A stretch of 64,000 bases of DNA from assembly GCA_001792895.1 (NCBI GenBank), contig MARA01000024.1, positions 577,714-641,713 of the forward strand, written 5' to 3'. Below the pieces are notes generated by a model. The model saw nothing but the letters and a program-made list of their open reading frames with translations, did not search any database and was not told the origin of the DNA. How positions within the stretch are numbered: the first letter of the stretch is position 1; each line of letters begins with the position of its first letter. The translations under genes and the position numbers were made by a program. Source of the DNA: Lentinus brumalis (taxonomy: Eukaryota > Basidiomycota > Agaricomycetes > Polyporales > Polyporaceae). Shown here in pieces: positions 1 through 64,000 of the stretch.

Positions 1-332
1 TATCGCTATGTCCTTGAATTCGATCTAATTCAGTGTGAATCGGCCGCCGGCGAGCGGACTCTTTCCCTGCTCGTGTCGGAAGACGGTACGTAAAGCGTAT
101 CGATGTGAACCATGGAACTATGACATTGACTGCGTGCCCCGAATCCTTGCAAAACCCAGGCTCACAAGCCGATGACACCGAGACATTGGCCGCTCGCTGC
201 AACTTGAGGCTGTTAAAGGAGGGACGCGACGGGATATGTGCATCGAAAACGCAGAGCGTCCCGAGACCCTGCATCCGAACATCTACTGTCGGGAGACGGT
301 CAGCCCCGCCAGATGGAATTGTCGAGCATCGT

Positions 333-361
333 ACATACAACACAACACAACACAACACAAC
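333..361. repeat. ACAAC pentanucleotide microsatellite
   Basis: About five tandem copies of an ACAAC unit lie just beyond the 3' end of the first minus-strand FunK1 gene. It looks like a simple sequence repeat in the 3' flank, with no sign of other function. Nothing else recognisable was found in positions 1-431. Confidence 0.8.
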
Positions 362-431
362 GCAGAGCCACACGAGGGTGACTGTACTAGATAAGCCAAA
401 CGAGAGCAACATAGTGTGGAACGTCCTTGCT

Positions 432-3017
432 TCAGGCCCGGGAGCGACCCTTCCCTTTCCCTTTCCCTCTCTTCGAAGCTGCCCTCGGGCGCGGGGGCTT
501 GTCGCCGTTCGACCGAATACGCTTTGTAGGAGGCGCGTCGTCCGCGTCCGAGTCGTGCGTTTCGCCCTCGTCAACCAGGCTCGGAACCGGCTTCGAACTA
601 GACCCACTGGCCGTCGTCGGGGCCGGCATGCCAAGCGACCTGTTCATCAAGGTCAATGATCGCGTTCGTGGGCCCTGAATCGTCGGGGTGGGGGCAGTTT
701 CTTGCTCGGGCGTTGCGACATATTCCTTCTTGGGATGGAAGTCCGGGTTTAGCTGATCGGCGATTTTGTCATCCTCAGGCCATTCAAGGCTGTCGTCGAC
801 AGAGAAGAAACCCAAGAGGGAGATTACTTCATCGTGGTCCTGGAGCTGGCGCGCCTGCTTCTCCAAATGATCCCACTTCTCGCTGGTGAGCTTCTCCTTT
901 TCCTGCTTCTGTTTCAAATGTGTGTATCGGGCGTAAAAGGCGTTGAACTTATGAGTTGATGCGGAGCGCGTGGAGGCGGGAGCGCGCTCGACGGGACGCT
1001 CGGGGTTGACAAGCAGCGTGTATCGAGCCTTGAGGAGCTCGAGCAGATCATCGAGGACCATGTTGATAGGATGGCGCTTCTTCTTGAGAGAGGCATGGGA
1101 AGAGCTGACTGCGGCTGCATGAGGCGCACAGTAAAATTCGAGCCTGGTACCACCTGCGAACTTGATGATGCCCATCATCACGGCCGTTTCTTTTTGAGCC
1201 CCGCAGTAGTACTGTCTTGGGCCAATACCTGGCTGGAAGCCGTCGAAGTAGTCGTGCATGAACTGCCCAACATTCGGACAGTTATTTGGGAGGAACCTGA
1301 TGATGTAGAAGAGGAGGAGGTGGAAGAACGCCTCGAGTTCGTCCGGGATGCATACAACCGCGGAGGGTTGTTCAGCAGGTAAGCGGACATGAATTGCCAG
1401 GTGCCCTAACCACGACTCGTGTCAGTCACCGTCAGAAGTAAGTGCTTAGCATGGTGGCACATACAATACGATCCGGCTGCCGGGATGTGCCTGGTGCGCT
1501 CGTACGATTAGACAGCTCCCAATCAGTGAGGAGACCCACACGCTCCTGGACGAGCTGCCCGTCCACGACCTTCTCCTTGACATAGATGAGCACATTGCCA
1601 GCGCTGATGTCGCGGTGCATGATGCCCGCATTGTAGGCATCACGATGAGCTGTGGAAATGAACAATATAAGGACCCGCTCCAGGCACACACGACAACACT
1701 CACCTTCGATGCAAGTGGCGAGAAGATATATTAACTCCTCGGCGTTCTTGAACCGACTCATGGACATTCCGACCTCTTCGACGACGATTCGGTAATGACA
1801 ATGTTTCTTCATGGGACACGGATCCGTTTGGCCGTGACGCAGCTTCCAGACCTCTTGTGAGTCTGTGACCTGGTCCTCGACGTCGCTGTGACAGACGAGG
1901 GTAGGAACACCCTTGACCTTCTGCTTGTTCAGGTAGCGCACAACGTCGCCCTCGCGCTCCATACCATCGTGATCGACCCTCCACGCGTCCTTGAGATGGA
2001 CGAACGGGCCTTCCGGGTTCGAACAGTCGATGGCGACATAGCAGCGCGTGGCACGGCCGGCGAGCTCGGGGGAAGCGAAGTGCGGGGCACCAACGAGGAA
2101 GCAGCGTTCGCCGTTGTCATCGCGTGTCCGGATCTTGCATGCCGGCCCTTGCTTGAGTGCCGCGGAGAAGAGCAGACGCGCATGTTGTCCGAGCTCGACT
2201 TTGGTACCTTCGGCGAGCAACGGGTTTTCGGCTCGTCGGCGCATGAGCTCATAGTCGGAGCTGTCGCTGTCTACCTGTTGCACCGTCGTATCGTGGCCCC
2301 GCTCAGCTGCCGACATGTGGCAGAGGCGCCAGAAGAAGCGACTGAGCATGTTCGGTGCCTGCTGGTAGTTGAACTTCTCCGTAGCGACGATGCCTGAGTG
2401 ATCCCAGCGGACGATGCGCGCCATCTCCCCCAGGAGAACGACACTGTACTGATGTTTGCGGTGCTGATGTTCAAAGACGAGGGAAGCGTACGACATGATC
2501 TGGCCGAGAATCTTTTGGCGCCTTTCTCCCGAAGGTCGGAAGCCCTCGGCATCGTCGTCGAAGGGATCGTCCTGAGTATGCTCGGGTTTGCACTCGATGA
2601 ACACCTCGACGGCGGACCATTTAGGTGGTTCTGTAGCTTTGGGAGCGGCGTAGGTGGGATACAGAGCAAGGTCAGCGCGTTGCTTGGTCTCATCGGTGGG
2701 GTCCGTCCTGTTGGCGGTCACAACCACCTGGTAGCCCTCCCCAGACCACTTTTTGACGGCCCTGTTGTCATCGTTGTCCGCGTGCTTGAGCCAGTTCTTG
2801 AAGGTGGTTAGCTATTTGTCAAGTGAGTACCAAGGATTAGCAGTCAAGTACGATGGTCACGCACCGCTTCCTCAGCGTCCTTAGGGTTTTCAGGCCCAGT
2901 GAGGGCACCAGACCAACGCAGGGTCGAGAGTTCGTCGGGCTCCGACTTGTCGGATACTCGAGGAAAATACCTCTTCTCAAAGGATTCGTAATCAACCACC
3001 TCAATCTTACCATCCAT
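432..3017 (-). CDS. FunK1-type fungal protein kinase, copy 1 (one-base frameshift)
   Basis: Fungal-specific FunK1 protein kinase, a eukaryotic-like Ser/Thr kinase family of unknown substrate expanded in mushrooms. At least four exons can be joined. The core has the catalytic loop HRDISAGN (about 1600-1620) and LTDWELS where other kinases have DFG, followed by GTWQFMSAYLL and a lysine/glycine-rich basic tail (KGKGKGKGRSRA) that could act as a nuclear signal. Upstream exons match copy 3 throughout. The GTWQFMSAYLL exon runs out of frame near 1360-1367: the conserved CIPDELEAFF segment continues in the next frame, so one base is missing here. This is either pseudogenisation or a sequence error. 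The first in-frame ATG I can defend is 3017 (MDGKIEVVDY). Homology continues upstream to about 3110 (RPIRPNSLFDTTNF) with no ATG, so the true start may lie in an unseen 5' exon. Confidence 0.85.
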
Positions 3018-3152
3018 GTTGAGCCGTTTTGCCTGCTGAATCTCTTCGGCTCGTCGTTGTGCAGCCGCAAAGTTGGTGGTGTCGAATAGCGAGTTCGGGC
3101 GAATTGGACGAGCTTTCGGGGGACACTTACGGGTTGGCGCGGATTTTGATGT

Positions 3153-3240
3153 CTTTTATGTGTACAACCACCGTTATTGTTGCACGGATTCGGTTATCTA
3201 ATCACGGAGCAAGTGGTTGTGGTTGTGGTTGTGGTTAGGA
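3153..3240 (-). promoter_or_regulatory. Conserved upstream element shared with FunK1 copy 3
   Basis: Read on the minus strand, this block carries a CGTGATT..TAACCG..CGTGCAACAATAA core preceded by a TAACCACAACCAC-type run. A closely matching block lies at 21270-21355 on the plus strand, 60-145 bases upstream of the start of FunK1 copy 3. Its position upstream of the kinase reading frame in both genes suggests a shared promoter or 5'-UTR element. The hexanucleotide run TGTGGT at about 3213-3236 is part of it. The function is inferred. Confidence 0.55.
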
Positions 3241-3741
3241 CGAAGTGAACGGCCGGAAATAAGCGCTGTCCGAACGCGTGGACTGCACGTGAGCGCGTAT
3301 ATCCTTCCAGCGCTACGACCGTGACGCGCTCAGGCCTCCTGCTCCGAGTCGCGCTCTCTCTCCTCCGCATTGGGAGCCGCTTATGCTAACTTATTTGTAT
3401 AGGTAAGCGCGTAGTCGTCCCGATCTCACTAGTAGTGAGCGTTGCAACTCACGCTCAAGCTCGTGATAACTTCAAGTTTGCTGTGGCGTCACCCACTGCT
3501 GCATGCACCAGAGAGGACTCAGAGTGGGACGCTGATGAGCTCGCTGTGTGTGAATCTGTCTGATTCTGCACTCACCAGTGGCACAGGGTCGCCACAAGGC
3601 CATATATCATACCATCTCCCGCATCGCTACCAGATATCAAGCCTCCCACAGCCTATACCTCACTACACATCGAAGGACCAAGAATTCGCCAGATATATTG
3701 CCGAGCGTCGTGCATCCAACTGGTTGCAACGCACGATAGAC
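3241..3741. other. Intergenic, no gene recognised
   Basis: There are short open frames (for example about 119 codons on the plus strand from 3442) but no family motif or convincing exon structure. I see nothing supportable beyond ordinary spacer between the two minus-strand FunK1 loci. Confidence 0.6.
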
Positions 3742-6318
3742 TTACGAGTGAGGAATTGCGCAATGCCTCGAGAGCGGACCCCTCCCGTTGACCCTGTTTG
3801 AATCTGCTCCCCAGCTCATGAGCTTGTGGCCGTCAGACCGAGCGCCTTTGCTGGCTGGAGCGTCCTCGTCGTCCTCGTCATCTGGGCCCATTGACAAGCG
3901 GCGCCGGCGGCAGACTGAGAGGTAGTGATCGGAGCGGGAGCGGTGCATTGCTCAGATGTTCCAACCTGCGAGGTGGTCCTTCAAATGTGAGTTCGGGCTC
4001 AGCTGGTCGGCAGTCTTGTCCTCCGCCGGCCACTTGAGTTTGGCGTTGGTAATGAAGCGGGCCAACATCTTGACCACTTTATTGTGGTCCTCGAGCTTGA
4101 GCGCTTTCTTCTCCAAGTCATCCCACTGCTTGCTACTGATGACCACCACCTTCTCCTCCGCGTTTTCCTCCTCTTGTGTCAAGACTTCCATGCACCACGC
4201 ATCAATGTGGTCTTCCGGCGCAGATGACTCTGGAGTGAATTCGAGCTCAGCGGGTCGCTCGGTGTTGTTGAGCAGCGTATACCGAGCCTTGCAGAGCTCG
4301 AGCAAAGCCTCGAGGACCAGAGTGATAGGATGACGGTTCTCTACGACGGAAGCATGGGAATGGGGGGCCGCACGGTAAATGCTGAGGTTGGCGCCACCTG
4401 CGAGCGGGATCTTGCCGGAATGCGCCGCCGTCTGTTTGCTCACTCCGCAGTAGTACTCTCCCGGACCGATACCCGACTGGAAGTCGTCGAAGTAGTCGTA
4501 GATGAACTGCCCGATATTCTGGCAGTTATGTGGGAGGAACCGAATGACGTAGAAGAGGAGGACGTGGAAGAATGCCTCCAATTCGTCCGGGATCCCGTTA
4601 TCCTCGAAAGGTTTGTTGAGGAGGAAAGCCGACATAAATTGCCAATTGCCCTAACCACGAATGTCAGTCACCGTCATAAGTAGGCGCTTGACATGGAGGC
4701 ACTTACGGTACGACCCCATTGCCGCGGCGCGTGCAACCGTGCGCAGAGACGCTTAGACACGCTCCAATCGGTGAGGAGACCCACGCGTTCTCGGACAAGC
4801 CGACCATTCACAATCTTCTCCTTGATCGTGATGAGCACATTACCAGCGCTGATGTTGCTGTGTATGACCCCTTTCTTATAAGCATTGCGATGAGCTGTGA
4901 ACATGTATAAGATGAGTGATTGGCTCGAAGCATACGCGACAACGCTCACCTTCAATGCAAGTGGCGAGGAGATATATCAACTCCTTGCCGTTTCCAAAGT
5001 GGCTCATAGACAGTCCCACCTCCTTGACAACAAGCCGGTAATGACAGTGCTTCTTCATGATACAATGCCCTGTTTGCGGATGACGAATTGTCCAGACCTC
5101 TTGTGAGTCCCTCGAAGTCGCTGTGACAAACGAGAGTAGGGACACCATCCACTTGCTCGTCATTCAGGTATTACAGGACGTCGCCCTCACGCTCGATACC
5201 ACCACAGTCAACCCTCCACGCGTCCTTGAGGTAAACGAACGGTCCTTCGCTGTCTGAGCAGTCGATGGCGACGTAGCCGCGAGTGCCACAACTCGAGCCG
5301 GATGAAACATAGTGCGGCGCGCCGACAAGGAAGTGGCGCTGGTTCTGCTCGCAAACCACTTCAAGTCTATACCATAGTGACTCGGTCAGGGTCTACTAGA
5401 AGAGAAGCCGGGCGTGCTCTCCAATGTCGTGCCCGTCCTGTACGATGGGAGTATTCGCGCGGTTGCTCATGAGCTCGTGGTCTGCGCTACCGGGGGTTAC
5501 GCGTGTCGCCGAAGAGTCGTGTCCACGTTGTGCAGGCGACATGCTGCAGATGCATGCGAAGAACTCGCCGAGCAGGTCCGGTTGATCTTTGAAGTATAAC
5601 CTCTCCGTGACCACCACACCGGCGGGATCCCAGCGAGCGATACGGGCGATGCTGCCGAGCAGGAGGATCGAGAAGTGGTGTGTGCGATGCTGATTGGCGA
5701 GTAACAAGGTGGACTGGCAAAACATTCGGTCGAGAATCGCTTTGCCGCCGTCAGACGTGGTCTGGAAGTTTGGGGTGGTGTCATCGCCGAAGGGGTCGTC
5801 AGTCTCGCTCAGATTCAAGGCGACAGCTATAAGCAGCTCCAAATATAACCAGTCAATCTTGCCGCTGCTTTCCGGGAAGCTTGCTGACTTGGGATATATG
5901 GCGAAGTCCATCTGTTCCTGACCACCATCGGACAGCTCGGGATCGTCAACCACGGAGACGCCATTGACTCCGAAAGAGCAGTCCGTGGAACCAAGCCATG
6001 TGGTTCGTATGGTATTGAGCTGGAAATATTGTGAGATGTTGCATGTAGCGATGTCTTGGAACAGACTACACTCACGAGCGATTTGTATGCATTTCCGGAG
6101 CCCAAGTTCGCTCGGTCCTCTACGAGCTTGTGGCAAGTAAAAGGATCCGCAGGCTGTCCGGATCCCCATCCGTATCTCTTCATGAAAGAACGGTGTTCCA
6201 TTATGGAGACTCTGCGATCCATGTTTGTTCGCTCGTCCCGATATGTCCTGATGCGTTCGAAGCAAACCGTGCAGCGTAATTGCTTGGTGAAGTCGACGCG
6301 TTTTTTCCTACGATGCAA
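3742..6318 (-). pseudogene. FunK1-type protein kinase, copy 2 (decayed)
   Basis: A tandem neighbour of copy 1 with the same exon order but several independent lesions. Two adjacent in-frame TAG codons (5392-5397) follow HARLLF. An in-frame TAA (5171-5173) falls after GDVL. A deletion of about 11 bases relative to copy 1 near 5110 shifts the frame between LVCHSDFE and DSQEVW. An in-frame TGA (3952-3954) cuts off the acidic/basic tail, whose homology continues in the same frame to about 3790. The catalytic loop reads HSNISAGN (4854-4862) instead of HRDISAGN, so both the Arg and the catalytic Asp are gone. Other recognisable pieces are KRYGWGSGQP at the N-terminal side, ARWDPAGVVVTERLY, YVAIDCSDSEGPFVYLKDAW and GNWQFMSAFLL. 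The number and kind of lesions make a real pseudogene much more likely than sequence error. Confidence 0.88.
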
Positions 6319-7156
6319 AGAGGAAAGGAAGGCTCACCGGCGCAGGTCACACTGACAGGGTGGTGGTTGCAGGTCAAGTGGGGAAGCGCCTTGCCCCACG
6401 CTCTTTCGACTGTAAGTCGCTGAATATCGATGGAATCCGCTTGAGTAAGGCCGCGTGAAGCCGAGTGATTTGCGCAAGAGTGAAAGCGTTCGGTACCCTA
6501 CAGTCACTGTATTCGGTCTTGGGATGTACGACGGTACTGACCGAGTACTGACCAGCCCTTTACGATCCTCCGCGGGGTAATATAAAATGACATCCTATTG
6601 GCGACAAATTCACTGGGTAATAACGAGGAGTCGTGGGCGACGCACATAGGCATGAGATGTAGACCAGATGCAAACGAGCCTCTTCAAATCACGGCACCAG
6701 GCGGGCGGCATGAGTGCATGCGCTCGCCATGCCCCTCCATCCTCCAAGGCGACGTCCACGAGTGAATTCGGAGACTCACCTGAAGCGAAGAGAACAAGCC
6801 TATCAGGTCGCCATAGCCGAATGTCTTCCCCCGTCACCCTGCTTGTGTACATAGACAGGAGCATGGCCTGTCTGTCGCAACCGAGAAGTCGAGCAACGTT
6901 TGATTCCGCGCATGCGACGAAGATATGCACATACGACCTCGGAACTTCTAGACTCCAGATCTAGGACAGGCAGGGATAGACTCGGAGGCCAGGAAAGACC
7001 GCGGAGATGACGATGGTGGTGGTAGAGAACCAAGCCATGTGAAGCCGTCGCCGCGGTCATTTGATCTCGTCCTTCGACCGGCTACGGCATCGACCATAGC
7101 CTGAGCGACGGGGTAGGACCCTCGCCAGCCACCACCACCACCCCCTCATCCCAGCC
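6319..7156. other. Intergenic, no gene recognised
   Basis: Separates the FunK1 pseudogene from the APH-like kinase. Overlapping short open frames around 6610-6964 on both strands have no recognisable motifs. A CCACCACCACCACC tract lies just before the next start codon (about 7130-7144) and is probably its 5' UTR. Confidence 0.5.
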
Positions 7157-9431
7157 ATGACCTCCCCAGACACGCACAAGATCGGCGGCGAGTACGGCGA
7201 GGTGCGCGCGAACATCGACGCGAACAAGCTCAACACCTACCTTCGGGCGCACGTACCCGCGGTGGCCGCACCGGTGAACATCAAGCAGTTCAAGGTGTGT
7301 TCGTGTCGTTACAGCTCGCGCTCGACACTCAAACTGTGCTCCAGTTCGGACAGGTCAGTATGCTTCGGGGCGGACCCTGTGGTTGGAGTGTTTGCTGAGC
7401 TGTATGCGTGCACTGGCAGTCTAACCCCACATACTTCTTGACGGATGCAACGTGAGTGTCAGCCTGCTCGTCCCCGTCTCTCGTTCTCAGCCAACGCCCA
7501 GCTCCACCCGATTCGTATTGCGCAAGAAGCCTGCCGGACAGCTGCTATCAAAGACCGCGCACCAGGTCGAACGGGAATACACCATGCTCCGCGCGCTGCA
7601 CAAGCACAACACGAATCCGTCCACGCCCCCAGACAAGCGGGTGCCCATCCCGGAACCCATAGCGCTGTGCGAGGATGTGAACGTCCTCGGCACGCCGTTC
7701 TACATCATGGAGTTCCTCGACGGGCGGATATTCACTGACCCGCGTATGCCTGAGGTGCCGCCCGAGACGCGGCGAGAATGGTGAGTCTCATGGCCTCCGA
7801 ACACCTGCCCATTCTACAAGCGCAATCTCGCCGCCTGCGCTTGCTTGTGACTCTGGCCCGCGCACGTACCTTACCGGGGGCCATTCCCTCGGTTTGGCGG
7901 AACGTTGCCTCTGGCAAGGGTAGGAGAGCTCAGACTCGCCACCGCCATATGTGCCATTTCTGCCGCCCCACGAATTCAGTGACAGAGCGGTAAAGGACGA
8001 AGTTTATGCCCTCCTCGATTGCGGCGATCCGCGCGCGCAGTCTCGCGAACGCGATTTTCTGTCCGTGTTGGTGAAAGTCAGTCCAAATTGGCATTGCCTC
8101 GACGCTGGTACGCTTAGAAGCCGTAAACCTGGCTACGTACCATTCGCGGGGTTGCGACATTCATAAGCCCAACTCGTGCATTTGCTCTTCGACGCCGTGG
8201 GTACTGTGCCGCCTCTCTTCACCGCGAACAGAGCTGAATGGCTCATCATAGCCATCCAACCTGCTCGTTTTGGCGGCCTCTAAGTGAGCCGCCGACCTCC
8301 TGTGGAGAGTCGGCCTCATGGTGAGGCCCTGGGGCCGCTTGCGAGCTCTTTCTTTTGCGGAAGCTTGTTCCCCGCAACAGGGCGCATGATTGTCATTCAG
8401 TTGTGCGTCCGCGCGTGTTGCTTTCCTGTCTACACACGGCATCCTCCTCCTCCCCGTCTTCCCGCCACTGGCATCCTGTGCACAGAGAGTTCGGTTGCGC
8501 TCGACGCGTCAGCAATTGAGAACGTCCCAGTCTGTGCACACTATGTGTCTCAGCTGTCATATTCACGTCCACGCCGCACTTCGCTGACGCATTTACGTCC
8601 CAGCTGGCTGTCCGCGGTCCGCGTGCTCGCCACCCTTGCCTTGCTCTCGCCCGCGGAGCTCGGCTTGTCGGGCTTCGCGTCGAACAGTCCCTACTTTCCA
8701 CGCCAAATCAAGTCCCTCACTGCTGTATCTGAGGCACAGGCCCGGGCCGTCGATGTCGAGACAGGGAAGCCGACCGGGGAGATCCCTCGGTTCGCAGAGA
8801 TGGTCGCGTGGTACAAGGCGAACCTGCCGGACGAGCGCAAGACCGGCCTGCGGATCGTCCACGGCGACTACAAGCTCGATAACCTCGTCTTCCACCCCAC
8901 GGAGAACCGCGTCATCGGCATCCTGGACTGGGAGCTCTGCACGCTCGGGAGCCCGGTGCGTGTGCGTGTATGCGCGGCTTCGAGCGTTGTGCTGACGCGT
9001 CGCTGCCGTAGCTGGCGGATCTTGGCAACTTCACGCAGCCGTGGTGCATATCCCCAGACAGCTTCCCGCCCAACGGAAGCCTGTCCGCCGCGTTCAAGAA
9101 CAACGATGCGGAGGCTCCTATCAGTCTCGAAGAGCTGGAACGCGAATACTGTCGCGTGACTAATCAACCATATCCCATCCCGGAGATGGTGTTCGCGCGA
9201 AGCTGGATGCTCTTCAGGGTAAGCCGTGTCCTGGATTGTCCATGTGGCTTCTCACCCATCGCTTCGCTCCAGAGTGCGGTCATCATGCAAGGCATCGCCG
9301 CTCGGTATGCGCTACGACAGGCGAGCTCCGAGCGGGCGCACACCTACGTGATCGGGTTCCCGTACATGGGGCACATCGCGTACAAGACATTGGTGGAGGC
9401 TGGTGTCACTGGGGAGAAGTCCAAACTGTGA
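7157..9431 (+). CDS. APH-family phosphotransferase (ACAD10/11 kinase-domain-like) with C-terminal SKL
   Basis: Stand-alone aminoglycoside-phosphotransferase-fold kinase resembling the N-terminal domain of ACAD10/ACAD11. After splicing, the ATP-binding half includes [10 protein letters not shown] and [10 protein letters not shown] (candidate nucleotide-binding Lys), then REYTMLRAL and [15 protein letters not shown]. The catalytic loop is [15 protein letters not shown] and the metal-binding motif is [11 protein letters not shown]. The C-terminal exons read [23 protein letters not shown] and [14 protein letters not shown]. The protein ends EKSKL-stop, a canonical peroxisomal targeting signal (PTS1). 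No acyl-CoA dehydrogenase domain follows, so the kinase is not fused as in animals. One intron (about 7784-8601) is roughly 0.8 kb, against about 55 bp for most introns here. The likely substrate is a hydroxy acid or its CoA ester, inferred from the animal homologues. Start at 7157 follows CCAGCC. Confidence 0.85.
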
Positions 9432-9748
9432 TCTGTCGGCGATTTAGGAGGTATATATCGTTTCTTGCTGCGTCTGGATGTGTATCGTAGGTTCTTGAAT
9501 ACGGATGGCTGAGTTGATATGTTACATGTATCTTGTCCACAACGCGCATGGACTATGTGTCGAGCGATTTTGTTTTACGAGTGACAGCTCGCACAGAGGA
9601 TATACGTGACGCAAGTTGCAATCAGGAGGGGTGTAGATCCATTAGCACATATTACTCTAAATAAGTTACGCATCGTGTCGTACGTCTGTGTCAATCCTCG
9701 CTGAAACAGCATAGTCAGGACCGAGCAAACATCTACGAAAAGGAAGAC

Positions 9749-10401
9749 TCACTCAGCAGTTTCTCGTCTGAGGAAGAGGTCGATGGCAGCTGAGAATGCG
9801 GCGAACGCAAGGCCTCCGCCCAATACTGCTTTTGGTCCCGCGTTTCGTGCCAGGACACCACCTGCGACAAATCCTGCAGCTATCGGGTTGACCATGTCGT
9901 TTCGCGCTCGATACTGGCAACTCCCATGAGCAAGGACGATGGCATAGACAAGCGGGGCACTCACCGACTCGAAGACACACTCGATGCCTGCGAACAGCGC
10001 GCCGACCTTGCCGAAGCCCTTCCCGCTGCGCCACATCCCGCGCCCCATCTCCTTCATGATCTCCCGGGCCTTCTGGGGCGTGCTCAGGTTTTGTCGGAGC
10101 ATGGGGTCCTCGTACGCGAACGAGGAGCTCATGAGAGAGAAGAACGAGCCGATGACGAAACCTAGCCAAACGCAATGCCTTCTAGGTGTGTGTCCAAGAA
10201 TGCTTTGAGGATCACGAAGAGCATGAACGCACCTCCCGCCCCTGCGATAGCCGTCTTCGCTACGCATGACTCCATGCCCACGGACATCCACCGCTCATAT
10301 TTCTTGGCTTGAAAGTAAGCTTCGCGTTCTTCCTCTGTAATCCCCGGCGGTAATGGTTCCTTTCCAGCTGGAAATATGGGCGCAGTCATAGGCAAGTTCA
10401 T
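9749..10401 (-). CDS. TIM22: Mitochondrial inner-membrane translocase subunit Tim22
   Basis: Channel-forming subunit of the TIM22 carrier translocase, which inserts multispanning carrier proteins into the mitochondrial inner membrane. Two introns are needed: joining AGAGG to FVIGSFFSLM, and IECVFES to YRARNDMVNP. The spliced protein is about 175 residues, the usual size. It has the family features GMESCVAKT, FSLMSSSFAYEDP, FGKVGALFAGIECVFESYRARND and the glycine-rich last helix pair PIAAGFVAGGVLARNAGPKA. The two Cys (GMESC and GIEC) match the conserved pair of the family. The start at 10401 (MNLPMTAPIFPAGKEPLPPG) fits fungal homologues; the open frame further upstream has no ATG. It is divergent from the methyltransferase gene starting at 10600, sharing a promoter region of about 200 bp. 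Confidence 0.93.
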
Positions 10402-10599
10402 GGCCGCTAACAGAGGCTGGGTCACTGGACGGCCGAGGCGTGAGGATGGTGGCGAAAGCAGAGCGAAGGCCACAAACTTGCAACTCGCCGCTACTTACAG
10501 CCTTAGGCTGACGTAAGCACCAATATATGGACTTGCTTACTCGTCCGTTAATCCCGTACTACTGTACTCTAAGTAACTTTGCCTTTGACCATCATCATC

Positions 10600-11869
10600 A
10601 TGTTCCCGCCTCGAGAACGACTGCCGGAGGGCGACGCTGCCATACGCGCTACAGACTCGGACGCTGCTCTTGCGAGACTATCTGCTGTTCGAAAAGGCTA
10701 CCTAACAGATCCGTACATCGCGCCCTTCGTGTCGCGACCGCACATCCAGCAGCCCCGACCGCCCCTCATCAACATAGGAACATATGTGCGATCGGAGGCG
10801 TTGGACGAGCTTGTGAACGGCTGGTTAGCGCTATGTGAGACGGAGGGGGCGAAGTGCCAGATCGTGAGCATGGGGCGGGGAGCGATACACGGTTCTGGCG
10901 GATCGCGGTGCGTGCGCAGTCGGGAGGCTTGCACGATGTCATTGAGCGGTGGCTCCTCAGGTAGACGGGCGATAAGAGGGACCTGTTGGCGAAGTACATC
11001 GAGTTGGACTTTGCAGAGATTACTACGAAGAAGGCGATGGCCATCCGCAAGAACCGGGACTTGAGCGCAGCTCTTGGGAAGCCCGAAGATGTCTCTCTGG
11101 GTACGCATATATAAGCTATGGATTTCGTTCAGTGCAACTGATGACATTGTCCAGCGAACGGAGGCACCGCGTTGCACTCGCCCGTCTATCACCTGCTCGC
11201 AGCCGACCTGCGCAAACCGCCTGCAGAATCCCTCGCGCCTCTTCTGACGTCTCCGAATGACCCTCTGCTATCGCCATCTCTGCCGACTCTACTCTTGTTT
11301 GAATGCGTCCTAGTTTACATGAGTCCGGAAGCGTCTCAGAATATTCTGCAATGGTTCACAGACTACTTCGCCGGCGGCTCGGGTATCCTCGGTTGCATCG
11401 TCTACGAGATGTTTGCTCTGGAAGACTCGTTTGGGAAAGTCATGGTGAACAACCTGAAGGTGAGTCCATCCAAAGTTGCCGTTGGTTCGGAAATTGAGCA
11501 GCATCAAGGCTCGGAATGTCACACTACCTGGTGCTCAGCCGTACCCCACGTTCGACACCCTCCCCAATCGCTTCCTTCAACATGGATGGGATATTGCACG
11601 AGCGCTGACCCTGAAGGATATTCGGAGGGGGTACATTGAACCTGCGGAGCTTGAGAGGTCCGCCTGTTTCCTACCGTTTCGCCTTCGCCCTACTCACACT
11701 AATGTGCAGGATATCGCGTCTGGAGATGCTGGACGAGATTGAGGAGCTTGAACTCGTGCTGGCGCACTACGCCATCACATGGGGTTGCAAACTGCCGGCC
11801 AACTCCGCCGAACTGAAGGCACAGTGGGTAGAATGGGGCCTCAAACGAAAAGAAACGCATGAGCTGTGA
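10600..11869 (+). CDS. PPM1: Leucine carboxyl methyltransferase 1 (PP2A methyltransferase), apparent frameshift
   Basis: S-adenosylmethionine-dependent enzyme that methylates the C-terminal Leu of the PP2A catalytic subunit and so promotes holoenzyme assembly. The N-terminal exon holds KGYLTDPYIAPFV, PPLINIGTYVR and LCETEGAKCQIVSMG. The SAM motif GAGSDTRFWRIA then continues in another frame, so one G appears to be missing in the GGGG run at 10872-10875. An intron spliced to ACGGGCGAT then gives TGDKRDLLAKYIELDFAEITTKKAMAIRK. Later exons give YHLLAADLR, LLFECVLVYMSPEAS, NILQWFTDYF, YEMFALEDSFGKVM, PYPTFDTLPNRFLQHGWD, EIEELELVLAHYAITWG and a C-terminus KETHEL. All expected segments survive outside the frameshift, so an assembly indel in a functional gene is the better guess. 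Confidence 0.88.
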
Positions 11870-12014
11870 GTGTCATGTATCGCGGAGTAGTCCCATACAC
11901 GTGTATTATTCCAAGCTGTATCATACTGGAAAAGGGTGAGAGAACGCAAGGAGATGGGTGCTTTGGCACGTACCTCAAGCACGTCAATGTCCCTCAGCCC
12001 TTCACGACCGTCTC

Positions 12015-12922
12015 TCACCGGATGGGTCGACTCAATAGCTCCTGGTGGACGTTGAAGTACCTGTGGAAAGTGCGCTCAAACGTGACTGCCCGTGTCGCAT
12101 AGTGGAAGCTACGCACCGAACAACTTTGCCAATTTGCCGACATGTCCCAACACCGTTCTCATCCCAGCTCACCACCCAACTACCCAGCACCTCCCCAGCC
12201 TTGTTCCGCGTCTCCGCGATCGTCTCCTCCCTCGGGATGAGTCCCTCCGCCCGCGCCCTCTCCACCTCGTCCTCGGGAAGCTTGAACCCTTCCGCGAGCT
12301 CCCACGTTGCGAACGGCCTGCTGGTTGGCACAAGGAAGGCCGTGTCGTATACAGTCGTTATGCGTTGATGCCAGGCGAGCGTGTAGGTGGTCATCTCGAG
12401 CGCGTTGCCGCTGCCTGCTGCCTGTGCACCCTCCGGCTTCAGCCAGCGCAGTGTGGCGACGTATGGACGGCCAACCCAAGCGACGAGCGCGGTAGAAACG
12501 CCGCTCGCGGCCATAGCCATACCCGCAAGCGCGAACCGCGCGACGACGGGCAGGCTCGAGGTCGTTTCGATTATGAATATTAAGGGTGTGACCGCAAAGG
12601 TGAGCGAGAGGGTGGATAGGGAGAATATCTTCAGCCGACGGTACGTGGTCGTGAGCGGGCCATGGTAGACCTCGTCTTCCGGCGCGAGCTCGGCTGGTGC
12701 TTTTCGTGCTTCCTTGGGCGGGTTCACCTCAGAAGGGGGGAGAGGGGGAGGGCTCTGCGTAGCCATGCATCTTCGTCCTGAGAACAAGGGGCCGCAGCGC
12801 GGGACGAGGAGCGGTGTGGGTCTGGAGAGTATTCCAAGACATCTTCGGGCAGTGAGCGACGAGAATTGACACGGTCTTAGTCGCGTAGAGAGTCTGAGCA
12901 CAGGCGACCCCGAGAGCTTCAT
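12015..12922 (-). CDS. TMEM70/TMEM186/TMEM223-family mitochondrial membrane protein
   Basis: A protein of about 280 residues with an Arg/Ser-rich, acid-poor N-terminus (MKLSGSPVLRLSTRLR...) suited to mitochondrial import. A proline-rich linker follows, then EDEVYHGPLTTTYRRLKIFSLST, the typical entry to the TMEM70-like domain, and two hydrophobic segments (SLTFAVTPLIFII and ARFALAGMAMAASGVSTALVAW). The C-terminal part has YTLAWHQRITTVYDTAFLVPTSRPF and RQIGKVV. A final intron, read on the minus strand, joins GKVVR to YFNVHQELLSRPIR-stop. Family members assist respiratory-complex assembly (TMEM70 for complexes I and V, TMEM186 for complex I, TMEM223 for complex IV); which role applies here cannot be told from sequence. 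Start 12922 is the first defensible ATG. The gene is divergent from dynactin p25, with about 160 bp between start codons. Confidence 0.75.
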
Positions 12923-13081
12923 GGTGGACAGAGCGAGAGGCACTACTGCCTGCGCGCATGCAGCCATCTGCCGCGGCCCGCGGGTGGTCGACGCGTCTGC
13001 GCATGCCGGACGCGCGCCTGCACACCTTGTCCTTGACCGTGAACTCAAGCCCTATCCGAGCTTACCTTGCGCTGTACTACT

Positions 13082-14131
13082 ATGGACCTTCCGATATACT
13101 ACACGCGAGCAGAGTACATTGAGACGGTAGGTGAATAGGTACTCTACGCCGCCATCATAAGCTCGTTGACTGACTACCTGCACGCTTAGGACACCGGGAA
13201 CAAAGTCTCCCGTAGAGCGACCATCTCTGGTCCGCAAAATATCATTCTAGGGGGAAAGACCGTCATAGCGAGCGGCGCAATCATCCGAGGAGACTTGCGT
13301 CGGACTGGGCCTGGCCATGCTGTTGTGATATCGCTTGGTCGATACTGTCTAATCGGCGAGGGATGTGTGATGAGGTGAGTTCTAGAGCCTCACTGTGCGT
13401 TTCTGAGGGAGCATCGAGGAGACTTCACCTTTGGCGGTATACGTACACGCCCTTCCCGACTGGAGGATGTCACCTCTCACCCGGTACTCGGGATAACTTT
13501 ATGCTTGGACAGAAGTCTTCCTTGACGAGCCGTATATTCGTTCTCTTTTTAAGGCCCATTGTTCGCTTCGCGTACTCTCGGACCGTCACACTACCTATGT
13601 GAAAGTTTGCATGGAGACGGACGCAATACATATGGAACCGCATTGGACACCATGTTGACTTCCCAGCAGACCTCCGTACAAGACGTACCGCGGAAACTTC
13701 AACTACTACCCTATGAAGATAGGAGACCATGTGCACATCGGTGCTAACTCCATCGTTGAGGCCGCCACCATTGGCAACCACGTTGAGATTGGCAAGAACT
13801 GTATCATCGTAAGCCTAGCCTCAACGTCGTACTCACCTCCGCGACACCGGTTCTCATTGCATTCACAGGGCAAGTTCACGATCATAAAAGACTGCGCGAG
13901 AATCGCTGATAACACTGTTATCCCCCCGAATACCGTCGTCCCTGCTCTGGCTCTGTTCGCTGGTTCTCCTGGTACGCTCACATCCCCTTCCGTTCAAGCT
14001 ACATTGGGATGTTAGGCTAACGCTAATCAGCTCGATTCATCGAAGACCTTCCCGAATCCACCCCCGAAATGGTTGAAGCACAGACAAAGCAGTACTACAC
14101 TCGCTTCCAACCACTTCCTGCAGAACGGTAG
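13082..14131 (+). CDS. DCTN5: Dynactin subunit 5 (p25)
   Basis: Pointed-end complex subunit of dynactin, which with p27 helps link dynein to endosomal cargo. Spliced exons read MDLPIYYTRAEYIET, DTGNKVSRRATISGPQNIIL, GGKTVIASGAIIRGDLRR and VVISLGRYCLIGEGCV. A later exon has PPYKTYRGNFNYYPMKIGDHV, then HIGANSIVEAATIGNHVEIG, KNCIIGKFTIIKDCARIADN and TVIPPNTVVPALALFAGSPA. The recurring hexapeptide pattern is that of a left-handed beta helix, as expected for p25. The C-terminus is RFIEDLPESTPEMVEAQ and YYTRFQPLPAER. At least four short introns are needed, and no frame break was seen. It is co-oriented with the TRK gene downstream. Confidence 0.93.
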
Positions 14132-14564
14132 CCTGAGCCACTTCCCCGTGATTATACCCCATCCACACTCGATACCCGCAGCCCGTCAGACGGTGGGCTC
14201 GCCGTCGCTCCGATATCGATCGCCCTGTCGTCCCCTTCTCCTCGGTACTTATGGTCGGCATAGAGCCTTGAAGCATGTATTCACTATCACGAAACACAAT
14301 AGCACAGCGAGATCGTATGTTGGAGACGAGAAGGAGCGAGAAAGACGTTCGGTTGAGCGCCACAGTGACATTCGCCTACAACCGCCAATGCAGTCATGGG
14401 CGGCTGACTGTTAGGACTTTCACCTAGACCGTCATCTTCGACAACCCTGCTTCGACTTCTCACCACACGCCTCTAACGCCAATGCTGCATATTTCAAGCT
14501 AACACCACGCCCATCGCATCGCCATTGCCGTTGCTCGCGACGTCAACTCCAACGTCCAGACGAT

Positions 14565-17500
14565 ATGCCTTCGTTCCCCGGCCGCGTCTCGTTCACAAGT
14601 CAACTTGGAAAATTCAAATCTTACGTCTTCAGGCACCTGAACTTCTATCGAGTCCATCTCGTGTTCTTGTGAGTTGCGTTCCAGCTCGTTCTCTTCAGCG
14701 GCACGATAGCCTCGGCGGCGTGGTTGGAGGGGGGAGTAGCGAGGGGCCTGGTCGCTGATGGTGGAGCCGATGTGGCCGCTCAGTTTTGGGAACAACAATA
14801 TGAGAGGCGTCGAATAGATGGGATCTTACCAGGTCAAATGGACGGAGGAGACGTATTCTGCTTTTGCGTGTTCAATGTCCCCTCTCGAGTGATCATTGCG
14901 AACCACGCTGACTTCTGCAACCCGCCAGTACCTTCACGCCCCTCATATTTTCCGGCATCTTCTATGCTGTCAATGGCGAATTTCACATATCCTACATAGA
15001 CTGCCTCTTCAACTGCGTCAGTGCGATGACTGTGTGCGGTCTAGCGTCGGTGGATTTGAGCAGCCTGACCGGCTACCAGCAAGCGCTACTCTTCATCCAG
15101 ATGTGCCTGGGAAGCCCAGTGAGTGAATGCGAGCCAGCATCATCGTTCGCGTACGGCATACTGAGGATCATCCCAGGTCGTGGTCTCGTGGACGATGGTC
15201 TACATCCGAAGGTACGATTGATAAGCGGTGTCCGCCTTGTCACGAAGTGACCCGACCCCCTTGCAGGAGTTTCTTCGCTCGGAAGTTCCAGCGGATCGTG
15301 GAGGCTGAGCTCGCACGACGGGCAGCTCGGCAGATGCATATGCCTGTAGACGTGAAGCTAGAGCCATGGTGGAAGAGAGCGTGGAAGCTGTTGAGGCTGC
15401 CGTGGAAGAGTCGGCTGCGTTCGCTCAGTGACGTCGCTGTGCAGGAGGTCGGACAACGCGGACGCTACCAGCTTCGCCCGGATATGATCAGACGGGTCGA
15501 AGGTGCTCCCAAGCTGGTCGACCCGAGCGGATGGATCAGCGAAGGCGTGTCCGAGCAGCGAGTTGGCAACCACGCCTCGCCTGACGGCAACGCGAAAGAG
15601 AATGAAGGAGAGTCTGGCTCCGGAGCGAACACCGAGTTGACAGAGATGGAGCACAAGCGGGAAGGCTCGGGGACGCCAGAACAGGAGCCGTATGTCTTAT
15701 ACGCCAACGCACGCCGATATTAACGCTGAGAAGCACCCTCTTCAGTCGCGAACCACAGCCCACGGAGACCTCCCCACGCTCCGCCCCGTCCCCGATGATC
15801 AGTGAGTGATTGCGGTTAATGATCGTCAGTGCTCTTAAGGGATCGTGCTATCCAGGCGCTACTCCCATTCTCCGCACGCAAACCATGAACAGGCCACAAA
15901 GAGGCCCCCAGATGGCCCGCACGCAAACTGTCGAGTTTGCAGCGACTCCACAAGCGATAGGTCCTGAACGGCGATTCAGCCCGATTCCTCAGTCTCCTAG
16001 AGAGGAAGAAGCAGCGTATGGGATGCCGCGTGGACGAAGTGCGTTTATCTGCCAACGGCGTAAACACCTCGCAGCTAATTCCGTCATGTCATACAGGGTC
16101 TATGTCACGTCCGACCATGTCGCGTCCCACAATGTCGCGTCCCACCGCATCGCGAGCTAGGGGCGCGTCGTTTTCGCGGACTGGCACGATCACCACTGCT
16201 GCTTCCCATTCGCATCTACCGAGGCGCACAATGCACAGAGGCTTTGGCGGATTCCCGATGCCTCACGAGCTTCTGTCCAGGTTGTTTGGACGCGCGTTTC
16301 CTCAGCTGGAACGCAAACTGACACGCACCATCACGATACCGCGCACACGCACAATCGCTTCGGAGCATGGCACCGTGGGCCCGGGTACACGGGCAGTCCC
16401 GTACATTTCTTTTGAAGCGGTGGTCGGTCGCAACTCGGTGTTTCAAGCTCTCACCCGTGAACAGCTTGAAGAGCTCGGAGGTGTCGAATACCGCGCCTTG
16501 ACGGCGTTACTCTGGATCGTGGCTGTGGTACGTCCCGTATGGCTGGTATCCTGCTCTTATTGACGTGGTGTACAGTACCATCTCGGTCTTCAACTGCTGG
16601 CGTTCATCGTGATCGCCCCTTACATGTCAATCCCACGATGGCACAGCGATTTCGTCCCGCCTGCGCTCCACAGGGCGGTTCCTTCTACCTGGTTTTCGGC
16701 GTTTCAAGTCGTCTCATCGTACACGAATACCGGCATGTCTCTCGTCGACACTTCTATGGTTCCATTTCAACAGGCATACCCTATGATTGCGTTCATGATT
16801 ATCTTGATTTTGGCTGGCAACACTGCATTCGTACGTCCTCCTTTGCACAGTTACGAATATCCGCACCTGACTATAGCGTGTGTTTCTAGCCCATACTGTA
16901 AGTTCGTCTTGCGCTTCCATTTTTCAAGTACACTGAGACTCTTTGGGCCATCAAGATTACGATTCGAGATGTGAGCTTCTTGAGACTTATTCTCGCCAAG
17001 GTGTGCTGACAGCGTGATCACAGATGGATCCTCACGAAACTAGTACCAAGACATTCTCGTATCAACGAGACGCTACACTTCCTCCTAGATCATCCACGAC
17101 GTTGTTTCATATACCTGTTCCCATCGCATCAAACATGGTTCCTTCTAACTGTGCTATTCGCCCTCAAGTAGGTGCTTGCTTTCCGACTGCATTCATCACA
17201 AATAACCTTGCTCTATATTCCTCAGCCTCACAGATTGGTTTTTCTTTCTTGTCCTGGACATCGGCAACCCTGCGATGAGCTCTATACCTGTCGGTGTGCG
17301 CTTTATCATCGGACTATTACAAGCAACTGCTGTTCGCGCCGCAGGCTTCGGTACTGTGGCTTTGTCAGCCTTGGCTCCCGCTGTGAAGTGAGTGGTCGTC
17401 GGTATCTTGTACTGTCAAAGCCTAACATATCGCACAGAGTTCTGTATGTCATCATGATGTATGTCAGCGTATGTGAGTGCAAACGACGTCCTAGCGCGTA

Positions 17501-18490
17501 CATGTCCCTTGTTGACCGCCATTGACAGACCCCATCGCTATGAGGTGAGGACTTTTCGTTGGGATCAGCAACGTATACCTCATATCTGCTCAGTGTACGG
17601 TCTACGAACGTCTACGAAGAAAAGTCTCTTGGAGTATTCACCGACGACGAGGAATCCGAAGAGGAAGCCTTTAACCCTACTGGGAGCCGCGCTACGGTGT
17701 GGGGAAGATATCTCGCCATGCATGCGCGGAAGCAGCTCTCTTTCGGTATGTTATGTCGTTACGCGAGGGTACAGGACTACACTGACCAGATGCCAGATAT
17801 GTGGTGGCTTGGACTCGCGCTGTTCGTGGTCTGCATCATCGAGGTGCGTCCCCCGTGGCATTGTGGTGGGAAATTCCGTTGACTTGAGTTCAGAGGAACG
17901 GCCTCGACGACGTCGCCAACAGCAACTGGTTCAATATATTCACCATAGGTAAACGTCCAAATTCTGAGATACTCGTTCGTCCTCCTGACGTCGTCGATCA
18001 GTGTTTGAGCTCGTCTCTGCATACGGCACAGTTGGCCTCAGTCTCGGCCTCCCCTCCGTGAGCTACGTTGTTCTAGCACAGGTTGGCCCTCGCTCACCGT
18101 TTGCACTAGGCAAACTACTCCTTCTCCGGCGCTCTTCGTCCGCTGTCCAAGCTGATCATTTGTGCGGTCATGCTGCGTGGTCGCCACCGCGGCCTCCCGG
18201 TCGCAATCGACCGTGCCGTGATGCTGCCATATGAGTTCAAGGAAGGCCTACAAGACGGCCGAGGGATGGCGTTCGACGAGTTCGGAGACTTCGACGTATT
18301 CTCGGAGTCGTCCACCTCTAGCGAGGGCTCAGAGCATAGCCTGGATGACCTCAGCACTCGCTCGGGAAGGGACAGCACTACCCAGGCTCCGCCGGGTTTC
18401 GCCGATCAAGAGTGCTCTCCCATACGAGGACGTGATACCGCTCCGAGGACGGACTTCGTGCACGCCGACACCGTGCGCAAGGTCGAATAA
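14565..18490 (+). CDS. TRK1: TRK-family high-affinity potassium transporter
   Basis: Plasma-membrane K+ transporter of the TrkH/TRK type, with at least ten exons. All four pore-loop regions are visible: SAMTVCGLASVDLSSLTG (about 15020-15070), SSYTNTGMSLVDTSM (about 16715-16755), TAVRAAGFGTVALSAL (about 17325-17375) and VSAYGTVGLSLGLPS (about 18010-18060). Helices include HLNFYRVHLVF, TFTPLIFSGIFYAVNG and AYPMIAFMIILILAGNTAF. Between the first and second pore units lies the long hydrophilic loop typical of fungal TRKs. It contains a short repeat of MSRPT units (about 16100-16150) and MARTQTVEF. Introns at about 15690-15750 (after EQEP) and 15810-15850 remove apparent frame breaks. The tail is acidic and Ser-rich (FGDFDVFSESSTSSEGSEHS). 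The start MPSFPGRVSFTSQLG fits homologues. The gene appears intact. Confidence 0.92.
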
Positions 18491-18893
18491 CGGACTAACG
18501 AAATAGTGGATGAGCACTGCAACAAAGGTGCTCTCATGACATAGACTGAGGCTTCAGCATGTGCCTCTTATGAATCTCATATCGGACTCTAGCTCCTTCG
18601 AATGCGTGCATGCATTTGTGGGACATTTATCGTTATTGTATTGCCATCTGTCGGTCTCGTATTGTTTGCAATCGCATCGTGGATCCGTTTGTCCACTGCT
18701 CACGGTGTGTGAAGACGGGGCGCCGCGGAAAACAGAGTAGACCACGTCGGGCCGTTCTGCATTGGGGAAGCATATCAGGTGAGCTTATCCCATTCTCACA
18801 TGTGGTATATTTATCTGGCATGTCGGCTATGAGTCGACCATCTATCGACTGTACCACCCACTACCCTCTACCAACTGCCGAGCTGCGATCTGT

Positions 18894-20864
18894 ATGGCGC
18901 ACTTCCCAGGATCGCCTGAGAAGACGAGGGAGTCACTGTGAGTACTTCTCGCTTGCTACCGTCCGATTACCGATGCGAAGTTCAATCATTACTGCTACAG
19001 CCTCCCAAAGCTCCGGCTGAAGCCTTGGTTGCGGGCCAGTCCGCCCGGCATCATCCTCCGAAATGCGAGGATCATAGATCCAGCAGAGTCTCGGGTGCTT
19101 GATGGATACCAAGATGTGGTTATCAAAGATGGATTGATCGCCTCATTGAACCCATCCGAGCTCAACACGGTTGAGCCGCAGCTAGCTGAGGTAGACTTGG
19201 GTGGCAAGTTCCTCTGCCCGTATGTTCTTCACAGTTTTGTGGTGACTGGAGCTGAAGTGGAGCTTGTCAGGGGGCTCGTTGACTGCCACGTCCACGTCAC
19301 AGCCGTCCCGGGAGTCAGGTCTATGGGCGAACTTACCCAGACCCCGTTAGAACTCATCCACCTCAGGTCTACCTATGTCTTGCGAGGTCAGTCGGCTTGT
19401 CTTCGAATTAGGCTGTCTTGGCTGACCAAGGTTCAGAGATGCTTCTCCGTGGTTTCACGACCGTTCGTGATACAGGTTTCTGCGATGCCTCTGATGCGTT
19501 TTCAAATGGCTTACGCCTTTTGCAGGCGGCGCGAGTAAGGCGCTCGCGAATGCTATTGCGGAAGGTCTTGTGTTGGGCCCTCGGCTCATTCAATGCGGCA
19601 AAGCGCTGTCGCAGACGGGTTCGTTAAACTGCCGTACTCGAATGTCTCCTACGCCCTGATGTACGTGGCAATGCAGGTGGTCATGCCGATTTCGGGGCCG
19701 GGGACACAGGAACAGGCTGCTGTGGTGGACATTCTCACTCACTCGGACGCACGTGTGACGGAGTGCCGGAGGTGTTGAAGGCGACGCGGGACACTCTTAA
19801 AGGCGGCGCTGACTTCGTCAAGATAATGTGCGGTGGCGGAGTCGCTTCTCCGACGGTGAGGACTCATCTTCGCTTGACCGAATGAATCTGTGCCGAACTC
19901 TCCCCAGGATAGCATAGAGTCCGTCCAGTTCACCGCGGAAGAAATACACGCTATCACGACCACATGCGCGCAGATGGGAAACGTGCACAGTGAGTTTAGT
20001 TCATAGTCGAGCCAGAGCCTACCACTGTCTGAACTTAGACCCATCGCCACAGCAACCGCGCACGCGTACACCGATGCCGCTGTTCGTCATGCTATCGACA
20101 ATGGAGTCAAGGGTATCGAACATGGCAACCTGATAGGTCGAGAGACCGCGGAACTGTACGTCGTGCGAAGAAGCTTGCCTGCAAGTATTGCTGATGAGCT
20201 TTGGAAGGATGGCGTCGAAGGGAATCTTCCTCACTCCGACTCTTTCTTGCTATGGAATCATGGTCCGACCTCCGTGGGAAGACTTCCTTCCGCCAGATGG
20301 TAAAGCGAAGAACGAGCAAGTGATGTCGCGGGGGCTGGACGCATTGAAGATAGCGGACGATGCAGGTATAGTTATATGCTAGTGAGTGCATTATGTTCCC
20401 GTCGATTTAGTCCTTCGGGAAGTGATGTGGGGTGCACAGTGGGTCTGACCTTCTCACGTCGATGCACGCGCTGCAGACCGAAGAAGTAAGTGCCCTCAAA
20501 GTCGCGTCACGGTCTGGAACAGAGTCTGATCATGGCTCACATCCTTGTAGTTCACCGTCCGCAACTCCATTCTTCCATCCGCAAGGGTCCTCAAGCATGC
20601 GACGACCAATGCAGGTACAGTGTTGGCACGACTGCGAGGTTGGATCTGGCTTACCTTGCGTCTTGCACAGCACTAATGCTAGGAGATTCGAAGCTCGGCA
20701 AGATCGCGTCCGGATGTTACGCAGACATGCTTGTTCTGGACGTCAACCCGCTGGACGACGTCACCATCTTGGACTATCCCGAAGACCACCTTTCTGCTGT
20801 CATTCAAGGTGGACGCGTTGTTAGCAGCCGTCTAAAGGAATTGAAGGCGGAGTCTTCGGCGTGA
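18894..20864 (+). CDS. Metal-dependent amidohydrolase (imidazolonepropionase/prolidase-like)
   Basis: TIM-barrel amidohydrolase with a complete binuclear metal site spread over many short exons. The HxH pair is in [10 protein letters not shown] (about 19275-19300), the candidate carboxylated Lys in [12 protein letters not shown] (about 19810-19840), the two further His in [13 protein letters not shown] and GIEHGNLIG (about 20050-20135), and the catalytic Asp in [10 protein letters not shown] (about 20440-20470). The N-terminal small domain reads [20 protein letters not shown] and the C-terminal strand [20 protein letters not shown], both usual for this family. Start at 18894 ([15 protein letters not shown]) joins through a GTGAGT intron to [16 protein letters not shown]. 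The substrate cannot be told from sequence; relatives hydrolyse cyclic amides or Xaa-Pro-like compounds. No secretion signal is seen. It lies downstream of TRK in the same direction. Confidence 0.87.
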
Positions 20865-21269
20865 GAAGACTCTTTAGTTCGGGGCTGGACTTCGGTAGTA
20901 GTGCTCAGCTGAAGGTTGTGGGAGCATCCATAGCTTCATGGACGGTGGTAGTACCACCGCCGCCCGGCGAGAATGTATCAGTAGAGTACTACAAACAGCT
21001 TGAGGTGGAGTCCACAACTCGAAAACCTATGTCACGACGTTTTCTGCTCGAGCTCGTTGTGGTTGCAGTCTAGAATCGCAGATGTGGCGCATTGCGTACA
21101 TCTTTCGCTGAGAAAACCAGTACCTTGGGATTACCTCCGCAGCATACAATGAGGAACGGCTGCAACTTGCAAGCACACGGCGGGCGCTGGCCTACGCGCC
21201 CAACACGCGCCCACGTGCAGTGCACGCGTAGGGAGCGCCTAACTGGCCAGTGGCCGTTGACTTTCCTAC
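20865..21269. other. Intergenic spacer before FunK1 copy 3
   Basis: No gene is recognised. A GC-rich stretch (GGCGGGCGCTGGCCTACGCG, about 21178-21197) precedes the conserved FunK1 upstream element. Confidence 0.5.
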
Positions 21270-21355
21270 ATAACCACCACCACGGCTTGCGGTCCCGTCA
21301 GTCTCGTGATTTATTAACCGTATGCGTGCAACAATAATCATTGTTTGTGCATGAA
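21270..21355 (+). promoter_or_regulatory. Conserved upstream element of FunK1 copy 3
   Basis: The block contains CTCGTGATTTATTAACCG followed by ATGCGTGCAACAATAATCA, preceded by TAACCACCACCAC. It matches the block upstream of FunK1 copy 1 (3153-3240, opposite strand) much better than the spacer around it. It sits 60-145 bases before the ATG, so it could be a promoter or 5'-UTR element retained after gene duplication. Confidence 0.55.
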
Positions 21356-21415
21356 TAGGCTGAAGCTGCGCATCCAACCGTACGTCCCTCTTCTCTCACT
21401 ACCACCACCACCGCG

Positions 21416-24131
21416 ATGGCTGAACCACCGACCACTCCGTCCTCGACAGGTCCTGCGTCGTCGACGCCGTCGACACCACCTCCTTCAACCACTGGTCTTC
21501 CGCCCCCCACTACCCCGCCAAGCACGACCACTCCGGCAGCAGGCTCTCAGCCGAAAGCCAGCCCTATCCGTTCTAACTCAGTATTCAATTCCACCAACTT
21601 CTGCGCCGTTCAAAAGCTTCTCGCGAAGGCCCGTCAGGAAGGCAAAAGGATCAGCATGTACGGCAAGACTTGCATGGTTGACTACGACGACTTCATGAAC
21701 CGATACATTCCACCCCCTCCCGGCAAGAACGAACCAAAGAGCCTCTCCTCTTGGACGACGAAGAGCCCCATCAAACCAGAGAACTCCAGAGACACTGGGG
21801 TGAGCGATGAACGATCCTCTATGGTGGTTTGCGGCTGACCGAAATTTCAGGCCGCGAGCATCAACAAATGGCTGAAGGACGCGAACAACGACGACAACAG
21901 GGTGGAAGCCGGGTCCGCGCATCCAGACGGCTACACGGTGGTTGTGACAGCCAACAAGGTAGACCCGATCGACGACACTAAGCAGCGTTGTGATCTCTCG
22001 CTGTATCCGACAGCCTGCGCCCCGCAAGACAGGGATGACGGAGCGAACTGGTCGGAGATCGAGGTTCTCTTTGAGTGCAAACCTCACTCCGTTTCCGACG
22101 ACCCTTTCGACGAGGAGGCAGAGAAGTTCGAGCCCATCGCCGTGCAACGTAAAGAAAACCTCGGCCAGATCATGTCGTACGCCGCCCTCATCTTCACTAA
22201 GCAGCATCGCGCCCATCTCTTCACCGTCGTCCTCTTCGGAAAGATGGCACGCATCATTCGTTGGGACCACTCTGGCGTCGTCGTGACGAAGAAGTTCAAC
22301 TACTTCTCTGAACCCGTCAAGCTCGGGCGGTTTTTATGGCGCCTCTGCCATCTCTCTGCGATTCAACGCGGCCACGATCCTACCGTGGCCCGGGTGCGCT
22401 CTAAAACGTTGGACGACGACCTCATGGAGAGACGTGCGAAGAAGGCCATCCACGAGGGTGACCACGAAATTGGGCAACACGCACGTATCTTGTTCGCGCA
22501 GTCCATCGCTAACAAGAGCGACCGTTGCAAGATAACCGTGGACGGTCGCGACTTCCTCGTCGGCCGCCCTCACTTCGCATCATCCGAACTAGCTGGCCGG
22601 GGCACTCGCTGCTACGTCGCCATTGACTGTGACCACCCGGATGGACCGTTCGTCTACTTGAAGGACGCCTGGCGTGTTGCGCACGACGGCATCGAGCGCG
22701 AAGGCGATGTTTTGGCATTCCTGAACGACGAGACGCTGCCTGGCGGGAGAGTGGATGGCGTACCGACCCTCGTGTGTCATGGTGATGTCGGGGATCAGCA
22801 GACGGTCTCCCAGGACGTCTGGAAGGCTCTACATCCAGATCAACACTCCGAGTGTCCGCTGAAGACGCATCGACACTATCGGATTGTCGTGCAGGAGGTC
22901 TGCCTCCCCATGAGCTGTTTCAAGGACGCTGCGGAACTTGTCTATCTCATCTACCTTTGTATCAAGGGTAAGGGTTTCGGCACACTTTGATTTGAAATGT
23001 GATCTGATCGCTCCATTTAGCACATGGGCAGGCCCACAAGAAGGGAGTGGTACACCGGGACATCAGTGCAGGCAACGTGCTCATCTACATTCGTGAAAGT
23101 GTAGTGGATGGGCAGCTGGTGCAGGAGCGCGTAGGAATCCTCACAGATTGGGAGTTGTCAAAGCGTACGGATGCGCCGGAAACAGCTCGACAACCTGACC
23201 GCACCGTGAGTACGCACTTTCAGCATGCGTGACTGCTCGGCTCATCTAGGCGTCATAGGGAACTTGGCAGTTCATGTCCGCTTATACACTCGACCACCTC
23301 AATGAACCCATCTGCATTCCGGACGAGATCGAGGCTTTCTTCCACGTCCTCCTGTTCTACGCCATCCGCTATCTCCGGCACAACATTTATGACGTGGGCG
23401 ATTTCATGCACACGTACTTCGACGGCTTTGAGAGGGGGAATGGCGAGTACTACTGTGGTGAGAAGAAGCGGACCGCCATGAATCACGGCGTCATCCGTGT
23501 TGCGGGTTCTGGACGACTTACATTTACTCTTCCTCCGGGCTTCACTCCTCCTGCCATCGGAGACTCACCTCCTCGCAAAACCCACATCCTCAACGACTTG
23601 ATCGACAGTCTTCTGGAACTCTTCCGCGCCCGTTATACTCTCCATGAACTCTCAAAACCCGCACCATCTCTAGGCGACGCTGGGGTCCACCCCAACCAGG
23701 CTTCTGCTCACACATCATCGCACCGGGGCCGATTCGCTGGCATGCGGCAGGACCTCGCAGTGCTGCACGGATCCAATTTGGCCGGTACAGCCAGATTGCA
23801 GCATGTGCGACCTAAGGTGACGCCTGAGGAGCGGGCACAACTGGAGAGTCTGGCTGCACAACTGCACAACCACAAGGAGATCGAGTACCTGTACGCCTCG
23901 TTCTTTGTGGACGAGGTTGTACAGCAGTGGCCCCTGCAGGATACCGTGCCAGACCAGCTGCCCAAGGACTATCGTCCAAAGAACGATGCCCATGAGGCCA
24001 CTAGTGCCACCTCCCGACCCGTGACTGGATCAAAGCGTACGGTAACGGAGGACGAGGGCGACCGCGAGCAGCAGGAGCCGAAACGTCCTGCACGCGTCAC
24101 TCGTGCTTCAGGGAAGGCACAGCTCGACTGA
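21416..24131 (+). CDS. FunK1-type fungal protein kinase, copy 3 (intact)
   Basis: The best-preserved FunK1 gene here, with about four introns. The N-terminus is Pro/Thr/Ser-rich and likely disordered (MAEPPTTPSSTGPASSTPST). Next come SPIRSNSVFNSTNF, MVDYDDFMNRYIP and INKWLKDANNDDN. The long second exon carries LSLYPTACAP, VLFECKPHSVSDDPFDEEAE, FGKMARIIRWDHSGVVVTKK, VAIDCDHPDGPFVYLKDAWR and GVPTLVCHGDVG. The catalytic loop exon reads GVVHRDISAGNVLIY (about 23045-23095) with ILTDWELSKR in the DFG position, followed by GTWQFMSAYTLDHL and the C-lobe FFHVLLFYAIRYLRHN. The tail contains EPKRPARVTRASGK, a possible nuclear signal. HRD and the metal-binding Asn are present, so activity is plausible although DFG is replaced by DWE as in its relatives. 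FunK1 substrates are unknown. Confidence 0.92.
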
Positions 24132-24870
24132 ACTGCGTCAAGTGTTTCAGGTGCAGGGGTCCGGTGCATGCAGTCATGGTTCAATATTTGACGTCGATAC
24201 CCGTCCCTCGTGTTTCTCGCTACTGTGACCTCATATTCACTACTCACTTATCCTTGTACGTACAGTACTGGTCGTGCTAATTCAGTTCCTACAAGCAGCA
24301 TCATGCCGATATCGCGATGACATATATTGCACGCATGCTCTCCCTTGTTGCGAAAGACACCGGGATGCCTTGGGATGATGCCATTAATATTTGTGTGAGG
24401 GCTGGTGAGGGCGACGAGCTGGTTGTATCCCTGATTGTATCCTCTTGGTGAACTTGAACGAGTGGACTGGCTTATGTATTAGTACAGCTGCACGGCCGTT
24501 GACTCTCATGAATGCCTTACTCGAACAATGCACCCTCTCCTCTAGCTACATACACTGCATAGGCCGACGAGGACGCACCAGCTAGCAAAGGCAGTGGGGA
24601 GCAAGTTCGAACAGGATGAAGGGGAGGGGTCGCTCACGAAGCATCGCGGAATTTCTCATTCTTTGCACGGCTTGTATGATCTACTATCGTGCGTTGCAAC
24701 CATCTCAATGCACGACGCTCTGCGATCCAACTGGCAAATCTCTAGCCCTTCCATGTGTAGTGAGGTAACCGTATAGGTTTTGGCGGACTCAATTGATTTC
24801 GGGTAGTGAGTCGTAAAATGGGAAATATGAAAGTTCTGGCCTTGTCGCGACTCTGTACCACTGCACAACT
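24132..24870. other. Intergenic, no gene recognised
   Basis: AT-richer spacer between FunK1 copy 3 and the first copy of the duplicated segment. I see only short frames and no family motifs. Confidence 0.55.
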
Positions 24871-27788
24871 GCAGCTCTGTTCTCATTTTCTGATTGGCAG
24901 CCCGCACTCGCACCCGTTGCTAGCGGCTGTGGTCCACCCGAGAGCCAACACGGTCAGACAGCCGGAACGGGCGAGTGCGGAAGTCGACGACTTGGTGCCC
25001 TCACGCCGGCACCAAGTCCCGACCTCCGCGCTCCCGCATCCCCGCATCCCCGCGCGAGCCCAACATACAGGAATTTCAGAGAACCGGTACGCACATTCTA
25101 AGGAGCCCGCCCGCCTATGCGCTCGTAATTGGGACTCAAGGGCCGCGAGCTCGTGTTCCGAACTTGCCGTGCGCAGCCGTAACCTGGCCGTACACTGTCC
25201 TTGAGACTCGTGCGTGTGCCCTAGACCATTGGCACAGCGGCTCGAAATGGCGGGATGGCGGGAGGGTGGGAGATGGCGTGCGTCGCGCGGGGCCGTGAGT
25301 TCGCGGTGAAACGCGGTTTTGCGACCTCGGCGGATGGGCTTCCGATGCGGTGCGAACGACGGTGATGGTGCGATGCGTGTGCATTTTGAGTTTGAGCGCG
25401 AGAGGACCGCGAGTGGACCGCGAGTGGACACGTGTGGCGGAATTTCACTGGCACGCGTGGCGTAGAGATAGCGGCGATGGGAGGCTTCCCGAACGTCCGA
25501 GAGGAGCTCGCGTAGAGTGCGTGGCGCGGCGGGGGCGAGACGAGGATCGACGCGACGAGCTTCAGTCGTTGTTCGTCGATGTCCGTCTGGCACGAGACGG
25601 CGGGAGATGAGGATGGGGTGTTGATGGATGCTCTTGGGCGCCGTCGCGTCGACCGTCGCGGCGAGATACTGCGGGTGAGCTTACCTGATGGTGCACGGGA
25701 GAAAACGCGCGACGGGGACGCAGATCGCAACGCCTGCGCATATAGCCGGATTATAACATGTTGTGCGCGTCGAACGGGGCTGTTCCCGCGGGGATACGAT
25801 GAGCGGCGGGCGAGGAGTGGGCAATCTTGTGCCGCTGGCGGGAGAGAAGGGGTTGCCGGTGGCGAGGCGCGAGTTGGATACGCGCGAAACGAGCTGGAGG
25901 GGTGCGTACGATTGAGGCGCTGTGTGTGAGGGCGACCTATGCAGTGCAGGACGGTCTGCAGGTGGGGGAGGCCGGTTCGCGGGATATGTGCTTCATGGGA
26001 GCGATTCGGGCATAGGTCGAGGGACGATAGAAGACTGGCGTACGAGAGGGCAGGAAGATGTCGGCGGCGGGTGTATGCGTCACGCAGCGGGGGCTGCTCG
26101 AGAATGCAACGCGTCGCCTGCGTACAGCGGGGTAGAGCCGGGGAGGACGGTGCTGTGTTGTGTGCGTGGGGCAGACTAGACGCACTTGCAGGGTGGACGT
26201 CGGACACGAGAGCAGCGAACGGATGGCGCAGAGAGGAGGGCAGCGGCAGTGAGGGAGCCGTGAAAAGGACGAGCGTGGATTGGCCCAGCAGGATGAACGG
26301 CAAGATTAAGCGAGCGGACTCCTTTCCCGCTCGTGTCGGACGCCCGTTTCCGCCCGGGAGAGCGGGCCGGCCCCGCACACTGTGAACGGCGATGATGATG
26401 CAGCCCACAAGCCTTGTCCCCTACCCCCATCTTCTGCTGACCAGGAGTGTACGTACTTGACGACGTCGAACATGTCTAGCTCCGGGAAGGTCATCTCTGG
26501 AAAGGAGGTCGCTCAGCACAATTCGCGCGAGAGCTGTTGGATAATTGTCCATGGTGAGTGCTGTTCTTGCAGGCCGTCATGGGAAGGGAGACGGGAGAGT
26601 AACTGAGGAGGTCTCCGCACTTTGCAGGCAAGGTTTATGATGTTACGGAGTTCTTGGATGGTGAGGCAGACTCCCAAGGCTCGCCCGTTCGAGACACTGA
26701 GTCTCATGTCGTCCTAAGACCACCCCGGCGGCAGCAAGATAATCCTAAAGTACGCTGGCAAGGACGCCACGTAAGCTTGTTCCTCCAGACGCATATTACA
26801 ACAGACATCTGACAGTCATCACTTCCTAGGGCAGAGTACGACCCCATTCACCCACCGGACGCTATCAAGACGCACCTCCCTCCCGAGAAGCAGTCAGTAT
26901 CTCTGTTCACTCACAGATCAAGTTGTCTAACCAAGCGCTTCGCAGCCTTGGCGATGTCGACCCTCAGACCGTTTTGAAGGTCGAGGTGGAGGTGTCTGAC
27001 CAGGAGAAGGCGCGTATGGATCGCATAGCGAACCGCCCATCACTCTCAGAAATCCTGAACCTACACGACTTCGAGGTGAGTCCTGCGCGACGTGGCCCCG
27101 TCTGTGGGTGCTAACAGGATGCTCGAGGCTATCGCACGAGCCGTGATGCCAGAGAAGGCCTGGGCGTACTACAGCTCTGCAGCCGACGACGAGATCACGA
27201 ACCGCGAGAACCACGCCGCGTACCACAGGATATGGTGGAGACCACGCATCCTGCGCGACGTCACGCACGTGGACTGGTCGACCACGATTCTCGGCCACCC
27301 GTCCAAGATGCCGTTGTACATCGTATGTCGGCTACCTTCCCTGTTCTCTGCTGACATGTGCGCTGACCATGACGTCGCAGACTGCTACCGCGCTGGGCAA
27401 GCTCGGACACCCGGACGGCGAGCTCAATCTGACGAAGGCGGCGGCGAAGCACGGCGTCATCCAGATGGTACGTGGGCTGTGACGCATGTGTCGGCGGTCG
27501 GGAGTCGCTCACCCAAGGCAGATCCCGACGCTCGCCTCGTGCGCGTTCGACGAGCTCGTCGACGCCGCGCAGCCCGGGCAGGTGCAGTTCCTGCAGCTGT
27601 ACGTGAACAAGGACCGCGCGATCACGAAGAAGTTCGTGCAGCACGCAGAGAAGCGCGGGATCAAGGGGCTCTTCATCACGGTCGATGCACCGCAGCTCGG
27701 CCGGCGAGAAAAGGACATGCGGCAGAAGTTCGAGGCCGAGGACCCGGCAGAGGTGACGGGGAACAACCAGGAGAGCAAGGTCGACCGG
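24871..27788 (+). repeat. Segmental duplication, copy A
   Basis: This segment of about 2.9 kb recurs in the same orientation at 33571-36505. The left edge is marked by GCAGCTCTGTTCTC in both; the right edge lies just after GTCGACCGG, inside an exon. It holds about 1.6 kb of GC-rich, CpG-rich DNA and then the 5' exons and introns of a flavocytochrome b2 gene. The gene part, introns included, is nearly identical between copies. The upstream part has more substitutions and many small indels. Long minus-strand open frames in the GC-rich part (up to about 395 codons) are broken by indels in copy B, so I do not call them genes. Confidence 0.9.
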
Positions 27789-27911
27789 TGCATGTACTGG
27801 CGCAGAAGCAATATATCTTGTTCGCCCTCGCGGCCTCGCGCTTGCCGAGATCGTGCATCTAGCCGGGAGGCTGGTAGCCTCGAGGCGCGTGCCAGACTGC
27901 CAGAGAATTAG
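26472..27911 (+). pseudogene. Truncated flavocytochrome b2 gene (cytochrome b5 domain plus N-terminal half of FMN domain)
   Basis: A near-identical partial copy of the gene at 35191-37342. It starts MSSSGKVISGKEVAQHNSRE and keeps the cytochrome b5 domain (DVTEFLD..HPGGSKIILKYAG, with a heme-ligand His). It also keeps the start of the FMN barrel (EKAWAYYSSAADDEITNREN, WWRPRILRDVTHVDWSTTI, KLGHPDGELNLTKAAA, FLQLYVNKDRAITKKFV, GLFITVDAPQLGRREKDMR). After ESKVDR the homology stops at the duplication breakpoint (27788). The frame then runs through unrelated sequence (CMYWRRSN...) to a stop at 27909-27911. The missing part holds the catalytic base and FMN-phosphate residues (LSNHGGRQLD, VDGGVRR, VGVGRPFLYA), so it cannot be a working dehydrogenase. 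Transcription could continue, since the full upstream region was copied too. Confidence 0.9.
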
Positions 27912-30900
27912 AGCGCAAGATAGGGTGCTCTGGGGGCCGTATAGAGCAGTAGGACGTGCGCAGAGGATGGTGGGCTCGGGCAGCGGACTGGGCGGGCAAG
28001 CCAGCCACCGGCAGGAAGTCTGAGAAACCACCCGTGTTATTATTCTACGAGGTACAGCACATGGACTACTACCAGCAAACCCCCAACCCGCGCAGAAGAG
28101 CCCCGGTAAGACAACCGCGAGACGTCCAAATCCGCGGTCGACGAACGGGCGCCTATTCCGTGGACGTGCGACGTGCGCGCGGAGAGGCTCTGGCGACTCT
28201 GCTGTCTACCACCACCTCGCCCGTTCAACGCTTGGATACTCGCCCTTTTCCTCCTCGCCTTCTGCGTACTTTAGGCCTGTGCTGGCGCAAGATGTCGCCG
28301 ATGACCACCGCGCAGCTTGACGACCCTCTGGCTGCGGCCCTCCTTCAACTCGCCACCGATGCGATGCAGCGCAAGGTAAGTGCGATCTCGTACCTGTATC
28401 CAGCCCCGCGAACCGTGCAACCCCGCCCACCCTCTCTCAGCCCTCCTCAAGGACCTTCTCGCCGCCCTCGCGCTCGCTCTTGCGCGCTTTTGCCCGACGC
28501 GTGATGTCACCTTGCTTGATCAGGCAGGTCACTGGTCAGTGCACGACCAGGCAAGTTCGTGCAGAAAAGACATACCAAGTTTGCGAGCTGACGGTCGCTC
28601 GCGACTAGAGATGAACAGCTGGTATGTCTTCCTGGGCTGCGACTGGAATTGTCGGACGCTGAGCCTATGCCGAGTGCGGTTCAGAGTCGGAACGGCTGAC
28701 TTGTGTTCTGGAGCACAGAATCTACAGATAATCTTCGGCCGCGCAGTCCTGTCAGGCTCCGCGTGTAAGTGTCCGACGTCGGTGAGTCCGAGACGCTTAC
28801 TCCCGGTGCTGGACGATAGGTATGCAAGTCTCGGCGCATATCTGGCTGGTAAGGCTGCAGCAGAACTCAGTCAATGTGCTGGAACCGGCCTCCGACAGGC
28901 CTCCGTGCAGGCGTGCGGTACGACCCGCACCGACGGCCGAGACATACATGTGAGATTATGAGGTAAGTCTTGCGTACATGCCAGAGACCGTGGGAATTGA
29001 ACAACTCACCGGCCGAGGCTTGTTACGGGCCAGCCCTCCCAATGCGCGGTCCACCGTGCACGTCGTGACTCGTATGTCCGTAAGCTCTTCAGATCCTCAG
29101 GCCTGCGAGACGAGCACGACTGCGACCTGTGAATTCTTGCCGCGGCCGCCAAGTCTCGGGTCCAACCTGGACAAGTCGCGGTGGAGCTCACCGTCATGGA
29201 CAATCAGGGACAGATGCTGAGCTCGTGAACGAGGCGGGGGCAGCGGGAGTGGCCAGTATACAGTGGTGAATGCCGGCGGCGCGTCCGCTGTCTGCGCCGT
29301 GGACGCTGAGTTCGCCCATAGCTTCCTAGCATCCAGAGGGTGAATGAAATGCTGTCGCACGCACAGGAAACGAAGGGAAACTTACCATTTGCCCAACTAG
29401 CATTCAAGTTCCGATGTGTAGGCCTCGACAGATGTGCTGCTCGCGATGTCAATGCACTGTCTCAAGCCGCTGAGGTCCTGTGCGGCCAGGAGGTGCCGTT
29501 CGTGCACTCCGTCGCCATGCGGCTGGTGCGCTGGTTGCTCTAGCAGGTTATTCCGGGCAGCGATACGCATCGGGGAAATACAGGTGCTTACTACGCAGCA
29601 ATGCGCCGCTGAGATTCGGTCTGAGAACGCAGTCAGGACGCCGCGGCGACGACTCGAGCTTGCCGTTCGGCGTCTTGCAACTGGGCATGATCAGGGTAGT
29701 GCTAGGATACGTCCCCAGTTTGCAGACGGAGCCAACTGAAGGGCACATGACGGTCAGTACCAACAGATACTAATATAAATTGGTAGGGCAAGCCTCGAGC
29801 TCGAGAGACTCACGATGCGTGCGGCAACTGCTGTTGCAGCAGTCAGCATGCAGAGGGGACCGAAGAGGCTGGGCATAGGCTGGAATAAATATGGGAGAGG
29901 ATGTGCAGGAGCGGCAGGAGCAGTGCGTGGCGAGGGGATGGTGGCAGGAGGATGGTGAGGGATTTTGACAAGGGTTCGCTAAACTGTCTGCTGCCACGTC
30001 GGCGTGGAGGAGGGATATTGCCGACTTGCATTACGTACTTATCTTGTGAGGTCTAGGCGGTGGGGGTGCCGCCGCTGCATGGGACGGCGACTCGGAACCA
30101 ATAAACATTGGCTGATGATTATATTAAGGCCTCCTCCTTGGCCCAGTTCCGAGTCAGTCTGACAGAATCCATGTGTCTCTGGCTATCTATCGCACATGCA
30201 GGCTGTTTTCACATGGCCCGAGGTACCACATTGCACTCGGAGAACTATATAAGTAGGTGAGATAGGGACCCGTAAGCAACATGCACGCTGCAGCACCGGT
30301 AGTAGTAGAGAGTAGTAGTGGAATGCAGGGTGATTCATTCGAGTTCAATCTCAAGAGCACGCTGTAGGATATTGTGCTCTCAATCCGAGCTCAACATTGA
30401 GCTCAACTACCCCAACGTGCCAATGACAGGCCAGAGGACGAGGTCAAGCGAGAGAATGCAGTCGGTAGCGCCTTGACAACTAGCACTACCGCCGGGTGCT
30501 TGCACGCATTGCAACTCAATTTGGACATCCTGCTCAAGGATCCCTCCTTCACTAACGTCCTCGGCCATTTGCTGACTTGATTATGCAACTCTGGTAAGGC
30601 ATAGGCATGCTAATGACGTGTGTTTGAGGGTTATAACATTGAATAACGGCGCAACTTGTGTTTCCTCTGTATGTCCGATACCTTGCCCTGACAGTTCAAG
30701 CAGGATGTACCAGGCAAGGCTTTGTCCAAGTGGCAAGTAGCCAATTATACCACTGCAATAGCCCAGAACCGATACAGACATGGTAAGCCCCACATACAAA
30801 TGGAACACTCGGAAACGTGAGCTTTTGCTTGGATCCCCTCCTCCTGCCCCAAGTGACAAATGTACGACGGCAGCGGACACAAACAATTGCAGCATCACCA

Positions 30901-33570
30901 TCAGAGCGCTTATAAGGCTACCCGAGCACTGCCCAGCGACTCACGCGACTCCAGGATGCCACGAGAAGTCAGAATCTGTGTTTCAGCACTCTGAGCATAC
31001 TCACGGTTGCCCCTCCCGCTTCTCCGTATGCCTGTGTCATTTCGTGGTTGGCTCGCTCCCGGATGACTCTAGGCCTCCCATGACGTACTGATGTAATAAG
31101 CGCAACAGGATTCCCGTGGATTCCGCCCCCGGAAGATGGGTCTCGTACGATGTATTCGTGCACGGACCCTCTTGCTTTCCTACAAATACCCCGGCCTCTC
31201 GACAACTAGCTCAGTACCTATCTCTCTCCCCTCGTTTTGCGTCCTTCCCCGCCCCCTCTCTCCTTAGCTTACTTATCTTTGTTTCAAGTCTTTCAGACAC
31301 TTTCTCGACTCAGACCTTTGCGTTGCCGTACTTACTCGTTCCCTCAGCCCGTCACGGTTGCAGTGCGACAAGCCTCGCTCGGCCCGGGCTCGACTTTCAG
31401 GTAAGCCAATATCGCTTCCTCATGCATGTACGAGGTATTGACGCTCCGGGAGTACACAGACATATCTTTATCTGCGCTCGAGGCGCCGCCAATCTGTGCG
31501 TACCGCACCTGAGCGTGCCTCCTGCACCGTCCGGCCTTACTAGTAGGACTTACCCGCCACAAGAGCACCTCGACGTCGAGACTCCAGCGGTCGACTTCGG
31601 CTGTGAACAATGCTCGGGGACGCCGAAGCCCTGTGGGTATGTCAGCTGGGGCTGCTGCGCCGTTGAGGTCTCACTCACCGCTCGCTCAGATCGGTATCTC
31701 GGCTATCGAACGCCCGGCCGTATGTCGCTAATCGGGCTGTCCTCGTGCCCGTAAGCCTTGGCCCTTGTCCGGAGATATTTACTTACGTGAGTGCATCGAC
31801 GAGGTTTCAAAAGATCTATGTGCTGATCAGTACGCAGGATTACTTGGCCCGGTACGCGTAACGCTGCCTGCTTGCCACTTCCACCATGTCGGCATGGGTT
31901 TTAACACGTTGATCAGAACTTGCTTCCGCGCCGCGCCCTGAAGGTGAGTTGCCGCTCTTCAAGTTGGCATCACTTCGGCTTACATGCCGCGTCGGTGGCC
32001 GCTGCGTAGAGGTTGCGATGTCAGGTCCGAGGCCGATGTCCGCCGCGGCATAGTTTGTGTGCCAGCGAGATCTCTCTCTCTGTACACGTGAACCGGCATT
32101 GTACGGCCCTCGTGCGGACATCGCGTGAATACTGTGGTTCAGGCGAGGTGGACTGGATGGTACGTACAAGTTCGACTTGTCAGTGCTGCCGTTGTCGACT
32201 GAGATGTGGGTTCAGGGTTACTTAGCCAGCTGCTCGCGAGTCGCCGCCCGACTATAGGACGCAGCACTGACCCAAGCGGACCCTGGCTCGACGCGAGCCT
32301 TGTCGTCTCCATGTCCCGGTGATCGCTGGCACCGAACGCCGGGTCGTATGTCAATGCTTACGCCTCGGTGGACGGCTGGCACTGGAGGCGGTACCACCGT
32401 AACGCAGATCGCTGATGACCTGCAGGTACGTCAGACATAACGCGTTCCTGTGGCTTCGGCAAAGCTTGCTGACTCTACTTACCGGCCTGCCGGCCACACG
32501 CAGGCATCGCTCATGAACCGTGCATGCATCGGTGACCAGGGTCCAGCATATCCCGGCGTCCTGCGACAGACCCGTCAGCCTATTAGGCACGTACTTTCGG
32601 CTCGACGTCCACGGCGCGCAGAAGCTGACTTGCGGATGCGCAGATCAGGAGTCGAGCGTCGAGTTCGCGCCAGGTATGCGAGTCGTCTGCAGATGTGAAC
32701 CATCTGCAGACGACTCGCATGTTTGTTCTTCAGGCCTCCGTCGCTCCGCCGGTCTGCTTGTCCGAGCGTCCGCTTGGATTGCTTCGAGACACAAGCAACG
32801 CGGCGCGTGAATCGTTCCTCGACGACGCGTACCGCCCAGTCATCATCAAAGAGTCTGGCTGTGACGTCGAGGTTGTAAGCATCGAGAGCGCTGTTCCGGT
32901 GCTCGTACGTCAGCAACGCCGTCCGTTACAACGAACCACGACTGACATGACTCACACAGTACACGCACAGACCGTCACTTCAAAACTGTGCGTGCGTGCC
33001 CGGGCCCGAGGACGGCGAGCTCTCTCGCGAGTGAGTACTCCTTGTGGGTCTTGCGGCTCGATCATTGTCTGACGTCGACGCTGTCGCAGATTCGCGAGAG
33101 CTGTGGGAGTGGACTGGTGAGTGCGTGCGATCCTCTGTAGACTGTCAAGAGGACAAATACTGACCGGCCCTGCGCTCCTGCTCTTCGCGACAGTTCCTCC
33201 TCCGCTCCCAGATTCTCAATGACGTGCTCGGCCGGGACCGGATGTTCTCGTGTACCATCTGGTACGAGGCAGTCCGTTCCGAACTCGCCTTGGCCTCAGC
33301 ACTGACGAGCCTCTCAGAAAGCAGTATATTATGCGCGTAGCTACGTACATGGCTTGGGATACGGTCCGGCACGTACCGTTTCTTCTCCGTCTCCGCGTCG
33401 ACGGTCGAGCCGAGCCGCGCCGCGCCGCTCCGCCTCGCTATGAACGCAGCACGTACCGCGTCCCCGTCGCTGGTGCTATAACGGGGCTGCTGAACCCTCA
33501 GGCCTCAGCCCCCGGTCTTGAAGACAGCCGAGATGTGACCTGCGCTCCGCGCAACCAGCGGACGCGCGTC
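27912..33570. other. Gene-poor interval between the two duplicated segments
   Basis: About 5.7 kb with no recognisable protein family, tRNA or transposon. It is dense in splice-like signals (GTAAGT/GTATGT/GTACGT and CAG) that break possible coding into very short pieces. Candidate scraps are a plus-strand first exon at 28290-28376 (MSPMTTAQLDDPLAAALLQL then GTAAGT), a piece near 30480-30580 ending LLKDPSFTNVLGHLLT, and a minus-strand hydrophobic frame at 30581-30901 with a possible membrane segment. None is supported well enough to call. It could hold fast-evolving small-exon genes, non-coding transcripts or decayed elements. A perfect inverted repeat lies at 32676-32720. Confidence 0.4.
32676..32720. 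repeat. Perfect 20-bp inverted repeat with 5-nt loop
   Basis: The left arm is ATGCGAGTCGTCTGCAGATG at 32676-32695, the loop is TGAAC, and the right arm is its exact reverse complement at 32701-32720. As DNA it could extrude a cruciform; as RNA it would form a stable hairpin. No neighbouring gene explains it. Confidence 0.9.
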
Positions 33571-36505
33571 GCAGCTCTGTTCTCGGATTCTGGACGGCAG
33601 CCCGCAGTCAGTCGCACGTGTCGCTGACGGCCATCGTCCACCCGAAAGCCAACACGGCCAGACAGCCGGAACGGGCGAGTACGGAAGTCGACGACTTGGT
33701 GTCCTCACGCCGGCACCAAGTCCCGACCTCCGACCTTCGCGCTCCCGCATCCCCGCGCAAGCTCAGCATACAGGAGAACCGGTACGCATATCCTGAGACC
33801 GTCCTCGAGGACCCCGCCCGCCTATGCGCTCGTAATCGCCACTTCGCTGGCGGAACCCAAGGGCCGCGAGCTCGAGTTTCGAACTGGTTGTGCGTAGCCG
33901 TAAACTGGCCATACTGTCCTTGAGACCTGTGCGTGTGCCCTACATCGGCACAGCGGCTCGAAGTGGCGGGAGGGCGGGAGGGCGGGAGAGGGCGTGTCGC
34001 GCGGGGCCGTGAATTCGCGATGAAACGCGGTTTTGCGACCTCGGCGGATGGGCTCCCGATGCGGTGCGGACGACCGTGATAGTGCGATGCGTGTGCAGTG
34101 TGCTTGCGAGCGCGAGAGGACGGCGGGGTGGACACGTGTGGCGGACTGTTCACTGGCACGCGTGGCGTAGAGATAACGGCAATGGGAGGCTTGCCGAACG
34201 TCCGAGAGGGATGGTGGCCACAGGGTGCGTGGCGCGGCGGGGGCGGGACGGGGATCGACGCGACGAGGTTAAGTCGTTGTTCGTCGTCGCCCGTCTGGCG
34301 CGAGACGGCGGGATGAGGATGGGGTGTTGATGGATGCTCTTGGGCGCCGTCGCGGCGACATACTGCGGGTGAGCTCACCTGATGGTGCACGGGAGAGAAC
34401 GCGCGACGGGGACGCAGATCGCAACGCCCCGCGACACGGCGCATATAACCGGATTATAACATGTTGTGCGCGTCGAACGGGGCTGATCCCGCGTGGGTAC
34501 GATGAGCGGTTGGCGAGGAGTGGGCAATCTTGTGCCACTGGCCGGAGAGACGGGGTTGCCGATGGCGAGGCGCGAGTTGGATACGCGCGAAACGAGCTGG
34601 AGGGGTGCGTACGAGTGAGGCGCTGTGTGTGAAGGATGCAGCTATGCAGTTGCAGGACGGTCTGCAGGTGGGGGAGGCCGGTTCGCGGATATGTGCTTCA
34701 TGGGGGCGATGTGGGCATAGGTCGAGGGACGATGGAAGGCTGGCGTACGAGAGGGCAGGAAGATGTCGGCAGCGGGTGTATGCGTCACGCAGGCGGGGGC
34801 TGCTCCAGATTGCAACGCGTCGCCTGCGTACAGCGGGGTAGAGCCGGGGAGGACGGTGCTGTGTTGTGTGCGCGGAGCAGAGACGGCGGCTAGGCGCACT
34901 TGCAGGGTGGACGTCGGACACGAGAGCAGCGAACGGATGGCGCACAGAGGAGTGCAGCGAGCGAGGGAGCCGTGAAAAGGACGAGCGTGGATTGGCCGGG
35001 CAGAATGAACGGCAAGATGAAGCGAGCGGACTCCTTCCCTCTCCTTCCCGCTCGCGTCGGACGCCCGTTTCCGCCCGGGAGAGCGGGCCGGCCCCGCACA
35101 CTGTGAACGGCGATGATGTGTGACCACAGGCCTTGTCCCCCACCCCCATCTTCTGCTGACCAGCAGTATACGTACTTGACGACGTCGAACATGTCTAGTT
35201 CCGGGAGAGTCATCTCTGGAAAGGAGGTCGCCCAGCACAATTCGCGCGAGAGCTGTTGGATTATCGTCCATGGTGAGTGCTGTTCTTGCAGGCCGTCATG
35301 GGAAGGGGAAGGGAGAGTGACTGAGGAGGTCTCCGCACTTTGCAGGCAAAGTTTATGATGTTACGGAGTTCTTGGATGGTGAGGCAGACTCCCAAGGCTC
35401 GCCCGTTCGAGACACTGAGTCTCATGTCGTCCTAAGACCACCCCGGCGGCAGCAAGATAATCCTAAAGTACGCTGGCAAGGACGCCACGTAAGCTTGTTC
35501 CTCCAGACGTATGTGACAACAGACATCTGACAGTCGTCACTTCCTAGGGCAGAGTACGACCCCATTCACCCACCGGACGCTATCAAGACGCACCTCCCTC
35601 CCGAGAAGCAGTCAGTATCTCTGTCCACTCACAGATCACGTTGTCTAACCAACCGCTTCGCAGCCTAGGCGATGTCGACCCTCAGACCGTTTTGAAGGTC
35701 GAGGTGGAGGTGTCTGACCAGGAAAAGGCGCGTATGGATCGCATAGCGAACCGCCCATCACTCTCAGAAATCCTGAACCTACACGACTTCGAGGTGTGTC
35801 CTACGCGACGTGCCCCCGTTTGTGGGTGCTAACAGGCTGTTTGAGGCTATCGCACGAGCCGTGATGCCAGAGAAGGCCTGGGCGTACTACAGCTCTGCAG
35901 CCGACGACGAGATCACGAACCGCGAGAACCACGCCGCGTACCACAGGATATGGTGGAGACCACGCATCCTGCGCGACGTCACGCACGTGGACTGGTCGAC
36001 CACGATTCTCGGCCACCCGTCCAAGATGCCGTTGTACATCGTATGCCGGATACCTTCCCTGTCTCTGCTGACATGTGCGCTGACCATGACGTCGCAGACT
36101 GCTACCGCGCTGGGGAAGCTCGGACACCCGGACGGCGAGCTCAACCTGACGAAGGCGGCGGCGAAGCACGGCGTCATCCAGATGGTAAGTGGGCTGTGAC
36201 GCATGTGTCGGCGGTCGGGAGTCGCTCACCCAAGGCAGATCCCGACGCTGGCCTCATGCGCGTTCGACGAACTCGTCGACGCCGCGCAGCCCGGGCAGGT
36301 GCAGTTCCTGCAGCTGTACGTGAACAAGGACCGCGCGATCACGAAGAAGTTCGTGCAGCACGCAGAGCAGCGCGGGATCAAGGGGCTCTTCATCACGGTC
36401 GATGCACCGCAGCTCGGCCGGCGAGAAAAGGACATGCGGCAGAAGTTCGAGGCCGAGGACCCGGCAGAGGTGACGGGGAACAACCAGGAGAGCAAAGTCG
36501 ACCGG
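33571..36505 (+). repeat. Segmental duplication, copy B
   Basis: Second copy of the segment described at 24871-27788, in direct orientation and offset by about 8.7 kb. Here the right edge lies inside an uninterrupted flavocytochrome b2 gene. Copy B therefore probably holds the ancestral gene arrangement and copy A arose by partial duplication. Confidence 0.9.
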
Positions 36506-37342
36506 TCGCAGGGCGCTGCACGTGCCATCAGCGTACGTCGTCTCAGCACGTCTATGTGCTCCTGCTCACAGTGACACGGTGATAGTCCTTCATCGACCCC
36601 GGCTTGGACTGGAAGGACATCCCCTGGTTCCAGAGCATCACCAAGAGTGAGTCGGACGCTCGCTAGTCAGACTGCACGCAACTGAACCGCCCGCCAGTGC
36701 CGCTCATCCTCAAGGGCGTCCAGTGCTGGGAAGACGCTCTGCAAGCTTACGACCTGGGGCTCGCCGGCGTGGTGCTCTCCAACCACGGCGGCCGGCAGCT
36801 CGACTTCTCGCGCTCGGGCATCGAGGTGCTCGTCGAGGTCGTCCGCGAGCTCCGCGCGCGGCGCGGGCTCTCGTTCCCGAACGAGAAGTTCCAGCTGTTC
36901 GTCGACGGCGGGGTGCGCCGGGCCAACGACGTCCTCAAGGCTGTCGCGCTCGGGGCGACCGCGGTCGGCGTGGGGCGCCCGTTCTTGTACGCGTTCTCGT
37001 CGTACGGGTTCGAGGGCGTCGACCATGCGCTCCAGATCCTCCACGTAGGTCGCAACCGTGTCGCATCGACGGTTTTAGTCACTGATGGAGACACTTCCAG
37101 GATGAATTTGAGATGAACATGCGTCTGCTCGGCGCTCGGACGCTCAAGGAGGTCGTGCCCGAGATGGTCGACGCGTCGTCGTTGCAGTCCCACATCGTGG
37201 CTGTCCCCGGTGACCGGCTGTACGACTCGAACTGTGCGTGCTCTCTTCCGTAGTTTCCTCGAGAGCTGGTACTGACGCAAGTGTGGTGGTAGACGAGAGC
37301 ATGCAGCACGCTCGGCTGCGGGAAGTCAAGTCGAAGATGTAG
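35191..37342 (+). CDS. CYB2: Flavocytochrome b2-type L-2-hydroxyacid (lactate) dehydrogenase, complete copy, C-terminal SKM
   Basis: Cytochrome b5 domain fused to an FMN-dependent alpha-hydroxyacid dehydrogenase barrel; known members oxidise L-lactate and pass electrons to cytochrome c. Spliced exons give SGKEVAQHNSRESCWIIVHG, KVYDVTEFLDDHPGGSKIIL and a linker HLGDVDPQTVLKVEVEV. The barrel follows with EKAWAYYSSAADDEITNREN, FLQLYVNKDRAITKKF (the Tyr matches Tyr254 of yeast CYB2), LFITVDAPQLGRREKDM, the active-site Lys in LILKGVQCWEDAL, the catalytic His and Arg in LSNHGGRQLD, FVDGGVRRANDVLKA and VGVGRPFLYAFSSYG. The C-terminus is ARLREVKSKM-stop. The protein starts directly at the b5 domain (MSSSGRVISG), with no presequence like that of yeast CYB2, and SKM is a plausible PTS1. 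Peroxisomal location is therefore inferred. About nine introns are needed. Confidence 0.92.
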
Positions 37343-37805
37343 ACTGGTGCAGAAGTACCATTTCGTCGTCATATATCCCTGGAATCTCATGATTGCTTCG
37401 TCCGTCTTGAGTAGTGCATACCTGTATATTTCATGTACTTGTGTCGCCTGTGACAGCAACCTAGCTCTCAGAACATGCAAGGCACCCATCCTGCGTCCGT
37501 GAACAGAAGTGCAGAAATGTCGTCTATGTTGAGCATTGTCATCGTAAGGTTACAACTACCACAATCAAAGCAGAGGGGAGGGGTACTAGCGGCAACATAT
37601 ATAGGTTAATCATACGTGCATGGTATGGTACTAAGGTGGGTGGGTGGGAGTGGGTGGACAGTCCGCATGGCTACAATCGACTCGTCTAAGTATACTGCTT
37701 CATTATTTGCTATACTTGTCGTTCCAACGTGATAATTAACCAGAAGCACACACAAAAAATCCCAAGAGAGAAGAAAGTCAGAAACGTCAGGCCAGGCAGG
37801 CACGC
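37343..37805. other. Convergent 3' spacer
   Basis: Lies between the ends of the flavocytochrome b2 gene and the arrestin-like gene on the other strand. It is AT-richer, as expected for two 3' UTRs; no gene is seen. Confidence 0.55.
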
Positions 37806-40574
37806 TCAATATCTCGCGACGGAGGCGGGCAAACCCACCACGACCGGCACGGGATGGGCCGCCTCCACCGCCGCCTCGTACGACGGTGGCGCCTCGCCCT
37901 CCTCGGTCTCTTGCCCGGCGATGAGCCGCTCGAAGAGCTCCGGGGTCGTGCGCTCCTGGAACGACTGTCTGCGCGAGAGCGGCGGGCTGATGACGGTCGC
38001 AGTCGGACTGATGTGCTGCTCGCTGCTGGTCGGCAGGGAGTCGACGGACTGGTCGGACATCGGATGGGCGGGGTTTCCCGGAGACCGTCCACGTCCGGAG
38101 AGCGAGCTCGTGGTCGAGGACGCGTGTGCCGCGAGCGCGAACGTCGACACGGATCGTCGCTGGGCGAAGCTGGCGGCAGGCGCGCCGAGGTCGACGGTCG
38201 TGGGCGGGCGAGTGCAGATGTCGCCGTCCGAAACGACGCTTAACGGGACATGGGGAGGAATGGCGTTGGGGACCTGCGAGTATGGAGGGAGGGCGGTGTG
38301 CTCGGGGTTGCAGAGGTGCTACAAATTTATCGTCAAAAACCAGACGAACTCTCTTAAGACCTGGAGACTTACCGAGAGGATATGTACAGGCGTCTGCACG
38401 ACGATATCGAAGAGCTTCCGCTTCCCTGTCTGCGGATCGACGGCGCTATCGTCCCCTCGTTCGACCCGGAATATGATCTTCAACATGTGCGAGACTGAGA
38501 TGTTACTCCTCTTGTTCTTGTTGGTCGTGTGGAGTGTACCCTCGGCCTTCGGCAAGTGAAGCTCCTTGCGGATTGTCCACGGGCCAGGACCCATGAAGCT
38601 GGACACGGTCTCTGAGACATCGTCCTCCGGGTTGAGAACCTCGTTGAGCGGGGACTGCCTGAAGGCTTCCGGATCGTCCGTGGTCAAAGGCAGGAGAGCG
38701 GGGCCGTCCTTTTTGGGATACTTGAGCGCAAGAAGAGGTACTCTGTTGATAGGGTCTGTGCGTGCGACGCGTCTGAACCCGGTCCAGTAGTCGACCCGCT
38801 CTGAAGGCACACATCAGAAATGGCGATGCAATGCGCAAAACGTCGAGGCCATACCTTCAATCAGTACGGATATTCGGTGAATCTTCATTTTCGTCCACGG
38901 CATGAATGTGATGCTGACGGGCATTGTGCCTCCGATGGCAAAGCTTCGTCCGGATATCATGATGAGGTATTGCATCTGCGTATCCCACTGTCGCTCGACC
39001 ACGATACTCTCCGATTCCTCCGTGTCATCTTCACCGGGCGTCGTCACGACCGTGATGTCTTGCGACGCGGTTAACTTCTGTTTGAATGCGCCAGGGCGGT
39101 GTACGACGGCCTTGAGTTTCCACGTCACTGAACCGTAGTCCACGTGTAAACTCGGTGGGGAATTCGCGGGGATAGTGAACGAGACCGGATATGTGTATAC
39201 GCCTATACGCTTTGTTGGCACCATGAAGCAACGAAAAGATGAGCGACGCACCTTTTCGGAACTCCTTCCACCCGTCTCCATGCTCTTGGCCGTCTTCCAC
39301 TTCCAAACCCACCGCCTCTGCAACACGTCCGAGAGCGGAGCGTTCCTTGAGCGGGGTCCCTGCAGTATCCCCGGATTCGAAGAACGCTCGGTCCCTGGTA
39401 CGCCCACGCGGAGGCGTGATATCGCCGCCCCGCTCGACCATGGGAGAGCGTGACCGCACCCGATCCTTCATCGCTTCGAAAAAGGCGCTGGCGAAAGAGA
39501 ACTTCCCCTTGCGGCCCCGCACAGTATCGTCCCCTTCGCCATCTCTCTGTCGCGAAGGCGTGCGCCCGTCCCGCCCTAGCGAGTGCGATGGCCCTGCGTG
39601 TTGAAGATGCGACGTGCTGCTCCCGACCTGGAACTCGCGATCATCGTCGAAGCTAACACGCCGAGAGTCCGGAACCTCTCGCGGAGACCACATTCCGGAT
39701 GACGAGCGTCCCTGCCTGGATGGAGAGCGAGACAGACCTGCGATCGCGCTGCGATGTCAGCCACAATGCCAAGCTCGAACGAGTCACGCCCACCTGTATA
39801 GTACTGTTCCGCCTCCAGTGCGCGGCGCAGGTCTTCGAGGCTGCGCGCTGGAGATTCGTCGTACATGGGCAATGATGACCGGTTGATGATCGACGCTGTT
39901 GGGCTGACAAGGACAGTATCCTCCTGGGAATAGGTGGGGGTGTACGGCGGAGAAGCCACGGGAGGGTGATAGCCATTGTCGTGATGTGAAACGAAGGAAC
40001 GCTGGTAGTGAGTCTGGTCCACGCTCATGTGGCGACGTCGTGGTCTCCGGACAGTAGCGGCATCGCGAGGTGGAGGGGAACGCCCGCGGCTCCCGTCTCT
40101 GGACTCATCGTGTTGCATGTAACTTGACCGCTCGGAGTGATCTTCGTCCTCGTGCTCGAGTGCCAACCCCGGACCGACGGAGACGTTGCGACGAAACCCT
40201 GACCCCGGGGCGTGACCGGCGCGAAAGAACACATATGACTGGGAGTAAATGTCGTGTTCCTCCGTGATCTCTATACGGCGCGCACCAACGCCTGGACATG
40301 GTTAAGATAACGCCAAGTGCGGTATGATAGATAAGAGCGTACCTTCGGGCCATGCCGTTACCGTCCTCCCTACGAGCTCGACTTCGATGCTGGTGATGCG
40401 CGTGGGCTTCGCCAAGGTCAACACGAGCAGCCCGCGGACCATACCAGGCGAAGCGTCGGCCTGCATGGTCCTCTGTCGGCCAGTGGCGTCTCCGGCGCGG
40501 AGGAAGACGACAGACTCTGCAAGACGGATGTCGAGGGCATTCTTGCTGGGAGCGGGCTTGGTCGATGTGGGCAT
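37806..40574 (-). CDS. Arrestin-related trafficking adaptor (ART) with PPxY motif
   Basis: Alpha-arrestin-like adaptor; relatives recruit the Rsp5/Nedd4 ubiquitin ligase to plasma-membrane transporters for endocytosis. Spliced from the minus strand, the arrestin N-domain begins NALDIRLAESVVFLRAGDA, then VRGLLVLTLAKPTRITSIEV and VELVGRTVTAWPEG. After an intron come IEITEEHDIYSQSYVFFRAG and a long Ser/Arg-rich insert. The C-domain has VYTYPVSFTIPANSPPSLHV, TWKLKAVVHRPGAF and GTMPVSITFMPWTKMKIHRI. Later exons add ERVDYWTGFRRVARTDPINR and RKELHLPKAEG. The C-terminal tail contains EGEAPPSYEAAVEAA, a PPxY motif for WW domains, plus ALPPYSQVP. Short introns at about 39750-39800 (after QYYTG) and 39200-39255 (after EFRKG) restore the frame. 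Start 40574 (MPTSTKPAPSKN) is the best ATG. No lesion was seen. Confidence 0.88.
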
Positions 40575-41975
40575 GTATGGATGGTGGTCGTCGGAAGAGA
40601 AGGGCAGATAGCTCAATGTACCGCACCGTCCTCGAGACCGATCGAGACTCCAGCCGCCAATCGTTCCTGAATTCATTTTTTGTTCGATACGGTCCGGAGG
40701 CAACCCCGACATTAGGGTTAGGGTATATAACCGGTAATTGCGTCATTCCGACTCATTTGCTGTGCAGACCGCGCACGTTGGAAGTTTTCGAGCTCCCTCT
40801 TGCTGGAATCCGGAACGCAAATAATGTGTTACTAGCTGCAGGACATCTCGAAGACCAATATTGTCAGGACCGGCAGCCATACGCACAAACTGCGCAGGTA
40901 CTTACTGGTAGTACTACTGTAAGGCGCACCTGGCGACCACACCACGGAGGACCTCATCAGTTGAGTCAGAAATTCACGGACGGCCGGACCCAGGGAAAAG
41001 GGAAAAGACGGAGATCCGGGCGTATAGACACATGGAGGGTGAGCGTATCAAGTAGCGAATTTGAAACTCAGCTACGTCTTCGCGATATTAACCTCGAGGA
41101 GCGCAGTGTGCACCGTCCTGATCTGGCAACATTTCAGCCGAATCTGGACAGCCCGACGCATCGAGGATAGGACCCGTCGATCGAGGAGAGACTCAGACTG
41201 CTTCAAGCTCTCGACTTGGACGCCGAGCGAGTCGATGTCATTGCTAGGGACACGCCGGACTAAGCCAGACCCAATAGTGGTTCTCGGCGTAGTCTGACCA
41301 CGAAATCCAGGTGAGTACTCTCCACTAGACATCCAGGTACTTAGTCAACTTATGTGAATGCAGGAGCATCAAGTGTCCCGGTCGGGAGTTGATGACATCG
41401 AGATGTAAGTACTCTGCACGTGTTTCCCAGATATTTGCAGCTCACCAGTGCAGCCTACCAAGCTCGCACAGCGAGGAACGCGACGGAACTGTGCATCAAG
41501 TTGAGACTCTCGCGATCTAGTGACACACTGTGGTGGGCGCTGTGCGCCCCAGTATCCAGCGCTGTAGCATCGCGCGCCGTTGGGCGTGAGGTCACCACGG
41601 CCACTGCTCCCGAAGTCAGTCTTCTCGTGCCATACAAGGCGCAACTTGGACCGTGGCCCTATGCTCATAGGTCTTGGGGACGACCACCGTGACATTTTCG
41701 GTTTGTATAATTCTTTGTATGTGGCGTCGTCACACTACTTTGTGGACTAGAATCTTGAACTATACCAGAGGGGCGTGTGGGTGGTCAGCGCGGACTATGG
41801 GAAGCATCATCGCGTGCGACCGATCGGGCACCGCCGACGACGCGCCCTTGCAGATGCTGCTTGGGTGCTTCAGTCGGAAGTTGAGGGTCAGCGCAAGGTC
41901 ATCCGCCGACTTCCCTCCTCTGTTCTGTCTTTCTTCGTTTATGCTTTCTGTACCGTCCATTCCCAGAGGCTGATC
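40575..41975. other. Upstream region of the ART gene and unassigned interval
   Basis: Holds a telomere-like motif (40712-40723) upstream of the ART gene, then splice-signal-rich DNA. One coding-like piece is at 41171-41263: after a TAG acceptor the frame reads DPSIEERLRLLQALDLDAER then VDVIARDTPD-stop. Another, EHQVSRSGVDDIE, lies near 41362-41405 between CAG and GTAAGT. These may be micro-exons of an unrecognised gene or non-coding RNA. No family can be assigned. Confidence 0.4.
40712..40723 (-). promoter_or_regulatory. Two telomere-type repeats (telobox-like) upstream of the ART gene
   Basis: TTAGGGTTAGGG on the plus strand (CCCTAACCCTAA on the gene strand), about 140 bases upstream of the ART start and next to GTATATAA. 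Telobox motifs are known protein-binding sites in fungal and plant promoters. Function here is inferred, and chance occurrence is possible. Confidence 0.35.
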
Positions 41976-43339
41976 ATGACAACCGGTGCTCTATCAGCTA
42001 ACAACTTACACTCCTTGACCGTCGTAGTTGACGACGTCCACATGCACTACTCTACAATATCTCGCGAGAGGCTGCGCAGTCGCCTCCACACTCTGCAAAC
42101 CTCGACGCTTTTGTCTCTCAGGCCAACGAGAAAGCGTGGAACAACACTTCGACGGTGATCACTGCGCCGAGTGTGAGCTTCTGGTACAACTTCACCGGTA
42201 AGTGGCGAACACATGGCTTGCTGTGGAACTCGGACCTCACACGTGTCATCAAGGTTACAGTCGTGTCGCTGTGTACGGCTCGATCAACACTTGGGCCGGC
42301 GTACCCTATACAGCATGGGCGAACTACTCGATCGGAGGAGAGTACACCGCAGGAAACATCACGGGTGCACCCAAAGTCGTCACCGACTACCCTCTCTTCG
42401 TGTCGAGTGTCCTCCAACCGGGGAAGTTGTACAACCTCACTGTCGAAGTCTCCGCATCTCCCGACGCCCCCTTTGTCCTCGACTACGTCTTAGGATACCA
42501 ACAGCCCGCCCCCACTCCCATTGGCGCTTCCAGCAGCAGCTCCTCCCCGGGCTTCCCGGTGGGTGCACTGGTCGGAGGCTTGGTGGGAAGCATAGCGCTG
42601 TTGATCATCTTTGTGGCCGTCCTCGTTTACTGCCTGCTGCGACGTCAGAGGCGCAAGCTCGGCTGGACTGGTGCGTGTCACCATCACTGCGTGCCAGTGG
42701 AGAGGATCATGCTCACCACGAGTGATTCCGCCAGTAAAACCACTTGATGGCGAATTTTCGCCTATCACGACGTCGCCGAACACCTCTGGGTCCTACATGA
42801 GGGATACCTCCATCTCTATCTCTACTTCGACCGTGCGATCCCCTTCCACCCCTATTGATTCGCGCTATACGACCATGTCTGGGCACACATCGTCCCGGGT
42901 CGACTCGCGTTCCCGGCCGGATATGTCGGCCCACACTCGGTCATCGTCACAACTTCCGCTTCTCTCCAGTACCAACTCCCCACCAGTGCCGGTGACGGAC
43001 CCGGTTGGAAGGGCCAATGTAAATGTGCCCCAAGTCGAGGAGCCTCTCTACAACCCCTACGAGCTCCTCCCGGCTCAGCATGTCCCTTCTTCGTCAATCG
43101 TGCCGCCGTCCATGGCAGTCACAAAGCTGCCTGCTCCCGTGTCGACTCAGGCAGGAACGTCAGCGGTCATCGAGCTGGGTCCTAACGGTTATCCTATTGA
43201 GAAGCGACGCGAGCTCCGGATGGAGCCTGAGAAGAAACGACTGTACCCTGCCAATCCCGACATAGTCGGATCCTCATCTGGTGGTGGAGATGCATCGAAG
43301 GAAGGATCTTCCGCTAGCCCGCCCGCATATGGTACATGA
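41976..43339 (+). CDS. Single-pass membrane protein with glycosylatable ectodomain and Ser-rich cytoplasmic tail
   Basis: Resembles a basidiomycete family of putative surface sensors with no assigned function. The ectodomain begins VVVDDVHMHYSTI, followed by WNNTSTVITAPSVSFWYNFT, joined by an intron to YSRVAVYGSINTWAG, then AWANYSIGGEYTAGNITGAP and KLYNLTVEVSASPDAPFVLD. Several N-x-S/T sites are present. A Ser-rich linker (GASSSSSSPGFPVGAL) leads to one transmembrane helix (GSIALLIIFVAVLVYCLL), immediately followed by the positive stop sequence RRQRRK. After a further intron the cytoplasmic tail is Ser/Pro/Thr-rich with PVKPLDGEFSPITTSPNTSG and ends EGSSASPPAYGT. No clear signal peptide was found at the start chosen (MTTGALSANN), so the true 5' end may lie in an upstream exon. 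Confidence 0.7.
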
Positions 43340-43544
43340 TCTGGTCTGAGGTGAATACGTTGCTACTAGTATTGGACTTGAAGGACAAGACGATTTGCCA
43401 TTGCGCTTGGACATGATTTCCAATCGATGTATGAGGGGGTAACTGGTATACTGTATTGGACGCGGCACGGTGATGGACAGAGCGGACGGTACAGATAACG
43501 ATGGACAGGCAACCCAAGATCCGGAGCTGCACGAGAGAGACGAA

Positions 43545-45758
43545 TTACAACTTCGCATTCCGGAACTGAGCGAGAGCGAGAGGCTGATCTGTCGAACGGT
43601 CAGTGTCAATCATGGAACTGACATACACTCGAATGGGCAGAACTTACAGGTGTTAGTGAACAGGTTGTCTTGCGGCGTCATGACGAAGTGCGACGTCAGG
43701 GAGCTCGCATCCACCATGTCCGGCACAACCTCGTCGATCGTGCGTGCGCCCAGTAGCCGCATGTTCATCTCGAACTCGTCCTATCGCACGACGTTTGAGC
43801 TCACCGCGGAAACAAACAGAGTACGCCAGACTCACCCGGAAGATCTGTATGGCCTTCTCGACGCCTTCCTGGCCGTACGCGCAGAACGCGTACAAGAACG
43901 GCCGGCCGACGCCGACAGCCTTCGCGCCAAGTGCAATCGCCTTGAGGACGTCACTTGCGCGGCGCACGCCTCCGTCCACGTAGATCTCGAACTTGGGATC
44001 CGGGAAGTAGCCGCGCAGCCTGAGCGCCGTGACGACCTCGACGAGAACCTCGATGCCGGAGCGCGCTGTGTCGAGCTGGCGACCGCCGTGGTTGGAGAGC
44101 ACGATTCCCTGAACACCGGCCTCGTACGCCAGCACAGCGTCCTCGGCAGATCCGATGCCCTTCAGGATGATAGGCACTGCCAAGATGCCCGCGTCAGTGA
44201 ACACACTCGCAAACCGGACAAACATGGAGCCACCCTCACTCTTTGTGATGCTCTTGAACCAGGGGATGTCCTTCCATGACAGGCTGGGGTCGATGAACGA
44301 CTGCGCGTAGCGGTTCAGTATTCTGATGATCGTGCCCGGACCGATACTGCCAAGCGACGACACTCACACTGATGGCTCGTGCGACTCCTTGGTCCTTCTT
44401 GACTCCGTCCTGGCCCTTCTGCACTTCAGCACCTGCGTCGTCGTCGACGTGCTTCATCCGCATATCCTTCTCCCTGCGGCCAAGCTGGGGCGCATCGACG
44501 GTGATGAAGAGCCCCTTCACCCCGCGCTTTTCGGCGTGCTGCACGTACTTCCGGGTGATCTCCCGGTCGCGGTTGACGTATCTGACGGTGCGTGGCTCGG
44601 TTAGTGGACTCAGCCCGACAGCGGGCGGGAGAGCATCGGCACGCACAATTGGAGGAAGAAAACCTGCCCAGGGGCCGCGGCGTCGATGATATCGTCGAAC
44701 GAGCACGATGCAAGCGTCGCGATCTAGGCACCAGGTCAGGCACTGTGCCACAGACAGGATTAGACGTTAGGCATACCATTTGGATGACACCGTGGTTCGC
44801 TGCAGCCCGTGTCAGGCACAGCTCGCCGTCTGGGTGGCCAAGTTTGCCCAGAGCAGTCGCCGACTGTCCAAACAAGGTGAACATCATGCCAAACTGTACT
44901 CGGAGATGGCGACTCACGATGTAGACAGGAAGCGTCGACTTCTGGCCAAGGATTGTTGTCGACCAGTCGACCGAGGATACGTCGCGGAGGATACGAGGGC
45001 GCCACCAGACACTGGAGAAGAATAACGATAATTCAGCTACAGGCGGTATATGCACTTCCGTGTCGAGCCGTACCGCTGATAAGCCATGCGATTCTCCCGA
45101 ATGGTGATTTCATCGTCCGACGCAGACGAGTAGTATGCCTACGAGAACCGGAGATACATTGCTTCAGCGAGTCGAGTGTTTCATTAAATCGACAAGACGT
45201 ACCCAAGCCTTCTCTGGAAGCACAATCTTCGCAACATTCTCGAAGTCGTGTAAGTTGATGATGTTGTCGAGGGGTGGGCGGGCGTCCAGCAGAGCTTGTC
45301 TGTGCTTCTCTTCTTCGGTGACCTCCTTGACCACCTTGGCCACGGTGCTAGCATCAATGACGCCCAGGCTGGACGGAGGAATCCGCTCAGTAATCGGTCG
45401 GGGCGAAATGGAGGCGTGGACGTACTGCTTCTGAGGCGGGAGGTTAGTGGTGATGGCGTCCGGGGGATGGATAGGCTCATATGCTTCGCTATATCCCAGG
45501 AGCGATGATTATGTCGTGTGCACTGCGGTAATGCTATTCACTCACGTCGCGTCCTTGCCAGCATACTTCAAGATGATCTTGCTACCCCCTGGGTGCTCTA
45601 AGGCGGTGTCAGCAGAGCACGGAGGCGTTCACTAAGAGAGATGTACCATCCAGGAAGTCGGTGACGTCGTATACCTTCCCGTGCACGATGATCCAACAGC
45701 TCTCCCGGCTGGCGTGCTCCGCAACTTGAGGCCCGGTGAGGACACGGATGTCAGACAT
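43545..45758 (-). CDS. Flavocytochrome b2-type L-2-hydroxyacid dehydrogenase, diverged paralogue, C-terminal AKL
   Basis: Third flavocytochrome b2 gene, on the opposite strand and clearly diverged from the duplicated pair. The cytochrome b5 domain reads GPQVAEHASRESCWIIVHGK and VYDVTDFLDEHPGGSKIILK; the linker includes SLGVIDASTVAKVVKEVTEE. The barrel has EKAWAYYSSASDDEITIREN, WWRPRILRDVSSVDWST, KLGHPDGELCLTRAAANHG, LQLYVNRDREITRKYVQHAE and LFITVDAPQLGRREKDMRMK. It continues with VPIILKGIGSAEDAVLA, LSNHGGRQLDTARSGIEVL, YVDGGVRRASDVLKAIALG and VGVGRPFLYAFCAYG. The last intron (GTAAGT...GACAG at about 43577-43645) joins NLFTNT to YQPLALAQFRNAKL-stop, so the protein ends in AKL, a good PTS1. It starts at the b5 domain (MSDIRVLTGP) without a presequence. 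All catalytic residues are present and no frame break was found. Confidence 0.92.
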
Positions 45759-48576
45759 GATAGTTGACGGGGAATAAGAGGGACAGAAGCAAGTAAGCGA
45801 CCGGAAGAAAAGTGCGGCAGCCTATGAATCTTTTCAACACACAGGTGCGGGAAAGGGGAGCCCGCGCGCATTGCGTTGACAATTCCTCTGCGGAGACCCG
45901 AGACGTGACAAGACTGGCGTCGGGATCGCGACCTTGTCTAGCCGCGTCAAATGGCAGCCCGACGGTATCACAAATTTGGGGGTCGGAGGTGGAGTCTGCG
46001 GGCCAAGGTAGGGCGAGAACAAGCGGTGTTCCTGTCTGTCCAGCGGCGTTTAGGCGGATGTCCGCTCAGTCGCGAGGAACTCCCGCTTCACTGCTTCTTA
46101 CGCATCAATTGGGGCTTCTGAGGTTGCGTGTAATGTTCCCAAGTTCATGTTACGATGATCGCAGCCTCGCCGGGGTACTTGACACTCCAGCTTCAAGTCC
46201 TTGAATTAGCTCACTACGGAAGCCAGGGACAGCTAAAAAATATTCAGTGATTAGCATGTATATCGGCGTGATTTCATCCTAACAGAGCGTACATTGTAGC
46301 TTGCCGTTTTAAACGGTATGAACTTGATCATACAGCCGTAGTGCGTGTCGCCAACAGCCCGGTCGGTTCTACGGAGGAGATTATCGAGGAATCCTAGGCG
46401 TGGGGACATACTTACTACAGCGAGCGTGCATGCAGCGTTTACCCAGTGGCGGCTTTTCCAATTTCAGCATCGCAAGGAGGAAAATAACTCAGCTCGGTGC
46501 GTGAGGAGGATATGCACATCATCGTGCCCGTCACGGTCGCAAATAATGCGGTCGAGTCGCAAGGTTGAAGTTGGGGCTGTGCTATGCGAGCGGTTGCGTA
46601 AACCTACCATATCTGGTAGTTCCATCGTGGCGCTTGCATACTGCCGACACGGCGGGCAAAAGTTGAATTTCACCACCTACCGCCAAGCATCCACACATGC
46701 TCCCGTCTTCCTGACGTGTCAAGTCGGCCTTCATTCGCGACGATCTTTTTGACACGCTTTACATCGTGTCAGATGGCGGCGTGATCCGCCATTGGCGGAC
46801 TACTGGCACACGACTGTAGTCTGAAGACCGCAAGAATGCTACTAAGTAGTTTGAGGTACAGTACCGTCGTCTCATAAGGTGAGTGTACTCGTCTATGATC
46901 TCAGCGGATTGAATTCTTGACGTATTTCACGCCACGAGGCCGTTCTCATGTCTGCAGAGACGACCGGCGCAACGTCGATCCCGGAGGACGAATCCTGTCA
47001 CTGAAGTGTCAGGACCCCAACCTGTTCACCTTTCATATGGCCCCGGCTGGCCTCGACCGCTGTCTCGCAGATGAGGATACTTACACCGTCCGAGCTGACT
47101 GAGACATGTGTCAATGCATCGGTTCGGATGTGGAGCCTGCAGTTCTTTGCCTGGAATTCATGTTACGTGAACAGATCCCACCACTCCTCGTGGTTAGTGA
47201 GAGCTTACGAGAATGAGACATGGTGAGTACGCGCAGTGGGTTCCATAAGACGTGTTCGTTGACACCTGAGCAGCTTCCGTCGGACGTCGGCGAGATTGTC
47301 AGTGTGACAAAATTGCCAACGAAGATGTCTGGCGAGAATATGAAGCTGCGGATTTTCCGACGGATACACTACAGATCGCGGACGCCGGTGCCCGATACCA
47401 TGGCTCCCAGCCCGGCGTTTGTAGCACGCAGTAAGGTTGTGGTGAACTTTCTCGTGAAGAAGGAGGCCTCTCACTCACAATGGTACGCAGCTTTCACAAG
47501 TACCTGCGGCACCGTTATCTTATCTGATATGCAACGCATGCGGCTCAATCTCATCTTCTGTACAGTGTTCACATTCCAGGCCGATCGTGTCTTCCGGTCG
47601 CAGAAGCCTGCAGGATCCCGTTCCCGCATTATCCCCGCAGTATGCAGCCTGTTCCTGAAGAATGGGAGGTCGACGCCAAGTCGACGCCTACCAGCACGCA
47701 GTCCGCACCCTCCGACGCAGTGAATGCACACGGCAGCGGTGTTTCCCGTTTCAAACCACACGGACGCCAAGCGACGATGGGATACTCCTCTGAGGAAGAA
47801 GCCTTCTCTCCTGCTCGGGTGCTTGATTGCTTGGCACATTCAAGCATTCTTGCCCCTGCGTGCCAAGCGTATCAAATCAGTAGACGTACTTACCTGTTAG
47901 AATTGGCAGGGGAGCGAGAGCGAACACAAGTTCCGGGGAACAGAAGATCACGTTTGGCCGTGTGCAAACGCGTGAAGTACGACGCATCGCGAGGCTGCAT
48001 AAGCACTTACAAGACAACATCATAAACAGCGCGTACAATACATAACACTGAGACGGGACAACAAAGACAAGGGAGACAAGACGACACGAGGTCCGTGCTC
48101 GCGAGCAGCGCAAGCTCGATCTTATCTAATCAACTTTCACAATACCTGCTCTGCGCATCACACGGAGAGAAGAGCGGACGTACGCTGCGTTTCTGCGCAG
48201 GACAGAAGCCTAACGCCGCACTGTTTCCCTCCCGTATGCCCGGGATCATCGCTAAGTATTCGACAGCACACCGACTTGGTTCTCCCGGAGCTAAAATTGG
48301 CCTACACGCCGCTGGGAATGCGACCGTGAGCAGGGTGCATGTAACACCATGTGGGACTATCAGGAGACCGAAGCAATGGACTCTGTCCATGGTCGTCGGA
48401 TGCAGACCTCAGAGCGGTGGGTCGCGACGCTTGGAGACTTGGTTAAAAGCTGCTTCTCCACACAACGTGTTCCCCCATCCCCAGCTTCTAGCTCCTAGCT
48501 CGGCTGTGCAGCAACCCCTCCGCCCACCATAGCTCCCTCCAATTATCTATCGACTATCTATTCACTCCTCAGCAAA
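45759..48576. other. Gene-poor interval, no gene recognised
   Basis: About 2.8 kb with scattered splice-like signals and short frames on both strands. Examples are CQDPNLFTFHMAPAGLDRCL near 47010-47070 and SLTPEQLPSDVGEIVSVTKL near 47258-47317 on the plus strand. They look mildly coding-like but join to nothing I recognise. The last 100 bases or so, with a C/T-rich run and CTCAGCAAA before the ATG, are the likely 5' UTR of the lyase gene. Confidence 0.4.
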
Positions 48577-49924
48577 ATGCCGGGCCTCGATCTCTTCAGC
48601 TCTTCAACTCCCTCTGCTACCACCACCATCGTCGAGGTGCCCGTTGCAGAGGTCTCTGTACCCCGTCCGGAGGTCGAGGTGAAGGAGCCGACAACTTCAA
48701 ACCAGGTCGTCGCCGTGCCCCGTGGCCTTGCACCGCCGGCACCATACTACAACCCTCGCCTCGACCCCAAGAACTTCCTTGAGGGCCCCCTCTCATGGAA
48801 CCCCGCAACTCGGCTACGGCAGATGCTCGCACGCCCGGGCATTGTGGTATGTGTTCGCCGATCCTTTTTCTACAATGGCAGCACCGTAACTGACCGCTGT
48901 TCTTACAGGTTGCCCCTGGAATCTGCGATGGCATCAGTGCACGCTGTGCTCTGGAAGCCGGCTTCGACTGCCTGTACCAGAGGTCGGGCTTGTCATTCAT
49001 TCTCCTTGACCAATATACTGACACCACCGTTTTAGCGGCGCCGCTACGACCGCTTCCCGTCTCGGACAACCCGACCTCGCCATCGCGACGCTGAACGATT
49101 TTGTCCAGTCTGCGCAGATGGTCTGCTCCCTCGACCCCACCGTTCCCGTCATCGCGGACGCAGACACCGGCTTCGGTGGACCAGCCATGGTTGCCCGCAC
49201 CGTCACGCAATACGCACGGTCCGGCGTCGCCGCCTGCCACATTGAAGACCAGGTCCAGACTAAGCGCTGCGGTCATCTCCTCGGGAAGCAGGTCGTCTCC
49301 CGCGAGGAGTTCGTCACCCGCATCCGGGCGGCCGTCATTGCGCGCGACGCCATCCCGGGCGGGTCGGACTTCGTCATCATCGGCCGCACGGACTCTGCGC
49401 AGGTCCTCGGGATGGAGGAGGCTCTCATCCGCCTGAGGCTCGCGGCAGACGCGGGTGCGGATGTCTGCTTCATCGAGGGCGTGCGTACCTCCGAGCTGCT
49501 CAAGTCGACGGTAGCGGCGCTCGCGCCGAAGCCGGTGCTCGTCAATGTCATCTCCGGTGGCCTCACGCCGTCCTTCACGACGAAGGAGGCTGAGGAGTAC
49601 GGTGCGAAGATCATCAGTAAGTCTGCCGTCCCGTATTGGTGCGAAATCTTGCTGAGTTGAGCTTCTTCATAGTCTTCTCGCTTGTGAGCTGCGTCGCGGC
49701 TGTTCACGGCATTCGAGCTGCGATGGCGTCGCTCAAGAAGACTGGCACGGACTTCTCGAGCGCGAAGGGGATGGACCCGAAGGCGTTCTTCGAAGTCATG
49801 GGTGAGCTACCTTACACCTTGTTGCACTAACAGAAATTCCTTACTGATCCCAATCACCACAGGTCTCAGCGATGTCGTCAAGCTCGATGCTCAAGCAGGC
49901 GGCAAGGCGTTCGAGGTTGTATAG
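48577..49924 (+). CDS. Isocitrate lyase/PEP mutase superfamily lyase (oxaloacetate hydrolase or methylisocitrate/dimethylmalate-lyase-like)
   Basis: TIM-barrel enzyme of the ICL/PEP-mutase superfamily, which makes or breaks C-C or C-P bonds in 2-oxo or hydroxy acids. A disordered N-terminus is followed by LSWNPATRLRQMLARPGIV and, after an intron, VAPGICDGISARCALEAGFD. The Mg2+-binding motif is PVIADADTGFGGP; then come ACHIEDQVQTKRCGHLLGKQ, with the lyase-type catalytic Cys in KRCGH, and FVIIGRTDSAQVLGMEEALI. Further on are ADVCFIEGV and KPVLVNVISGGLTPSFTTKE, and short final exons end GLSDVVKLDAQAGGKAFEVV. KRCGH points to a lyase or oxaloacetase rather than a phosphonate mutase. Oxalate-producing fungi use an oxaloacetate hydrolase from this group, but I cannot place this protein reliably. 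Four introns are visible, with no obvious targeting signal. Confidence 0.87.
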
Positions 49925-50708
49925 AGTGGCTGTGCCGTGGTTCCATCTCTCTTCCTCCCTGTTCCCGCATTAACTCCCCGCTATACCGTCGGGATTAGAG
50001 CTCCCTGCAGCATAAATCTGGTCGTGTATCTATTTCCACTCTCAAATTTTGGGCTTTCGTAGTGTTGTCACATTCCCCACGCATTGTTGTACGGCAAACC
50101 CCACATTCTTGTACTACCCTAGACATCTCAGTCGAACATGAATTATACGGCATCTCATGCCTGGAGACAAACGTGCTCATCAGATCAGTATCAATTCGCG
50201 CTCATATGATCCAAGTTCTCGTGGTCATTCTCGATGAATTTGTGCGCAGTATGTAGCGCTCATGAGTCAAATTGGACACGATCGACGATCACAACAGGCT
50301 TTCGGCCAGCTCAACGAATAGCACCGCCGCACTCTGCCCAGCAAACCATAGGCTCTCACCCGAGACGTGTACCATACGGTATCATGGCCTCAAGCCTCCG
50401 TCGGGAAAGCTTGAGCGCGCCTGCTATAGCGCTGTCGAACTTCGATTTCGCTTCCAATCTGATGCCTTCCCTCGCCGCCTGCGATGTCTGCTCTTCTCGC
50501 TCCTGGTCCCGGTCAAACCTTGCTTGACAGTACTCATCTTGCGCAGCCGTTGGCCTGGTAGCCTTATTGTGACCTGGTGGCCTCCTCAGTTGTTCATAAC
50601 TGGATATACTCGACTTTTTACGAGCAGACGCTCCAGCTTGGGCTTGCCTGCCAGCCCGTAGTCCTCCACCATCCGAGACTCACTAGCTAACTCAAGACGA
50701 AGGAAATC
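49925..50708. other. Intergenic, no gene recognised
   Basis: Contains the 3' UTR region of the lyase gene and the upstream region of a membrane-protein gene. Short frames only. Confidence 0.5.
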
Positions 50709-51832
50709 ATGCAAGGAGTCTTCAGAGCGAATGGGCCCTCAGGTGCGTATCCGTCACCTATAGATCAATAGAGAGGGTGCTCAAGACTGTGAGGTGTCTG
50801 GCGTACAGCCCTTCCGATTCATCGCCCGACAATTCTACATGAAACGCAGCACTTCGTAGAGGAGCCCAACTCTATGACAGTCTCTCCCGCGCAGACCGTG
50901 GGCTTCATTCCAAGTGCTCGTCTTCCCGGGTCGCGGCGTCCCACTGAGTCAAACTATCCCCCTTACCCATATCCCTCATACGTTGGTAACGGGCTCAACG
51001 ACTCGGGTGCCCAGCGCAAATGTACGTATATCACGACCATACTGTTTGAGTTGTGACGCGACGGGCACGTTCCCCAATGTAGGGACGCAAGAGGATCAAG
51101 ATCAGTACGATGAGAAAGCGCGGAAGAAAGCGATGGATGAACTTGTGCAGTCCTGGATGGACCGCTTGCAGCTTATCAGCGTAATAGTAAGTCTTGCTTC
51201 TACGAGACTTTCAACTCCTAACGATGTGCTCCATATCCACTCCCCGATCGATGTGTGCCCGTGGAAATGAGCAGGACTGAGCACACACCCAATCACAGAC
51301 TACATTCTTCGCTGCCATCGAGGCCCAGCTCCTAGGCATCACGACACCCGACAGCGCAGACTCGGATCCGCGCGTTGACCAAGCTGCCAATGCTGCCCTC
51401 GCGGGTGCTCTGGTGGTACACGTCTCTGCAGCGATCATGTCCTTCTTCGCTGCGTTCTTCCTCATTCGTTACAAGCTCTCCATGGCGAAGCGTGAGGAGC
51501 GCAAGATCGAAGTCGCCCGCCACAAAGACGGGGTTGACACCGTCTCGAGCTCCTCCGTCTGGTCTTCAAACCCGCACCTCGAACAGGTCGGCCCCTTCCG
51601 TCGAGGGCAGCCGCCGACACATCTGCTCGACCATCTACACTCGCTCTGTATGTGGCTCTCTGCCACGGGATTCGTCCTTGCCTTGGTAGGCGTAATGTGC
51701 TTCGTCTGGACCCGCCTCGCCCGGAGTGCAGGCGCATTCGCCTCAGGGTGTTTGGCGGCTTGCCTTGTCTCCGGAGTTGCGGCGGTCTTCTGGCCCGCGT
51801 CTTCCATACACCGAAAGTCAAAGACGTCATAG
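50709..51832 (+). CDS. Multi-pass membrane protein of unknown function (paralogue of the gene at 55201)
   Basis: Small basidiomycete-type membrane protein. Exon 1 (MQGVFRANGPS) joins through a GTGCGT intron to LPIHRPTILHETQHFVEEPN, then a Pro/Tyr-rich region (NYPPYPYPSYVGNG). A further exon carries KARKKAMDELVQSWMDRLQLISVI, joined to TTFFAAIEAQLLGITTPDSA. Hydrophobic segments follow at AALAGALVVHVSAAIMSFFAAFFLIRY and LCMWLSATGFVLALVGVMCFVW, then GAFASGCLAACLVSGVAAVFW, giving about four helices in all. The order VQ-W-DRL, then hydrophobic, then FLIRYKL, then a charged loop, then two helices is the same as in the protein at 55201-56254, with which it flanks FunK1 copy 4. No family with known function is recognised. 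Confidence 0.78.
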
Positions 51833-52251
51833 TCACAGGAACATATCGGACAGTTATACCCTTATACCCTATGTATGTCTTGAGCTCTCTCTCGCTAACA
51901 TGTCTGTGACTGATGGGCACTTCTAGTTGTAGCGACTTTGCTTTCCAAGTACGAATGTAAACTTTCAACTTCGCGTGTGTTCGCTTTTAGTGTTCGACTC
52001 TCGAGATGGGGTTCTTGCGACACATACGGCGATGCACGCTTGCTGCAAGATTCATGACGGCCTTCGGGCCGTCTGTTGTCGCCAATCGATATCTAGACAA
52101 AGCTGACTTTGCATCGGACACCCTCAAGCGCTCATATGGAAACCAAGCGCCTCCGTTCCTCTCTTGAACTCTTCAAACCTCTCCCGAGTCTCGACCCATC
52201 TCACTTCCACCGTCCTCCCTTGCTCACTACAACACATCTGCCCCACCCAGT

Positions 52252-54680
52252 ATGGAGAGAGTATATCGGTTCCCCGCTGCCGCTTTCCTCGACACATTCG
52301 CCCCCGATGAGTCCACCCCGAGCGCTGACCACCAGGCCCAACAACCACTGCACACGCCGAAGCACACTGAAGCTGCTCGTGACTTTGATGAAGTTGACAT
52401 TGGAGAACCTGACGACCTATGGGATTACTCCTTTGTTCGTCCCAGATCATCAATTTCTTCCCTGTGACCGCTAACAACGTCTAACCACCCTAGGTCGAGG
52501 CGTTCAACACCATCAAACCCACAATCTGTCCCGAACACACCCTGGTCATGTCCAAAGACGGAGAAGACATGTTCGGTGCCCTCTACAACGACGGCGACGA
52601 CGTGCCAGACGACAACACCGATGCGGTGTGGGGCCTCATCGAGGCTTGCGTCCTCTTCTTCGAGCAGGACGATGACCCGTTCGCCCCGGACGACAGTACA
52701 CGCCGCATGTCTAAAGCCTTTGCTCGGGCCCAAGACGAGAACCGAGCCTACGTATCGATATTTGTGTCGCGCGTACTGGCTCGACAGCAGCACACCCACC
52801 TATTCCTCGTCGTTGTTTGCGGCGCCAGCGCCCGCATCGTCCGCGCCGACCGCGAAGCGTTCTTCGTAACGCATCCATTTACCTACAAGACCAGCCCTAC
52901 ACAGAGCATCCTCCGTGAATTCTTCCGACGGTTCACGGAGATGGACCGAGCCGAACGCGGTATCGACACCACCGCGAAGTTGCTGAGATGCAAGCGCGGG
53001 ACCGGGTACACCAGCGAGCGGGTCTCGTTCATGCGCCAGATGGCCAACGGCACACTGGACGGAGCAGCGGATCATGCGCGGATGTGCTTCGAGGAGAGCT
53101 TGGACGATGACTGGCCGTGGTACTCCGTGACGGTCCAGGGGCTCGAGTTCCTCATCGCGAAGCCCGCGGCATACTCCGATAAGCCCAGTCGTGCATCCCG
53201 CGGCTACATTGCACTGTGCTACAGCATGTGCCCCCACCACGGCACGTTCGTCTGGCTCAAGGATACCTGGCGCAGGATCCTTGATGACGAGTACGAGCAA
53301 GAGGGTGCCGTGCTGTCTGACCTCAACCGGCATAGGGTGGAGTACGTACCGACGCTGGTATGTCACGGAGACGTATCCAGTCACCGTCTCGATGTCAAGG
53401 GGACGCTTGCTCGCCTGTGCAAGCAGGGGCCGAAGCCTGCGAGGTCCCGGGTCGAGCGTGTCCACTACCGGGTGGTCACACAGGAGGTCGGACTGCCGAT
53501 CGACGAGTTCAGGAACAGCAGAGATCTCGCTGTCGTGTTCCGCGATTGCTTGGAAGGTTCGTCTGGCAGGCGTTGTCTTTTCTTCGTTTGAGAGGCTGAC
53601 CTTTACACAGCACATCGGAGTGCATACAAACGGGCGAAAATCCTACACCGTGATCTCAGCGAAGGAATCTGCTGATGGTTCCTTATGATGCCTACTTCGA
53701 AGACGGTGCCGGTATCGCGTACAGAGGAATGCTCATTGATTGGGAGTACGGCGAACGCGTATCTAGACGATCCGCTCCGGGCTTCGTTTACCGTGTTGAT
53801 CGTCGAGTGAGTGACACTACAGCCTATGCACTGGTCTGTTTAGTCGATTCTGATATCCGCTGTGACACAGGGAACCTGGGACTTCTTGTCCGTCAAAGCC
53901 CTGAACCACCCGGAGGACCCTGTCATGCCAGCGGACGAGTTCGAGTCGTTCCTTCACATCTTCACATCTCTCGGCCTCTCGTATCTGCGGCACAGCTGCA
54001 AGAACCCCGTCCAGTTCGACAAGGAGTACTTCGCGACGCAAACGATTGACAACGTCACCCGGGCATCGGCACTCAAGGAGCGCTGCATGAGGCATGGCCG
54101 CCTGTTCGTATCTGTGGAGGGCAATGCGAGGTTGGAATTCCTCAAGGAGACGCGGAAGAAGCTGCCCCGTTGCCGAACCGTGGTGACAAGGCTGGTGCCA
54201 CACCCCATCAACCGCGTTTTCACATCGTGGCTCGCTTTGATTAGGGAGCGCTATGCTCCGGAGAAAGAGCTCGACGCACAGTCCCCCCCGATGGTACCTC
54301 GGCCAGTGGCTCCTTCTGCCAAGGAGAACGTCTCCCCTCGCAAGGCGCCGGCTCCGCATCGGGCTCACACATCACCACTCGCTTGCCTCGAGTTGAACGT
54401 CGACGTCCCTTTCTCAGACTCATTGGACTCTGATGATGACGAGGACTCTGAAGTCGCACTTCACGATGCGATGATTGAGATCCTGTCAGACGCCATCGAG
54501 CATAGCTTCTGGCCCCCGCTGGACAAGACATCGGACCAATTGGAGGTGGAGGAAGAGGAGCTGGAGGATGACAAGCTAGAGGAGCGACTCGAGGTGCGGC
54601 AATGTCTGAGCGATGACGAGGACGACAACAGTCCTTCGACTGACTGCGACCGTCCCAACAAGAGGCGCAGGATAGGTTAA
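52252..54680 (+). CDS. FunK1-type fungal protein kinase, copy 4 (frameshift in catalytic loop)
   Basis: A FunK1 gene clearly diverged from copies 1-3. The start at 52252 (MERVYRFPAAAFLDTFAPDE) parallels the N-terminal region of copy 3. An intron joins DLWDYSF to VEAFNTIKPTICPEH. The main exon contains EQDDDPFAPDDSTRR, CGASARIVRADREAFFVTHP, YIALCYSMCPHHGTFVWLKD, YVPTLVCHGDVSSH and VTQEVGLPIDEFRN. The next exon reads HRSAYKRAKILHRDLSEG and then breaks at 53664-53668. GGAATCTGC gives a stop two codons later; one more A would continue as N-LLMVPYDAYFEDG in the next frame. The later part is GMLIDWEYGERVS in the DFG region, GTWDFLSVKALNHP and FLHIFTSLGLSYLRHS. A strongly acidic stretch (VEEEELEDDKLEERLE) and NKRRRIG at the end could be a nuclear signal. 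It may be a recent pseudogene or a one-base sequence error. Confidence 0.88.
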
Positions 54681-55200
54681 GCTTGCGGCTTCTCGTGACT
54701 GCACAAGTTTCAGTGTAACTTATGATATTAGCGTTGTCCTTGATGTACTGCACGCTTACTATGATACTTGAGCAGCTCCTTTGTTCTGTCCGTGGAGCTT
54801 AAAGAATCAAAGCACTGGTGATCACTGGGCCCGCGGGCGTCTAGGTTGCCTTTCTCAGCCTTAGCAGACCTTCGAGGCGTGCGAACATTCGTCTCCTGCA
54901 TCTTTGACCGCCACGATAACGTCGCATGCATATGAACTTAGACAACTGCTCCTACTATCACCTGGATGTCTCGCATTCAGTTCTCCACCAATACTCTATG
55001 CCATTGAGTCCTCTGCGCAAGGATCTAGTACCACGGTGTGACCGCTGTCGCTTGCCCGGAGCCTGCCGGATGGGGATTGTCTCTTCAGCGAAGCACCCTC
55101 CCTTCACACACCCTTCACGCGGATCCGTATAAGTACTCCGTCCACGAGAGTGGCCCCAGTCCAGGCTTTGCTCTCGACGCCCACCTTCGCCTGTGCGACC

Positions 55201-56254
55201 ATGGCCATGTTCAAGTCGCTCACCTCCGCCGCCGTCGCACCAGGTAAGCGATGCCATGCAGTACTTTTAACGATCGTCTGTTGACCATGCATATAGTCAA
55301 TCCGCCCAGCAATCCTGAGGACGCGACGAAGCAGGCATTGCTCGCGGTGGTACAGGTTTGGCTGGATCGTCTGTCGGCCATGTCAATTGTGGTAAGTACT
55401 TCGGATTTAGTCACTTTCGTTCCTTGATGCGCCACATACCCGCCGGGGCGCGCAAGCATCATACGGTAATGTACTTATCGTATGGAGATGATATAGAGCG
55501 CATATACTGACCGCTGGTACGCATATACCCATTCAGACGTCGTTCTTCGTCTCCATCGACAGCATGCTCTATTCCTTCCCCGCGCGCCCGGACTCGAACG
55601 AGTGGTCAGCCACGGACACGCTCATTATTGCGAGCTTGGGCGGCGCAATCATTTTCCATGTCTGCGCATGTGAGTGGCGCCAAGCACACGAGTATTCCTC
55701 TTGACGTCTGACGCACCGCTAGCCATCCTTGCATATATCGGCTCCTTCGTCCTCATCCGCTACCGCCTCGCGGACGCAGAGAAGACGGAACAGGATACTG
55801 AGAGCGCCGCCCCAAGATGTCAGTTGACACAGCTCGCAAGCAGTTCCGTGCCGGCATGCAAACACACTCTCCCGGCCCCGTCCTTTCGGCGACGACGACT
55901 CCCACCGAGATCGTCCGCGACATCACATGGGAGGCATACACCGACCTCCGCTCGCTCATCTCCGTCAGCCAGGTGCATCCGTTCGCGTGGTTGTGCGGCG
56001 TGGTGCGCAAAGCTGGCTTCAGGAAAGACCCCGAGGCTGCTGGTGCTGACGACGCGGTCGTAAAGTTGAACTCAATGGTGCTCATGCTGACGCGCGTCCA
56101 CACCGTGACAGTGGTCATGGCCATTCTCGGATTCATCCTCGCGTTGTTGGGTACCATTGCGTACTTCTGGACGGAGATCCCGAGGACTCTTGGTATCTTC
56201 GCTAGCGCATGCCTAGGAGGATGTCTGTTTGCTGGCGCGATTGCTGTGCTCTAG
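55201..56254 (+). CDS. Multi-pass membrane protein of unknown function (paralogue of the gene at 50709)
   Basis: Starts MAMFKSLTSAAVAP, joined by an intron to VNPPSNPEDATKQALLAVVQ and VWLDRLSAMSIV, then to TSFFVSIDSMLYSFPARPDS. The segment LIIASLGGAIIFHVCASILAYIGSFVLIRYRL (two exons) is followed by a charged middle region with SVDTARKQFRAGMQTHSPGP and DITWEAYTDLRSLISVSQVH. Two last helices are TVTVVMAILGFILALLGTIAYFW and GIFASACLGGCLFAGAIAVL. The architecture and key words (VQ-W-DRL, FVLIRYRL, IFASACLGG) match the gene at 50709. An intron is probably needed between the RYRL and SVDTARKQ frames (about 55810-55816 or nearby), and this join is uncertain. Function is unknown. Confidence 0.75.
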
Positions 56255-56399
56255 ACCAGTTATGAAGTAACAGTGTCCCAAAACTTGTACCATCCTGTAT
56301 CAATGCAAATTGGCGCATCATCAGATTCTCGAGGTCGTAAGGATTAATTTTCTGCGTGCCGCTGATATCCATGCCATTAGTATCACCAGCGGAGGTAAA

Positions 56400-58609
56400 T
56401 CAGTCGAAACGCCGAGGTGAGTTCGGCACCAAAGCCCAGACGCCAACCATGACAGCCATCATCGAAACAACACTATAGCAAGGTAAGCCCAGATCCGAAC
56501 ATCAGGAGGATAGTAGAGCCACTTACACAGGCTGCAAAACCTTGATCCCGACCTTGGACGCAAGCGCACCCGTGACGAATGGCAAGAACGCCGACCCCGA
56601 CTGCCCAATCGCCGCAATCCAGCCAATACATCCCGAGAGGAGGTAGGGCGGGAAGACGCGCCGGGTATGGCTCATCACAAGTGGGTACATGGGACCCAAC
56701 AGCATGCCGACGCCTGCGACGGCCACAGCGCCGCCGACGAGCGAGGGCACGAGCCAGACGACAATCTCCAGCCTGCGTGTAGCGTAGATAAGTGAGTGCT
56801 CTTGTAGAAAGTCATGGGAGAAGGTAAGACAGATGCGTACGCAATGCAGAGGGTGCCGTAGAGGAAGATTGCGCGTCTCTCGCCGACCTGTTGTCAATGC
56901 GTCAGTGAGTGTCTCTGCGCCATAAGGCATGCATGGAGGGGCGATACGTACGAGTTTGTTCACCCGAGGAGGACGATGCGCCCCACCATCAGTCCTGTCA
57001 TGACAATGAGAAGGTGTCTTCTAAGCATGATAGCAGTGTGGGACATACCGCCGAAGAAACCAGACGAGATATACCCGGAAGAAGAGCCGCCTCCACGCAG
57101 GTCGATAATATACGTGACGATCCACCCGCCGAGCGTGACCTCGGTGCCGACGTAGATGAGAATGAACAGTGCGATGAGGTGGACGTCGCGCAGGCGCATG
57201 ATCTGCTGGTACTTGCTGCCGCTTAGGCCGTTGTCGCGGTCGTTCGCAGTGGGGGGTATGCCTATCTCGGTCAAGAGAGCTGGAGGTCGAGGTCGAGATC
57301 AGCAGCTGTGCAGTGGAGCGCTAGTAGATGATGAGCGGAAACGCACCTTCGAAGGTCCTGAACTTGTAGACAGAAGCGATAGCGCAGATGTTGATGAGGG
57401 CCAGTCCGAGCGAGACCAGATAGTGGAAGGACCAGCGCGGCAGCTGGGAGAATTGGGTGGCGACGAGCGGGGCCGACAGCGCACCAGCCCCTGCGAATAA
57501 CACACACAATGAGCGTCGATCATGAGCAACTCGCTGAGCGGTGTAGGGAGTGGGAGTATGGCTCACCGTAGCATGCATGCAGCACGGCGAGTCGCGTCGA
57601 GACATGCTCCTTGAGTCCGGCCACGAAGGTGTTGGCGCCTGACAGCTACCGCCTCCGTTGGTACTTTCTGTTGAGCATGAACCCGTGGAACAGAACGCAC
57701 CTGCAGAGCTATGCCGAGACCCATGAAGAACTGCCCGAGTACGAATATCGGGAACGGTGGTGCCGGAGCCTCAAGGGCATATCCGATCATTTGAGATACA
57801 GCGCCTGCAAGTCAGTTAGGCTATGATCCTTTCGTTCCAGCGAGGAAGCTAGGTAGTACCGACAAACAACACCTGCGATGCAGATAATTATGAGATATAA
57901 GAGATGTGACTCCGAGAGAGTACAAGCGTACCTTGCCGAACCCGAAGCGATCCGTGAGGTAGACGTTCAGAGCCGCAGCGACAGCGAACCCCTGCATAAC
58001 GAGACGCGTCGGCATGCAGAGCACTGAGATCGATGGCGGCCGCAATCCGCAGTACGGCACTTACAAGGAAGTTAAACACGAAGATCAACGAGACGATAGC
58101 GAACCCTATCTGCGCTCCCGACACCCGTCAGCACTTCCCAGAATGCAAGTGACGACAGCACAGAGTCCAGACGCACATTGTACGCGACCTGGATGCGCGG
58201 CAACAGCGGACCAGTAGTACCGTCGTTCCAGCCGGCGAGAAACATCATCGTCAGCGCCGTCGCATACATGACGTGCGCCCGGAACGGCAGCCGCCTGTTC
58301 GACTCCGAGTTCGTAGTGCCCTGCGGCGCGGACATCTGGGACGAACGCTCCGCATCGACCGCTTGCTGCGTGACAACCACGGGAAGCGAGACCGCTGAGC
58401 AATGGGCTTGGGTATCGAGTGGCTCGAGGGCGATCTCCTCCGGTTGGTTTTGGCTTCGAGTTGGGGGTCCCTGGAAGCTGGGCGCTCCTTTGTAGTGGAG
58501 GTGCGGGACGACGTCCGCTTGTCTGACAATTTCCACACTGTGGGTGAGCTACCATCGACTGCATGTTTAAGCATGGAGAATCAAGAGGCACGTACTCCGA
58601 GTCGTTCAT
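56400..58609 (-). CDS. Major facilitator superfamily transporter (FHS/BSC6-like)
   Basis: Twelve-helix-type MFS permease in many short exons. The N-terminus MNDSD joins by an intron to VEIVRQADVVPHLHYKG and a cytoplasmic stretch, then HVMYATALTMMFLAGWNDGT and TGPLLPRIQVAYNV, the typical first helix and loop of this group. Later pieces are GFAIVSLIFVFNFLVSAV, GFAVAAALNVYLTDRFGFGK, GYALEAPAPPFPIFVLGQFF and APLVATQFSQLPRWSFHYLV. The second half has VHLIALFILIYVGTEVTLGG and WIVTYIIDLRGGGSSSGYIS, then VGGAVAVAGVGMLLGPMYPL and LLSGCIGWIAAIGQSGSAFL. A last intron leads to the end VVVSMMAVMVGVWALVPNSP-RRFD. Related fungal proteins are annotated 'bypass of stop codon 6'; the substrate is unknown and may be a sugar. 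No stop or frameshift was evident, although not every join was checked base by base. Confidence 0.85.
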
Positions 58610-59338
58610 CTTCAGCTGTGAATTGGGGTGGATCTACGTTTGTGATGTAAGTCAGGCGGATTGCACATCTCGGAGGTAGTTTGCTCCTATAGACTCGCAC
58701 TTACACCCCCGTACACCTCCTCGTCGGATACTGATCGTATGGATGGAGAGAAGGAGCGCAGAGTAGAGATGTGGTCAAAGGAAGAGGACGCCAGGATTTC
58801 GCGTAAGGGGGCGTCATGATAACTCCGATGATTCTCCGAGCGAGCCTTAGTCACTGACTCGCTGCCGGGTACAACCTGGTACAACAGACTGCCGACAATC
58901 AGTAGCGTAGAATACACTTTGCGAAGTTCGACATTCGTGGTTCCAGAGCATTATGTGGATATGTGAGTTAGGACTGCGCGGTGGCTTCTTTGTCAGTCTT
59001 ACCCGTCCGAATGGCATGACATATGATGCTATACACGAAAAGAGACCTACACATATGTGGAACTAGTAAAGCCATACTGACGCACTGCGGGGGTGAGTAT
59101 AGACGTATGTATCACGTCGTCGCGACGCCAGTCACCGGACGCCCTCCTCAGCTCTAGCTGCTCGCATGGCTACTCTGACCTCGGACTCGGTCGGCACAGC
59201 GAGTGTGGACTGCTTCGTTGGGATTTCCACCTTCTTGTCCTTGAGCAGCTCTCGGAACGACCGCACATCGTCCTCGTCACTGCATGCAGATGCCACCATA
59301 TCAGCAGCGACCCATACGGTGTGAGTAATCAGAGATGC
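58610..59338. other. Intergenic spacer
   Basis: Upstream region of the MFS gene and 3' flank of the DUF3445 gene. A minus-strand frame of 76 codons (58687-58917) has no recognisable motif. Confidence 0.5.
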
Positions 59339-60834
59339 CTACGTTATGAGACCGCGGTCGAGTTGACTCTGGGTGAGTTCTCGCAGGTACGGAAGCAGAA
59401 GTGCGTCGTACTTCTGCGTCCCCTTGTACTAGCAGCGACCGTCAGCCACGATTGTCACGAGCACACGAGAAACATGGCGAGTACTCACCGTGAGCATGAC
59501 GGGGTCTGTCTCAAGGTGCACCTTCTCCAGCAGGGCCGGCACGAGAGGGCTGTCCGCAAAGTCTTCGATCTTGCGCAGGATCGGATGTCTGTGCTAGCTC
59601 GTTAGTGCATTGACTTCCGGGTCCACGGCGGTCACTCACACTCCGAAGATGATGGCGTTGGTGCGTGGGAGCTTGCGGAAAGTCTGGTGGTCGATCCGCA
59701 GCCAGAAGTCCTTCGGATGTATCTCAGGATTCGCTGGTGCGGAAGCGACATTGTCTAGGGCATTGAAGATGAGCGGGGAATCTTTTAGGAGGCCAAATGT
59801 ATGAGACTCACGCCAGAACAGGTTGCGGTCGTCTGTGATCATCCAGCTGGACCGCTCGAACGGCTGATCGGGCTTGAAGCGTCTGAGCGTGCGTTCGACG
59901 CTCACGAGGAGCTTCTCGTTGAAGTAGGGCACAGGCTCATGGAGGACTTTGATAGGTTTGCCTATGGTCTCCGAAAGGAGGTAGAAGCCTGGAAAAGTGT
60001 AAGCTGGAATATACGGCTGCAGTTTTACGCCGGCATACTTACCTGGGAATGCTATGAGACCCCCAACGAGATAGATCTGCCCGTCTTCGCGCTCTCTGCC
60101 CATCAAGAAGTCATCCTGGACCAGCCTACAGAAGTATGAGAACGCGCACTATATCAGGACGTGCAATTTACCGAGCGATCACACGCAGTGCATCGACGCC
60201 TCGCTTCTTGCTCAGGTCTTCGTGCCGCTCGTCCATCACATGGTTTGTGATCGTGTCGTATCCTTCGCGAGTGAATAGCGTTGGGTACCGCTTCGGAAGG
60301 TAGTCAACAAGCTCCATAAGGAGTTCCCCGCATGCTTCGTCGTTGTCCGGCAGCGAGTCGATGACGACCTTTCCTGTACGGGATTTATGAGTTTGGGACA
60401 TCGTGCAGTCAGTTCGACAGACCTTGTTCCTTTATAACCCGTGCCTTCTCGTCGAGATACCACTTGTACTCCTTGTCGATCTCGATCCAATGGTTTACAT
60501 GCATGGGCTGATGCGCCATAGTCTGTCCGCGCGCCTGAAGTTAGACATGGCGAGCAATAGTAGCTGTGCTATATACCTGATAGTATGGATGGCGCACTGT
60601 CTTGTTCACATACACAAAGTTGCGCGAAGTGGTCTTCTCCAGGTCAAACTCGGTCAGAGGATCGGGATTCGGGAGTGACGACCCTGGCTGCAGGACTATC
60701 TCCTCCTTTGCACTTGCAAACCCTTGAGGCGTACCAGAAGACTTCCCATACGACCCTCTGAAGCGAAGATAGAGCCAACAGAGGAGACTTGCGACAAGGA
60801 CCGCGCCGCCTGCCAGTATGGGACCATTCGACAT
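59339..60834 (-). CDS. DUF3445 protein (heme-dependent oxidative N-demethylase-like) with N-terminal membrane anchor
   Basis: Begins MSNGPILAGGAVLVASLLCW, a single membrane-anchor helix followed by LYLRFRGSYGK. The DUF3445 domain then reads NFVYVNKTVRHPYYQ, MAHQPMHVNHWIEIDKEYKW, EACGELLMELVDYLPKRYPT, QIYLVGGLIAFPG, KPIKVLHEPVPYFNEKL and DQPFERSSWMITDDRNLFW. It continues LRIDHQTFRKLPRTNAIIFG and HPILRKIEDFADSPLVPALL. The last intron (GTGAGT...TGCTAG) joins VML-T to YKGTQKYDALLLPYL, ending LDRGLIT. The family is named for a bacterial heme enzyme that demethylates secondary amines. The fungal substrate is unknown. The anchor suggests attachment to the ER or another membrane. No lesions were seen. 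Confidence 0.85.
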
Positions 60835-61411
60835 GCTGGCGTGTGGGTGAGTCTGTCCAAGCTCCAACCCTGCGAGTCCCATTCAGGCCGAATCTTATCA
60901 CGAGGGCTCGTGGGCTAGAACCGCGATAGCAGCCAACTTATGGACTTCCTCCGCCATGTGGCATATGCATAAGATTTCCCATGAGTAAGTCCCTTCCAAT
61001 CTGAGTCGGCCGCTCTGCAGTTAGTCTCACTGCGTTGGATCTGCTCCGAAGGCTGGAAGCTCCTAAACCGTAGACGTAAGCAGCCGAGTCGTTATCCTGT
61101 CCAGGTAAATATCAGACTCTGTCACGAACTCATCTCGTGGAATGATCACGTAACTTGAAGTAACTTTGCCTTGGAGGCTCCGGAGTCCCATAGAGTCCCA
61201 TGGTCGGTCCGTATGACAGAAAAGATACGATCGAGGACTGTCCACTGCCAGTACTCAAGTACTTATCGCCGAGCCTACATTTACTCACTGTGATAGCTTG
61301 TCATCGGAGTTGAACTGAGTATACTGTACTCTACATTGCATGCCTAGTCGGAGTTTGCGGACTGCGAATATCCTGATTGGTGCCACTGCAGCGCCTCCAG
61401 CTTAACCTTCA

Positions 61412-62243
61412 ATGCAAACGGTCATGGCCTCGAATCTCGATTCCTATGTGAAGACTTCCAAACCACCTCCCAAAGCACTCGCGACTTCCCAAGAAATACG
61501 CGACAGAGGGTCAACGTTTGTGGCCACAGTGTACGCGGCGACGAGCCCCGAAGAAGCCCGCAAAGCCATCAACCATCTCAAGAATGTCACACACGGTGCT
61601 CGGCCTGCAACGCATGAAATTGCGGCATGGCGATGCATGGTGCTCAAGCCGCAGCGAGACGGCCTTGGAGGTCCGGACGACTTCGAGGTCGTTAGTGGTT
61701 CTGACGACGACGGCGAGAAGTACGCCGGAGGGCGCGTGCTCAAGGTCATGCAGGCCGAGGGCGTCATCGATGCTGTGGTCGTCGTCAGTCGTTGGTATTA
61801 TTTACTCGAGCAAAGTACTTGTTCAGAGAGGTCACTGACGGGAAGCGTGTGACATCAGGTTCGGCGGAGAGATGCTCGGCCGTGTGCGCTTCGACCACAT
61901 CGAGATGTGCGCGCGGGAGGTCTGCCATGCATTCCGACGCAAGGACGACATGGCCACTTGCATCGCTACTCTAGCGTCTCTGGACCAGACGCTTGCGTCA
62001 CTACGCACACAGCTGGCCGCGGCGACTCGGCCAGCGGACACCAACGACGCCAAGGGAACCGGGGAGGATAACTCGACCGTGGACGGGAGTGTCGTCATTG
62101 CCAAGAAGCCTACTGATCCTTCCTACTCTGCGCTCGAGCAGTCGCTCGACTTTGCAAAGGCGAAGCGTCTTGTCACCGCACGAGAGAACTCTATCAGGAG
62201 CGTCAGAGTTGCGCTGAAGAAGGCCCAGGGCAAGACAGCATAA
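61412..62243 (+). CDS. IMPACT (UPF0029) domain protein
   Basis: Two exons. The first has STFVATVYAATSPEEARKAI, ATHEIAAWRCMVLKP, DDDGEKYAGGRVLKVMQAEG and VVVVSRW; a GTATTA...CATCAG intron joins this to FGGEMLGRVRFDHIEMCARE. That is the complete IMPACT N-domain core (D-D-GE..AGG...L, then the VV.RWFGG-like turn). The C-terminal part is a charged region likely to be helical (YSALEQSLDFAKAKRLVTAR). Yeast YIH1 and animal IMPACT carry an RWD domain before this core and inhibit GCN2 through GCN1. No RWD domain is present here: only about 30 residues precede the core. The protein may therefore be a stand-alone IMPACT-fold member with another role. Start is 61412 or the ATG at 61424. Confidence 0.85.
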
Positions 62244-62856
62244 CCAGGTTTCTCCTGCTACACCTCTCCTCTCCTAGCCAAGGCGCACTACAGGATGGAT
62301 AGGCCGCTGTATAGCGACGCCGCTATTCCGCACCCAACTGGTCCGAGAGAACCTCGATTCCTCCGACCCTGCCACGGTCGCATCCCGAGATAAACGTGCC
62401 CTCCAGCATCCTGTGCTCCTTGCGTCCATCCACGCCCTCGTTAATTTCGCATCATGGCGTAGCGTACTGGGGGAATATTTTCTAGGGAGATACGCCCACC
62501 TCCGCCGCGGTTCGCAAACCAATCGCTACCAGTTTGTCATTATAGCGAGCCGTCGTCGGAGGCAAATCTCCGCTGCTGTCTTTCTCCAAACCAGCACCCG
62601 TACATATTCTCACATCACGCAGGTTCGTGTCATGTTCGACTGCTACTTTTCTTTGCCGAATGAAGACCACGCGCCCGCACTGTGCTGTGGTCGAGACGGC
62701 TACCTATGCCTCATTGTTCCATAAGCGCCGGAGGATGTGGCGCAGTCTGATTGCACCAATAGTAAGTGGACTTCTTCGCCAGTGACCACCACCAACCGGT
62801 TGATGACCTCCAAATCACCTTGAACTTTTCACCCCACTCCCAGCGTTAGACGCAAT
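62244..62856. other. Intergenic spacer
   Basis: Between the IMPACT-domain gene and the CRN-like gene. Short frames only, with no recognised element. Confidence 0.5.
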
Positions 62857-64000
62857 ATGGCTGAAGATCAGATAATGCTGCGCTATTTCTCGGTCGTGAA
62901 CGGTTCAAGCAGTGACCGCTACGTATTTCTCAGAGTAGCTCCAAGCTCTACTGTGCAGGACGTCATCGAGATCATCGCAACGCAATTGAAGCAGCTGCAG
63001 GGTCATATTGTGCTCTGGAAGGTGAGTCTACGCTGCAAGCTGTGGCCCTTAGAAGGGGGTATTGCCACGGTATTGCTGACAACCACTGTTTTTAGCCACG
63101 TGAATTTCTACCGAAGAGTGGCCACGACCGCCTCCGTTCCCTAATGAAAGAACACGGCGGTGACGTGAGCGAATTCTGCAACGAGCTAGATAGGGAGGCT
63201 CTCGTATCAGACATCTTTGGCACTGGCGTCCGGGCAGACGCCATTACCACGCTCGTGGCAGAGGTCCCCATCCGGGAGACCGTGACAGTTGCTGCACCTG
63301 AGAATCTTGACGAGGCGAAGGATATCCTCACTAAGCTCAAGGAAGGTACGTGCATCTCATCTTTGCGCGTGCTATGTAGCACATCCAGGACACGCCTGAC
63401 ATGCGTCCCAGGCTTCAAGAAAGTGCTGCAGACAGGACCCAGTGGTACGCCATCTCAGAATTGCAAACCAAAGACGTACTTTAAGATTCAGTGTGGTGAC
63501 TTCCCTATCCTCGACGGACGATATGGCGACGAGCCTACCACCGTCGCTCCCCCCGTCGAAGATTTCCACTATGTGTTTGCGCAATTCAAGGCTGAGCTTC
63601 GTGATGAGCAATTGCAGCTCCCTGAGGAGTTCGTTCGACAAGTCGCCGAACTCATGGATTCTGTTTCGCAGATCGAAACCGACGAAGTCCGCCGTCGGAC
63701 GACCACACGCTCTCTTCTCAACAACATCCTCTCCGCTACCTTCGCACAGCTCGTCGATAGCAACAAGACGCCGGCTGACCACATCTATAGCTTCAGCCGA
63801 GTGAGTCCGCCATTGGGCATTGCGGGGCTGGCTATAGTGGAGGAGACGGCCGAGTTTGGCACTGGGGGCGATGGCTCAGTTCATGGCTCTTTCTCCTATA
63901 TCCAGCATTGGATGAATGCGACCCAAAAGGTAAGTGCGTTTCCCTATCCCTGATCTAGCTTTTCAACCCTGTTGACGAAACGTCAGGCCCTCTTGGATGC
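62857..64000 (+). CDS. Crinkler (CRN)-like protein: ubiquitin-like header plus possible REase-fold domain (partial, runs off the window)
   Basis: The first exon (MAEDQIMLRYFSVVNGSSSD, RYVFLRVAPSSTVQDVIEII, ending GHIVLWK, then PREFLPKSG after an intron) has the pattern of the ubiquitin-like header of CRN/Crinkler-type proteins: a hydrophobic strand, a TV-x-D-x-I helix and a closing LWK. It is followed by DILTKLKE-GFKKVLQTGPSG, KPKTYFKIQCGDFPILDGRY and FHYVFAQFKAELRDEQ. A later segment reads LAIVEETAEFGTGGDGSVHG and SFSYIQHW. This resembles the REase-fold segment (EEK-x-E..GTGG) found before kinase-like domains in Agaricomycete CRN-type proteins, but the expected Lys is Thr here. An alternative 39-nt intron (63801-63839) would remove part of this region. 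The gene is cut at 64000 just after an acceptor (CGTCAG). Assignment is by pattern, without a search. Confidence 0.6.

What the first reader, a model, noticed from the sequence alone, without database searches (positions are those of the whole stretch)
35191..45758. Flavocytochrome b2 paralogues appear addressed to peroxisomes (SKM and AKL ends, no presequence)
Seen: both intact genes start directly at the cytochrome b5 domain and end in SKM-stop (37342) and AKL-stop (43545, after a last intron). Known: yeast CYB2 has a long presequence and works in the mitochondrial intermembrane space; SKL-like tripeptides are PTS1 signals. Inference: these are peroxisomal b5-fused hydroxyacid dehydrogenases, perhaps acting on glycolate, lactate or longer 2-hydroxy acids. 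The electron acceptor would then be unclear, because cytochrome c is absent from peroxisomes.
Basis: partly seen in the sequence, partly recalled or inferred. Interest (0 to 1): 0.75.

Follow-up and report, generated by a model that had tools for sequence, protein, structure and literature searches.

The report
Peroxisome-tagged glyoxylate dehydrogenase genes beside oxalate gene
Two genes of a wood-decay mushroom make haem-and-flavin enzymes that carry a peroxisome address tag; one matches the known oxalate-making enzyme glyoxylate dehydrogenase, and it sits next to a gene for a second oxalate-making enzyme, an arrangement that a number of mushrooms appear to share.

Summary
Gene A (+, 35191-37342, 508 aa) ends SKM; gene B (-, 45758-43545, 502 aa) ends AKL after a last intron; both start at the cytochrome b5 domain. 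Gene B is identical to a deposited Polyporus arcularius protein named glyoxylate dehydrogenase (GLOXDH). Of 222 relatives, 154 end in a canonical PTS1 and 204 in a relaxed one; in a control family 0 and 4 of 120. Peroxisomal addressing is well supported but not new: a review places GLOXDH in peroxisomes, and a 2026 paper shows Pex5-dependent peroxisomal import of Histoplasma Cyb2. Gene B's likely product is oxalate from glyoxylate; yet its catalytic and main pocket residues equal those of yeast Cyb2, which itself oxidises glyoxylate, so sequence cannot separate glyoxylate from lactate. The more interesting result lies outside the finding: 2.8 kb from gene B, divergently oriented, is an oxaloacetate acetylhydrolase-type (OAH) gene, the other oxalate-forming enzyme. 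The pair shares a contig in 23 of 26 species compared; all three genes do in 7 of 8. I found no printed mention of this linkage in the passages I read; most of that literature is not held here. The acceptor of the electrons stays unknown.

The parts
35191..37342 (+). Gene A: cytochrome b5 + FMN_dh protein, 508 aa, 12 exons (35191-35272, 35346-35378, 35437-35488, 35548-35610, 35664-35793, 35846-36040, 36098-36184, 36239-36532, 36586-36646, 36698-37044, 37101-37233, 37293-37342), ends SKM
   Evidence: Models; Pfam Cyt-b5 and FMN_dh; relatives
37331..37342 (+). Gene A C-terminal SKM codons (37331-37339) and stop (37340-37342)
   Evidence: tails of relatives
43545..45758 (-). Gene B: glyoxylate dehydrogenase type, 502 aa, 13 exons, ends AKL
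   Evidence: 100% identical to P0001, which carries Cyt-b5 and FMN_dh domains; best solved relatives are yeast flavocytochrome b2
43545..43588 (-). Last exon of gene B, after a 59-base intron; gives the tail ending AKL (codons and stop 43545-43556)
   Evidence: same tail in P0001
48577..49924 (+). Oxaloacetate acetylhydrolase-type gene (PEP mutase/isocitrate lyase superfamily), 371 aa, 5 exons, ends EVV without PTS1; divergent from gene B, 2818 bases between the coding starts
   Evidence: (100% identical to P0223)
26472..27792 (+). Copy C: truncated duplicate of gene A exons 1 to part of 8 (2 residue differences over the 303 shared, then cut), without the second half of the FMN domain and without the tail; lies in a 24871-27792 duplicate of 33571-36510 (91% identity)
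38322..39467 (-). Arrestin-like gene pieces between genes A and B; no sign of a role in the pathway

Best explanation
Genes A and B encode flavocytochrome b2-type enzymes (haem b5 domain plus FMN 2-hydroxyacid dehydrogenase domain) that have no mitochondrial presequence and are imported into peroxisomes by Pex5 through a C-terminal PTS1. Gene B is glyoxylate dehydrogenase: it oxidises glyoxylate, made by isocitrate lyase in the glyoxylate cycle, to oxalate, passing electrons from FMN to haem b and then to an acceptor that is cytochrome c in the test tube and unknown in the organelle. Gene A is a paralogue with the same kind of tail and the same catalytic residues; I think it most likely oxidises a short 2-hydroxy acid (L-lactate or glycolate) or glyoxylate. 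Gene B belongs to a locus with an oxaloacetate acetylhydrolase-type gene, so two routes to oxalate lie side by side. Shown here: gene structure, tails, conservation of tails, conserved residues, linkage. Inferred: import, substrate, acceptor, role of the linkage.
For: Gene B is identical to a deposited protein named glyoxylate dehydrogenase, and about 60 of the 99 B-type rows carry that name by my count of the printed names. F. palustris GLOXDH was assayed on glyoxylate with cytochrome c (PMC9485241, passages). A review and a transcriptome paper place GLOXDH in peroxisomes (PMC11045627, PMC7735643, passages). Tails are conserved and absent in the control family. Histoplasma Cyb2 is punctate and loses this without Pex5 or with its C-terminus blocked (PMC13343957, section 8). 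Haem ligands H43 and H66 and Y143, Y254, D282, R289, K349, H373, R376 of yeast Cyb2 are kept in A and B and in nearly every relative. The neighbouring gene is of an oxalate-forming family, and the linkage recurs in other species.
Against: No localisation or enzyme assay exists here for these two proteins. Pocket residues A198, L230 and L286 are the same as in yeast Cyb2, and yeast Cyb2 oxidises glyoxylate about as well as FpGLOXDH, so the substrate is not readable from the active site; position 228 (Ser in Cyb2, Pro in A-type, Pro or Ala in B-type) does differ, with unknown effect. Some relatives have weak or no PTS1 (LKL, QKL, GKL). Databases name many relatives L-lactate dehydrogenase (cytochrome) or mitochondrial cytochrome b2. 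The neighbour gene's family lacks what I take for the ascomycete OAH serine marker.
Confidence: 0.75

Rival explanations
1. Both proteins are peroxisomal L-lactate (or glycolate) dehydrogenases; glyoxylate oxidation is a side activity and the name glyoxylate dehydrogenase was spread by annotation. This fits gene A better than gene B.
For: Catalytic residues and pocket residues A198, L230, L286 equal those of the lactate enzyme Cyb2; yeast Cyb2 has glyoxylate activity although it serves lactate use in vivo (recalled).
Against: The B-type gene is linked to an oxalate-forming gene in most species compared, its family includes the enzyme characterised as GLOXDH in F. palustris, and the B-type branch is well supported with a long stem (99/100, 0.38).
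Confidence: 0.3
2. The enzymes are partly cytosolic: the PTS1 is weak or slow, giving dual location, and cytosolic enzyme reaches cytochrome c or another acceptor near mitochondria.
For: 50 of 222 relatives match only the relaxed formula, such as PKL or TKL, and 18 match neither; weaker PTS1 motifs give dual location in published cases (PMC12316961, passages).
Against: Gene B ends AKL and gene A SKM, both canonical by the published formula.
Confidence: 0.2
3. These are ordinary mitochondrial intermembrane-space flavocytochromes b2, and the tails are accidental.
For: Homology over about 490 residues to yeast Cyb2; some relatives are named 'Cytochrome b2, mitochondrial'.
Against: No presequence in the window genes or in nearly all relatives; tail conservation far above controls.
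Confidence: 0.05

Closest known systems
Glyoxylate dehydrogenase (GLOXDH) of Fomitopsis palustris and other wood-rot fungi
   Same: b5 plus FMN_dh architecture, same family (Fomitopsis serialis and F. schrenkii proteins 85% and 84% identical to gene B, ending SKL), reported as peroxisomal
   Different: Gene A is a separate paralogue outside the GLOXDH branch; the F. palustris sequence itself was not aligned here
Yeast flavocytochrome b2 (Cyb2, PDB 1fcb)
   Same: Same two domains; same haem ligands, catalytic residues and pocket residues A198, L230, L286
   Different: Yeast Cyb2 has a mitochondrial presequence (recalled) and its chain ends EDA without PTS1; A and B lack a presequence and have a PTS1; positions 97 and 228 differ
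Histoplasma capsulatum Cyb2 (G217B_8374)
   Same: Named L-lactate cytochrome c oxidoreductase and shown in peroxisomes through the Pex5 route (PMC13343957, section 8)
   Different: It has no recognisable PTS1, whereas A and B have canonical ones; its sequence was not compared here
Plant/animal glycolate oxidase (HAO)
   Same: FMN 2-hydroxyacid enzyme, the spinach entry named peroxisomal; its FMN domain aligns
   Different: The match does not include a b5 domain; it is an oxidase using O2 (recalled)

Membership tests
Flavocytochrome b2 family (b5-fused FMN 2-hydroxyacid dehydrogenase) | N-terminal cytochrome b5 domain fused to FMN_dh domain | tested here: met
   Gene A: PF00173 11-81 and PF01070 123-472; gene B: same domains listed for the identical P0001, aligned to 1fcb over 8-500
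Flavocytochrome b2 family (b5-fused FMN 2-hydroxyacid dehydrogenase) | Haem-ligand histidines and catalytic Tyr/Asp/Lys/His/Arg | tested here: met
   residue roles recalled
Mitochondrial flavocytochrome b2 (CYB2 proper) | N-terminal mitochondrial/intermembrane-space presequence | tested here: not met
   No presequence in A or B as modelled; starts conserved in relatives. No transcript evidence
Glyoxylate dehydrogenase (GLOXDH) | Sequence membership of the clade named GLOXDH | tested here: met
   Gene B: and branch 99/100. Gene A lies outside that branch, so for gene A it is not met
Glyoxylate dehydrogenase (GLOXDH) | Oxidises glyoxylate to oxalate with cytochrome c as acceptor | not testable with these tools
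   Reported for F. palustris; needs purified protein
PTS1 cargo | C-terminal canonical tripeptide conserved in orthologues | tested here: met
   154 of 222 canonical, 204 of 222 relaxed; control 0 and 4 of 120
PTS1 cargo | Pex5-dependent import | not testable with these tools
   Shown for Histoplasma Cyb2 in PMC13343957, not for these proteins
Oxaloacetate acetylhydrolase (neighbour gene) | PEP mutase/isocitrate lyase superfamily, close to known OAH | tested here: met
   The T. versicolor gene next in accession to GLOXDH is reported 88.1% identical to F. palustris OAH (PMC10512323), and an F. palustris OAH was assayed on oxaloacetate; neither sequence was aligned here
Oxaloacetate acetylhydrolase (neighbour gene) | Active-site serine marker of oxalate-producing strains (position 281 in PMC3256194, passages) | tested here: inconclusive
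   At the serine of the Cryphonectria chain 3lye that I take for the marker (recalled), 120 of 120 relatives have Thr; basidiomycete OAHs may not follow the marker, or the family may not be true OAH

The most novel reading that the evidence does not exclude
Across Agaricomycetes there is a conserved oxalate locus: peroxisomal GLOXDH and cytosolic OAH genes kept side by side, with a third, unrecognised member (gene A). The peroxisomal enzymes became oxalate makers not by changing the flavocytochrome b2 active site but by changing its address, from mitochondria (lactate) to peroxisomes (glyoxylate), and gene A supplies glyoxylate or shares the step.
Probability: 0.3. Interest if true: 0.65.

Novelty: new member of a known kind. 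Interest (0 to 1): 0.42.

Why it matters
Oxalate made by wood-decay fungi matters for wood decay chemistry and metal binding. If the two oxalate routes share one conserved locus, their joint regulation can be tested directly. If address rather than active site sets the substrate, it is a clean case of function by location, and it makes the identity of a peroxisomal electron acceptor a sharp question.

Tried and rejected
Considered and rejected: accidental tail (control and internal rates); hidden presequence (from DNA and annotated relatives only); an active-site signature for glyoxylate (ten sites separate A-type from B-type, none among the catalytic residues I listed). Position 228 and position 97 differ from Cyb2; I could not judge their effect. 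A second, peroxisome-tagged cytochrome c as acceptor: one cytochrome c match was found in the genome (E 7.8e-4, exon by exon) and its end was not modelled, so this stays open. A presequence-bearing Cyb2 elsewhere in the genome: the other b5-fused FMN_dh gene that I found (contig C60) also starts at the b5 domain and its last exon ends SRL; its later middle exons were not resolved. Structure prediction of the gene B protein (mean pLDDT 74.3, residues 477-502 below 50) only says that the tail is not confidently folded. The tree has 15 of 38 inner branches starred, long Cyb2 and C60 rows and a midpoint root for drawing only, so A-type being ancestral is an inference.

Results against the locus idea: A and GLOXDH are on different contigs in 13 of 35 species, all of them Mycena, Lentinula, Collybiopsis, Moniliophthora or Stygiomarasmius; GLOXDH and OAH in 3 of 26 (Auriscalpium, Lentinula edodes, Pleurotus djamor); A and OAH in 8 of 27. 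Expression is mixed: both genes lower on wood in T. versicolor; both among genes upregulated between decay phases in R. placenta FPRL280 and both up at the first harvest points on unmodified and WPG4 wood in another R. placenta study; rising together on glucose but diverging on lignocellulose in I. lacteus; diverging on cedar in G. trabeum.

Counts dropped or flawed: one search used formulae of my own; with published formulae replaces it. In one search one contig length (P0116) was mistyped; one search repeats the table by species and leaves out P0111, P0116, P0120, rows without a species name and rows without a contig. One of the 23 GLOXDH-OAH pairs (Scleroderma) has two species names under one contig length; without it the count is 22 of 25. 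The window's own species is one of the 23. The lists hold only the best 120 hits of each search, and contig lengths are those of the longest contig of a 90% cluster. The codon count did not run because the two lengths differed; one search repeats it (13 silent and 2 residue changes over 303 shared codons). An earlier count gave one of these positions as 259; one search shows 258.
Full report
What is there. The window lies on contig C54 of a 53.4 Mb genome. Gene A has 12 exons and 508 codons and ends SKM; gene B has 13 exons and 502 codons and ends AKL after a 59-base intron. Gene B is 100% identical to P0001, named glyoxylate dehydrogenase of Polyporus arcularius HHB13444, so its splice model agrees with a deposited one, last exon included. 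Gene A has no same-species row in the listed 120; its nearest relative (94%, Lentinus tigrinus) has the same tail. Neither gene has a presequence as far as DNA and relatives show.

Is the tail more than chance? I split the 222 proteins listed by best BLAST score into 123 A-type and 99 B-type. By formulae quoted in PMC12316961 (passages), 87 of 123 and 67 of 99 end in a canonical PTS1, and 118 of 123 and 86 of 99 in a relaxed one. For the 120 listed relatives of the neighbouring OAH-type protein the counts are 0 and 4; internal tripeptides of the same 222 proteins match at 0.38% and 4.5%. Three relatives from Tulasnella, Clavulina and Ceratobasidium, nearly equidistant from A and B, also end in AKL, so the tag may be older than the split between A and B. 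Eighteen of 222 match neither formula; six of these look like mis-modelled or cut ends, the other twelve are LKL (6), GKL (3), QKL, FKL and ALL.

What it is. Gene A has Cyt-b5 and FMN_dh domains, as has the protein identical to gene B; gene B aligns to yeast flavocytochrome b2 over residues 8-500. Haem ligands and catalytic residues of Cyb2 are kept, as are pocket residues A198, L230 and L286, in A, B and nearly every relative; position 228 is not. In PMC9485241 (passages) F. palustris GLOXDH and yeast Cyb2 oxidise glyoxylate with similar Vmax/Km (0.17 and 0.15, x 10^-4 per second per mg), with cytochrome c as acceptor. So the active site does not tell glyoxylate from lactate. The compartment may: isocitrate lyase makes glyoxylate in the glyoxylate cycle, and GLOXDH is placed in peroxisomes by a review and a transcriptome paper (PMC11045627; PMC7735643; passages). 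That the address sets the substrate is my inference.

What is already known. Peroxisomal GLOXDH is stated in that review. For the wider family, PMC13343957 (section 8) shows Histoplasma Cyb2 in puncta, lost in pex5 mutants or when the C-terminus is blocked. Munir 2001 and Sakai 2006 on F. palustris were not held and are cited only through the review.

The neighbourhood. A PEP mutase-family search of the genome gave its best match inside the window. The gene at 48577-49924 (+) has 5 exons and 371 codons, no PTS1, and is 100% identical to P0223. Its best solved relatives are 2,3-dimethylmalate lyase and Cryphonectria oxaloacetate acetylhydrolase. The Trametes versicolor gene XM_008045015 is reported as 88.1% identical (86.0% coverage) to F. 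palustris OAH, and its accession is next to that of GLOXDH, XM_008045016 (PMC10512323, passages). The coding starts of gene B and the OAH-type gene are 2818 bases apart, divergent. A caution: all 120 relatives have Thr where the Cryphonectria chain has a serine that I take for the published OAH marker (the match of numbering is recalled).

Linkage elsewhere. Using contig lengths and species names, GLOXDH and OAH share a contig in 23 of 26 species named in both lists, A and GLOXDH in 22 of 35, A and OAH in 19 of 27; of the 8 species named in all three lists 7 have all three genes on one contig (the last count read from its lists). Ten of the shared contigs are short (27.7-96 kb), and locus tags are consecutive or nearly so in several, for example Hermanssonia EW026_g4476 (GLOXDH), g4477 (OAH), g4478 (A); Leucocoprinus D9756_005488, 005490, 005491; Cerrena QCA50_005240 and 005241; Taiwanofungus AcW1_003475 and 003476. 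Papers print the same without remark in the parts I saw: Irpex lacteus 0811.538 and 0811.539 (PMC5833081, passages and section 9) and Rhodonia placenta FPRL280_17_38 and _17_43 (PMC10512373, passages). Ten papers in the library hold both enzyme names; I read passages of seven of them and saw no mention of linkage. Much of the wood-rot literature is not in this library, so the linkage may be in print elsewhere.

History. In a tree of 41 proteins the GLOXDH type is a supported branch (99/100) with a long stem; A-type and early-branching proteins form the rest without resolved order. That fits, but does not prove, GLOXDH arising from an A-type ancestor. Copy C is a truncated copy of exons 1 to part of 8 of gene A, with 2 residue changes and 13 silent codon changes over 303 shared codons.

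Rest of the genome. The FMN_dh search found, besides A, B and C, a further b5-fused gene on C60 whose last exon ends SRL, two genes without b5 (C49, whose frame ends AKL; C1, whose frame as read does not end in a PTS1) and a C90 match that reads like IMP dehydrogenase (recalled resemblance). I found no flavocytochrome b2 with a presequence, but the search goes exon by exon and models other than A, B and the OAH-type gene are incomplete.

Verdict. The finding is real and sensibly read; its central claim is largely known. The unexpected part is the apparent conserved oxalate locus and the uncharacterised paralogue A.

Noticed in passing
window 48577-49924: Oxaloacetate acetylhydrolase-type gene divergent from gene B; the two share a contig in 23 of 26 species compared.
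   Followed up: yes
window 24871-27792: Duplicate of 33571-36510 holding exons 1 to part of 8 of gene A and its upstream region, then cut; exons are more alike (898 of 914 bases) than the upstream part (1430 of 1620).
   Followed up: partly
G000 contig C60, 918000-923000 (L017): Further b5-fused FMN_dh gene, last exon ending SRL; substrate-pocket positions differ from Cyb2 (L230 to N, L286 to A).
   Followed up: partly
G000 contig C49, 1802500-1807500 (L016): FMN_dh gene without a b5 match whose reading frame ends AKL, a canonical PTS1.
   Followed up: no
window 38322-39467 (-): Arrestin-like gene between A and B.
   Followed up: no
window 1435-2811 (-), 21839-22987 (+), 52494-53588 (+): Three fungal-type protein kinase (PF17667) reading frames in one window.
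   Followed up: no
G000 contig C22, 1073-1655: Second OAH-type match near the start of a contig.
   Followed up: no
OAH relatives P0223-P0342: All 120 have Thr at the position aligned with a serine of the Cryphonectria OAH chain that I take for the published marker.
   Followed up: partly
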